Source: Siphonodentalium dalli (taxonomy: Eukaryota > Mollusca > Scaphopoda > Gadilida > Siphonodentaliidae). Taken from it: a DNA stretch of 64,000 bases. The notes beneath the pieces were generated by a model. That model saw only the letters and a list, made by a program, of their open reading frames with translations, made no database searches and had not been told where the DNA came from. A program made the translations under genes and the position numbers. Shown piece after piece: positions 1 to 64,000 of this stretch (position 1 is its first letter; each line of letters starts with the position of its first letter). The DNA lies in the NCBI GenBank assembly GCA_032622095.1, contig CP136063.1, positions 65,425,897 to 65,489,896 on the forward strand, read 5' to 3'.

Positions 1-247
1 TTCCCAACTATTAATTCTTTTATTTAGGAAGGGACGTTCCCATCATTGGCAACGACATGGACAAATTTCCACCAAAATTTCCCCAGTAGATCAACCATCT
101 TCAGATACAGTGGGGTTAAAATAACCATGATTGCTGGGGAACGAGAACAAAGAAATGTGTAAAATCAGTTTTATTTAGCATAGATATGACACAGCTTCAC
201 GCAGAGGTAGTAGGAATTACATAGGGTCATGTTTGCACATCTCTTAA

Positions 248-697
248 GGTTAGAAGGAACTAAATAAGTAGAATTACGTCCCTTTCGTTTTTACAGGGTA
301 TCTCGAATACGAGTTTAAAAAATTCTGGCGCGCGATTGGCGTATAATATGTCAAATAATTTTACAAATTCAAGAAATATAATACCCATAGCATGTAAAAA
401 CGTGGGCGTTTCCTAGTCTGAAATGCGTTCGTGTCCAAACAATGGCGGGATATTGAGGCTGTGTATTGGCTTTCGTCAGACTGTCAAATTCTGTGCAAAA
501 AGTGGGGTAGTGTGGAAAACATATGCTGGTTTTTAAAAAAGGCGTGGCTCGAAAGGTACTCCTATGTGCGAACAGATTCCGAAAGGGTTGGTCTTTACGA
601 ACGCATGCATCGTGCACTTCGGAACTCGAAAATTCAGCGTGGGCGTGGTCAAACGTTAACACTGTGGCCTATGGAAAACATTTAGTTCCTTCTAACC
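248..697. mobile_element. 450-bp MITE in satellite A, copy 1 (PIF/Harbinger-like)
   Basis: The ends are perfect 18-bp inverted repeats: GGTTAGAAGGAACTAAAT at 248-265 and its complement at 680-697. The trinucleotide TAA stands directly outside both ends (245-247 and 698-700), and short monomers have a single TAA at the same place, so the boundaries are defined to the base. A 3-bp TAA/TTA target duplication is the hallmark of PIF/Harbinger transposons; the superfamily call rests on that and is an inference. At 450 bp it is too short for a transposase, and its antisense 97-codon frame has no recognisable domain, so it is non-autonomous. This copy has C instead of T in AAAATTCAGCG near 634. Confidence 0.9.
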
Positions 698-1588
698 TAA
701 AGCAGAAAAATCGAATTTTTCGTATTTCGGCTTATGATGGACAAAGGTGGTGAAAAATCACATAATTGTGATCTGATTTGCGAAGCATACATAGTTAGAC
801 ATTACATTACGCCAGAATTTGGATTTTATTGCCATTTTTCAGGAAGTGGGGAATATTTGCACCTAATAACCTTAGTGAGATTTTCATTTATTTATCGTTA
901 TTCTGTATCTGGTGTGCCACTTTAAGAGAGAAATAACCTCACATCGATATCTTTATCTATTTGTGGACATCTGACCATCAGCATAAACTTGATGTCTCGA
1001 GTATTTTTAACCATGCAGCTGCCAACTTGTCGACCACTTGGAAATTCCTATCTTCCTGATGCAAGGGGGGTGGGGTGTAAAAATCTAACTATTTATTCAG
1101 AAACCCGGACAATTTTGGTCAACTAAGCATATCATCTGAAACATGATTGGCACGTATTGTCTATGCCGCTATATACATGCGCTTCATGCCCATTAAAGGC
1201 ACCTTCTGTTAGTTTAATTACCAAATTTTACCAAAATTTCCACATATTTTAAGAATTTTCCCAAATATGGCAAATCTCGGCATGAGATGACCCCGAGACA
1301 CCCATAATTTTTTATGTTGAACTGCAGACAGTACTGATCAATTCCCAACTATTAATTCTTTTATTTAGGAAGGGACGTTCCCATCATTGGCAACGACATG
1401 GACAAATTTCCACCAAAATTTCCCCAGTAGATCAACCATCTTCAGATACAGTGGGGTTAAAATAACCATGATTGCTGGGGAACGAGAACAAAGAAATGTG
1501 TAAAAACAGTTTTATTTAGCATAGATATGACACAGCTTCACGCAGAGGTAGTAGGAATTACATAGGGTCATGTTTGCACATCTCTTAA

Positions 1589-2038
1589 GGTTAGAAGGAA
1601 CTAAATAAGTAGAATTACGTCCCTTTCGTTTTTACAGGGTATCTCGAATACGAGTTTAAAAAATTCTGGCGCGCGATTGGCGTATAATATGTCAAATAAT
1701 TTTACAAATTCAAGAAATATAATACCCATAGCATGTAAAAACGTGGGCGTTTCCTAGTCTGAAATGCGTTCGTGTCCAAACAATGGCGGGATATTGAGGC
1801 TGTGTATTGGCTTTCGTCAGACTGTCAAATTCTGTGCAAAAAGTGGGGTAGTGTGGAAAACATATGCTGGTTTTTAAAAAAGGCGTGGCTCGAAAGGTAC
1901 TCCTATGTGCGAACAGATTCCGAAAGGGTTGGTCTTTACGAACGCATGCATCGTGCACTTCGGAACTCGAAAATTTAGCGTGGGCGTGGTCAAACGTTAA
2001 CACTGTGGCCTATGGAAAACATTTAGTTCCTTCTAACC
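1589..2038. mobile_element. MITE in satellite A, copy 2
   Basis: Same 450-bp element at the same site in monomer 1342-2682, with intact terminal inverted repeats and TAA on both sides. Confidence 0.9.
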
Positions 2039-2929
2039 TAAAGCAGAAAAATCGAATTTTTCGTATTTCGGCTTATGATGGACAAAGGTGGTGAAAAATC
2101 ACATAATTGTGATCTGATTTGCGAAGCATACATAGTTAGACATTACATTACGCCAGAATTTGGATTTTATTGCCATTTTTCAGGAAGTGGGGAATATTTG
2201 CACCTAATAACCTTAGTGAGATTTTCATTTATTTATCGTTATTCTGTATCTGGTGTGCCACTTTAAGAGAGAAATAACCTCACATCGATATCTTTATCTA
2301 TTTGTGGACATCTGACCATCAGCATAAACTTGATGTCTCGAGTATTTTTAACCATGCAGCTGCCAACTTGTCGACCACTTGGAAATTCCTATCTTCCTGG
2401 TGCAAGGGGGGTGGGGTGTAAAAATCTAACTATTTATTCAGAAACCCGGACAATTTTGGTCAACTAAGCATATCATCTGAAACATGATTTGCACGTATTG
2501 TCTATGCCGCTATATACATGCGCTTCATGCCCATTAAAGGCACCTTCTGTTATTTTAATTACCAAATTTTACCAAAATTTCCACATATTTTAAGAATTTT
2601 CCCAAATATGGCAAATCTCGGCATGAGATGACCCCGAGACACCCATAATTTTTTATGTTGAACTGCAGACAGTACTGATCAATTCCCAACTATTAATTCT
2701 TTTATTTAGGAAGGGACGTTCCCATCATTGGCAACGACATGGACAAATTTCCACCAAAATTTCCCCAGTAGATCAACCATCTTCAGATACAGTGGGGTTA
2801 AAATAACCATGATTGCTGGGGAACGAGAACAAAGAAATGTGTAAAATCAGTTTTATTTAGCATAGATATGACACAGCTTCACGCAGAGGTAGTAGGAATT
2901 ACATAGGGTCATGTTTGCACATCTCTTAA

Positions 2930-3379
2930 GGTTAGAAGGAACTAAATAAGTAGAATTACGTCCCTTTCGTTTTTACAGGGTATCTCGAATACGAGTTTAA
3001 AAAATTCTGGCGCGCGATTGGCGTATAATATGTCAAATAATTTTACAAATTCAAGAAATATAATACCCATAGCATGTAAAAACGTGGGCGTTTCCTAGTC
3101 TGAAATGCGTTCGTGTCCAAACAATGGCGGGATATTGAGGCTGTGTATTGGCTTTCGTCAGACTGTCAAATTCTGTGCAAAAAGTGGGGTAGTGTGGAAA
3201 ACATATGCTGGTTTTTAAAAAAGGCGTGGCTCGAAAGGTACTCCTATGTGCGAACAGATTCCGAAAGGGTTGGTCTTTACGAACGCATGCATCGTGCACT
3301 TCGGAACTCGAAAATTTAGCGTGGGCGTGGTCAAACGTTAACACTGTGGCCTATGGAAAACATTTAGTTCCTTCTAACC
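2930..3379. mobile_element. MITE in satellite A, copy 3
   Basis: Same 450-bp element in monomer 2683-4023. Both 18-bp ends and the flanking TAA are intact. Confidence 0.9.
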
Positions 3380-4023
3380 TAAAGCAGAAAAATCGAATTT
3401 TTCGTATTTCGGCTTATGATGGACAAAGGTTGTGAAAAATCACATAATTGTGATCTGATTTGCGAAGCATACATAGTTAGACATTACATTACGCCAGAAT
3501 TTGGATTTTATTGCCATTTTTCAGGAAGTGGGGAATATTTGCACCTAATAACCTTAGTGAGATTTTCATTTATTTATCGTTATTCTGTATCTGGTGTGCC
3601 ACTTTAAGAGAGAAATAACCTCACATCGATATCTTTATCTATTTGTGGACATCTGACCATCAGCATAAACTTGATGTCTCGAGTATTTTTAACCATGCAG
3701 CTGCCAACTTGTCGACCACTTGGAAATTCCTATCTTCCTGATGCAAGGGGGGTGGGGTGTAAAAATCTAACTATTTATTCAGAAACCCGGACAATTTTGG
3801 TCAACTAAGCATATCATCTGAAACATGATTTGCACGTATTGTCTATGCCGCTATATACATGCGCTTCATGCCCATTAAAGGCACCTTCTGTTAGTTTAAT
3901 TACCAAATTTTACCAAAATTTCCACATATTTTAAGAATTTTCCCAAATATGGCAAATCTCGGCATGAGATGACCCCGAGACACCCATAATTTTTTATGTT
4001 GAACTGCAGACAGTACTGATCAA

Positions 4024-4911
4024 TTCCCAACTATTAATTCTTTTATTTAGGAAGGGACGTTCCCATCATTGGCAACGACATGGACAAATTTCCACCAAAA
4101 TTTCCCCAGTAGATCAACCATCTTCAGATACAGTGGGGTTAAAATAACCATGATTGCTGGGGAACGAGAACAAAGAAATGTGTAAAATCAGTTTTATTTA
4201 GCATAGATATGACACAGCTTCACGCAGAGGTAGTAGGAATTACATAGGGTCATGTTTGCACATCTCTTAAAGCAGAAAAATCGAATTTTTCGTATTTCGG
4301 CTTATGATGGACAAAGGTGGTGAAAAATCACATAATTGTGATCTGATTTGCGAAGCATACATAGTTAGACATTACATTACGCCAGAATTTGGATTTTATT
4401 GCCATTTTTCAGGAAGTGGGGAATATTTGCACCTAATAACCTTAGTGAGATTTTCATTTATTTATCGTTATTCTGTATCTGGTGTGCCACTTTAAGAGAG
4501 AAATAACCTCACATCGATATCTTTATCTATTTGTGGACATCTGACCATCAGCATAAACTTGATGTCTCGAGTATTTTTAACCATGCAGCTGCCAACTTGT
4601 CGACCACTTGGAAATTCCTATCTTCCTGATGCAAGGGGGGTGGGGTGTAAAAATCTAACTATTTATTCAGAAACCCGGACAATTTTGGTCAACTAAGCAT
4701 ATCATCTGAAACATGATTTGCACGTATTGTCTATGCCGCTATATACATGCGCTTCATGCCCATTAAAGGCACCTTCTGTTAGTTTAATTACCAAATTTTA
4801 CCAAAATTTCCACATATTTTAAGAATTTTCCCAAATATGGCAAATCTCGGCATGAGATGACCCCGAGACACCCATAATTTTTTATGTTGAACTGCAGACA
4901 GTACTGATCAA
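4024..4911 (+). repeat. Short satellite A monomer with empty MITE site
   Basis: This 888-bp unit reads CTCTTAAAGCAG where long units read CTCTTAA, the 450-bp element, then TAAAGCAG. One TAA is left at 4268-4270. The unit is therefore either the state before insertion or a precise excision. It carries T at the diagnostic GATT(G/T)GCACG position, unlike the other four short monomers, which carry G. Confidence 0.93.
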
Positions 4912-5158
4912 TTCCCAACTATTAATTCTTTTATTTAGGAAGGGACGTTCCCATCATTGGCAACGACATGGACAAATTTCCACCAAAATTTCCCCAGTAG
5001 ATCAACCATCTTCAGATACAGTGGGGTTAAAATAACCATGATTGCTGGGGAACGAGAACAAAGAAATGTGTAAAATCAGTTTTATTTAGCATAGATATGA
5101 CACAGCTTCACGCAGAGGTAGTAGGAATTACATAGGGTCATGTTTGCACATCTCTTAA

Positions 5159-5608
5159 GGTTAGAAGGAACTAAATAAGTAGAATTACGTCCCTTTCGTT
5201 TTTACAGGGTATCTCGAATACGAGTTTAAAAAATTCTGGCGCGCGATTGGCGTATAATATGTCAAATAATTTTACAAATTCAAGAAATATAATACCCATA
5301 GCATGTAAAAACGTGGGCGTTTCCTAGTCTGAAATGCGTTCGTGTCCAAACAATGGCGGGATATTGAGGCTGTGTATTGGCTTTCGTCAGACTGTCAAAT
5401 TCTGTGCAAAAAGTGGGGTAGTGTGGAAAACATATGCTGGTTTTTAAAAAAGGCGTGGCTCGAAAGGTACTCCTATGTGCGAACAGATTCCGAAAGGGTT
5501 GGTCTTTACGAACGCATGCATCGTGCACTTCGGAACTCGAAAATTTAGCGTGGGCGTGGTCAAACGTTAACACTGTGGCCTATGGAAAACATTTAGTTCC
5601 TTCTAACC
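5159..5608. mobile_element. MITE in satellite A, copy 4
   Basis: Same 450-bp element in monomer 4912-6252, with ends and TAA duplication intact. Confidence 0.9.
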
Positions 5609-6499
5609 TAAAGCAGAAAAATCGAATTTTTCGTATTTCGGCTTATGATGGACAAAGGTGGTGAAAAATCACATAATTGTGATCTGATTTGCGAAGCATA
5701 CATAGTTAGACATTACATTACGCCAGAATTTGGATTTTATTGCCATTTTTCAGGAAGTGGGGAATATTTGCACCTAATAACCTTAGTGAGATTTTCATTT
5801 ATTTATCGTTATTCTGTATCTGGTGTGCCACTTTAAGAGAGAAATAACCTCACATCGATATCTTTATCTATTTGTGGACATCTGACCATCAGCATAAACT
5901 TGATGTCTCGAGTATTTTTAACCATGCAGCTGCCAACTTGTCGACCACTTGGAAATTCCTATCTTCCTGATGCAAGGGGGGTGGGGTGTAAAAATCTAAC
6001 TATTTATTCAGAAACCCGGACAATTTTGGTCAACTAAGCATATCATCTGAAACATGATTGGCACGTATTGTCTATGCCGCTATATACATGCGCTTCATGC
6101 CCATTAAAGGCACCTTCTGTTAGTTTAATTACCAAATTTTACCAAAATTTCCACATATTTTAAGAATTTTCCCAAATATGGCAAATCTCGGCATGAGATG
6201 ACCCCGAGACACCCATAATTTTTTATGTTGAACTGCAGACAGTACTGATCAATTCCCAACTATTAATTCTTTTATTTAGGAAGGGACGTTCCCATCATTG
6301 GCAACGACATGGACAAATTTCCACCAAAATTTCCCCAGTAGATCAACCATCTTCAGATACAGTGGGGTTAAAATAACCATGATTGCTGGGGAACGAGAAC
6401 AAAGAAATGTGTAAAATCAGTTTTATTTAGCATAGATATGACACAGCTTCACGCAGAGGTAGTAGGAATTACATAGGGTCATGTTTGCACATCTCTTAA

Positions 6500-6949
6500 G
6501 GTTAGAAGGAACTAAATAAGTAGAATTACGTCCCTTTCGTTTTTACAGGGTATCTCGAATACGAGTTTAAAAAATTCTGGCGCGCGATTGGCGTATAATA
6601 TGTCAAATAATTTTACAAATTCAAGAAATATAATACCCATAGCATGTAAAAACGTGGGCGTTTCCTAGTCTGAAATGCGTTCGTGTCCAAACAATGGCGG
6701 GATATTGAGGCTGTGTATTGGCTTTCGTCAGACTGTCAAATTCTGTGCAAAAAGTGGGGTAGTGTGGAAAACATATGCTGGTTTTTAAAAAAGGCGTGGC
6801 TCGAAAGGTACTCCTATGTGCGAACAGATTCCGAAAGGGTTGGTCTTTACGAACGCATGCATCGTGCACTTCGGAACTCGAAAATTTAGCGTGGGCGTGG
6901 TCAAACGTTAACACTGTGGCCTATGGAAAACATTTAGTTCCTTCTAACC
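6500..6949. mobile_element. MITE in satellite A, copy 5
   Basis: Same 450-bp element in monomer 6253-7593, with ends and TAA duplication intact. Confidence 0.9.
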
Positions 6950-7593
6950 TAAAGCAGAAAAATCGAATTTTTCGTATTTCGGCTTATGATGGACAAAGGT
7001 GGTGAAAAATCACATAATTGTGATCTGATTTGCGAAGCATACATAGTTAGACATTACATTACGCCAGAATTTGGATTTTATTGCCATTTTTCAGGAAGTG
7101 GGGAATATTTGCACCTAATAACCTTAGTGAGATTTTCATTTATTTATCGTTATTCTGTATCTGGTGTGCCACTTTAAGAGAGAAATAACCTCACATCGAT
7201 ATCTTTATCTATTTGTGGACATCTGACCATCAGCATAAACTTGATGTCTCGAGTATTTTTAACCATGCAGCTGCCAACTTGTCGACCACTTGGAAATTCC
7301 TATCTTCCTGATGCAAGGGGGGTGGGGTGTAAAAATCTAACTATTTATTCAGAAACCCGGACAATTTTGGTCAACTAAGCATATCATCTGAAACATGATT
7401 TGCACGTATTGTCTATGCCGCTATATACATGCGCTTCATGCCCATTAAAGGCACCTTCTGTTAGTTTAATTACCAAATTTTACCAAAATTTCCACATATT
7501 TTAAGAATTTTCCCAAATATGGCAAATCTCGGCATGAGATGACCCCGAGACACCCATAATTTTTTATGTTGAACTGCAGACAGTACTGATCAA

Positions 7594-8481
7594 TTCCCAA
7601 CTATTAATTCTTTTATTTAGGAAGGGACGTTCCCATCATTGGCAACGACATGGACAAATTTCCACCAAAATTTCCCCAGTAGATCAACCATCTTCAGATA
7701 CAGTGGGGTTAAAATAACCATGATTGCTGGGGAACGAGAACAAAGAAATGTGTAAAATCAGTTTTATTTAGCATAGATATGACACAGCTTCACGCAGAGG
7801 TAGTAGGAATTACATAGGGTCATGTTTGCACATCTCTTAAAGCAGAAAAATCGAATTTTTCGTATTTCGGCTTATGATGGACAAAGGTGGTGAAAAATCA
7901 CATAATTGTGATCTGATTTGCGAAGCATACATAGTTAGACATTACATTACGCCAGAATTTGGATTTTATTGCCATTTTTCAGGAAGTGGGGAATATTTGC
8001 ACCTAATAACCTTAGTGAGATTTTCATTTATTTATCGTTATTCTGTATCTGGTGTGCCACTTTAAGAGAGAAATAACCTCACATCGATATCTTTATCTAT
8101 TTGTGGACATCTGACCATCAGCATAAACTTGATGTCTCGAGTATTTTTAACCATGCAGCTGCCAACTTGTCGACCACTTGGAAATTCCTATCTTCCTGAT
8201 GCAAGGGGGGTGGGGTGTAAAAATCTAACTATTTATTCAGAAACCCGGACAATTTTGGTCAACTAAGCATATCATCTGAAACATGATTGGCACGTATTGT
8301 CTATGCCGCTATATACATGCGCTTCATGCCCATTAAAGGCACCTTCTGTTAGTTTAATTACCAAATTTTACCAAAATTTCCACATATTTTAAGAATTTTC
8401 CCAAATATGGCAAATCTCGGCATGAGATGACCCCGAGACACCCATAATTTTTTATGTTGAACTGCAGACAGTACTGATCAA
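7594..8481 (+). repeat. Short satellite A monomer with empty MITE site
   Basis: 888-bp unit with a single TAA at 7838-7840 where the element sits in long units. It carries G at the diagnostic GATT(G/T)GCACG position. Confidence 0.93.
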
Positions 8482-8728
8482 TTCCCAACTATTAATTCTT
8501 TTATTTAGGAAGGGACGTTCCCATCATTGGCAACGACATGGACAAATTTCCACCAAAATTTCCCCAGTAGATCAACCATCTTCAGATACAGTGGGGTTAA
8601 AATAACCATGATTGCTGGGGAACGAGAACAAAGAAATGTGTAAAATCAGTTTTATTTAGCATAGATATGACACAGCTTCACGCAGAGGTAGTAGGAATTA
8701 CATAGGGTCATGTTTGCACATCTCTTAA

Positions 8729-9178
8729 GGTTAGAAGGAACTAAATAAGTAGAATTACGTCCCTTTCGTTTTTACAGGGTATCTCGAATACGAGTTTAAA
8801 AAATTCTGGCGCGCGATTGGCGTATAATATGTCAAATAATTTTACAAATTCAAGAAATATAATACCCATAGCATGTAAAAACGTGGGCGTTTCCTAGTCT
8901 GAAATGCGTTCGTGTCCAAACAATGGCGGGATATTGAGGCTGTGTATTGGCTTTCGTCAGACTGTCAAATTCTGTGCAAAAAGTGGGGTAGTGTGGAAAA
9001 CATATGCTGGTTTTTAAAAAAGGCGTGGCTCGAAAGGTACTCCTATGTGCGAACAGATTCCGAAAGGGTTGGTCTTTACGAACGCATGCATCGTGCACTT
9101 CGGAACTCGAAAATTTAGCGTGGGCGTGGTCAAACGTTAACACTGTGGCCTATGGAAAACATTTAGTTCCTTCTAACC
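8729..9178. mobile_element. MITE in satellite A, copy 6
   Basis: Same 450-bp element in monomer 8482-9825. The element is intact, but the monomer shows extra bases downstream (an added C near 9512, an added G in the G-run near 9546). Confidence 0.9.
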
Positions 9179-10074
9179 TAAAGCAGAAAAATCGAATTTT
9201 TCGTATTTCGGCTTATGATGGACAAAGGTGGTGAAAAATCACATAATTGTGATCTGATTTGCGAAGCATACATAGTTAGACATTACATTACGCCAGAATT
9301 TGGATTTTATTGCCATTTTTCAGGAAGTGGGGAATATTTGCACCTAATAACCTTAGTGAGATTTTCATTTATTTATCGTTATTCTGTATCTGGTGTGCCA
9401 CTTTAAGAGAGAAATAACCTCACATCGATATCTTTATCTATTTGTGGACATCTGACCATCAGCATAAACTTGATGTCTCGAGTATTTTTAACCATGCAGC
9501 TGCCAACTTGTCCGACCACTTGGAAATTCCTATCTTCCTGATGCAAGGGGGGGTGGGGTGTAAAAATCTAACTATTTATTCAGAAACCCGGACAATTTTG
9601 GTCAACTAAGCATATCATCTGAAACATGATTTGCACGTATTGTCTATGCCGCTATATACATGCGCTTCATGCCCATTAAAGGCACCTTCTGTTAGTTTAA
9701 TTACCAAATTTTACCAAAATTTCCACATATTTTAAGAATTTTCCCAAATATGGCAAATCTCGGCATGAGATGACCCCGAGACACCCATAATTTTTTATGT
9801 TGAACTGCAGGACAGTACTGATCAATTCCCAACTATTAATTCTTTTATTTAGGAAGGGACGTTCCCATCATTGGCAAACGACATGGACAAATTTCCACCA
9901 AAATTTCCCCAGTAGATCAACCATCTTCAGATACAGTGGGGTTAAAATAACCATGATTGCTGGGGAACGAGAACAAAGAAATGTGTAAAAATCAGTTTTA
10001 TTTAGCATAGATATGACACAGCTTCACGCAGAGGTAGTAGGAATTACATAGGGTCATGTTTGCACATCTCTTAA

Positions 10075-10525
10075 GGTTAGAAGGAACTAAATAAGTAGAA
10101 TTACGTCCCTTTCGTTTTTACAGGGTATCTCGAATACGAGTTTAAAAAATTCTGGCGCGCGATTGGCGTATAATATGTCAAATAATTTTACAAATTCAAG
10201 AAATATAATACCCATAGCATGTAAAAAACGTGGGCGTTTCCTAGTCTGAAATGCGTTCGTGTCCAAACAATGGCGGGATATTGAGGCTGTGTATTGGCTT
10301 TCGTCAGACTGTCAAATTATGTGCAAAAAGTGGGGTAGTGTGGAAAACATATGCTGGTTTTTAAAAAAGGCGTGGCTCGAAAGGTACTCCTATGTGCGAA
10401 CAGATTCCGAAAGGGTTGGTCTTTACGAACGCATGCATCGTGCACTTCGGAACTCGAAAATTTAGCGTGGGCGTGGTCAAACGTTAACACTGTGGCCTAT
10501 GGAAAACATTTAGTTCCTTCTAACC
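10075..10525. mobile_element. MITE in satellite A, copy 7
   Basis: Same element in monomer 9826-11171, 451 bp because of one extra A in the A-run before CGTGGGCG. Ends and TAA duplication are intact. Confidence 0.88.
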
Positions 10526-11419
10526 TAAAGCAGAAAAATCGAATTTTTCGTATTTCGGCTTATGATGGACAAAGGTGGTGAAAAATCACATAATTGTGAT
10601 CTGATTTGCGAAGCATACATAGTTAGACATTACATTACGCCAGAATTTGGATTTTATTGCCATTTTTTCAGGAAGTGGGGAATATTTGCACCTAATAACC
10701 TTAGTGAGATTTTCATTTATTTATCGTTATTCTGTATCTGGTGTGCCACTTTAAGAGAGAAATAACCTCACATCGATATCTTTATCTATTTGTGGACATC
10801 TGACCATCAGCATAAACTTGATGTCTCGAGTATTTTTAACCATGCAGCTGCCAACTTGTCGACCACTTGGAAATTCCTATCTTCCTGATGCAAGGGGGGT
10901 GGGGTGTAAAAATCTAACTATTTATTCAGAAACCCGGACAATTTTGGTCAACTAAGCATATCATCTGAAACATGATTGGCACGTATTGTCTATGCCGCTA
11001 TATACATGCGCTTCATGCCCATTAAAGGCACCTTCTGTTAGTTTAATTACCAAATTTTACCAAAATTTCCACATATTTTAAGAATTTTCCCAAATATGGC
11101 AAATCTCGGCATGAGATGACCCCGAGACACCCATAATTTTTTATGTTGAACTGCAGACAGTACTGATCAATTTCCCAACTATTAATTCTTTTATTTAGGA
11201 AGGGACGTTCCCATCATTGGCAACGACATGGACAAATTTCCACCAAAATTTCCCCAGTAGATCAACCATCTTCAGATACAGTGGGGGTTAAAATAACCAT
11301 GATTGCTGGGGAACGAGAACAAAGAAATGTGTAAAATCAGTTTTATTTAGCATAGATATGACACAGCTTCACGCAGAGGTAGTAGGAATTACATAGGGTC
11401 ATGTTTGCACATCTCTTAA

Positions 11420-11871
11420 GGTTAGAAGGAACTAAATAAGTAGAATTACGTCCCTTTCGTTTTTACAGGGTATCTCGAATACGAGTTTAAAAAATTCTGG
11501 CGCGCGATTGGCGTATAATATGTCAAATAATTTTACAAATTCAAGAAATATAATACCCATAGCATGTAAAAACGTGGGCGTTTCCTAGTCCTGAAATGCG
11601 TTCGTGTCCAAACAATGGCGGGATATTGAGGCTGTGTATTGGCTTTCGTCAGACTGTCAAATTCTGTGCAAAAAGTGGGGTAGTGTGGAAAACATATGCT
11701 GGTTTTAAAAAAAGGCGTGGCTCGAAAGGTACTCCTATGTGCGAACAGATTCCGAAAGGGTTGGTCTTTACGAACGCATGCATCGTGCACTTCGGAACTC
11801 GAAAATTTAGCGTGGGCGTGGTCAAACGTTAACACTGTGGCCTATGGAAAAACATTTAGTTCCTTCTAACC
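11420..11871. mobile_element. MITE in satellite A, copy 8
   Basis: Same element in monomer 11172-12515, 452 bp because of single-base additions (for example TAGTCCTGAAATG near 11590). Ends and TAA duplication are intact. Confidence 0.88.
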
Positions 11872-12515
11872 TAAAGCAGAAAAATCGAATTTTTCGTATT
11901 TCGGCTTATGATGGACAAAGGTGGTGAAAAATCACATAATTGTGATCTGATTTGCGAAGCATACATAGTTAGACATTACATTACGCCAGAATTTGGATTT
12001 TATTGCCATTTTTCAGGAAGTGGGGAATATTTGCACCTAATAACCTTAGTGAGATTTTCATTTATTTATCGTTATTCTGTATCTGGTGTGCCACTTTAAG
12101 AGAGAAATAACCTCACATCGATATCTTTATCTATTTGTGGACATCTGACCATCAGCATAAACTTGATGTCTCGAGTATTTTTAACCATGCAGCTGCCAAC
12201 TTGTCGACCACTTGGAAATTCCTATCTTCCTGATGCAAGGGGGGTGGGGTGTAAAAATCTAACTATTTATTCAGAAACCCGGACAATTTTGGTCAACTAA
12301 GCATATCATCTGAAACATGATTTGCACGTATTGTCTATGCCGCTATATACATGCGCTTCATGCCCATTAAAGGCACCTTCTGTTAGTTTAATTACCAAAT
12401 TTTACCAAAATTTCCACATATTTTAAGAATTTTCCCAAATATGGCAAATCTCGGCATGAGATGACCCCGAGACACCCATAATTTTTTATGTTGAACTGCA
12501 GACAGTACTGATCAA

Positions 12516-13403
12516 TTCCCAACTATTAATTCTTTTATTTAGGAAGGGACGTTCCCATCATTGGCAACGACATGGACAAATTTCCACCAAAATTTCCCCA
12601 GTAGATCAACCATCTTCAGATACAGTGGGGTTAAAATAACCATGATTGCTGGGGAACGAGAACAAAGAAATGTGTAAAATCAGTTTTATTTAGCATAGAT
12701 ATGACACAGCTTCACGCAGAGGTAGTAGGAATTACATAGGGTCATGTTTGCACATCTCTTAAAGCAGAAAAATCGAATTTTTCGTATTTCGGCTTATGAT
12801 GGACAAAGGTGGTGAAAAATCACATAATTGTGATCTGATTTGCGAAGCATACATAGTTAGACATTACATTACGCCAGAATTTGGATTTTATTGCCATTTT
12901 TCAGGAAGTGGGGAATATTTGCACCTAATAACCTTAGTGAGATTTTCATTTATTTATCGTTATTCTGTATCTGGTGTGCCACTTTAAGAGAGAAATAACC
13001 TCACATCGATATCTTTATCTATTTGTGGACATCTGACCATCAGCATAAACTTGATGTCTCGAGTATTTTTAACCATGCAGCTGCCAACTTGTCGACCACT
13101 TGGAAATTCCTATCTTCCTGATGCAAGGGGGGTGGGGTGTAAAAATCTAACTATTTATTCAGAAACCCGGACAATTTTGGTCAACTAAGCATATCATCTG
13201 AAACATGATTGGCACGTATTGTCTATGCCGCTATATACATGCGCTTCATGCCCATTAAAGGCACCTTCTGTTAGTTTAATTACCAAATTTTACCAAAATT
13301 TCCACATATTTTAAGAATTTTCCCAAATATGGCAAATCTCGGCATGAGATGACCCCGAGACACCCATAATTTTTTATGTTGAACTGCAGACAGTACTGAT
13401 CAA
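12516..13403 (+). repeat. Short satellite A monomer with empty MITE site
   Basis: 888-bp unit with a single TAA at 12760-12762. It carries G at the diagnostic GATT(G/T)GCACG position. Confidence 0.93.
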
Positions 13404-13651
13404 TTCCCAACTATTAATTCTTTTATTTAGGAAGGGGACGTTCCCATCATTGGCAACGACATGGACAAATTTCCACCAAAATTTCCCCAGTAGATCAACC
13501 ATCTTCAGATACAGTGGGGTTAAAATAACCATGATTGCTGGGGAACGAGAACAAAGAAATGTGTAAAATCAGTTTTATTTAGCATAGATATGACACAGCT
13601 TCACGCAGAGGTAGTAGGAATTACATAGGGTCATGTTTGCACATCTCTTAA

Positions 13652-14102
13652 GGTTAGAAGGAACTAAATAAGTAGAATTACGTCCCTTTCGTTTTTACAG
13701 GGTATCTCGAATACGAGTTTAAAAAATTCTGGCGCGCGATTGGCGTATAATATGTCAAATAATTTTACAAATTCAAGAAATATAATACCCATAGCATGTA
13801 AAAAACGTGGGCGTTTCCTAGTCTGAAATGCGTTCGTGTCCAAACAATGGCGGGATATTGAGGCTGTGTATTGGCTTTCGTCAGACTGTCAAATTCTGTG
13901 CAAAAAGTGGGGTAGTGTGGAAAACATATGCTGGTTTTTAAAAAAGGCGTGGCTCGAAAGGTACTCCTATGTGCGAACAGATTCCGAAAGGGTTGGTCTT
14001 TACGAACGCATGCATCGTGCACTTCGGAACTCGAAAATTTAGCGTGGGCGTGGTCAAACGTTAACACTGTGGCCTATGGAAAACATTTAGTTCCTTCTAA
14101 CC
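13652..14102. mobile_element. MITE in satellite A, copy 9
   Basis: Same element in monomer 13404-14748, 451 bp with one added A. Ends and TAA duplication are intact. Confidence 0.88.
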
Positions 14103-14995
14103 TAAAGCAGAAAAATCGAATTTTTCGTTATTTCGGCTTATGATGGACAAAGGTGGTGAAAAAATCACATAATTGTGATCTGATTTGCGAAGCATACATA
14201 GTTAGACATTACATTACGCCAGAATTTGGATTTTATTGCCATTTTTCAGGAAGTGGGGAATATTTGCACCTAATAACCTTAGTGAGATTTTCATTTATTT
14301 ATCGTTATTCTGTATCTGGTGTGCCACTTTAAGAGAGAAATAACCTCACATCGATATCTTTATCTATTTGTGGACATCTGACCATCAGCATAAACTTGAT
14401 GTCTCGAGTATTTTTAACCATGCAGCTGCCAACTTGTCGACCACTTGGAAATTCCTATCTTCCTGATGCAAGGGGGGTGGGGTGTAAAAATCTAACTATT
14501 TATTCAGAAACCCGGACAATTTTGGTCAACTAAGCATATCATCTGAAACATGATTTGCACGTATTGTCTATGCCGCTATATACATGCGCTTCATGCCCAT
14601 TAAAGGCACCTTCTGTTAGTTTAATTACCAAATTTTACCAAAATTTCCACATATTTTAAGAATTTTCCCAAATATGGCAAATCTCGGCATGAGATGACCC
14701 CGAGACACCCATAATTTTTTATGTTGAACTGCAGACAGTACTGATCAATTCCCAACTATTAATTCTTTTATTTAGGAAGGGACGTTCCCATCATTGGCAA
14801 CGACATGGACAAATTTCCACCAAAATTTCCCCAGTAGATCAACCATCTTCAGATACAGTGGGGTTAAAATAACCATGATTGCTGGGGAACGAGAACAAAG
14901 AAATGTGTAAAATCAGTTTTATTTAGCATAGATATGACACAGCTTCACGCAGAGGTAGTAGGAATTACATAGGGTCATGTTTGCACATCTCTTAA

Positions 14996-15450
14996 GGTTA
15001 GAAGGAACTAAATAAGTAGAATTACGTCCCTTTCGTTTTTACAGGGTATCTCGAATACGAGTTTAAAAAATTCTGGCGCGCGATTGGCGTATAATATGTC
15101 CAAATAATTTTACAAATTCAAGAAATATAATACCCATAGCATGTAAAAAACGTGGGCGTTTCCTAGTCTGAAATGCGTTCGTGTCCAAACAATGGCGGGA
15201 TATTGAGGCTGTGTATTGGCTTTCGTCAGACTGTCAAATTATGTGCAAAAAAGTGGGGTAGTGTGGAAAACATATGCTGGTTTTTAAAAAAGGCGTGGCT
15301 CGAAAGGTACTCCTATGTGCGAACAGATTCCGAAAGGGTTGGTCCTTTACGAAACGCATGCATCGTGCACTTCGGAACTCGAAAATTTAGCGTGGGCGTG
15401 GTCAAACGTTAACACTGTGGCCTATGGAAAACATTTAGTTCCTTCTAACC
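14996..15450. mobile_element. MITE in satellite A, copy 10
   Basis: Same element in monomer 14749-16100, 455 bp. Several one-base additions (GTCCAAATAA near 15100, GGTCCTTTACGAAACG near 15345) make it the most error-like copy. The terminal repeats are intact. Confidence 0.87.
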
Positions 15451-16100
15451 TAAAGCAGAAAAATCGAATTTTTCGTATTTCGGCTTATGATGGACAAAGG
15501 TGGTGAAAAAATCACATAATTGTGATCTGATTTGCGAAGCATACATAGTTAGGACATTACATTACGCCAGAATTTGGATTTTATTGCCATTTTTTCAGGA
15601 AGTGGGGAATATTTGCACCTAATAACCTTAGTGAGATTTTCATTTATTTATCGTTATTCTGTATCTGGTGTGCCACTTTAAGAGAGAAATAACCTCACAT
15701 CGATATCTTTATCTATTTGTGGACATCTGACCATCAGCATAAACTTGATGTCTCGAGTATTTTTAACCATGCAGCTGCCAACTTGTCGACCACTTGGAAA
15801 TTCCTATCTTCCTGATGCAAGGGGGGTGGGGGTGTAAAAATCTAACTATTTATTCAGAAACCCGGACAATTTTGGTCAACTAAGCATATCATCTGAAACA
15901 TGATTTGCACGTATTGTCTATGCCGCTATATACATGCGCTTCATGCCCATTAAAGGCACCTTCTGTTAGTTTTAATTACCAAATTTTACCAAAATTTCCA
16001 CATATTTTAAGAATTTTCCCAAATATGGCAAATCTCGGCATGAGATGACCCCGAGGACACCCATAATTTTTTATGTTGAACTGCAGACAGTACTGATCAA

Positions 16101-16990
16101 TTCCCAACTATTAATTCTTTTATTTAGGAAGGGACGTTCCCATCATTGGCAACGACATGGACAAATTTCCACCAAAATTTCCCCAGTAGATCAACCATCT
16201 TCAGATACAGTGGGGTTAAAATAACCATGATTGCTGGGGAACGAGAACAAAGAAATGTGTAAAATCAGTTTTATTTAGCATAGATATGACACAGCTTCAC
16301 GCAGAGGTAGTAGGAATTACATAGGGTCCATGTTTGCACATCTCTTAAAGCAGAAAAATCGAATTTTTCGTATTTCGGCTTATGATGGACAAAGGTGGTG
16401 AAAAATCACATAATTGTGATCTGATTTGCGAAGCATACATAGTTAGACATTACATTACGCCAGAATTTGGATTTTATTGCCATTTTTCAGGAAGTGGGGA
16501 ATATTTGCACCTAATAACCTTAGTGAGATTTTCATTTATTTATCGTTATTCTGTATCTGGTGTGCCACTTTAAGAGAGAAATAACCTCACATCGATATCT
16601 TTATCTATTTGTGGACATCTGACCATCAGCATAAACTTGATGTCTCGAGTATTTTTAACCATGCAGCTGCCAACTTGTCGACCACTTGGAAATTCCTATC
16701 TTCCTGATGCAAGGGGGGGTGGGGTGTAAAAATCTAACTATTTATTCAGAAACCCGGACAATTTTGGTCAACTAAGCATATCATCTGAAACATGATTGGC
16801 ACGTATTGTCTATGCCGCTATATACATGCGCTTCATGCCCATTAAAGGCACCTTCTGTTAGTTTAATTACCAAATTTTACCAAAATTTCCACATATTTTA
16901 AGAATTTTCCCAAATATGGCAAATCTCGGCATGAGATGACCCCGAGACACCCATAATTTTTTATGTTGAACTGCAGACAGTACTGATCAA
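16101..16990 (+). repeat. Short satellite A monomer with empty MITE site
   Basis: 890-bp unit with a single TAA at 16346-16348 and two one-base additions. It carries G at the diagnostic GATT(G/T)GCACG position. Confidence 0.92.
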
Positions 16991-17237
16991 TTCCCAACTA
17001 TTAATTCTTTTATTTAGGAAGGGACGTTCCCATCATTGGCAACGACATGGACAAATTTCCACCAAAATTTCCCCAGTAGATCAACCATCTTCAGATACAG
17101 TGGGGTTAAAATAACCATGATTGCTGGGGAACGAGAACAAAGAAATGTGTAAAATCAGTTTTATTTAGCATAGATATGACACAGCTTCACGCAGAGGTAG
17201 TAGGAATTACATAGGGTCATGTTTGCACATCTCTTAA

Positions 17238-17687
17238 GGTTAGAAGGAACTAAATAAGTAGAATTACGTCCCTTTCGTTTTTACAGGGTATCTCGAATAC
17301 GAGTTTAAAAAATTCTGGCGCGCGATTGGCGTATAATATGTCAAATAATTTTACAAATTCAAGAAATATAATACCCATAGCATGTAAAAACGTGGGCGTT
17401 TCCTAGTCTGAAATGCGTTCGTGTCCAAACAATGGCGGGATATTGAGGCTGTGTATTGGCTTTCGTCAGACTGTCAAATTCTGTGCAAAAAGTGGGGTAG
17501 TGTGGAAAACATATGCTGGTTTTAAAAAAAGGCGTGGCTCGAAAGGTACTCCTATGTGCGAACAGATTCCGAAAGGGTTGGTCTTTACGAACGCATGCAT
17601 CGTGCACTTCGGAACTCGAAAATTTAGCGTGGGCGTGGTCAAACGTTAACACTGTGGCCTATGGAAAACATTTAGTTCCTTCTAACC
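17238..17687. mobile_element. MITE in satellite A, copy 11
   Basis: Same 450-bp element in monomer 16991-18334. The T-run/A-run after GCTGG differs by one base from early copies (TTTTAAAAAAAGG instead of TTTTTAAAAAAGG), a variant shared with copy 8. Confidence 0.9.
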
Positions 17688-18334
17688 TAAAGCAGAAAAA
17701 TCGAATTTTTCGTATTTCGGCTTATGATGGACAAAGGTGGTGAAAAATCACATAATTGTGATCTGATTTGCGAAGCATACATAGTTAGACATTACATTAC
17801 GCCAGAATTTGGATTTTATTGCCATTTTTCAGGAAGTGGGGAATATTTGCACCTAATAACCTTAGTGAGATTTTCATTTATTTATCGTTATTCTGTATCT
17901 GGTGTGCCACTTTAAGAGAGAAATAACCTCACATCGATATCTTTATCTATTTGTGGACATCTGACCATCAGCATAAACTTGATGTCTCGAGTATTTTTAA
18001 CCATGCAGCTGCCAACTTGTCGACCACTTGGAAATTCCTATCTTCCTGATGCAAGGGGGGTGGGGTGTAAAAAATCTAACTATTTATTCAGAAACCCGGA
18101 CAATTTTGGTCAACTAAGCATATCATCTGAAACATGATTTGCACGTATTGTCTATGCCGCTATATACATGCGCTTCATTGCCCATTAAAGGCACCTTCTG
18201 TTAGTTTAATTACCAAATTTTACCAAAATTTCCACATATTTTAAGAATTTTCCCAAATATGGCAAATCTCGGCATGAGATGACCCCGAGACACCCATAAT
18301 TTTTTATGTTGAACTGCAGACAGTACTGATTCAA

Positions 18335-19226
18335 TTCCCAACTATTAATTCTTTTATTTAGGAAGGGACGTTCCCATCATTGGCAACGACATGGACAAAT
18401 TTCCACCAAAATTTCCCCAGTAGATCAACCATCTTCAGATACAGTGGGGTTAAAATAACCATGATTGCTGGGGAACGAGAACAAAGAAATGTGTAAAATC
18501 AGTTTTATTTAGCATAGATATGACACAGCTTCACGCAGAGGTAGTAGGAATTACATAGGGTCATGTTTGCACATCTCTTAAAGCAGAAAAATCGAATTTT
18601 TCGTATTTCGGCTTATGATGGACAAAGGGTGGTGAAAAATCACATAATTGTGATCTGATTTGCGAAGCATACATAGTTAGACATTACATTACGCCAGAAT
18701 TTGGATTTTATTGCCATTTTTCAGGAAGTGGGGAATATTTGCACCTAATAACCTTAGTGAGATTTTCATTTATTTATCGTTATTCTGTATCTGGTGTGCC
18801 ACTTTAAGAGAGAAATAACCTCACATCGATATCTTTATCTATTTGTGGGACATCTGACCATCAGCATAAACTTGATGTCTCGAGTATTTTTAACCATGCA
18901 GCTGCCAACTTGTCGACCACTTGGAAATTCCTATCTTCCTGATGCAAGGGGGGTGGGGTGTAAAAATCTAACTATTTATTCAGAAACCCGGGACAATTTT
19001 GGTCAACTAAGCATATCATCTGAAACATGATTGGCACGTATTGTCTATGCCGCTATATACATGCGCTTCATGCCCATTAAAGGCACCTTCTGTTAGTTTA
19101 ATTACCAAATTTTACCAAAATTTCCACATATTTTAAGAATTTTTCCCAAATATGGCAAATCTCGGCATGAGATGACCCCGAGACACCCATAATTTTTTAT
19201 GTTGAACTGCAGACAGTACTGATCAA
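18335..19226 (+). repeat. Short satellite A monomer with empty MITE site
   Basis: 892-bp unit with a single TAA at 18579-18581 and several one-base additions (for example GTGGGACATCTG near 18847, CCCGGGACAATT near 18990). It carries G at the diagnostic position. Confidence 0.92.
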
Positions 19227-19475
19227 TTCCCAACTATTAATTCTTTTATTTAGGAAGGGACGTTCCCCATCATTGGCAACGACATGGACAAATTTCCACC
19301 AAAATTTCCCCAGTAGATCAACCATCTTCAGATACAGTGGGGTTAAAATAACCATGATTGCTGGGGAACGAGAACAAAGAAATGTGTAAAATCAGTTTTA
19401 TTTAGCATAGATATGGACACAGCTTCACGCAGAGGTAGTAGGAATTACATAGGGTCATGTTTGCACATCTCTTAA

Positions 19476-19515
19476 GGTTAGAAGGAACTAAATAAGTAGA
19501 ATTACGTCCCTTTCG
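19476..19515. mobile_element. MITE in satellite A, copy 12 (cut by the gap)
   Basis: The first 40 bases of the element follow the TAA in monomer 19227 onward; the rest is lost in the run of N. It shows that the last visible monomer is of the long type. Confidence 0.85.
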
Positions 19516-19615
19516 NNNNNNNNNNNNNNNNNNNNNNNNNNNNNNNNNNNNNNNNNNNNNNNNNNNNNNNNNNNNNNNNNNNNNNNNNNNNNNNNNNNNN
19601 NNNNNNNNNNNNNNN
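19516..19615. other. Assembly gap (100 N)
   Basis: Exactly 100 undetermined bases, a common convention for a gap of unknown length. The left side is inside satellite A. The right side starts inside a reversed copy of the beginning of satellite B, so the true junction between the two satellites is not seen. Confidence 0.99.
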
Positions 19616-19935
19616 GGTCACACTGTCTACACATATGCATCAACTAATTGTTCCCGGGATCAAAGTAGGCATATATACCAAATTTGAGTGGGATCGGTCA
19701 AGGTCCAGAAACATGCCTAGATGAGCATATATGAGAGAGGTCAAGGTCAAGGACGCGATCGCATGTGAAATTTGACCCACCTGTATTGTTCCCGGGATCA
19801 AAGTATGCCTACATATTAAATTTTAGTCGGATCGGTCGAGGTCCAGAAACATGCCTATATGAGCATATATGAGCGAGGTCAAGGTCAAGGCTAATGTCGG
19901 GACTAGTGCTGAGCTCGTTCTGATAAGTCTGGGCT
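19616..19935 (-). repeat. Left arm of a large inverted repeat
   Basis: This 320-bp arm is the reverse complement, with scattered mismatches, of 21716-22034. It starts at the gap with GGTCACACTGTCTACACATA, the reversed first bases of satellite B. Inside the arm a block of about 138 bp occurs twice, starting near 19647 and 19785, each with ATTGTTCCCGGGATCAAAG at its head and AGGTCAAGGTCAAGG near its end. The two blocks have diverged clearly. The arms would let a single strand fold into a hairpin with a 1.8-kb loop. Confidence 0.92.
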
Positions 19936-20442
<507 letters not shown>

Positions 20443-20516
20443 TTAACACGCAGTTCAATTAGCTTTTAGCTTATGTCAACACCATTATCCTTAGTTTGTG
20501 CTCAACACATTATTTT

Positions 20517-20698
20517 ATGTCAATTTCCGACACAACCCAAACAAATTTAGCTAGTTCCATCTTTGAATGGCAACAATGCTCAACAAGTTATTCAATGTCA
20601 ATTTCCGACACAACCTAACAAAATTGATGTCAATTTCTGACACAACCTAACAAAATTTATGTCAATTTCCGACACAACCTAACAAAATTTAGCTAGTT
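20517..20698 (+). repeat. Short tandem repeat, 32-bp unit (3 copies) plus one distant copy
   Basis: The unit ATGTCAATTTCCGACACAAC plus 12 more bases starts at 20595, 20627 and 20659, an exact 32-bp period. A further copy starts at 20517. The segment AAATTTAGCTAGTTCC follows both the distant copy and the last tandem copy, so the tandem part probably grew from one original unit. Confidence 0.9.
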
Positions 20699-20770
20699 CC
20701 ATAGAAATAATTACATAAGAAATCGGATTCCGACCTGTGCCCGCGCTCTCCACACTTTCAAAATATATAT

Positions 20771-21100
20771 ATACTAGAAGGTGACCCGACTTCGTCCGGG
20801 CTATTCAAAAACCAAATTTCAAGTCGATTGCTCCACCCGTTTCCTAGATCTGGTCTGCGCATGCGCGAAGCTGGTGTCGCACGTGCTCGGCGACCCGATA
20901 AAATTCGTATCCGGGGCAAGATACATTCACATACCAAATTTAAAGTCAATATCTCAACCCGTTTGCGAGATCTCGTCTGCGCATGCGCGAAGCTGGCGTC
21001 GCACGTGCTCGGCGACCCGATAAAATTCGTATCCGGGGCAAGATACATTCACATACCAAATTTCAAGTCGATAGCTACACCCGTTTCCGAGATATATAGC
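20771..21100 (+). repeat. Tandem duplication with 122-bp period inside a dispersed repeat
   Basis: Blocks start with ACCAAATTT at 20811, 20933 and 21055; the third is partial. Each full block contains TGCGCATGCGCGAAGCTGG, CACGTGCTCGGCGACCCG and ATTCGTATCCGGGGCAAGAT. The lead-in at 20775, ACTAGAAGGTGACCCGACTT, and the CAAGTCGAT..ACCCGTTTCC wording resemble dispersed repeats of marine invertebrates; that comparison is from memory. No coding function is evident. Confidence 0.85.
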
Positions 21101-21499
21101 CCAATGTCATTTGCGGATACCTCGGCCGGTGATGAGTTAACGCGACACAGTCAAATGCATCGGCAGGGTGAGAGTTAACGTAATCTAACTTTATGACCTC
21201 TGACGACGTCATAGAATTTACGCATTGATTTTATCCTGATAAAAGCATCGTACCACTTGTACCTAATAATTGAGGCAGATAACTAAAACGGATACATACA
21301 TATTATATATCGTTGGAAAGATGAAGCCACACAGATTCTAACCGTGCAAATTATATGACTGGCAATTTATTATTCGCGCTATATCGAATCGATTTGTGAG
21401 CACCGAACTGAAATATATTAGCGCAAAAACGGCGTAAAAATAGATTTGACCTCCGCACGTGAAAAGTTGACCTCGCACGGACAAATAAATATGCCTATG

Positions 21500-21646
21500 T
21501 TCGTCTCCGGCCGAAAACACATCCAAATACCAAATTTCATCGAAATTGGCTTAGTCGTTTTCGAGTCCATCGATTTCAAACACACACACACACACACACA
21601 CAAACAAACAAACACATACACACACAGATCTTTCAAAATATATAAT

Positions 21647-21648
<2 letters not shown>
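21500..21648 (+). repeat. Dispersed-repeat tail with CA microsatellite
   Basis: ACCAAATTTCATCGAAATTG followed by GCTTAGTCGTTTTCGAGT is the kind of sequence that ends many invertebrate RTE-type LINE or SINE families, and it runs into a (CA)n, (CAAA)n, CACACA tract at 21579-21626. The family call is an inference from that pattern. The microsatellite itself is certain. The 320 bases before it (21179-21499) show nothing recognisable. Confidence 0.6.

Positions 21649-21715
<67 letters not shown>
21649..21715. repeat. (TA)n microsatellite
   Basis: Perfect TA run of 67 bases directly abutting the right arm of the inverted repeat. Confidence 0.97.
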
Positions 21716-21716
<1 letters not shown>

Positions 21717-22034
21717 CCCCGACTTATCAGAACGAGCTCAGCACTAGTCCCGACATTAGCCTTGACCTTGACCTCGCTCATATATGCTCATATAGGCATG
21801 TTTCTGGACCTCGACCGATCCGACTAAAATTTAATATGTAGGCATAATTTGATCCCGGGAACAATACGGGTGTGTCAAATTTCACATGCGATCGCGTCCT
21901 TGACCTTGACCTCTCTCATATATGCTCATCTAGGCATGTTTCTGGACCTTGACCTATCCCACTCAAATTTGGTATATATGCCTACTTTGATCCCGGGAAC
22001 AATTAGTTGATGCATATGTGTAGACAGTGTGACC
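21716..22034 (+). repeat. Right arm of the large inverted repeat
   Basis: Reverse complement of 19616-19935. It leads without a break into satellite B: GATCCCGGGAACAATTAG at its outer part passes into TTGATGCATATGTGTAGACA, the start of the first 361-bp monomer. It contains the same two diverged sub-blocks as the left arm, in opposite orientation. Confidence 0.92.
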
Positions 22035-22609
22035 TCTGGTAGTGGAAAACCGCTCCACGCAGTTGAAATTTGGTAAAAACAGGTCATCACGGACTTCAAT
22101 ACGTCTATGTACAAACCCGAACATTATCGCTATTATGGCCCGTTTTTAGGGCTCCTAGACACCCCACACGCATAACCCACGAACATAACAGGTATGTCAT
22201 TGTGGTCGACACATCAGCCCTAATTACAATTTATCCCCACGCAGCTGGATTTCTAGAGCACGAGGTCAGCACGGGTCCCGACATATTCTTCGTGATTTCA
22301 TATAAATTGGCATTTCTACCTAATTTCGAGGTACCAGGACACTCTACAGAGATATCCCTCCACATTAGTTGATGCATATTTGTATAGAGTGTGACCGCTG
22401 GTAGTGGAAAACCAGCCACGCAGTTGAAATTTGGCAAAAGCAGGTCATCACGGAATTCAATACTTCTATGTACAAACCGAACATGATCCCTATTATGGCC
22501 CGTTTTTAGGGCTCCAGGACACCACACAGGCATAACCCACGAATATAGCAGGTATGTCATTGTGGTCAACACATCAGCCCTAATTACAATTTAACCCCAC
22601 GCAGCTGAA

Positions 22610-25490
22610 TTTCTAGAGCACGAGGTCAGCACGGGTCCCGACATATTCGTCGTGATTTCATATAAATTGGCATTTCTACCTAATTTCGAGGTACCAGGAC
22701 ACTCTACAGAGATATCCCTCCACATTAGTTGATGCATATGTGTAGAGAGTGTGACCGCTGGTAGTGGAAAACCACCCCACGCAGTTGAAATTTGGTAAAA
22801 ACAGGTCATCACGGACTTCAATACGTCTATGTACAAACCGAACATTATCGCTATATTATGGCCCGTTTTTAGGGCTCCAGGACACCACGCACGCATAACC
22901 CACGAACATATCAGGCATGTCATTGTGGTCAACACATCATCCCTATTTACAATTTAACCCCACGCAGCTGGATTTCTAGAGCACGAGGTCAGCACGGGTC
23001 CCGACATATTCGTCGTGATTTCATATAAATTGGCATTAAAACCTAATTTCGAGGTACCAGGACACTCTACAGAGATATCCCACCACATTAGTTGATGCAT
23101 ATGTGTAGAGAGTGTGACCGCTGGTAGTGGAAAACCACCCCACGCAGTTGAAATTTGGTAAAAACAGGTCATCACGGACTTCAATACGTCTATGTACAAA
23201 CCGAACATTATCGCTATTATGGCCCGTTTTTAGGGCTCCAGGACACCACACACGCATAACCCACGAACATATCAGGCATGTCATTGTGGTCAACACATCA
23301 TCCCTATTTACAATTTAACCCCACGCAGCTGGATTTCTAGAGCACGAGGTCAGCACGGGTCCCGACATATTCGTCGTGATTTCATATAAATTGGCATTTC
23401 TACCTAATTTCGAGGTACCAGGACACTCTACAGAGATAACCCTCCACATTAGTTGATTCATATGTGTAGACAGTGTGACCGCTGGTAGTGTAAAGCCGCC
23501 CCACGCAGTTGAAATTTGGTAAAAACAGGTCATCACGGACTTCAATACGTCTATGTACAAACCGAACATTATCGCTATTATGGCCCGTTTTTAGGGCTCC
23601 AGGACACCACACACGCATAACCCACGAACATATCAGGCATGTCATTGTGGTCAACACATCATCCCTATTTACAATTTAACCCCACGCAGCTGGATTTCTA
23701 GAGCACGAGGTCAGCACGGGTCCCGACATATTCGTCGTGATTTCATATAAATTGGCATTTCTACCTAATTTCGAGGTACCAGGACACTCTACAGAGATAT
23801 CCCTCCACATTAGTTGATGCATATGTGTAGAGAGTGTGACCGCTGGTAGTGGAAAACCACCCCACGCAGTTGAAATTTGGTAAAAACAGGTCATCACGGA
23901 CTTCCATACGTCTATGTACAAACCGAACATTATCGCTAGTATGGCCCGTTTTTAGGGCTCCAGGACACCACACACGCATAACCCACGAACATAACAGGCA
24001 TGTCATTGTGGTCAACACATCATCCCTATTTACAATTTAACCCCACGCAGCTGGATTTCTAGAGCACGAGGTCAGCACGGGTCCCGACATATTCGTCGTG
24101 ATTTCATATAAATTGGCATTTCTACCTAATTTCGAGGTACCAGGACACTCTACAGAGATAACCCTCCACATTAGTTGATTCATATGTGTAGAGAGTGTGA
24201 CCGCTGGTAGTGGAAAACCACCCCACGCAGTTGAAATTTGGTAAAAACAGGTCATCACGGACTTCAATACGTCTATGTACAAACCGAACATTATCGCTAT
24301 ATTATGGCCCGTTTTTAGGGCTCCAGGACACCACGCACGCATAACCCACGAACATGTCAGGCATGTCATTGTGGTCAACACATCATCCCTATTTACAATT
24401 TAACCCCACGCAGCTGGATTTCTAGAGCACGAGGTCAGCACGGGTCCCGACATATTCGTCGTGATTTCATATAAATTGGCATTTCTACCTAATTTCGAGG
24501 TACCAGGACACTCTACAGAGATATCCCTCCACATTAGTTGATGCATATGTGTAGAGAGTGTGACCGCTGGTAGTGGAAAACCACCCCACGCAGTTGAAAT
24601 TTGGTAAAAACAGGTCATCACGGACTTCAATACGTCTATGTACAAACCGAACATTATCGCTATTATGGCCCGTTTTTAGGGCTCCAGGACACCACACACG
24701 CATAACCCACGAACATATCAGGCATGTCATTGTGGTCAACACATCATCCCTATTTACAATTTAACCCCACGCAGCTGGATTTCTAGAGCACGAGTCCCGA
24801 CATATTCGTCGTGATTTCATATAAATTGGCATTTCTACCTAATTTCGAGGTACCAGGACACTCTACAGAGATAACCCTCCACATTAGTTGATTCATATGT
24901 GTAGACAGTGTGACCGCTGGTAGTGTAAAGCCGCCCCACGCAGTTGAAATTTGGTAAAAACAGGTCATCACGGACTTCAATACGTCTATGTACAAACCGA
25001 ACATTATCGCTATTATGGCCCGTTTTTAGGGCTCCAGGACACCACACACGCATAACCCACGAACATATCAGGCATGTCATTGTGGTCAACACATCATCCC
25101 TATTTACAATTTAACCCCACGCAGCTGGATTTCTAGAGCACGAGGTCAGCACGGGTCCCGACATATTCGTCGTGATTTCATATAAATTGGCATTTCTACC
25201 TAATTTCGAGGTACCAGGACACTCTACAGAGATAACCCTCCACATTAGTTGATTCATATGTGTAGACAGTGTGACCGCTGGTAGTGTAAAGCCGCCCCAC
25301 GCAGTTGAAATTTGGTAAAAACAGGTCATCACGGACTTCAATACGTCTATGTACAAACCGAACATTATCGCTATTATGGCCCGTTTTTAGGGCTCCAGGA
25401 CACCACACACGCATAACCCACGAACATATCAGGCATGTCATTGTGGTCAACACATCATCCCTATTTACAATTTAACCCCACGCAGCTGGA
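22610..25490 (+). repeat. Satellite B higher-order repeat 1, copy 1 (2881 bp, 8 monomers)
   Basis: Rare variants recur exactly 2881 bp downstream in the same order: CTATATTATGG at about 22852, GGCATTAAAACC at about 23033, ACTTCCATACG with CGCTAGTATGG near 23900, ACATGTCAGGCATG near 24353, and the 11-bp deletion near 24789. The order of the eight monomer types is the same in both copies. Confidence 0.93.
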
Positions 25491-28249
25491 TTTCTAGAGC
25501 ACGAGGTCAGCACGGGTCCCGACATATTCGTCGTGATTTCATATAAATTGGCATTTCTACCTAATTTCGAGGTACCAGGACACTCTACAGAGATATCCCT
25601 CCACATTAGTTGATGCATATGTGTAGAGAGTGTGACCGCTGGTAGTGGAAAACCACCCCACGCAGTTGAAATTTGGTAAAAACAGGTCATCACGGACTTC
25701 AATACGTCTATGTACAAACCGAACATTATCGCTATATTATGGCCCGTTTTTAGGGCTCCAGGACACCACGCACGCATAACCCACGAACATATCAGGCATG
25801 TCATTGTGGTCAACACATCATCCCTATTTACAATTTAACCCCACGCAGCTGGATTTCTAGAGCACGAGGTCAGCACGGGTCCCGACATATTCGTCGTGAT
25901 TTCATATAAATTGGCATTAAAACCTAATTTCGAGGTACCAGGACACTCTACAGAGATATCCCACCACATTAGTTGATGCATATGTGTAGAGAGTGTGACC
26001 GCTGGTAGTGGAAAACCACCCCACGCAGTTGAAATTTGGTAAAAACAGGTCATCACGGACTTCAATACGTCTATGTACAAACCGAACATTATCGCTATTA
26101 TGGCCCGTTTTTAGGGCTCCAGGACACCACACACGCATAACCCACGAACATATCAGGCATGTCATTGTGGTCAACACATCATCCCTATTTACAATTTAAC
26201 CCCACGCAGCTGGATTTCTAGAGCACGAGGTCAGCACGGGTCCCGACATATTCGTCGTGATTTCATATAAATTGGCATTTCTACCTAATTTCGAGGTACC
26301 AGGACACTCTACAGAGATAACCCTCCACATTAGTTGATTCATATGTGTAGACAGTGTGACCGCTGGTAGTGTAAAGCCGCCCCACGCAGTTGAAATTTGG
26401 TAAAAACAGGTCATCACGGACTTCAATACGTCTATGTACAAACCGAACATTATCGCTATTATGGCCCGTTTTTAGGGCTCCAGGACACCACACACGCATA
26501 ACCCACGAACATATCAGGCATGTCATTGTGGTCAACACATCATCCCTATTTACAATTTAACCCCACGCAGCTGGATTTCTAGAGCACGAGGTCAGCACGG
26601 GTCCCGACATATTCGTCGTGATTTCATATAAATTGGCATTTCTACCTAATTTCGAGGTACCAGGACACTCTACAGAGATATCCCTCCACATTAGTTGATG
26701 CATATGTGTAGAGAGTGTGACCGCTGGTAGTGGAAAACCACCCCACGCAGTTGAAATTTGGTAAAAACAGGTCATCACGGACTTCCATACGTCTATGTAC
26801 AAACCGAACATTATCGCTAGTATGGCCCGTTTTTAGGGCTCCAGGACACCACACACGCATAACCCACGAACATAACAGGCATGTCATTGTGGTCAACACA
26901 TCATCCCTATTTACAATTTAACCCCACGCAGCTGGATTTCTAGAGCACGAGGTCAGCACGGGTCCCGACATATTCGTCGTGATTTCATATAAATTGGCAT
27001 TTCTACCTAATTTCGAGGTACCAGGACACTCTACAGAGATAACCCTCCACATTAGTTGATTCATATGTGTAGAGAGTGTGACCGCTGGTAGTGGAAAACC
27101 ACCCCACGCAGTTGAAATTTGGTAAAAACAGGTCATCACGGACTTCAATACGTCTATGTACAAACCGAACATTATCGCTATATTATGGCCCGTTTTTAGG
27201 GCTCCAGGACACCACGCACGCATAACCCACGAACATGTCAGGCATGTCATTGTGGTCAACACATCATCCCTATTTACAATTTAACCCCACGCAGCTGGAT
27301 TTCTAGAGCACGAGGTCAGCACGGGTCCCGACATATTCGTCGTGATTTCATATAAATTGGCATTTCTACCTAATTTCGAGGTACCAGGACACTCTACAGA
27401 GATATCCCTCCACATTAGTTGATGCATATGTGTAGAGAGTGTGACCGCTGGTAGTGGAAAACCACCCCACGCAGTTGAAATTTGGTAAAAACAGGTCATC
27501 ACGGACTTCAATACGTCTATGTACAAACCGAACATTATCGCTATTATGGCCCGTTTTTAGGGCTCCAGGACACCACACACGCATAACCCACGAACATATC
27601 AGGCATGTCATTGTGGTCAACACATCATCCCTATTTACAATTTATCCCCACGCAGCTGGATTTCTAGAGCACGAGTCCCGACATATTCGTCGTGATTTCA
27701 TATAAATTGGCATTTCTACCTAATTTCGAGGTACCAGGACACTCTACAGAGATAACCCTCCACATTAGTTGATTCATATGTGTAGACAGTGTGACCGCTG
27801 GTAGTGTAAAGCCGCCCCACGCAGTTGAAATTTGGTAAAAACAGGTCATCACGGACTTCAATACGTCTATGTACAAACCGAACATTATCGCTATTATGGC
27901 CCGTTTTTAGGGCTCCAGGTCACCACACACGCATAACCCACGAACATATCAGGCATGTCATTGTGGTCAACACATCATCCCTATTTACAATTTAACCCCA
28001 CGCAGCTGGATTTCTAGAGCACGAGGTCAGCACGGGTCCCGACATATTCGTCGTGATTTCATATAAATTGGCATTTCTACCTAATTTCGAGGTACCAGGA
28101 CACTCTACAGAGATAACCCTCCACATTAGTTGATTCATATGTGTAGACAGTGTGACCGCTGGTAGTGTAAAGCCGCCCCACGCAGTTGAAATTTGGTAAA
28201 AACAGGTCATCACGGACTTCAATACGTCTATGTACAAACCGAACATTAT
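25491..28249 (+). repeat. Satellite B higher-order repeat 1, copy 2
   Basis: Second copy of the eight-monomer block, with all the diagnostic variants of copy 1 at +2881 bp (for example GGCATTAAAACC at about 25914 and the 11-bp deletion near 27670). Differences are few, such as TTTATCCCC near 27643 against TTTAACCCC. Correspondence stops near 28250, where CGCTAGTATGG replaces CGCTATTATGG. Confidence 0.92.
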
Positions 28250-30940
28250 CGCTAGTATGGCCCGTTTTTAGGGCTCCAGGACACCACACACGCATAACCC
28301 ACGAACATAACAGGTATGTCATTGTGGTCAACACATCATCCCTATTTACAATTTAACCCCACACAGCTGGATTTCTAGAGCACGAGGTCAGCACGGGTCC
28401 CGACATATTGGTCGTGATTTCATATAAATTGGCATTTCTACCTAATTTCGAGGTACCAGGACACTCTACAGAGATAACCCTCCACATTAGTTGATTCATA
28501 TGTGTAGACAGTGTGACCGCTGGTAGTGTAAAGCCGCCCCACGCAGTTGAAATTTGGTAAAAACAGGTCATCACGGACTTCAATACGTCTATGTACAAAC
28601 CGAACATTATCGCTATTATGGCCCGTTTTTAGGGCTCCAGGACACCACACACGCATAACCCACGAACATATCAGGCATGTCATTGTGGTCAACACATCAT
28701 CCCTATTTACAATTTAACCCCACGCAGCTGGATTTCTAGAGCACGAGGTCAGCACGGGTCCCGACATATTCGTCGTGATTTCATATAAATTGGCATTTCT
28801 ACCTAATTTCGAGGTACCAGGACACTCTACAGAGATATCCCTCCACATTAGTTGATGCATATGTGTAGAGAGTGTGACCGCTGGTAGTGGAAAACCACCC
28901 CACGTAGTTGAATTTGGTAAAAACAGGTCATCACGGACTTCAATACGTCTATGTACAAACCGAACATTATCGCTAGTATGGCCCGTTTTTAGGGCTCAGG
29001 ACACCACACACGCATAACCCACGAACATAACAGGCATGTCATTGTGGTCAACACATCATCCCTATTTACAATTTAACCCCACGCAGCTGGATTTCTAGAG
29101 CACGAGGTCAGCACGGGTCCCGACATATTCGTCGTGATTTCATATAAATTGGCATTTCTACCTAATTTCGAGGTACCAGGACACTCTACAGAGATATCCC
29201 TCCACATTAATTGATGCATATGTGTAGAGAGTGTGACCGCTGGTAGTGGAAAACCACCCCACGCAGTTGAAATTTGGTAAAAACAGGTCATCACGGGACT
29301 TCAATACGTCTATGTACAAACCGAACATTATCGCTATTATGGCCCGTTTTTAGGTTCTCCAGGACACCACACAGGCATAACCCACGAATATAGCAGGTAT
29401 GTCATTGTGGTCAACACATCAGCCCTAATTACAATTTAACCCCACGCAGCTGAATTTCTAGTGCACGAGGTCAGCACGGGTCCCGACATATTCGTCGTGA
29501 TTTCATATAAATTGGCATTTCTACCTAATTTCGAGGGTACCAGGACACTCTACAGAGATATCCCTCCACATTAGTTGATGCATATGTGTAGAGAGTGTGA
29601 CCGCTGGTAGTGGGAAAACCACCCCACGCAGTTGAAATTTGGTAAAAACAGGTCATCACGGACTTCAATACGTCTATGTACAAACCGAACATTATCGCTA
29701 TATTATGGCCCGTTTTTAGGGCTCCAGGACACCACGCACGCATAACCCACGAACATATCAGGCATGTTATTGTGGTCAACACATCATCCCTATTTACAAT
29801 TTAACCCCACGCAGCTGGATTTCTAGAGCACGAGGTCAGCACGGGTCCCGACATATTCGTCGTGATTTCATATAAATTGCATTTCTACCTAATTTCGAGG
29901 GTACCAGGACACTCTACAGAGATATCCCTCCACATTAGTTGATGCATATGTGTAGAGAGTGTGGACCGCTGGTAGTGGAAAACCACCCCACGCAGTTGAA
30001 ATTTGGTAAAAACAGGTCATCACGGACTTCAATACGTCTATGTACAAACCGAACATTATCGCTATATTATGGCCCGTTTTTAGGGCTCCAGGACACCACG
30101 CACGCATAACCCACGAACATATCAGGCATGTCATTGTGGTCAACACATCATCCCTATTTACAATTTAACCCCACGCAGCTGGATTTCTAGAGCACGAGGT
30201 CAGCACGGTTCCCGACATATTCGTCGTGATTTCATATAAATTGGCATTTCTACCTAATTTCGAGGTACCAGGACACTCTACAGAGATATCCCTCCACATT
30301 AATTGATGCATATGTGTAGAGAGTGTGACCGCTGGTAGTGGAAAACCACCCCACGCAGTTGATATTTGGTAAAAACAGGTCATCACGGACTTCAATACGT
30401 CTATGTACAAACCGAACATTATCGCTATTATGGCCCGTTTTTAGGGTTCTCCAGGACACCACACACGCATAACCCACGAACATATCAGGCATGTCATTGT
30501 GGTCAACACATCATCCCTATTTACAATTTAACCCCACGCAGCTGGATTTCTAGAGCACGAGTCCCGACATATTCGTCGTGATTTCATATAAATTGGCATT
30601 TCTACCTAATTTCGAGGTACCAGGACACTCTACAGAGATAACCCTCCACATTAGTTGATTCATAGTGTAGAGAGTGTGACCGCTGGTAGTGTAAAGCCGC
30701 CCCACGCAGTTGAAATTTGGTAAAAACAGGTCATCACGGACTTCAATACGTCTATGTACAAACCGAACATTATCGCTAGTATGGCCCGTTTTTAGGGCTC
30801 CAGGACACCACACACGCATAACCCACGAACATATCAGGCATGTCATTGTGGTCAACACATCATCCCTATTTACAATTTAACCCCACGCAGCTCGATTTCT
30901 AGAGCACGAGGTCAGCACGGGTCCCGACATATTCGTCGTG

Positions 30941-33900
30941 ATTTAATATAAATTGGCATTTCTACCTAATTTCGAGGTACCAGGACACTCTACAGAGATA
31001 TCCCTCTACATTAGTTGATGCATATGTGTAGAGAGTGTGACCGCTGGTAGTGGGAAAACCACCCCACGCAGTTGAAATTTGGTAAAAACAGGTCATCACG
31101 GACTTCAATACGTCTATGTACAAACCGAACATTATCGCTAGTATGGCCCGTTTTTAGGGCTCCAGGACACCACATACGCATAACCCACGAACATAACAGG
31201 CATGTCATTGTGGTCAACACATCATCCCTATTTACAATTTAACCCCACGCAGCTGGATTTCTAGAGCACGAGGTCAGCACGGGTCCCGACATATTCGTCG
31301 TGATTTCATATAAATTGGCATTTCTACCTAATTTCGAGGTACCAGGACACTCTACAGAGATAACCCTCCACATTAGTTGATTCATATGTGTAGACAGTGT
31401 GACCGCTGGTAGTGTAAAGCCGCCCCACGCAGTTGAAATTTGGTAAAAACAGGTCATCACGGACTTCAATACGTCTATGTACAAACCGAACATTATCGCT
31501 ATTATGGCCCGTTTTTAGGGCTCCAGGACACCACACACGCATAACCCACGAACATATCAGGCATGTCATTGTGGTCAACACATCATCCCTATTTACAATT
31601 TAACCCCACGCAGCTGGATTTCTAGAGCACGAGGTCAGCACGGGTTCCGACATATTCGTCGTGATTTCATATAAATTGGCATTTCTACCTAATTTCGAGG
31701 TACCAGGACACTCTACAGAGATAACACTCCACATTAGTTGATTCATATGTGTAGACAGTGTGACCGCTGGTAGTGGTAGTGTAAAGCCGCCCCACGCAGT
31801 TGAAATTTGGTAAAAACAGGTCATCACGGACTTCAATACGTCTATGTACAAACCGAACATTATCGCTATTATGGCCCGTTTTTAGGCTCCAGGACACCAC
31901 ACACGCATAACCCACGAACATATCAGGCATGTCATTGTGGTCAACACATCATCCCTATTTACAATTTAACCCACGCAGCTGGATTTCTAGAGCACGAGGT
32001 CAGCACGGGTCCCGACATATTCGTCGTGATTTAATATAAATTGGCATTTCTACCTAATTTCGAGGTACCAGGACACTCTACAGAGATATCCCTCCACATT
32101 AGTTGATTCATATGTGTAGACAGTGTGTCCGCTGGTAGTGTAAAGCCGCCCCACGCAGTTGAAATTTGGTAAAAACAGGTCATCACGGACTTCAATACGT
32201 CTATGTACAAACCGAACATTACCGCTATATTATGGCCCGTTTTTAGGGCTCCAGGACACCACACACGCATAACCCACGAACATATCAGGCATGTCATTGT
32301 GGTCAACACATCATCCCTATTTACAATTTAACCCCACGCAGCTGGATTTCTAGAGCACGAGGTCAGCACGGGGTCCCGACATATTCGTCGTGATTTCATA
32401 TAAATTGGCATTTCTACCTAATTTCGAGGTACCAGGACACTCTACAGAGATATCCCTCCACATTACTTGATGCATATGTGTAGAGAGTGTGACCGCTGGT
32501 AGTGGAAAACCACCCCATGCAGTTGAAATTTGGTAAAAAACAGGTCATCACGGACTTCAATACGTCTATGTACAAACCGAACATGATCGCTATTATGGCC
32601 CGTTTTTAGGGCTCCAGGACACCACACACGCATAACCCACGAACATATCAGGCATATCATTGTGGTCAGCACATCATCCCAATTTACAATTTAACCCACG
32701 CAGCTGGATTTCTAGAGCACGAGGTCAGCACGGTCCCGACATATTCGTCGTGATTTCATATAAATTGGCATTTCTACCTAATTTCGAGGTACCAGGACAT
32801 TCTACAGAGATAACCCTCCACATTAGTTGATTCATATGTGTAGACAGTGTGACCGCTGGTAGTGTAAAGCCGCCCACGCAGTTGAATTTTTTTAAAAACA
32901 GGTCATCACGGACTTCAATACGTCTATGTACAAACCGAACATTATCGCTATTATGGCCCGTTTTTAGGGCTCCAGGACACCACGCACGCATAACCCACGA
33001 ACATATCAGGCATGTCATTGTGGTCAACACATCATCCCTATTTACAATTTAACCCCACGCAGCTGGATTTCTAGAGCACGAGTCCCGACATATTCGTCGT
33101 GATTTCATATAAATTGGCATTTCTACCTAATTTCGAGGTACCAGGACACTCTACAGAGATAACCTCCACATTAGTTGATTCATATGTGTAGACAGTGTGA
33201 CCGCTGGTAGTGTAAAGCCGCCCCACGCAGTTGAAATTTGGTAAAAACAGGTCATCACGGACTTCAATACGTCTATGTACAAACCGAACATTATCGCTAT
33301 TATGGCCCGTTTTTAGGGCTCCAGGACACCACACACGCATAACCCACGAACATATCAGGCATGTCATTGTGGTCAACACATCATCCCTATTTACAATTTA
33401 ACCCCACGCAGCTGGATTTCTAGAGCACGAGGTCAGCACGGGTCCCGACATATTCGTCGTGATTTCATATAAATTGGCATTTCTACCTAATTTCGAGGTA
33501 CCAGGACACTCTACAGAGATATCCCTCCACATTAGTTGTTGCATATGTGTAGATAGTGTGACCGCTGGTAGTGGAAAACCACCCCACGCAGTTGAAATTT
33601 GGTAAAAACAGGTCATCACGGACTTCAATACGTCTATGTACAAACCGAACATTATCGCTAGTATGGCCCGTTTTTAGGGCTCCAGGACACCACACACGCA
33701 TAACCCACGAACATAACAGGCATGTCATTTGGTGGTCAACACATCATCCCTATTTACAATTTAACCCCACGCAGCTGGATTTCTAGAGCACGAGGTCAGC
33801 ACGGGTCCCGACATATTCGTCGTGATTTCATATAAATTGGCATTTCTACCTAATTTCGAGGTACCAGGACACTCTACAGAGATATCCCTCCACATTAGTT

Positions 33901-34185
33901 CATGCATATGTGTAGAGAGTGTGACCGCTGGTAGTGGAAAACCACCCCACGCAGTTGAAATTTGGTAAAAACAGGTCATCACGGACTTCAATACGTCTAT
34001 GTACAAACCGAACATTATCGCTAGTATGGCCCGTTTTTAGGGCTCCAGGACACCACACACGCATAACCCACGAACATAACAGGCATGTCATTGTGGTCAA
34101 CACATCATCCCTATTTACAATTTAACCCCACGCAGCTGGATTTCTAGAGCACGAGGTCAGCACGGGTCCCGACATATTCGTCGTG
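30941..34185 (+). repeat. Satellite B higher-order repeat 2, copy 1 (about 3.24 kb, 9 monomers)
   Basis: Variant markers ATTTAATATAAATTGG (30941), TCCCTCTACATT (about 31003), CACATACGCAT (about 31171), GTGTGTCCGC (about 32124), ATTACCGCTAT (about 32218), GGTCAGCACATCATCCCAAT (about 32665) and GACATTCTACAG (about 32797) recur about 3240-3245 bp downstream in the same order. Small indels blur the exact length. Confidence 0.85.
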
Positions 34186-37146
34186 ATTTAATATAAATTG
34201 GCATTTCTACCTAATTTCGAGGTACCAGGACACTCTACAGAGATATCCCTCTACATTAGTTGATGCATATGTGTAGAGAGTGTGACCGCTGGTAGTGGAA
34301 AACCACCCCACGCAGTTGAAATTTGGTAAAAACAGGTCATCACGGACTTCAATACGTCTATGTACAAACCGAACATTATCGCTAGTATGGCCCGTTTTTA
34401 GGGCTCCAGGACACCACATACGCATAACCCACGAACATAACAGGCATGTCATTGTGGTCAACACATCATCCCTATTTACAATTTAACCCCACGCAGCTGG
34501 ATTTCTAGAGCACGAGGTCAGCACGGGTCCCGACATATTCGTCGTGATTTCATATAAATTGGCATTTCTACCTAATTTCGAGGTACCAGGACACTCTACA
34601 GAGATAACCCTCCACATTAGTTGATTCATATGTGTAGACAGTGTGACCGCTGGTAGTGTAAAGCCGCCCCACGCAGTTGAAATTTGGGTAAAAACAGGTC
34701 ATCACGGACTTCAATACGTCTATGTACAAACCGAACATTATCGCTATTATGGCCGTTTTTAGGGCTCCAGGACACCACACACGCATAACCCACGAACATA
34801 TCAGGCATGTCATTGTGGGTCAACACATCATCCCTATTTACAATTTAACCCCACGCAGCTGGATTTCTAGAGCACGAGGTCAGCACGGGTCCCGACATAT
34901 TCGTCGTGATTTCATATAAATTGGCATTTCTACCTAATTTCGAGGTACCAGGACACTCTACAGAGATAACCCTCCACATTAGTTGATTCATATGTGTAGA
35001 CAGTGTGACCGCTGGTAGTGTAAAGCCGCCCCACGCAGTTGAAATTTGGTAAAAACAGGTCATCACGGACTTCAATACGTCTATGTACAAACCGAACATT
35101 ATCGCTATTATGGCCGTTTTTAGGGCTCCAGGACACACACACGCATAACCCACGAACATATCAGGCATGTCATTGTGGTCAACACATCATCCCTATTTAC
35201 AATTTAACCCCACGCAGCTGGATTTCTAGAGCACGAGGTCAGCACGGGTCCCGACATATTCGTCGTGATTTAATATAAATTGGCATTTCTACCTAATTTC
35301 GAGGGTACCAGGACACTCTACAGAGATATCCCTCCACATTAGTTGATTCATATGTGTAGACAGTGTGTCCGCTGGTAGTGTAAAGCCGCCCCACGCAGTT
35401 GAAATTTGGTAAAAACAGGTCATCACGGACTTCAATACGTCTATGTACAAACCGAACATTACCGCTAATATTATGGCCCGTTTTTAGGGCTCCAGGACAC
35501 CACACACGCATAACCCACGAACATATCAGGCATGTCATTGTGGTCAACACATCATCCCTATTTACAATTTAACCCCACGCAGCTGGATTTCTAGAGCACG
35601 AGGTCAGCACGGGTCCCGACATATTCGTCGTGATTTCATATAAATTGGCATTTCTACCTAATTTCGAGGTACCAGGACACTCTACAGAGATATCCCTCCA
35701 CATTAGTTGATGCATATGTGTAGAGAGTGTGACCGCTGGTAGTGTGAAAACCACCCCACGCAGTTGAATTTGGTAAAAACAGGTCATCACGGACTTCAAT
35801 ACGTCTATGTACAAACCGAACATGATCGCTATTATGGCCCGTTTTTAGGGCTCCAGGACACCACACACGCATAACCCACGAACATATCAGGCATGTCATT
35901 GTGGTCAGCACATCATCCCAATTTACAATTTAACCCCACGCAGCTGGATTTCTAGAGCACGAGGTCAGCACGGGTCCCGACATATTCGTCGTGATTTCAT
36001 ATAAATTGGCATTTCTACCTAATTTCGAGGTACAAGGACATTCTACAGAGATAACCCTCCACATTAGTTGATTCATATGTGTAGACAGTGTGACCGCTGG
36101 TAGTGTAAAGCCGCCCCACGCAGTTGAAATTTTTTAAAAACAGGTCATCACGGACTTCAATACGTCTATGTACAAACCGAACATTATCGCTATTATGGCC
36201 CGTTTTTAGGGCTCCAGGACACCACGCACGCATAACCCACGAACATATCAGGCATGTCATTGTGGTCAACACATCATCCCTATTTACAATTTAACCCCAC
36301 GCAGCTGGATTTCTAGAGCACGAGGTCAGCACGGGTCCCGACATATTGGTCGTGATTTCATATAAATTGGCATTTCTACCTAATTTCGAGGTACCAGGAC
36401 ACTCTACAGAGATAACCCTCCACATTAGTTGATTCATATGTGTAGACAGTGTGACCGCTGGTAGTGTAAAGCCGCCCCACGCAGTTGAAATTTGGTAAAA
36501 ACAGGTCATCACGGACTTCAATACGTCTATGTACAAACCGAACATTATCGCTATTATGGCCCGTTTTTATGGCTCCAGGACACCACACACGCATAACCCA
36601 CGAACATATCAGGCATGTCATTGTGGTCAACACATCATCCCTATTTACAATTTAACCCCACGCAGCTGGATTTCTAGAGCACGAGGTCAGCACGGGTCCC
36701 GACATATTCGTCGTGATTTCATATAAATTGGCATTTCTACCTAATTTCGAGGTACCAGGACACTCTACAGAGATATCCCTCCACATTAGTTCATGCATAT
36801 GTGTAGAGAGTGTGACCGCTGGTAGTGGAAAACCACCCCACGCAGTTGAAATTTGGTAAAAACAGGTCATCACGGACTTCAATACGTCTATGTACAAACC
36901 GAACATTATCGCTAGTATGGCCCGTTTTTAGGGCTCCAGGACACCACACACGCATAACCCACGACATAACAGGCATGTCATTGTGGTCAAAACATCATCC
37001 CTATTTACAATTTAACCCCACGCAGCTGGATTTCTAGAGCACGAGGTCAGCACGGGTCCCGACATATTCGTCGTGATTTCATATAAATTGGCATTTCTAC
37101 CTAATTTCGAGTACCAGGACACTCTACAGAGATATCCTCCACATTA
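34186..37146 (+). repeat. Satellite B higher-order repeat 2, copy 2 (one monomer shorter)
   Basis: Repeats the marker order of 30941-34185. The monomer marked TTAGTTCATGCATATG is only about 2890 bp from its counterpart (33897 to 36788), so one monomer has been lost from this copy. The same marker appears once more at about 37147, showing a recent single-monomer duplication. Confidence 0.8.
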
Positions 37147-37380
37147 GTTCATGCATATGTGTAGAGAGTGTGACCGCTGGTAGTGGAAAACCCACCCCAC
37201 GCAGTTGAAATTTGGTAAAAACAGGTCATCACGGACTTCAATACGTCTATGTACAAACGAACATTATCGAACATTATCGCTATTATGGCCCGTTTTAGGG
37301 CTCCAGGACACTCCACACGCATAACCCACGAACATAACAGGTATGTCATTGTGGTCAACACATCAGCCCTAATTAAAATT

Positions 37381-38600
37381 TAACCCCACGCAGCCGGATT
37401 TCTAGAGAACGAGGTCAGCACGGGTCCCGATATATTCGTCGTGATTTCATATATATTGTTATTGTAACCTAATTTCGAGGTGCCAGGACACTCTATAGTG
37501 ATATCCCTCCACATTAGTTGATGTATATGTGCAGAGAGTGTGACCGCTTGTAGTAGAAAACCACCCCACGCAGTTGAAATTTGAGAAAAGTAGGTCATCA
37601 CAGACTTCAATACTTGTATGTACAAACAGGACATTATCGCTATTATGGCCCGTTTTAGGGCTCCAGGACACTCTATACGCATAACCCACGAACATGATAT
37701 GTATGTCATTGTGGTCAACACATCAACCCTAATTACAATTTACCCCCACGCAGTCGGATTTATAGAGCACGAGGTCAGCACGGGTCCCGACATATTCGTC
37801 GTGATTTCATATAAATTTGCATTTCTACCTAATTTCGAGGTACCAGGACAATCTACAGAGATATCCCTCACATTAGTTGATGCAAATGTGTAGACAGTGT
37901 GACCGCTGGTAGTGGAAAACCACCCCACGCAGTTGAAATTTGGGAAAAGTAGGTCATCACGGACTTCAATACTTCAGTGTACAAACCGAACATTATCGCT
38001 ATTATGGCCCGATTTTAGGGCTCCGGGTCACTCTACACGCATAACCCACGAACATGGTTAATCTGTAGTGGTGGTCACCACGTCAGTCCTAATTACAGTT
38101 TAACCCCGCGCAGCCTGATATCTAGAGCCGATGTCAGCACGGGTCCCGACATATTCGTCGTGATTTAATATAAATTGTCATTTTTACCTAATTTCGAGGT
38201 GCCATGACTCTTTGGAGATGTCCGTCCACATTAGTGATTTCGCATCAATTGCCGTGTTTACCTAATTGCGAGGTACCGGGACTCGCTGTGGAGATGTACA
38301 TGCGCCCTCAAATTTTGGTTATTAGTAGTGCGTTTCACATCACTGCTGGTAATGGGAAACCACCTCACACAGTTACATGAAGTTTGGCAAAAGTATGTCA
38401 TCATGGACTCTTGATATTTACACAACAAACTCATCTGATAACCAACCGATAAATAAGTTATTCCAGTAGTAATCGCTATACTAGTGACCGTTACAAATGA
38501 ACACACGCAGCTCAAGGACGATGTCAACACGAGCCAGGGCATAAATGTCGTGATTTCAAATAAATCGTCATTTGAGTCCAATTTCAGGATGCTCAGCGTT
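37381..38600 (+). repeat. Diverged edge of satellite B
   Basis: From about 37380 the monomers differ more and more from the array consensus (for example GCAGCCGGATT, ATTGTTATTGTAACC, GTGACCGCTTGTAGTAG). After 38230 only fragments line up (ACCTAATTGCGAGGTACCGG at about 38260, CACTGCTGGTAATGGGAAACC at about 38340, GTCGTGATTTCAAATAAAT at about 38548). A divergence gradient at an array border is expected when homogenisation fails at the ends. Confidence 0.85.
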
Positions 38601-39082
38601 ATTTGGTAATGGAGTGAAGTATATTTTTAGAGATCGAAGAAGTTATCGACTCGATACAGCTGAGGATGTGAAGAATACGCCATATCACTAACTCGCGGCC
38701 ATATTGGAACCACAGGCTCGGTTCAGCGGTTATAGTGATATACATGTCAAAGTTCTGGAGTAGCATTTCCATATATGGAAACCGGAATAATCCATAACTT
38801 CGTTATCTGATCTGGAAAGCTACTCCAAAACATTGACCTCTATCACTAAAACCACGAAACCTGAGCTGGATAAATCTCGGAAACCACGGATCGGAGCTGG
38901 ATTAATCCAAAACGGCAGCGACTCAGTGATCTCGCTTATTGGGTCATCACAGAATCTGATACCGGTATGTATATCAGACATATCAGAGCGCATATGTCCC
39001 GCTTTTAGAGTTGATGACCACTAAAGATGTATAAATCGCTAGAAAATTCGCAAGATTGTCAAGATGTAGAAAAATTCAAAGG
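38601..39082. other. No feature seen
   Basis: Low-copy sequence between the satellite edge and a MITE. Open frames are short (63 codons at 38833-39024) and match nothing I recognise. Confidence 0.6.
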
Positions 39083-39088
39083 GTTACG

Positions 39089-39294
39089 AGAAGATAGTGG
39101 GGCTCGTTAGGTTCAATCGTAAAAGTGGGCATAAGTGTATTTTGAGTATGTTAGTACTATAGTACTATATCTTTGAGAATCGTTGATAAAATAGGCGTAA
39201 GTATATTTTCGACAGAGCAGGGCGTCATATTTGAGCGTCATGTTTGTGTATATTTTTGACTAACGATTGAACCTAACGAGCCCCACTATCTTCT
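39089..39294. mobile_element. 206-bp MITE with 32-bp inverted ends
   Basis: A perfect 32-bp terminal inverted repeat, starting AGAAGATAGTGGGGCTCGTT, lies at 39089-39120 and in reverse at 39263-39294. The hexamer GTTACG stands directly outside both ends (39083-39088 and 39295-39300) and reads as a 6-bp target duplication. There is no coding capacity. I cannot name the superfamily: 6 bp is unusual among cut-and-paste elements. Confidence 0.88.
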
Positions 39295-39300
39295 GTTACG

Positions 39301-39739
39301 GGTGCGGGTGTACTCCATCGATGCCCCGTTTGTGCGGAGTTAGAAAAGACGGGAAAAGTCGCGTGCGGCGATCTGAATAAACCGATTTTTTCGTGGCACA
39401 ATTGTAAAAAGTAGAATTGTACCACAAAACTGGAACGAGATAGCCATGGTAACTCGGGCCACTGGCCAATCAGGACATGGCTTTTAAGCATAGTTAGGCA
39501 GGGTCGTAAATTACAATATAATATGTATGACACAGTGGCCATCACACTGATGTCCATCAAATTTACCCCAAGCTGCCGGAATTCATTCGAACGAAGTCCG
39601 CAAGAAGATCGATATAAACGTCGATATTCCATATAGCCTACATTGACATAAATTCATTGTGTTGCACAATCTGTTTAGATGGTTTTCCATGTGCATTGTA
39701 GTATCTTATTAGAAGAAATCGACCCAACGATAGGAGGGC
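39301..39739. other. No gene seen
   Basis: A 119-codon minus-strand frame covers most of this stretch and extends into the MITE, but it shows no domain. A CCAAT-box-like word, GGCCAATCAGG, lies at about 39461; alone it is not evidence of a promoter. Confidence 0.5.
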
Positions 39740-40335
39740 CGGCGGGTATTTTCGGGACACCGGGATCGACCCTTTTTATTTTTCGGGAATTGGATCGTCA
39801 GATTTAATTTTCCGGGAATCTGGAACAGAATTCCACCGGGACCCGGGAAAGGTTGAAATTATTTTCCGGGGCCCGGGAAATTATCCCCAATTAATCGGGA
39901 TTTCCATTTTTATTCACCACATGAATTTGCATACATCACCTGGACATTTAGGGAATACCTGGTTTGCAGTGGTGTAGATCAGTGTAAAGAGTGATCTGTT
40001 GATTCTGTTCAATGGATTTGCATATAGGTTCGCATTTTATGTCATGTAAAATGATGTAATTGACCAGACAGTAGCCAGCAAATCATAAGATAGCATAAAA
40101 ATACAATATATGTACATTGATCTACATTACTTGTGAATATTGTATGTTTTGTCGATACTCTATGTAATATTTTAATTCCTGGGAACTGGCTTTTTTTTTA
40201 ATGGGAACTGGGATTTGGTTTTAATTCCTGGGAGCTGGGAAATGGCATATTTTTTTCCTGGGAACTGGGATTTGCTGATTTATTTCCTGGGAATTTGGGA
40301 TTGGACCCCCCCCCCCCCGGTCCCCCCCCCCTCAA
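39740..40335 (+). repeat. Clusters of CCGGGAA / CCTGGGAACTGGGA words and C-runs
   Basis: Two clusters of related short words flank about 250 bp of ordinary sequence. One, at 39753-39905, is built on CCGGGAA and CCCGGGAAA. The other, at 40178-40300, is built on TTCCTGGGAACTGGGATTT repeated about four times. It ends in runs of 13 C (40306-40318) and 10 C (40322-40331). The similar word content at both sides could mark the ends of one decayed element, but no clean inverted repeat or target duplication is visible. Confidence 0.55.
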
Positions 40336-41237
40336 ATAGGACTGTCGCCACTAATCTGTCCCAATTATTGAGCTGAATGATACTCAGCAATAAATAAATT
40401 AGACCACTATAAATGGAATGTGTTCCGTCCGGATTCTTTACAAATTTACATTTTAAGCCGATAATTATATTATAGGCCGTGAAGTTCTGTTGTGATGCCA
40501 TATTAACATATACAGAGTGTTCGTAGATAATTTGTTAACCCAGTGCAAAAGTAATGACACCATATAGAATGATCTGGTGGAAATATTCAGATTGAAACTT
40601 GGCATTATGTCCAAGTCATAATTTTAACATTCAATGAAAACATATAATGAAAACATTTTCACAACGTTCTTGTTTGGTTGCTGTTCTGACATACCAGAAT
40701 TCTACAGTTTTCTTATTAAATACAGTAGAATAAGCGGGAAATTTTAATAACAAATAGTGCTTGGAAATCAGCGATGTTGTCAATTTGAAATAACTATGGT
40801 AATTGAAGTTATTAGACATACTTTATATTTTTTATTGAGGGACACCGGTTGACCAATTTTAAAATGGGGATCACCACCTATATACCATTAGCAATGGCAT
40901 CTCTGTAGTGTGGATTCTCTTGATACTTTTATATCAATGATATAATAAGTATAAATAATAAGGGGCAGATATAACAAAATGCTGCAAAAATTGAAAAAAA
41001 TGCAACATTTCAGATCCTTTCTTTGGTGATTGGATTCTCACATTCACTTAGAATCATAATTATACCGGTACATTAAGGATAACAGTTCGGGAGATATAAA
41101 CATATGATATAGTGGAAGACAAACAAATATCACCCCCGTGTAGGCCTACATGGTATCGCCAAACCCGGGGTATCACCAAACCCAACAATTGCTTTGATAA
41201 ATGAACATATCTTCCCTCAGATGCATGAACCTAACAC
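40336..41237. other. No feature seen
   Basis: AT-rich sequence with short frames only. GTAGGCCTAC at about 41141 is a word frequent in several marine invertebrate genomes. Confidence 0.6.
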
Positions 41238-41261
41238 GGGGGGGGGGGGGGGGGGGGGGGG
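41238..41261 (+). repeat. G24 homopolymer
   Basis: Twenty-four consecutive G between CTAACAC and TGCAAAC. Long enough to form a G-quadruplex in single-stranded form; its exact length is uncertain in any assembly. Confidence 0.95.
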
Positions 41262-42238
41262 TGCAAACAGAAGTTACTGGAAGGGGTGCATTAAGAAACT
41301 ATAGGCGAACACCCCCGACAGGGACCCTCTAGCCACGTCCCTGGTAGCTCATGATTTACACTGATTTAATGTTTCCATTCGTTGTACAGTTCCGGGCCTA
41401 TATAATGTCGAATAACACAGAATAGCCTTTGTACTATTAATATGATATTAGAAGTTAGAACATAAAACACAAACAAACATGCACGTTTTCACACTTGCAC
41501 ATGCACCCCCACCCTAAAGACGATCCATGATTGAATGACACCAACCCCGTTTAACGGGTTCTAAACTTGTATAAGTTTCAATTTTGAGCATCTCATTCTG
41601 CATGCATCTAGCCAATTTTCGCCCGACGATGCCCAAATTTCGCGTGCCTGCTCACTCGTGCCTATTGATCGTTAATTGATAACAACCGCCTTTATCCGAG
41701 CATTCATGTGGGAGGAGTTGTGGATACACGGATTTTTTTGTCATTTTTGAAAATTCAGGGTCAATTTTCGACCGATTTGCTAAATTTTCACGGCAAAGTT
41801 ATCGGCGCGAAATGTAGACGATGGCTTGTGTAAGTTTGGTCGCGATCGGAGAGAATTTACTTTTCACGACATTGAACACCCCTCCCCACTCCGCAGTCAA
41901 TGATCGGACAAAGTTCTCAATGCCTCGACCGCCTTTTACTGTATGAGTTGTACACACACAGCAAAGTTCAGCGTTCTACATTTAGCGGTTCCTGAGATAT
42001 AAGGAACGGAAGAATAATAATAGAGAAAAATGGAGAAACGTAAAAAGGGCGATAACTCTGCTAAGAAAAGTTGTACCGACATTCTGATGTGTACATTTTC
42101 AGTACCTAATAGATGCCTACTTTTCCAAGAAATTTCGCGTTCCTAGTGCCATTATTTTTCTCAGTATGTCCAATTAAACGGAAAACTGGGTCAACAGTAA
42201 TACAATATACTCCCATATTAAAATATGGAAGTATATTT
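41262..42238. other. No gene; possible dispersed-repeat tail
   Basis: The stretch 41940-42030 reads CAAAGTTCAGCGTTCTACAT, then TTAGCGGTTCCTGAGATATA, then AAGGAACGGAAGAATAATAA. This wording resembles the tail of dispersed LINE/SINE-like repeats seen widely in marine invertebrates. The assignment is from memory only. The rest shows no feature. Confidence 0.4.
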
Positions 42239-42262
42239 AATTTATGACTCGAGTCATAAATT
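42239..42262. other. 24-bp perfect palindrome
   Basis: A perfect dyad whose core is TTTATGACTCGAGTCATAAA, extended by AA and TT. It joins two TGACTC/GAGTCA bZIP-type half sites. A short hairpin word, CCATATT-AA-AATATGG, lies just upstream at about 42213. No adjacent gene is evident. Confidence 0.85.
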
Positions 42263-43235
42263 GATTTTCATTATAATTACCAATCCATTGATATATTAAA
42301 GGGCTAATTATAAAAGGCTTTAGACTCAGGATGCTATACAGTCTGGAACAGATGCCACCAGATTCCATTTCCAGAACAAACATTCGGCTGATCAATTGCA
42401 TACTACAGGCTATCAAATTTCTATATTATGGCTTTCATACCCTCCCACAAACATACATGTACATGTGTTCTATTTGTCAATTGGTCAAATCTTATATTAT
42501 ACGCAAACCCATTGTTTTTGACGGTTTCCACCATAATAATTTTGGTTGCCAAGTAAACAGAAAATAAACGGTGACCATGTAATTTTTGTGTTCACGGTTA
42601 TAACTTATTTACTGTTTACACAGTCCTGAAATTATTGTGATAGAAACAGTTGGTCCGCAAACAGTCAAATGTTTCTCACATAATTTTGTTATGACTTTTT
42701 CAAGAATGCATGCTGGCATAGAACTAAATTCCACAAGATGCTGCAAGATGTGGCAAATTACATGTAAAATTTCCTGAAATCACAAACCTCTGAGGACTAT
42801 TCTACCATTTAATTGCTGTCAGTAACCTTAAATTGAGGCATGTAATTTGCCTGCACATGTGAGGGCCACCCCATTCATGAATCATATCATAAGCAACCAA
42901 AATTAAGAGTGGAACATGAAGTAAATTGTCCAAATGACATACTTGGTTGCATCTATGTTGAATGAAGTTTTAAGATAAACATCAATGAAGACACAGTGAG
43001 ATTTTGGAAATTAAACTTTAATTCAAACTTATCCAGCAGGAATAATTGTCATCCTAGCCATTCTTCCACATCAGTTGTGATGTCTGTGCACACCTCACCA
43101 TTGCAACAACTGCAATGAATTAACACTTAATATATAATTCATCACACCCGTCTTATATTGAACATTCACAAGAATGACAGCTCATCTGTTTTTACACCTG
43201 TCATGGAGTAGAAATTTAAAGATCAGCAAACTCCT
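42263..43235. other. No feature seen
   Basis: AT-rich low-copy sequence. The longest plus-strand frame, 78 codons at 42331-42567, matches nothing I recognise. Confidence 0.6.
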
Positions 43236-43450
43236 TTATATTGGCATCTGATGAATATAGCAGCACTTGACAGCATAGCATGTTACTAACTTCCCACAGG
43301 CTGCACCACACTTGTATATTATGGTAGAATATTTATGTATGAAAAGTTGACAAATAACATATTGTATCTGCACAGATAACACACATGCCTCCTCTGTATG
43401 CTGTGCACATTCTGGTACTAAAGTTTCCAATGCCAGTGAACAAACATACT
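43236..43450 (-). CDS. Candidate cysteine-rich exon (possible LU/Ly6-like domain end)
   Basis: On the minus strand a strong 3' splice acceptor, TGCATTTCTTTTCAG, ends at 43451, directly before an open frame that runs to a TAA at 43236-43238. The frame encodes about 70 residues with the cysteine order C..C..C..C..C..C..C..CC, including EACVLS, IIYKCGAAC and AVKCC. Spacing of a C, then EAC-V, then a (G)C-x3-C, then a terminal CC loosely resembles the second half of LU (Ly6/uPAR) domains, which are secreted or GPI-linked. Against this: no partner exon with the first half of the domain was found, the closing D-x-C-N is absent, and the nearest good donor upstream (minus strand, about 44840) would give a stop at the junction. 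The exon may be chance. Confidence 0.25.
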
Positions 43451-43539
43451 CTGAAAAGAAATGCATAAAATACTATGTTTAGGAAAAGTCAGATTTAAAG
43501 ACATATATTGCAGACTTATTTCATTGAATATTAAAAGCA

Positions 43540-43785
43540 TTGTTAGGGCATGGCAAAATATGCCCATGGCAATTCCAACAAAAGGCCTTTAACTCTGGTG
43601 AAATTGACGTGCTGAACCAAAACTCAAACTTGACCTGTATTTTGTACATTAAAACACACACATTTCAAATTTCATTCAACTCAGTTGAGACTATCTAAAG
43701 TTATCATCTGACATCTGGAATCCAAAAGCGAACTAACAGACAGACACGCAGCATAATACATCCCCTTTTTTAAACAGGCATATAT
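43540..43785 (+). repeat. Dispersed-repeat 3' tail (RTE/SINE-like)
   Basis: TTTCAAATTTCATTCAACTC followed by AGTTGAGACTATCTAAAGTT, then GCGAACTAACAGACAGACAC and ATACATCCCCTTTTTT. A CAAATTTCATTCAA..GTTGAG..AACAGACAGACA tail is typical of RTE-type LINE and SINE 3' ends in invertebrates, recognised by pattern. No coding part is seen. Confidence 0.5.
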
Positions 43786-44257
43786 GGGTGCATATAAACA
43801 ATCAGTTAGTATCCAAACACTATCCCCACTGGAATTATGTAGCAAAAACCTGAGATCAAGAACTTAAATTCCAACCATATCCACTGTAGCATTTCAGAGA
43901 ACACAACGGTTGAACCATGCACAGATGTGAACATTTACTACTTTATTCAGGGCACCTTATTGCGTATAAACATTAGGGAAATGATTGTCCCAATACTAGT
44001 CACTGAGTTTAATTTGTTCATAACAATGATGTTGTTTTCTGACTATTTGGATAACTTATTTTGGCATGATTATTTATTATTCCATCAGCAGGTCCGGGAA
44101 CACCTCACTGGATTGTTTCACATCACTTTAATTTGTCTTTAAAAGCACATCAGGTTATTGGATATTTATAAGGCCATTTATAAGGCCATCCTGACTATGG
44201 TTTATATAGTGTCATCAGTATTCTGTGAATTAAAGTGCAAAATGCGGTGATTATTCA

Positions 44258-44272
44258 CCCCCCCCCCCCCCC
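44258..44272 (+). repeat. C15 homopolymer
   Basis: Fifteen consecutive C between ATTATTCA and AATTGCCCC. Confidence 0.9.
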
Positions 44273-44453
44273 AATTGCCCCTGTTTTTTTTATCTCCAGT
44301 TACCCTTTACAGGTATTATTTTATTTAGTCTTATTTCATAACTTGACACTTAGAAGCACCCAATCTGCTAGAGATTATTATTTGTTTGGACTCTTTTTCA
44401 TAGGTAGGGAATTTAGACATAAATTCAACAAAGATACAACATAAGGCTTTTTG

Positions 44454-44805
44454 TTAAAGGTGCACAATCCGATCAGATTGTCCCCGGATCATCCAGTTAC
44501 AACATGAACAACAACGGAAATTTACACCAAAAGCCAATAGTCATCCAACATTACTTTTCATCATGTTATCTTCTGAAATTGATTTGCGATGACCTTGCGA
44601 GACCTCTCAATATCTTGTATATCTGCATATTTCTGGAAGAAGTCAGTGGAATGTTTGGTAGGCTGACAAATAATCGAGGTGGATAAAATTAACAGATTTG
44701 ATAACTCAGAGCTTTGAGGGATAGGTTCCTCAACTCAAATAAAATATTATTTAAACCCGAAGCTGAAGAAATAGTAATTTAGGGGGAGTCAAATCACATT
44801 ATACA
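44454..44805. mobile_element. Diverged relative of the TTAA-flanked MITE at 46170
   Basis: The left end TTAAAGGTGCACAATCCGAT and the right part CGAAGCTGAAGAAATAGTAA (about 44759) match the element at 46170-46401: most positions agree at the left end, and almost all agree in the right subterminal block GAAATAGTAATTTAGG. The inverted end is badly decayed (GAGTCAAATCACATTATAC), so this is an old copy. Confidence 0.65.
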
Positions 44806-44975
44806 TCTTCTAAGTGATCAGTATTTATATAAAAACTTACAGTTGTAAATTGAATACATCCAAGTTCCAACTTTGGTCCAGGGTACGTCTTCCAGTCAAT
44901 TTACTTTCACGGCAAGACTTCTAGCTGACCGTCCTCTATAAAATATAACATACAGGTCTTATAAAATGATACCCA

Positions 44976-45229
44976 CAAGCCTTGAAATAGTGTGTCTGTC
45001 ATTTGCAGAATGAGGTCCCCAGAGGAAGAATTTAGTGATGCTACCCCACATAGTGGGCTAGCATCACCAAATTCACACTCTGTGAACCTCCTTCTGCTGA
45101 GGTGTAAGCAGCATGAGCTCTCCAGAGGGTGAATTTGGTGATGCTAGCCCACTGTGTGGGGTAGCATCACTAAATTCACCCTCTGGGGACCTCATTCTGC
45201 AAATGATAGGCACACTATTTCAAGGCTTG
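44976..45229. mobile_element. Nested palindromic foldback element, copy 1
   Basis: Arms of 106 bp (44977-45082 and 45123-45228) are inverted copies of each other around a 40-bp loop. Each arm begins AAGCCTTGAAATAGTGTG and holds its own inner palindrome, AATTTAGTGATGCTACCCCA against GGGCTAGCATCACCAAATT. The whole can fold as one long hairpin or as two short ones. It is a double version of the element at 50528-50673. No coding capacity; no convincing target duplication. Confidence 0.88.
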
Positions 45230-46169
45230 GACATGCACTAGTATATGAAATGACATGTACATCTATAGATTTACTTAAAATATCACATATTGTTCTGGAT
45301 ATAAATCTTTTCAATGTACCGGCCACGACATATAGGTTTTCAAACAAAGAAAACATTATTGCAGGCATGTTCATGCATGGTTTGATGACAGGTGAAATAC
45401 ACAGCATGGGTGGGGGTGTGAGTAATCACATTATTCATGACGGGCGGCCTTCATTTAGGTTATAGTTTAGAAATAACATTCTCAAATTATGATAATTTCC
45501 TCAAGAAGATACTATTATATAGTATAGCATAATTATTATATGAATGTGATATTATTCACAAAAACACGCTTCGTGTCAGAGAAAATGCAAGTCGAGCAAA
45601 AAGAGCAGTGAATTGTTTATAAGCAGAGTAACGATAATGAGTCGTTTCCTTATATTTAGATTTGCGTTTGGTGCTTCTACAACTTACAACACTATCATAG
45701 TAAATTCCTTATTTGGTATGTATTACCATATTTTGGTTAAGAGAGAATCCTAACTGGATAGTGGATAAGAGGGGAGGTCGGAAAAAAATTCAGACACGTA
45801 TGCTGATTTTTACTTTTCGACCCTATTTGGGACTCACTCACCCCCACATCCAATTTTTTTTTCTGTTTTCGGCAGTTTTTTCCGACTATATTTGGACACC
45901 CAACCCACCTTTTAACACTAAAACAGAGATTTGCGAGGGTGGGAGGGAATTCACTGTAAACAGCTGTACATGTATATGAATTTCTGTGCATTCATGGATG
46001 TTAACATACAATGTAAATAGGAATGTGTCATTTTGGGGTCATTCGCCCAAAAAAACATGGCTAACAGCGGCCATCTTGGATTTCAAATTTGCAACAAAAT
46101 ACAACACGATAACTGCCTGCAGCCAGTTTAGCAGTTAGAATTACATCATTTCTCTTATTCTTAGGTGTT
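45230..46169. other. No gene seen
   Basis: Overlapping short frames on both strands (for example 88 codons at 45713-45979) have no recognisable features. Confidence 0.6.
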
Positions 46170-46401
46170 TTAAAGGTACTCAATCTGATCAGACGCTCCT
46201 ACCTGTCAAAGCTCAGCGTGATAAGATATTGATTTTTCAAGTTAGTTATTTAAATTGTTTCTGGGCCAGAAACTAGAGTTTAAACAGAAAAAATCAAGTG
46301 GTAAATTATTACCACTCGAGTTTTCTGTTTAAACCACTTAATAACCCCGAAGCCAAAGAAATAGTAATTTAGGAGCGTCTGATCGGATTGAGTACCTTTA
46401 A
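46170..46401. mobile_element. 232-bp MITE with TTAA ends and internal hairpin
   Basis: Terminal inverted repeats of 31 bp with one mismatch, starting TTAAAGGTACTCAATC, lie at 46170-46200 and 46371-46401. Because both ends are TTAA, the target duplication is probably TTAA and the element proper starts AGGTACTCAAT. TTAA duplications are made by piggyBac and Kolobok elements; which one applies is not decided. An internal hairpin, GTTTAAACAGAAAA to TTTTCTGTTTAAAC, lies at 46278-46334. No open frame of note. Confidence 0.87.
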
Positions 46402-47000
46402 GCCAAACTCATTGCAAAAACAGTAAAAAAACATGCAGGAAATTTTTTTTTAGTTGCGGAAATTTTGTTTTGGTCCCATCTACCACACACCCACCCCGGC
46501 ATACGTGCCCTGAAAAAAAATCCCCCCCCCCACCCACCGCTGACTGGATTGAGAAATATTCAACTCTTTGCAAGAACAATTACATTATTTTTGTTTGATG
46601 ATTTCCCAATCATGAAGTAATGTGGATTAGCTGGATTATGATTTGACAGCGGGTAGAGTGGGTCGATTACAATAAAATTTGGTGTGATTTCAATACGATT
46701 ATTGATTGCGCCAATAATTTTATCTTCGCCTTCCACAGCGCAACGGAACATTTTCATTGAAAGATCCGATAGTTCCGAGTGTCCGTTCGGAAGTAATGTA
46801 GTTTTCCATTGAAATTGATGTTTGTAAATAAATCACTGTTTAATTGTTATATATTCATCAAGAATTTGCTTGTGAAAAATCATTGTAAATGTGTTAAATA
46901 TTGACGAATGCGTAGTTCCCAAATTGCGAACTAGAATCAAGCATGATGTGGTCATTTTTCCAAGAATTCTTTGAGCGCCCTGTAGGCCTACGGTATGTAT
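46402..47000. other. No gene; A/C-rich tracts
   Basis: Short A-, T- and C-runs near 46440-46540 and otherwise plain AT-rich sequence. TAGGCCTAC is at about 46983. Confidence 0.6.
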
Positions 47001-47518
47001 TTAGGGGCTTGTTACATGAGCGGGACAACTCGGTTAGCCAGGACAACCCGGTCTGCCGGGTGCCTCGGTCCTCTGTGCTTTCTCACTAAAATAATGGTGT
47101 GCTGTTACATGAGCCGGGTCAACTCAACAAACCGAGTTGTCCCATCCTGCCTAACCAGGACAACTGGGTTAGCCGGTACAGCTTGGCTTGCATAAATGCG
47201 AGTCATCCCAACTAGCCGGGATGAAAGTCTAGAACTTAACACCATTCATTGTAACTTGATATGACGTTAGCCAAAAAAAAATATGCTCGCGTCGTGTGAG
47301 TGACGTTTTTAATCACTACCAAAGCCACTCAGTTATGGGCGTGCTGACATTATGGACCGACGTCGTGACGCGTGATTCAAAGACAGCTAGATGAATAACT
47401 AGTTGCGTGAACGTCAACCGAGTTGTCCCAGCTAACCGAGTTGTCTCGGCTCACATAACAGCATGATTGATTTGTCCCGGCAGACCGGGTTGTCCCGGCT
47501 CATGTAACAAGCCCCTAA
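47001..47518. mobile_element. 518-bp foldback element with repeated subterminal motif
   Basis: The ends TTAGGGGCTTGTTACATGAG and its complement CTCATGTAACAAGCCCCTAA are exact inverted repeats, and similarity continues inward for about 50 bases. About ten copies of a motif built on CCGAGTTGTCCCGGCT / CCGGGACAACTCGGTT fill both flanks in both orientations, and a second GTTACATGAGC lies at about 47104. Clustered subterminal motifs are usual for transposase binding sites (hAT elements are the best-known example). The middle third (47210-47400) is unique. No target duplication is clear, and there is no transposase frame. Confidence 0.82.
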
Positions 47519-47720
47519 GTGACATGACCGACTACATGTTCGTACTCTAACATAAATTTTCATGCGAGGAAATTCTTAATTTATTTTATAAGTCAACAAG
47601 ACAGGTAAAAAAATTGCTATTATATCTGATTATTATGACAATATATCTGGCCATCATATCGGTTGACAGGCATGTCAGGCCGGCACAAATATGTCTGGGC
47701 GTTCCGTTGGTGAAACGTTC

Positions 47721-48065
47721 AGACGACCACGATTCAATCGTAAGTGGATGAATCGGGTCTGACAAAAATAATGGATTGATTGTTCACACGATTGCGATGT
47801 TGTCGTAGATGATGATATCGTGGGCTGTTCATTATATAAGCATGTGATTGACTACCCTATTATCATTCCAGCTACCGGTATCATTTTTACGTACATCACA
47901 AGTGGAGGTAGTCAAGGATACACCATGATTTCGCATCTGAAATCAATCGGTGCTCGATATTATTTTTTGACTTGTGATATTGACGTGAGCATGCGCAGTT
48001 CACTATGGTACCGGTTACTTCCTACGATGGAAATCTTTCCACTTACGATTGAATCGGGGTCGTCT
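47721..48065. mobile_element. 345-bp MITE with 28-bp inverted ends
   Basis: AGACGACCACGATTCAATCG (47721 onward, 28 bp in all) is repeated in reverse at 48038-48065 with one mismatch. The direct flanks (CGTTC and AAAAA) show no target duplication, so the true ends could lie a little further out. The open frame inside (47820-48077) has no recognisable domain. Confidence 0.78.
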
Positions 48066-48584
48066 AAAAATCACTAAGGCATCATTCCATTTACGATGAA
48101 TTCCACTGCATTGTTGCACTGATGGTTATTTTCAGCATGTTGAAGTCATTGCAACGGCATTGAAATGACATTCAATGTGACTTCATTGTTTTAACAGTAG
48201 ACACTGGTAGAACCGCATGGATAGTGGTCATTATATCAATGTGGAGACAAATATTTTGAGAATATATGTATGCAGACAGACCATGAGGGAAACTAAAAGC
48301 TGCCTTGAGGTAATTTATTTCATCACTTTTTTTTAGGAAAATTATACCGGTAATCAGTTTGTATGCCGTAATTTTTTGCCTATATGACCTTACCTGTTTG
48401 CGTCCGTGGGCATTAAGTAGACACAAGTGAGGCTCAGTGGGCGTGCAGCATGTGCTAATTTCATAATTTTCAATAATTCGAAAACACGAATACACGTAAA
48501 TAATTTTTTTGTTTCGTAATTTGTTGCATGATTGAAATAGGTCGTAAATATCGGGTCCATTTATTGAACGATGCAGTTATGGGG

Positions 48585-48836
48585 ACACACTATAAAGTGT
48601 ATGCCGAGGCCGGCTCCAAATAAAAGGTGTAAACGGGGTGTTATGTGGCGTTTGGTCCGTTGTTTCTCAATGAATATTAATGAAATTTGGTGTACATGTC
48701 CTGACTGGGACATGAAATACAATAACGTTTGAATTGTTTTTAAATTAACAAATTTGTTGATTTTATTCAACTTTTTCGTTCTGAAACACACTATAAAGTG
48801 TAAACGGCCGGCTCCAATTAAAAGGTGTAAGCGGCT
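48585..48836 (+). repeat. Pair of 50-bp direct repeats 200 bp apart
   Basis: ACACACTATAAAGTGT followed by AAACGGCCGGCTCCAAT and AAAAGGTGTAAACGG occurs at 48585-48636 and, with small changes, at 48786-48834. Each copy has a small dyad, ACAC-TATAAA-GTGT. They could be ends of a decayed element or remnants of a tandem repeat. Confidence 0.75.
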
Positions 48837-50527
48837 TATGTGCTTATGTCGGTATAGGTAATCGGATTAACTAACTGACGACTCTAGACTATTAGTCTGG
48901 GTTGTTTTGTATCATTTGAAGTTTTTGGGGAAATAATAATTTAGAAAGTGAAATACATGATAAAATAAATTTAATCACAACGCATAAAATAATATAAAGA
49001 CATTAAATTCACATAATAAAATAAACATACGGCATACAGTTTCATGTTCGGTGCTGGATGGCACCTCTCAGAATACGTTCAATTCTCCTTTTATATCGGA
49101 CAATTCCGATATATTCTGATATTTGTTCTCAGACTGGTAGAGATGTATTAGGTCGGAGGTGTCGAAGTCAGCAGGATACCGGATGTCGGGAAAGCGGACG
49201 AAAATATAAATATAACATCATATACAGCTGTTGTTAGCATAAAGTTTTTATATTTAAAACAATAATTATTCAGTGGGTGGGGGTGGTATAAGTAGCAACA
49301 TAACAAACTTTTTTGTATTTGAGATTTTGTTGAAATATTTTGGGTATTGTAGTAATTTAGAACATAAACATATACATTTGATTGAGTTTCACGAGTTGGA
49401 AAACTTGACTTTGAAAACATTTCAGTTTTAAGACATGAGAAATTCATATTTCGAGAAATGCTCCAAAGTCGAACCCATGATTCAATCAGTTAGGTAATAT
49501 TGTGTCCTTGTCTTACTTAAGGTTATATTCTGTTGAAATATGATGGAATTGATGGAATTAATTGTCAGTAGTGCAATGAGCGGCAAGTGGCGGACAACAT
49601 GGAAAAAAGGAAGAAAATTGCAAGATTTTGCGAAGATTGTATATATATCTGAAAAGCAGTCTACAGAATGACACAGCATGCTGCACCTAAGTTATGTGCA
49701 TGACAATCCGGCTCACTTTATCGAATGTCCTTGATTTGATCTTGATAATATTGCCTTTCACTTCTTTAGAACTCCAAGAATGTGATGTTCAAAATGTATA
49801 ACTTGCCTCTCCCTTATAATTACGGTAACTAAAAACTGTGTCCCGTACTGAGCACCGTATATTGGAAATAAATGGGCATTGGGCTTGTTATTATGTTATC
49901 CTGATAGCGTTCAGTCATACACTGTATGACAGTCCAGTGAGTGCAACCAACTGATTTTCAATAATCTGTACTATCACCGTGACCACAGGCCTTCTAAACA
50001 GTGATTGAGATCTTAATAAATAGAAGTATTTAATGCATCTATTCTCCATCACTTTGTACAAGAAGTCCATTTATAGTAAGGTAAGTGGGCGGTATCTGGA
50101 GAAGTCGGCGCCCCGCGGAGTCGGGCCCACACGAAGACATCCCTACGCGAAGTCGGCCCCATTAATTAGAAGGGATTAAATTGGCTTAATTTTATTGAGG
50201 TAGTGTTTATGTTGGCTAATTATGAGGTCCTCAATTTTGGCAAAAATAGATAATATGATATCACTCAATTATGGAATGTGTTCGGTTTAGCATGAGTACA
50301 GTATCAAATAAATGCACGATGAAGACTTTTAAAGGTAGGCTCAGTTTACTATAGACCCTGCCTTACCAAGACTCAGAGCCCCATGAATGTTTGTGTTATA
50401 GCGACTGATGGCTCACTAAAGACCCAACCTGTGCTCTACCACAACTGTTTAGCATACATGTGACTGTCACTACAACACTTTACACATCACAGCTTTCAAT
50501 GAGATTATTACATATATTATACATCCG
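48837..50527. other. No feature seen
   Basis: AT-rich low-copy sequence. Minus-strand frames of 65-99 codons (49148-49447, 49482-49679) have no recognisable domain. A short CG-rich patch lies at about 50100-50160. Confidence 0.6.
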
Positions 50528-50673
50528 AGCCTTGAAATAGTGTGTCTGTCATTTGCAGAATGAGGTCCCCAGAGGGCAAATTTAGTGATGCTAACCAACA
50601 TAGCGTGTTAGCATCACCAAATTCACCATCTGGGGACTTAATTCTGCAAATGACAGGCACACGATTTCAGGCT
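50528..50673. mobile_element. Palindromic foldback element, copy 2 (single unit)
   Basis: A 146-bp near-complete palindrome starting AGCCTTGAAATAGTGTGT and ending with its complement. It contains the same ATTTGCAGAATGAGGTCCCC and TTTAGTGATGCTAA words as 44976-45229. Here there is one hairpin only, so it is the simpler form of the family. Confidence 0.87.
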
Positions 50674-51605
50674 TGAATGCACACAGTATAATATATAGAA
50701 ACCACTTTTACTTATGTTATACATACAGTTTATATTCACATAATGTTATACTATTTTGTGTAACATTACACTTTCAACGTGTTTATTGCTGCTAACAAAA
50801 TAAAATATAATCTAACACCTGTAGCGATCAGCTGTTTTGACCAGGTACTCAGGTGTAAAACTGATATAACGGTAATCACAACAATTGATAAGTTGTGTCG
50901 GAGATAATGTGAACAAGGTCATGGCACTCCGAATATACGTATTCAATGTTTAGCTTCACCTACCACAAAACAAACAAGTGAAATATATTGTTATTATAGC
51001 TTCGTAAAAAGCGTTCCGTTCGCGAAAACGTACTTTGCTTCAGGTTTCTAAACTAAAGCGGAAGGGACAACTATTCAGTGAATTATCCCCCTCGCCATAT
51101 AATTCATTTGTCTATTTATAGCCACAATAAAATTTGGTTCACCATTTACTTTAACCACGTACACTACCGCGTGGCCGATGAGAGCGCAGCAGGTAAGTCA
51201 TTTTTTTCCTGTCTCAAACATTACTTTTTATCTACGTGAACTTCGTTTAAAACCAATTACTGTGTCCGCCTAATTTTCGAAAAATTCTGTTATCAGGTTC
51301 TAATTGATCCCGGTGGTTTATTTGAACACTAAATGATAGCTTATTTATTCGGCTTTCGTTTTAGCGCGAAAACCAAAACGAATTATAACGATCGAGTGTC
51401 ATGTGATTCCATAGATTGCAACACCCCGCTCCGGTTCCATGGTCGGGTTGCCTTTTTTTAATACCGGAAGTCAGCTTACAAGCGACATCTCGGGGGAGGT
51501 TATGTACCTAGTATAAGTAACCCCTTAGCCTTATAGTAAGCCCATCAAATTTTTATGTCTATGTTGTGACATAATTATCTTCATTTTGATTAAATGATTA
51601 ATTAA
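50674..51605. other. No clear gene; one consensus splice donor
   Basis: CAG|GTAAGT at 51190-51198 is a perfect donor site following GTGGCCGATGAGAGCGCAG. It could close a 5' untranslated exon, but there is no start codon context, no matching acceptor and no coding frame. Otherwise nothing is seen. Confidence 0.35.
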
Positions 51606-52165
51606 TGAAATATTATAAAACAGGTCTGGGTGATCCATTTGTCAATTTTGTGCTTAAGAATAAATGATAATGATTTGTGCTCATTTGTAAATAATTTGCA
51701 CTTAAGCGTAAATAATTTGTGCTTAAGTGTAAATAATTTGCACTTTTGCGCAAATAAGGAATAAATGTGAAAATGCTTTCCTTCTATTACCATTTAGTTA
51801 GACCGGTGTCAGAGAAGGTACTGACAGGAAGACTTTAGTCCAACTGGTATAGACTTTTTAGACCGATCGGTCTAATAAAGAACATTCGGTGGTTCACCCA
51901 TATGGGATGCGATTTTAACATTTGTACCTTATTTGCGCTTGAGCATAAATATGATCCATAATTTTTCGCTTCTAAAGTGTACGTAATTTGCGCATGGCCT
52001 CCCATACACCTATTCACCTAGACCTGATAAATTGCCATGAATCATGATAATTTTCAAACGGAATGACAAATTTTTATCAAATAAACTGTCAAATGTCTTT
52101 TTCAACTTTAAGATTTTTTTTAATGAAACTTTTATGTCTTATCTATTGGCAAATTGTCAACATTC
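51606..52165 (+). repeat. Dispersed repeat with 21-bp subrepeats, copy 1
   Basis: Subrepeats of about 21 bp, ATAATTTGCACTTAAGCGTAA and variants, lie at 51650-51765. Related sequence follows at 51895-52010 and a shared tail, TGACAAATTTTTATCAAATA onward, at 52065-52160. The same parts recur in copy 2. A perfect 14-bp palindrome, AGACCGATCGGTCT, is at about 51860. Confidence 0.75.
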
Positions 52166-52530
52166 AATCCGTTTAGACTGATTGGCCAACAAATTTAGAC
52201 AGATCGGTCTAAATGAAGATTGATTTGTGGCCACCCATATTGGTATGGGAGGCCAAATTCACATTTAATAGCTAATTATGCTTAAGCATATTCAGGGCTC
52301 AAAATAGATTTAATATAGAGAGAATCCAATTAGTCATAAAGCACTGAAAATGGAAAAGTACAATTAAGCGCACTGCCATTACGCTTAAGCATAAAATAGA
52401 TTTGCATAGCCTTATTACCTTACATATAATGCTATCATATAAGCTAGATATTTGTCAAACGTTTACTAGCATAAGGAATTGGCTGCACCAATTTCAGCTT
52501 CAGGGGAGTTTTCACATATGTAATTGGCTA

Positions 52531-53054
52531 TTAAAGGTGGATTATCTCTTTGTAAACATGTATTATATAGTTACCGGGGTATACAATATTAGATTTGAAT
52601 CGAAGACTCCTGTCCGGATATGCTTCTATCGATTAATATTAATTTTATTTCGAATATTTTCTGGCCGTCTAAAAAGGTGTGTTTGTTCAGCTAACGAACA
52701 ATAGTGTTAACAGAGACCAGAAATTATATTGTGCAATTTTGTCACAAATAAACGTTAATTATACTCATTATCGCTTATATCTGTGGAACAAAACAATACA
52801 AACAACCAATCTGTGACATTTGACATTCATTGCGTAGCCGTAGGAACAGCCCAGTGCTCTATATCGCAATACGGTCTCATCCGAATGGTCGGTTCTAAAA
52901 ATAGTAACATAAACGGGCCCGATTTAATATTCGAAATAAAATCAATATCAATAGATAGAAGCTTTTCCGGACATAGGTCTTCAGTTCATATCTATTATTT
53001 TATACCCACGCAACTATTTAAAATTTGTTATTTAAAGAGATAATCCATCTTTAA
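52531..53054 (+). mobile_element. TTAA-flanked 0.52-kb MITE family, copy 1
   Basis: The element proper begins AGGTGGATTATCTCTTTG and ends GAGATAATCCATCT between TTAA at 52531-52534 and 53051-53054. The outer 120-130 bp of both ends are inverted, imperfect copies of each other (GAATCGAAGACTCCTGTCCG against CGGACATAGGTCTTCAGTTC). TTAA target sites point to the piggyBac or Kolobok type (inference). The 86-codon frame inside (52783-53043) is shared with copy 2 but has no domain and uses terminal-repeat sequence. It lies between the two copies of the 21-bp-subrepeat element. Confidence 0.9.
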
Positions 53055-53071
53055 ATGTGAATTTGAACTCC

Positions 53072-53412
53072 CATACAATATGGGACATGGTTTTAATATT
53101 TACTTCTTATTTGTACTTAAGCATAAATATGAAAATTATGATCCTTTTGTGCTTAAGCGTAAATGATTTGCATTTAAGCATAAATAATTTGCATTTACGC
53201 GTAAGTGATTTAGGTTTAAGCGCAAATAAGGAATAAATGTAAAAGTACATGCCATTCCATAAACATGACCTAAAGTTCTAAACCTGATAAATTACTGTGG
53301 ACATGACCAATTTCAAACAGCATGACAAATTTTTATCAAATATACTGAGAAATTTCTTTTTCAACTTGAAGTCTTTTTGATGAAAATTTGTTATGTCTTA
53401 TCCATTGAAAAG
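53072..53412 (+). repeat. Dispersed repeat with 21-bp subrepeats, copy 2
   Basis: Subrepeats AAATAATTTGCATTTAAGCA and variants at 53105-53232, followed by the same tail (TGACAAATTTTTATCAAATA at 53323) as 51606-52165. Confidence 0.75.
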
Positions 53413-53779
53413 GGCATAATCTTATTTGTTGAGTTTGAATTGTTCTGTCACTTCTCTATCGTGTTGGTGCCCACATATGAGCTTGTGTGCTGATACAAAA
53501 TACGTGTGAAGATTTCGTGTAAAGTTTAAGTCGAAACTGAAAGCATCCTATATAGTTAGTAGATACATACATGTCAAGATTCCCGAAGATAAGATTGTCC
53601 GGCCATCGGGAAACATATCTGTGATCACCCATTGAACCAGTCTACGTTATTTGCTGTGATTTTAACACTAGAATGTGTTTCAGTCGCAATTAAATGGCGA
53701 CCGCCAGCCTGGCCATGTGATACACGGAAACAGTAACGATAACTCTTGAAGACTATCAGTCAAAACCAATATTATTGTA
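53413..53779. other. No feature seen
   Basis: Low-copy sequence without a recognisable frame or repeat. Confidence 0.6.
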
Positions 53780-53812
53780 TTGAACATGTCCTCAAAACCA
53801 AGGGATTCATAT

Positions 53813-53863
53813 TTGGTTTTGATCAAAACCAAGGCAATCAGATTTGGTATTGATCAATACCAA
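53813..53863. other. Two perfect 20-bp palindromes spaced by 31 bp
   Basis: TTGGTTTTGATCAAAACCAA at 53813-53832 and TTGGTATTGATCAATACCAA at 53844-53863. They share the outer TTGGT and central TTGATCAA, so they are related copies with compensating changes on both sides of the dyad. Confidence 0.92.
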
Positions 53864-53890
53864 CAAAAACAGAATATATTGTCAGTCTAT

Positions 53891-54191
53891 GGACCATTTT
53901 CGAGAACGGTAAGGATTTCGTCCGATTTGACGGCATGGGTGGATGGCCGGCCCCAAATACCACATAGAAACACCCCGACCACCACCCATCACGCAGGGGG
54001 GGTCCCACCCGAGAGAGTGAAAATGGGGTATGGTTGGTCCATTTTCGAGAACGGTAAGGATTTCGACCGATTTGACGGCATGGGTGGGTGGCCGGCCCCA
54101 AATAACACATAGAAACACCACGACCCATCACCCCGGGGTGGTTGTCCCACACCGAGGGGGTGGAAATGGTGTATGGACCATTTTCGAGAAC
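53891..54191 (+). repeat. Minisatellite, about 140-145-bp unit, two copies and a fragment
   Basis: Units begin GGACCATTTTCGAGAACGGT at 53891, about 54036 (GGTCC) and about 54175. Each contains TTTGACGGCATGGGTGG and GGCCGGCCCCAAATA. Frames of 79-133 codons through this block on both strands follow from the repeat. Confidence 0.87.
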
Positions 54192-54275
54192 AGCATCAAT
54201 CGGCCATACAACCATAAGGCGTTTAATTAGTCTAAACAAAACTGTCAGATCACATGATAATCCACTTCATGACAC

Positions 54276-54935
54276 AGTAGTTGCCAGTTTTTCTTGACTC
54301 GCTAAATGTCATATATAGCACACTCGTATGGACGATGGCCGGTCTATGTCCTATTATGCTTTGCCAGACTCCGTATATGACTGAATTATTTCGGATACAC
54401 GTCACACTTGTATGGACAATCGCCGGTCATTGTCCTATTATGCTCTGCCAGACTCCAGATATGACTGAATTCCTTATGATACACGTCACGCTCGTATGGT
54501 CGATCGCCGGTGTTCGTCCTCGTCCTCGTATGCATTGTCAGACTCCATATATGACTGAATTCCTTATGATACACGTCACGCTCGTGTGGTCGATCGCCGG
54601 TGTTCGTCCTCATGCATTGTCAGACTCCATATATGACTGAATTCCGCCTGATACACGTCACACTCGTATGGACGATCGCCGGTGTTCGTCCTCTTATGCA
54701 TTGCCAAACTCCATATATGACTGAATTCCTTCTCATACACGTCACCGTCGTATGGTCGATCGCCGGTGTTCGTCCTCATATGCATTGTCAGACTCCATAT
54801 ATGACTGAATTCCTTATGATACACGTCACGCTCGTGTGGTCGATCGCCGGTGTTCGTCCTCTTATGCATTGCCAAACTCCATATATGACTGAATTCCTTA
54901 TGATACACGTCACACTCGTATGGTCGATCGCCGGT
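54276..54935 (-). pseudogene. Tandem array of dead C2H2 zinc fingers (84-bp unit)
   Basis: On the minus strand, units start (measured at the ATGACTGAATT word) at 54377, 54461, 54551, 54633, 54717, 54801 and 54885: spacing 84 bp apart from one +6 and one -2 indel. Eighty-four bases is the length of one C2H2 finger plus linker. The translation reads TGDRPYECDVYHKEFS..., the linker and finger pattern of a Krueppel-type protein. The second zinc-binding Cys is Tyr (CDVY) in every unit, the second His is Asn or Met (RTN, RTM before TGD), and the first Cys is Arg in several. Only one or two of the four ligands remain, so no unit can bind zinc normally. This is a minisatellite derived from zinc-finger coding DNA. 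Confidence 0.88.
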
Positions 54936-54937
54936 GT

Positions 54938-55005
54938 ATGAGAAGGAATTCAGTCACATATGGAGTCTGGCAATGCATAAGAGGACGAACACCGGCGATC
55001 GATGT
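54938..55005 (+). pseudogene. Inverted single zinc-finger fragment
   Basis: Directly after the minus-strand array one unit occurs in plus orientation: GAAGGAATTCAGTCACATAT to GAGGACGAACACCGGCGATC. It forms a short palindrome with the last array unit. Confidence 0.85.
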
Positions 55006-55555
55006 AATTTCTCTCTCGTGAACGTCGTGACTTCACTAAACACGCAACCGTATAAGGGTGGCCACAGGGTACAAAGTCGTTTTAAGGAGGTGCGTTGGCG
55101 ATGAACACCAATATGGGACACCAGCCGTATACGGATTTAATAATATAACAATAGCATGATCTTTCAGGGCAATGGTGTGTACTAATGGTCCAACAAATGT
55201 TTAAACGCCCAAGAGCTGAGAGGCGGCCCGAGACGAAATCGATGACCGATAATAATATCGAGAGCCGTTGACCATTTCTAGTGGGCCACTAATATACCAC
55301 AATTTGCCGACAAGTTCACGTTATTACTATTAGTATCGCCAATTAGGTTACACCTAGCTAATGATGAAAGGGTCGGGCTATTATTGAGAGCATTTAACCA
55401 TTAACGACCGAGCCATATGAAGAGCTGTTGGGTCGTTATGCGAACTAAACGCACATAACATTGTGTTACTGTACTATGAACGCACACGAAGTGTTACTAA
55501 TGATAAATCGACTACTATTGGGTCATGAATGCATTCTCATATGATTCTCCGGACT
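55006..55555. other. No feature seen
   Basis: Low-copy sequence between zinc-finger remnants. No frame or repeat recognised. Confidence 0.55.
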
Positions 55556-56008
<453 letters not shown>

Positions 56009-56039
56009 TCAAACATTCGTCTGTTTTTGTTTTACATAA

Positions 56040-56402
56040 AAAAAACTGGTAATGTTACTTCAAAGGTGGTGACCTTATTTTACATCAAAACTCGTTAGTT
56101 GTATCAAAAGTTGTCAGTTACATAAAAACCTGGCATAACACCGTGTGTTACGCCAGCTTTTTGAAGTGACTGTTACGCCAGCTTTTGAAGTAACTGACCA
56201 CTTTTGAAGTAGGTCTCCACTTTTGAAGTAAAAAACGCCAGCTTTTGAAGTACCTCACCACTTTTGTAATAAAATCGCCAGCTTTTGTAGTAAAGTGAGG
56301 TCTCCGCTTTTGAAGTAAAAAACGCCAGCTTTTGTAGTAAAAAAAAACATTTCTCCACTTCTGTAATAACAAAATTACAGCTTTTGAAGTAACTGACTCA
56401 AC
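56040..56402 (-). repeat. TACTTCAAAAGCTGGCG minisatellite, block 1
   Basis: Two related words alternate: CGCCAGCTTTTGAAGTA and TCTCCACTTTTGAAGTA, every 18-25 bp, mostly in minus orientation from 56150. Degenerate plus-orientation words (CTTCAAAGGTGG, ATCAAAAGTTGTC) lie at 56060-56120. The same material precedes or separates other zinc-finger modules at 59483-59825 and 63003-63165. Frames through it (60-102 codons) encode repeated SWRFLLQK-like peptides, an artefact of the repeat. Confidence 0.85.
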
Positions 56403-57045
56403 ACATTTTGACGGGCGCTGGACGATGTTCATGACAAAGTAAATCCGATAATCCATAGGGGGCTATCGCCCATACGTGTGTGACTTGTGACTGAACATAT
56501 TTAGTGAGTCCGGTTCCGTGACAAAAGAATCCACACCGGTAATCGACCATACGAGTGTGACGTGGTTTGAATAGTTTTCTGTCATACAAATCACACAGTC
56601 AATCGCCCATACACGTGTGGCGTGTACCAGAAGGCATTTAGTGAGTCCGATTACCTGCCTAAGCATATGAGAACGCACATAGGTGGTCAATCATACGAGT
56701 ATTTAATGTTGTTCCCAGTCAGTCCGACAACCTGGCAATCCACACTGGTGAACGACCTTACAGGTGCGGCGTTTGTTAGAAGAAGTTCGCCGTGAGTCTG
56801 ACATTACATAAAATAATCCACGCTGGTGACCCGATGTGTGTCTGAAGACGTTCTGTCATTCCAGCAACATGTATATTTCCTCAAAATTGGGTGACGTGAC
56901 AAATGTATCAGTTCCAATTGAAAATCGTTGGTCTATATGTCCTCTTTGGAAGAACAGTCCTATTTCAAACTTCCAACTCGCAATGTTCCTGGTGCCAAAA
57001 GGTCCAGTCTCCCTTTTTTTTAATTTTATAGTCGATTATCAATAA
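56403..57045 (+). pseudogene. Zinc-finger module Z1: last C2H2 fingers, stop and 3' flank
   Basis: Remnant of the end of a Krueppel-type zinc-finger gene. In order: finger i at about 56475 (CDL then a stop, then FSESGS); a broken finger ii; finger iii at about 56605, CGVYQKAFSESDYLPKHMRTH with Tyr for the second Cys; and a last finger at about 56762 with C-x2-C and H-x3-H intact but an in-frame stop (TAG for CAG) after CGVC. The terminal words HAGDPMCV-stop end at 56843-56845 and are shared with other modules. The flank runs to the word GGTGCCAAAAGG..CAGTCTCC near 57000. Several frameshifts; not a working gene. Confidence 0.8.
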
Positions 57046-57065
57046 TGATAAATAAGTCCATTTTC

Positions 57066-57592
57066 TTAAAGATGGATTATCTCTTTGTAAACATGTATTA
57101 TATAGTTACCGGGGTATAAAATATTAGATTTGAATCGAAGACTCCTGTCCGGAAATGCTTCTATCGATTAATATTAATTTTATTTCGAATATTTTCTGGT
57201 CTAAAAAGGTGTGTTTGTTCAGCTAACGAACAATAGTGGTTACTGTTAACATAGACCAGAAATATATTGTGCAATTTTGTCACAAATAAACGTTAATTAT
57301 ACTCATTATCGCTTATATCTGTGGAACAAAACAATACAAACAACCAATCTGTGACATTTGACATTCGTTGCGTAGCTGTAGGAACAGCCCAGTGCTCTAT
57401 ATCGCAATACGGTCTCATCCGAATGGTCGGTTCTAAAAATAGTAACATAAATGGGCCCGATTTAATATTCGAAATAAAATCAATATTAATTGATAGAAGC
57501 TTTTCCGGACATAGGTCTTCAGTTCATATCTATTATTTTATACCCACGCAACTATTTAAAATTTGTTATTTAAAGAGATAATCCATCATTAA
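57066..57592 (+). mobile_element. TTAA-flanked 0.52-kb MITE family, copy 2
   Basis: Nearly identical to copy 1 (52531-53054), between TTAA at 57066-57069 and 57589-57592. It starts AGATGGATTATCTCTTTGTA. It faces copy 3 head to head across 213 bp. Confidence 0.92.
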
Positions 57593-57805
57593 ACGTGGTT
57601 CATTCTGATTGACCAACTATGAAACAAACGAGGAAAGTCCAGATGTCGGGTGATTAAGAATGCCATACGACAAGACACACCGATTCTGCATAATTTCACG
57701 AGTCATTGCCTTAGTTAGAATAATATTATCATGCACGTGCTATAGAACAATAAGTCAAAGATGTTCATTCAATTTACAACTCAAATACAATCTCCTTTGG
57801 ACACT
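57593..57805. other. Spacer between inverted MITE copies
   Basis: A 213-bp unique stretch lying at the centre of the Z1-Z2 palindrome. No feature recognised. Confidence 0.6.
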
Positions 57806-58326
57806 TTAAAGATGGATTATCTCTTTAAATAACAAATTTTAAATAGTTGCGTGGGTATAAAATAATAGATATGAACTGAAGACCTATGTCCGGAAAAGCT
57901 TCTATCAATTAATATTGATTTTATTTCGAATATTAAATCGGGCCCATTTATGTTACTATTTTTAGAACCGACCATTCGGATGAGACCGTATTGCGATATA
58001 GAGCACTGGGCTGTTCCTACGGCTACGCAACGAATGTCACAGATTGGTTGTTTGTATTGTTTTGTTCCACAGATATAAGCGATAATGAGTATAATTAACG
58101 TTTATTTGTGACAAAATTGCACAATATAATTTCTGGTCTATGTTAACAGTAACCACTATTGTTCGTTAGCTGAACAAACACACCTTTTTAGACCAGAAAA
58201 TATTCGAAATAAAATTAATATTAATCGATAGAAGCATTTCCGGACAGGAGTCTTCGATTCAAATCTAATATTTTATACCCCGGTAACTATATAATACATG
58301 TTTACAAAGAGATAATCCATCTTTAA
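57806..58326 (-). mobile_element. TTAA-flanked 0.52-kb MITE family, copy 3
   Basis: Reverse complement of copy 2 with few differences, between TTAA at 57806-57809 and 58323-58326. Close identity of copies 2 and 3 in inverted orientation fits either two insertions or duplication as part of the surrounding palindrome. Confidence 0.92.
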
Positions 58327-58429
58327 TAACGAGAGATAATGGTTCCTGGAATTACAAACTAAATTATTGAACATACTCACGGATAGTGTTATATCGTTCG
58401 AGAAATTATTTGTATTCGTATATTGTGTT

Positions 58430-59482
58430 GAATAAATTTTGAAAGGAGACTGAACCTTTTGGCACCACGAACATTGAGACTTTAAAGTTTAACTTACCCT
58501 GTATAGCGACATAGTGCCATCGAATCCGTTAATTTATATACTCAATCATCAGAGGATATGTGAACCCAACGGTTTCCACACAACACATTACTGGCCCCCG
58601 TTTTTTGTAGCTGGCCACGTTTGAGGTAGTTCTAATGTGACATAATTTCAATGATCGAAATTTGTTGTTAATATCGCCTTCAAGTGACGAATCTAATAAA
58701 CCAAACATTTTCTGTTGTCCCTAACGCGTCGGGTCACCTAATTTCGAGGGTATGAATATGGAATTATTATCGCCTTCCAAAGTGAGGCCAAATATACCAA
58801 CTATTTTCCGTTGGAACTAATACATCCCCTAATTTCGAGAAAATATATATGTTGTCATGTTACTGGACGGACAGAACGTCTTCAGTCTTGTCTGACTCAA
58901 TGTCACATCGCACTTCTGACAAACGTCGCACTTGTAAGGGCGTTCACCAGTGTGGGTTGTCAGACTAACTGGGAACAATCTTACGAGTATGTATGATTGA
59001 TCACCTATGTGTGTTCTCATATGCTTAGGCAGGGAAACGGACTCACTAAATGCCTTCTGGTACACATCACACTTATATGGTCGATTACCGGTGTGGATTG
59101 TTTTGTCACGGAACCGGACTTACTATATGCCTCTTGTGTTGGTATGACTGAAAGCTATTCAAACCACGTCACACTCGTATGGTCGATTACCGGTGTGGAT
59201 TCTTTTGTCACGGAACCGGACTCACTAAATTCCTTTTGGTAAACGTCACACGTGTATGGGCGATTGACTGTGTGATTTCTCTTGTGTTGGTGTGACTGAA
59301 AGCTATTCAAACCACGCCACACTCGTATAGTCGATTACCGGTGTGGATTCTTTTGTCACGGAACTGGACTCACTAAATGTTTTGAGTTACAAGTCACACT
59401 CGTATGGGCGATAGCCCTATGAATTATCGGGTTGACTTTGTCATGAAAATCGTCCAGCGCCCGTCAAAATGTATTGAGTCAG
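58430..59482 (-). pseudogene. Zinc-finger module Z2 (inverted partner of Z1)
   Basis: Same module as Z1, on the minus strand. The 3' flank word GGAGACTGAACCTTTTGGCACC is at about 58444. A fusion of a finger start with an out-of-place CDVTLSQTRL lies at about 58890-58960. Finger iii at about 59030-59090 reads CDVYQKAFSESVSLPKHMRTH (Tyr for the second Cys). Further upstream fingers at 59100-59420 are interrupted, with two tandem copies of the TGTGGATTCTTTTGTCACGG segment. An extra block of about 300 bp at 58490-58790 is absent from Z1. Confidence 0.8.
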
Positions 59483-59825
59483 TTTACTTCAAAAGCTGTA
59501 ATTTTGTTATTACAAAAGTGGAGACATGGTTTTTTTTACTACAAAAGCTGGCGTTTTTTACTTCAAAATCGGAGACCTCACTTTACTACAAAAGCTGGCG
59601 ATTTCATTACAAAAGGGGTGAGGTACTTCAAAAGCTGGCGTTCTTTACTTCAAAAGTGGAAACCTACTTCAAAAGTGGTCACTACTTCAAAAGCTGGCGT
59701 ATAATCGCCAGCTTTTGTGGTAAAGAGAGGTCTCCGCTTTTGTAATAAAAATCGCCAGCCGTTGCAGTAAAAAAAAACATGTCTCCACTTTTGTAATAAC
59801 AAAATTACAACTTTTGAAGTAAACA
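59483..59825. repeat. TACTTCAAAAGCTGGCG minisatellite, block 2 (itself inverted)
   Basis: Plus-orientation words (TACTTCAAAAGCTGGCG, TTACAAAAGTGGAGAC) fill 59483-59700 and minus-orientation words (CGCCAGCTTTTGTGGTAAA, GTCTCCGCTTTTGTAATAA) fill 59701-59825. The block is a palindrome centred near 59700 and separates modules Z2 and Z3. Confidence 0.87.
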
Positions 59826-60335
59826 TTCAAACAGTTTTTACAGGCTCTATGATTTTCTTGACAAAGTCAACCCGATAATCCAGAGCGGCTATCGCCCATA
59901 CGTGTGTGACTTATGGACGAAAGAATTTAGTGAGTCCGGTTCCCTACCAAAAGAATCATCACCGGTAGTCAACCATACGAGTGTGATGTGTGTCCAATAG
60001 CTTTCGGTCATTCCAGGACACACGAGAATCAACAGAGTAGATCGCCCATACGAGTGTGATGTGTACCAGGAAGCATGTAGTGAATCCGGTTGCCCGCCTA
60101 AGCATACGAGAATACACATATGTGATCAATCATACGCTGGTGACCCGATGTGTGTCTGAAGACGTTCAGAGAGTCCAATAACATGACAACATGTATATTT
60201 CCTCGAAATTGGGTGACGTCATAGATGTATTAGTCCCAACGGAAAATATTTGGTATATTTAGACTCGTCTTTAAAGGAAAAATCCTATGTACAAGTGTTC
60301 ACGTCTATAGCATTATTTGTATTGGTATATTTCGT
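59826..60335 (+). pseudogene. Zinc-finger module Z3
   Basis: Finger i at about 59900 reads CDLWTKEFSESGSLPK: Trp replaces the second Cys. Finger ii at about 59976 has CDVC but is cut short before its His pair. Finger iii at about 60054 reads CDVYQEACSESGCPPKH, with Tyr for the second Cys and Cys and Pro in place of the core Phe and Leu. The last finger is missing: the sequence jumps to GDPMCV-stop at 60157-60159. The flank follows to about 60335. Confidence 0.8.
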
Positions 60336-60885
60336 CGAATAATTTTGAAAGGAGACTGAACCTTTTGGCACCACGACCATTGCGACTTGAAAGTTTGACA
60401 TAGGACTTTTCTTCCAAAGCCGAGGTCAAATATACCAACTAGTTTCAATTGGAACTGATACATCTGTCACGCCACCCAATTTCGAGAAAATCTGCATGTT
60501 ACCATGGACTGTCAGAACGTCTTCAGACACACATCGGGTCACCGACGTGGATTATCTTATGTCGTGTCACACTCACGGCCACACCGAACTTCTTCTGACA
60601 AACGTTGAACACGTGAGGGCGTTCACCTGTGTGGATTGTCAGGTTGCTGGACTGACTGGGAACATACTTGTATGGTTGACCACCTATGTGTGTTCTGTTA
60701 TGCTTAGACAAGGAACCGGACTCACCAAATGCCTCCTGGTACACATCACACTCGTATGGGCAATCGACTGTGTGGATTCTATTGTGAAAGCTATTCGACA
60801 CGTGTCACACTCGTATGGTCGATTACCGGTGTGGATACTTTTGAAAAAAATTTTGTCCGACCGACCCACCTTTCGCAGACAAAAA
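60336..60885 (-). pseudogene. Zinc-finger module Z4 (inverted partner of Z3)
   Basis: Minus-strand open frame of 92 codons at 60523-60801, ending GDPMCV-stop. Fingers in order: CDVYQEAFGESGSLSKHNRTH (Tyr for the second Cys); a truncated finger (KYVPSQSSNL); then a last finger FNVCQKKFGVAVSVTRHKIIH, where Asn replaces the first Cys but C, H and H remain. The flank at 60340-60480 repeats that of Z1-Z3 in reverse. It is the longest uninterrupted frame of the group and still lacks a ligand in each finger. Confidence 0.82.
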
Positions 60886-61330
60886 TACGCACAACAACTT
60901 ATTTTTTAAAAAGCATGTCAAAGTCAACCTAATAATCCATAAGGGCTATTTGACTTGTGGTCGAAGGAATATAGTGAGAGTGGTTCCCTGACAAAAGTAT
61001 CCACACCGGAAATCGACAATACGAGTGTGACGTGCATCCCAATAGCTTTCAGTCATACCAACACACAAGATAATTCACAGTCGATCTCCCTTACGAATGT
61101 GACGTGCACCAGGATGCATTTAGTGAATCAAGTTCTCTGCCTAAGCATAAGACAACACACATATGTGATCAATCATACGAGTTTGTTAGTCCGGCAAACT
61201 GACAATCCACACTGGTGAACGCGCTTACAGATGCGACGTTTGTCAGAAGTTCGGCGTGACCGTGAGTGTGACAAGCCAAAAAGAATCCACGCTGGTGACC
61301 AGATGTGTATCTGAAGACGTTCTGCTTGAT
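60886..61330 (+). pseudogene. Zinc-finger module Z5
   Basis: Finger i at about 60950 has LW in place of the second Cys. Finger ii (61018) reads CDVHPNSF then a stop. Finger iii (61095) reads CDVHQDAFSESSSLPKHKTTH: His stands where other modules have Tyr, a single T to C step from TAC. The last finger (61230) reads CDVCQKFGVTVSV with one codon lost and the His pair lost. It ends at MCI-stop near 61312. Confidence 0.78.
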
Positions 61331-61511
61331 CTGTGTTTAAAAATGTATTTTATGTTATCAATCCAAGAGACACACAAACCTTCACTGTCTAATGTATTGC
61401 TTTATCTGACCCCACAATATTGATATGTGCAACATAGCAACATAAGTTTATTATACCATCATACATTGCCGGCATGATAGCATATTTATAACTTACTATT
61501 TGTTTATTTCA
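61331..61511. other. Spacer between Z5 and a MITE
   Basis: AT-rich, unlike the flanks of Z1-Z4; no feature recognised. Confidence 0.5.
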
Positions 61512-62058
61512 TTAAAGATGGACTAACATGTATCTCTTCATATAAACAATTTGAAATAGTTTCGTGGGCATAAAATAATAAATATGCATTGAAGACCCTT
61601 GTCTGGAAACGCTTCTATCAATTAATATTGATTTTATTTTGAATTATTTTTATAAAATGAGATGATAAAATCGGACACCGTAGTGTTCTATTTTTAGAAC
61701 AGACCATTCAGGTGATACCGTGTAGCGATATAGAACATTGGGTTGTTCCCATAGCTACGATCCGAACGTTAAAGGTTCCCAGATTAATTGTTTGTATTGT
61801 TTTTTCCAATATATACATGTATAAACGATAGTGGGTCTAATTAACGTTTACTTGTGTCAAAATTACATAATCCAATTTCTGGTCTCTGTTAATTGTTCGT
61901 TCGCAAAACAACCACACGTTTTTAGACCAGACAATAGTCGAAATATAATCAATATTAATCAATAGAAGAATTTCCTGACCGGGGCCTTCGATTCATATTT
62001 AATATTTGATACCCCGGTAACTATATAACATGGTTACAAATAGATAGACCATCTTTAA
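61512..62058 (-). mobile_element. TTAA-flanked 0.52-kb MITE family, copy 4 (diverged)
   Basis: Reverse-oriented copy between TTAA at 61512-61515 and 62055-62058. It aligns along its whole length with copies 1-3 but has many substitutions (GGACTAACATGTATCTC for GGATTATCTC). It lies in the spacer between Z5 and Z6. Confidence 0.85.
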
Positions 62059-63002
62059 CCATAATCGCGTTCAATTCGTTCATAATTGTGTTATGAGTTT
62101 CAACTTTTATTGCTCTGCCTAACAGTCGACAATAACATTATTTTGTATTCGTTTATTTCGATGAATACATTTTGAAAGTAGACTCAAACTGTTGGGTCCA
62201 CGAACATTGCGACGTGTACATTACCTGCATGATAGCATATTATACGTAGCTATTCAAGAACATTACGATCCAAAAGGGGAGGTTGGGGATCAAGTTAATT
62301 AACTATTTAACTTCATCAACCATCATCAAGTTAAGTTAGTTCGTAATTTTGTCACTCGTTTCATTTGATAATCGACTGTAGCATTATTTGTATTTTCGTA
62401 TATTTCGTTGAATAAATTTTGAAAGGAGACAGAACTTTTTCGCAACTATTTTTCGTTGAAACTGATACATCTGTCAAGTCCCTCAATTTCTAGGAAATAT
62501 TCAGGTTGTCATGCTACTGGACTGAGAGAACGTCTTCAGGCACACAAAGGGTCACCAAGGTGGATTCTCTTATGTCTTGTCAGACTCACGGTCACACCGA
62601 ACGTCTTCTGAACAAACTTCGCGCATGTAAGGTTGTTCACCTGTGTGGATAGTCCGTTGCCGGACCGACTGGGAACAGTCTCACATACGCGTATGACTGA
62701 TCGCCTATGTGTGTTATCTTATGCTTATTCGGGAAACCAGACTCACTAAATGCATACTGGTACATGTCACACTCGTAAGGACGATCGGCTGTGGATTATA
62801 TTGTGTGCTGATATGACTGAAAGCTATTCGATACACGTCACACTCGAACGGTCTATTACCGGTGTGGATTCATTTGGCAGGGAACCGGACTCACTAAATT
62901 CCTTCGGTCACAAGTCATACTCGTATGGGCGATAGCCGCTATGGATTTTCGGGTTGACATTGTCATGAAAATCGTTCAGCGCCCGTAAATATTGATTGAG
63001 TC
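62059..63002 (-). pseudogene. Zinc-finger module Z6 (inverted partner of Z5)
   Basis: The flank at 62150-62500 includes GAATAAATTTTGAAAGGAGAC, shared with Z2 and Z4. On the minus strand finger i (about 62920) has CDL-type wording with Tyr for the first Cys and a stop; finger ii (62850) reads CDVYRIAFSHIST; finger iii (62765) reads CDMYQYAFSESGFPNKHKITH; the last finger (about 62580-62620) keeps H-x3-H (TRHKRIH) but has Val for the second Cys, and ends GDPLCA-stop. Frameshifts separate the fingers. Confidence 0.78.
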
Positions 63003-63165
63003 GGTTTACTTCAAAAGCTGTAATTTTGTTATTACAAAAGTGGAGACATTTTGTTTAATACCTAAGCTGACGATTTTATGTAAAAAGTGGCGATGTTCTT
63101 CAAAAGCTGGCTATTTTTAGTGGAAACCTACTTCAAATGTGGTCAGTTACTTCAAAAGTAACACT
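63003..63165 (+). repeat. TACTTCAAAAGCTGGCG minisatellite, block 3
   Basis: Plus-orientation words TTACTTCAAAAGCTG, TTACAAAAGTGGAGACATT and CTTCAAAAGCTGGC. It is shorter and more decayed than blocks 1 and 2 and separates Z6 from Z7. Confidence 0.8.
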
Positions 63166-63949
63166 GGACGATTTTCATGACAAGGTCAACCCGATAATCT
63201 ATAGCGGCTATCGCCCTTACGAGTGTGAATTGTGGCCGAAGGAATTGAGTGAGTCCGGTTCCCTGACAAAACAAAATCCACGCCGCCAATCGACCATACG
63301 AGTGTGGCGTGTGTCGAATAGCTTTCAGTCATACCAACAAACAAGATAATCCACACAGTCGATCGTCCATATGAGTGTGACGTGTGCCAGGATGCATTTA
63401 ATGAATCCGGTTCCCTGCCTAAGCATAAGAGAACACACATAGGTGATCAACCGTACTAGTATGTAAGATTGTTGCAAATAAGTCCGGCAACCTGGTAATC
63501 CACACAAGTGAACGCCCTTACATGTGCGTGGTTTGTCAGAAGTAGTTCGGTGTGACCGCTATGTCTGACAAGACATAAGATAATCCACGCTGGTGACCCG
63601 ATGTGTGTGATGATGTTCTCTCAATCTAGTAGCATGACAACATGACTATTTCCTAGAAATTTAGGGACATGACAAATGTATCAGTTTCAACGGAAATTAG
63701 TTGGTTTATTTGGCCTCGTCTTTGGAGGAAAAGTCCTATGTCAAACTTTCAAGTCGCAATGTTCCTGGTGTCAAAAGGTTCAGTCGCTTCAAAATGTATT
63801 CAACGAAATATACGAATACAAATAATTTTATTGTCGATTATCAGGCAGAGCATTAAAAATTGAAACGCATAACACAATTAGGAACGAATTGAAGGCAATT
63901 TGTGATGATGAAGTAAAATAATTAGTCAACTTTATCCCCCAACCTTCCC
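63166..63949 (+). pseudogene. Zinc-finger module Z7, with one intact finger
   Basis: Finger i (about 63222) reads CELWPKELSESGSLTK, with Trp for the second Cys. Finger ii (63300) has CGVC but no His pair. Finger iii at 63370-63450 is complete: C-x2-C-x12-H-x3-H followed by the linker IGDQPY, and it is the only copy of this finger in the window with all four zinc ligands. After it the frame breaks. The flank (63660-63900) carries CAATGTTCCTGGTGTCAAAA and the reverse of GAATAAATTTTGAAAGGAGA. The stretch 63900-63950 matches 62275-62330 in reverse. Confidence 0.8.
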
Positions 63950-64000
63950 TCGGAAATTATAGTATAAATCATGTTGCTGAAGAGATAATCCATCTTTAAA
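63950..64000 (-). mobile_element. End of a further TTAA MITE copy, cut by the window edge or truncated
   Basis: AGAGATAATCCATCT followed by TTAA at 63996-63999 is the terminal sequence of the 0.52-kb family. The 30 bases inward (ATTATAGTATAAATCATGTT) match its subterminal part only loosely. Either a truncated copy ends here or the element is strongly diverged. Confidence 0.6.

Follow-up and report, generated by a model that had tools for sequence, protein, structure and literature searches.

Organization of the repeat array

The window, a stretch of 64,000 nucleotides from the genome of Siphonodentalium dalli, opens within a tandem array and contains 17 of its monomers. A 450-bp element is present in 12 monomers and absent from five, as stated in the preliminary description; one of the 12 is interrupted by an N gap. 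Long monomers of about 1341 bp (11 complete and one interrupted at position 19515) and short monomers of 888–892 bp (n = 5) are arranged in the order LLLSLLSLLLSLLSLS plus a partial long monomer, with monomer starts at positions 1, 1342, 2683, 4024 and onward. The array begins about 10 kb ahead of the window, and its start at C3:65415887 coincides exactly with the terminus of an element. Position 19515, previously taken for the end of the array, is the edge of a 100-N assembly gap. The following features were annotated:

248..697, plus strand, 450-bp element, LTDR-like, reference copy with 18-bp perfect inverted ends
698..1588, plus strand, internal region (INT, or core), 891 bp, first bases TAAA, last bases TTAA
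1589..2038, plus strand, element copy 2
2930..3379, plus strand, element copy 3
4264..4273, plus strand, INT-INT junction without the element (CTCTTAAAGC), of the excision-scar type with a loss of 3 bp
5159..5608, plus strand, element copy 4
6500..6949, plus strand, element copy 5
7834..7843, plus strand, INT-INT junction without the element
8729..9178, plus strand, element copy 6
10075..10525, plus strand, element copy 7
11420..11871, plus strand, element copy 8
12756..12765, plus strand, INT-INT junction without the element
13652..14102, plus strand, element copy 9
14996..15450, plus strand, element copy 10
16342..16351, plus strand, INT-INT junction without the element
17238..17687, plus strand, element copy 11
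18575..18584, plus strand, INT-INT junction without the element
19476..19515, plus strand, element copy 12, interrupted by the assembly gap
19516..19615, no strand, assembly gap; the array's right end is unassembled

In the remaining inter-element intervals, the INT is present once or twice over. The inverted ends of the element, GGTTAGAAGGAACTAAAT, match at 18 of 18 positions, in line with their earlier description as perfect, and the flanks are represented by TTAA on the left and TAAA on the right. The short units read CTCTTAAAGC and contain a single TAA, as had been described; the TAA on both sides of the element, read earlier as its target duplication, does not correspond to the duplication observed at other places, which comprises 4 bp.

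No RNA gene was detected in the repeat unit (Rfam, 4911 bases, 0 matches at E up to 0.1). A coding function of the element was rejected as well: one 102-aa frame matched nothing in Pfam at E up to 0.01. Insertions of 1 bp are scattered through the array past about 8.5 kb and look like a reflection of poorer assembly consensus there.

Solo copies of the element and ends of the arrays

Genome analysis (2.23 Gb) showed the presence of the 450-bp element also as solo copies. Solo and composite loci were studied in a sample comprising 30 of 478 element places and 30 of 40 scored matches; loci L060 and L069, with a single end each, were excluded from the solo counts. Core-only loci are under-sampled, because loci were collected with element queries. 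The reservation that the element might never occur outside the satellite was checked and is answered by these copies; the 450-bp segment does possess true ends and is genuinely mobile, as had been proposed.

PIF/Harbinger MITEs are characterized by a TWA target duplication. Such a duplication had been implied for copies of the element outside the satellite; instead, exact duplications of 4 bp were found at 7 of 12 full-length solo elements and at one of 6 internally changed ones. The 3-bp TWA duplication of PIF/Harbinger MITEs does not fit these loci: the duplications are of 4 bp and include TGCT, TGGA and AAGC. An apparent preference for insertion at TAA proved to be an artefact of the VTAA search pattern, and the array-wide duplications show no such preference.

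The element–core–element structure was found on contigs C1, C5 and C7. Among arrays fetched with an element query, all 13 gap-free array ends coincide exactly with the outer terminus of the element. One exact 4-bp duplication brackets the whole array in five of the six complete arrays (AAGC, TGGA, ATAA, TATA and TGCT; binomial p ~2e-11 given composition), while the C7 array has TTTT and TATT at this place. Two core-only arrays, on C6 and at C8:37M, seemed to end inside the core; these ends proved to be 100-N gaps. Therefore, the position of array ends at element ends, together with the array-wide 4-bp duplications, identifies the mobile unit as element–core–element and its multimers.

Age layers of under 1%, about 4% and about 22% are represented in the element family, and the filled junction (core–element–core) is present already in copies about 22% diverged. 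The array at C1:196M contains 51 filled junctions. A second entry of the element was found at C1:195.95M, where the order is element-TAAA-element-TAAAGC with TAAA duplicated, and 10 of 49 intervals measure 1795 bp, that is, 1341 + 454.

A probable composite transposon and its similarity to KolobokP

Taken together, the array of the window very probably consists of a non-autonomous composite DNA transposon in multimeric form. This transposon most likely belongs to a new KolobokP family, and the array has the structure (LTDR-INT)n-LTDR, where LTDR is the 450-bp element and INT is the 888–891-bp core. Most likely, the satellite grew from tandem copies of the composite transposon, and the 450-bp element is its end piece. 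LTDR-INT-LTDR and its multimers are located between 4-bp target duplications, as observed at five loci, and after insertion would grow in place into satellite-like arrays through unequal recombination of neighbouring direct LTDRs. Single LTDRs within an array would be cut out by a transposase that an autonomous relative supplies; such excision may account for INT-INT junctions 3–4 bp short, a loss seen as sequence, and the short units would then be propagated by the same unequal exchange. Solo LTDRs flanked by 4-bp duplications are observed at other places in the genome.

Kojima and Bao (2022, PMC9587614) describe KolobokP as LTDR-INT-LTDR, in which the terminal direct repeats measure about 450 or 660 bp; LTDRs possess their own inverted repeats of 11–18 bp and RR..YY ends; solo LTDRs, monomers and multimers have target duplications of 3–5 bp; and 3–4 bp are missing at INT-INT junctions. 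The same layout with a 450-bp element was found here on C1, C5 and C7, as were the inverted repeats (18 of 18, ends GG..CC), exact 4-bp duplications at five of six composites and 7 of 12 full-length solo elements, multimers (LTDR-INT)n-LTDR, and a one-sided loss of 3–4 bp at INT-INT junctions, with an added substitution required for the type TGAAGC. In contrast to KolobokP, the INT here is short and lacks a long frame, and the unit of 1.79 kb is near the low end of the range of non-autonomous families of the Pacific oyster (1,738–3,261 bp; PMC9587614). The arrays here are also of satellite scale, whereas the word 'satellite' occurs 0 times in the main text of that paper (PMC9587614). These satellite-scale arrays are the notable part of the putative new family.

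The same composite could have been dispersed in another way, by recombination of circular LTDR-INT DNA into resident solo LTDRs and not by composite transposition. This route was published as a proposal for KolobokP (PMC9587614) and would likewise leave single duplications around arrays, and the two end elements of the C5 array have no common variant. Still, it appears unlikely: in other arrays, end and inner elements carry common variants over their length (at C3:38.9M, 118A>T, 3 of 3; at C7, 253C>G, 2 of 2; at C4, 70T>A, 9 of 9, the last being present in further arrays too), and the 12 full-length solo copies are older, being 74–98% identical. Hybrid end elements could be concealed by conversion.

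Junctions without the element

Four types of empty junction were found in the genome: TTAAAGC at 175 places (up to one mismatch allowed), TTAAGC at 48, TAAAGC at 26 and TGAAGC at 13. They are parsed as TTAA-AGC, TTAA-GC and CTC-TAAAGC, with one-sided loss of 3–4 bp; TGAAGC requires an extra substitution beyond this loss. As amplification multiplies the outcome of a single event, these numbers are not independent of one another. For the filled left junction, 327 exact copies were counted, and no copies with 1–3 bp lost were found in a search of the left side, which served as a control for ordinary indels. A single exact empty type is present throughout some arrays (13 junctions at C5:252.04M, 13 at C4:263.76M and 6 at C8:12.54M), which argues against sequencing noise, while mixed types occur in the arrays at C1:195.9M, C2:180.7M and C8:13.3M. 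Some of the one-base differences among empty junctions could have arisen through later indels in a single ancestral junction.

Judging from these sequences, the short units are probably mostly excision scars rather than pre-insertion sites, because the four empty sequences look as if 3–4 bp had been lost and the filled left junction shows no losses of 1–3 bp. The earlier reading of short units as pre-insertion sites is not supported by empty junctions that differ in sequence. Removal of the element from some units, named there as an alternative, describes them better.

The core tree suggested in the preliminary description was built from arrays other than those of the older layer that are rich in empty junctions (C6, C8:37M and C8:46M). 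Cores adjoining empty junctions fall among the others and are not basal. The filled/empty state changes 8 times on the tree. Shuffling gave 13.6 changes, with 0 of 200 replicates reaching so low a count, and shuffling within arrays gave 10.8, with 4 of 200 doing so; a grouping of cores by array but not by state is thus not borne out. Since the state is clustered, the tree gives no sign of independent losses, and it settles little, because array and state are both clustered.

Capture of a MITE by an older 888-bp satellite, with a single insertion, spread of the loaded monomer and short monomers as unfilled ancestors, is quite improbable. Such an origin agrees with the clustering of states on the tree, with empty and filled units of the window differing by exactly the element plus TAA, with core-only runs at about 888-bp spacing (for example, C8:46.47–46.50M), and with TTAAAGC, the commonest empty form, occurring on several contigs. 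However, sampled arrays end at element ends within array-wide duplications, copies with a divergence of about 22% already hold the filled form while one narrow pattern for the old-type empty junction gave 0 matches, three further empty sequences exist, solo copies duplicate 4 bp and not 3, and the two apparent core-only array ends on C6 and at C8:37M are N gaps. An origin of the array structure and empty-junction variants as assembly or sequencing artefacts, to which the 1-bp insertions found here and there in the latter half of the window's array and the N gaps within arrays might point, is hardly credible in view of arrays with one exact junction variant throughout, the absence of such loss beside 327 filled left junctions and the same structure on many contigs.

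Nuclease matches and comparison with other systems

Autonomous KolobokP is marked by an I-PpoI-like nuclease family (PMC9587614). For this family (PF05551), 149 matches were found in the genome, many of them in tandem with a spacing of mostly 4.0–4.9 kb, including C8:164.866–164.898M and C2:178.17–178.21M, and 0 of 14 control genomes contained matches. Accordingly, nuclease-bearing elements of such a kind are present in the genome. Among the places listed (100 of 478 in one list), every end of the element family lies more than 150 kb from any nuclease match, the shortest distance being 151,695 bp; the inverted end with C or T as the next base was found at 15 places, none of them near a nuclease match.

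It may tentatively be suggested that KolobokP elements bearing the homing nuclease are genome-wide makers of satellites: the nuclease would provoke unequal exchange of LTDRs, autonomous and non-autonomous copies would grow from one insertion to long arrays, and the arrays would release solo LTDRs. If so, the satellite would be a standing source of new LTDR insertions. On the reading as a composite transposon, the direction of the process is reversed relative to capture: the transposon makes the satellite. A single family provides hundreds of junctions, filled and empty, in one genome, which makes LTDR excision scars, array growth and age layers measurable, and the published proposal of nuclease-driven multimer growth becomes testable with this family.

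No satellite of this make was recognised in the available portions of the literature on MITEs, composite transposons, macrotransposons and satellites. Maize Ac belongs to a different superfamily, hAT. In Ac macrotransposons of maize, a stretch of DNA flanked by two transposon ends is moved as a unit and leaves a footprint, similar to the mobile unit described here; they have 8-bp duplications and are maize alleles tracked by phenotype, in contrast to the dispersed repeat family found here (PMC9910405). The topology (LTR-internal)n-LTR and tandem LTR insertions with one duplication pair are known for tandem LTR retrotransposons and TRIM/Cassandra arrays, but these are copied via RNA, and the repeats at their ends are not in turn transposons (PMC11899658, PMC7215508). 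Xstir and miDNA4, MITE-borne satellites of Xenopus, are likewise tandem repeats derived from non-autonomous DNA transposons; their repeats originate from inside one MITE, whereas here the repeat is a whole transposon with a mobile end piece (review PMC12628747).

Structure of the array and mobility of the element

The first 19.5 kb of the window consist of 17 tandem monomers, 12 of them long (11 complete, the other cut by an assembly gap) and five short. Long units (core plus element) differ from short units (core only) by a 450-bp element and TAA, and the inverted ends of the element match in 18 of 18 positions. This anatomy had been correctly recognized in the preliminary description; its right-hand limit of the array, 19515, is the assembly gap and not a true end. 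On the other side, the array starts ~10 kb upstream of the window, at C3:65415887, exactly at an element end.

Window 19516–19615: assembly gap, cutting one long unit

The S. dalli genome (2.23 Gb, nine contigs) contains 478 places matching VTAA plus the 18-bp end with at most one mismatch, many of which are satellite units, since one mismatch admits TTAA; the reversed control pattern was found nowhere in the genome. Among 30 loci cut out from the genome, 12 carry full-length element copies without an adjoining core (74–98% identity). Exact 4-bp duplications, scored as a match on the far side because the left 3 bp are set by the search pattern, flank seven of these 12 copies (CTAA, GTAA, ATAA in three and TTAC in two), with a chance match of ~0.005 from base composition; the duplication GCAA was found at one of six internally changed copies. 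The 450-bp element is mobile.

Composite units

Structures read around the best element matches in the genome are represented by element-core-element on C5 and C7, element-core-element-core-element on C2 and at C3:38.9M, an array of nine elements and eight cores on C4, and longer arrays, including short units, on C3 and C8. Element-core-element is also present at C1:53.80M, a locus obtained from the end-pattern search. All 13 array ends that were reached and gap-free coincide with the outer terminus of an element, and two further ends in the sampled arrays are N gaps. Identical 4 bp were found on both outer sides of five of six complete arrays (AAGC, TGGA, ATAA, TATA and TGCT), those of the C7 array being unequal (TTTT versus TATT). 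Accordingly, the matching array-wide 4 bp and the ends at an element indicate that element-core-element, like its multimers, behaves as a single inserted unit.

The dispersed copies may derive from transposition of the composite or from circles recombining with resident solo repeats. Variants common to end and inner elements at C3:38.9M, on C7 and on C4 point towards transposition; the two C5 elements have no common variant.

In the array at C1:195.95–196.03M, ten of the 49 spacings measured between listed ends of the element are 1795 bp (1341 + 454). Element-TAAA-element was read at one 1795-bp place and one 1784-bp place; at the 1795-bp place, TAAAGC comes directly after the second element, which adjoins the first and has a 4-bp duplication. 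Another unit has lost 11 bp at the junction.

Filled and empty junctions

The filled junction has the sequence CTCTTAA-element-TAAAGC; its left side occurs exactly 327 times in the genome, and left sides with 1–3 bp lost were not found genome-wide. The first 100 listed of these 327 include 51 in the array at C1:196M, and at least 28 in a single C2 array. Genome-wide, four types of empty junction (core joined to core) were found: CTCTTAAAGC (175 occurrences, at most one mismatch), the remainder expected if the element departs with 3 bp; CTCTTAAGC (48), expected if 4 bp of the downstream tip go with it; CTCTAAAGC (26), expected if 4 bp of the upstream tip go instead; and CTCTGAAGC (13), requiring an extra substitution besides element loss. 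The last three together number 87, as confirmed on recount, and 87 of 262 empty versus 0 of 327 filled junctions gives a Fisher p of 2e-35, co-amplified copies being non-independent events. A single exact type is present in each of the arrays C5:252.04M, C4:263.76M and C8:12.54M, and types are mixed within C1:195.9M, C2:180.7M and C8:13.3M. Judging from these sequences, short units appear to be mostly scars; TTAAAGC empty junctions may have a common older origin.

The preliminary description had proposed a core tree to distinguish pre-insertion short units, which would be basal, from excisions. The tree of 66 cores (28 different; four of 25 inner branches starred) is rooted by three ~4%-diverged cores, all element-flanked, and cores beside empty junctions lie among the others in non-basal positions. 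The filled or empty state is clustered (eight changes versus 13.6 in shuffles, none of 200 as low; 10.8 in within-array shuffles, four of 200 as low), as expected if core pairs amplify together. In view of this clustering, and of the empty-rich arrays of the older layer left out of the tree, it argues only weakly against basal short units, and it does not give the number of excisions. The substitution 623C>T is present in all 24 C8 cores, next to filled and empty junctions alike, and 13 cores of the window array are identical to the eight cores of the all-filled C4 array. The filled junction is already present in ~22% diverged copies; one narrow pattern for an empty junction of this old type gave no matches in the genome.

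Relationship to KolobokP

KolobokP is described by Kojima and Bao (2022; PMC9587614) as an internal region between terminal direct repeats, ~450 or 660 bp, each with RR..YY ends and a set of inverted repeats of its own that reach 18 bp. Solo repeats and multimers are known, both usually with target duplications, and INT-INT junctions (internal region joined to internal region) 3–4 bp short are ascribed to direct-repeat excision. Autonomous copies encode a transposase and an I-PpoI-like nuclease, Pacific oyster families measure 4,022–4,748 bp, and nuclease-induced exchange is proposed (PMC9587614). Every structural feature tested in the S. dalli family agrees with this account.

Among 150 scored of 390 candidates in the S. 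dalli genome, 149 matches to PF05551, which we take to be the Pfam family of the I-PpoI-type nuclease, exceeded the cut-off, while none were found in 14 control genomes. Many are tandem, with a period of 4.0–4.9 kb, or 6.2 kb on C9.

Tandem open I-PpoI-like nuclease frames, period 4.0–6.2 kb
C8:164.866–164.898M
C2:178.174–178.206M
C6:79.18M
C3:99.31M
C9:23.15M

These runs are probably autonomous KolobokP multimers; the period of 4.0–4.9 kb is near the lengths given for the Pacific oyster families. No element-family end lies within 150 kb of a PF05551 match among the ends compared (100 of the 478 end-pattern places and a second end list), the large C1 array being represented by its two outermost places and tandem nuclease runs by a subset of their members; membership is therefore proposed from architecture. 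On this architectural basis, the element and core most likely represent a new non-autonomous family within a known lineage, the useful part of which is its satellite-scale arrays and large scar set.

Beside the observed ends, duplications, solo copies, multimers, junction types and second entry, a mechanism may be suggested in which transposition would be driven by enzymes of a partner element, arrays would grow via unequal exchange between direct repeats, and short units would spread through the same exchange.

Other repeats

Three C4 segments (loci L047, L048 and L052) each contain an old element-core fragment (~78%); being ~99% alike, they indicate that the fragment belongs to a larger duplicated segment. 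Directly after the assembly gap, a 325-bp inverted pair (98%; window 19616–19940 and 21710–22034) encloses ~1.8 kb in which long runs of TA and of AG occur, and its right arm continues into a second satellite of 45 copies of a 361-bp unit (window 22002–38235, 95% match), beginning less than 2.4 kb from the gap. The minus strand of an 84-bp tandem repeat (window 54319–54937) can be read as zinc finger units resembling the C2H2 type (Pfam zf-H2C2_2, E 7e-9, under the curated cut-off). Nested inverted repeats are dense in window 52500–63800, including the following.

Window 57063–57263 and 58129–58329: inverted repeat, 100%
Window 57359–57593 and 57805–58039: inverted repeat, 99%
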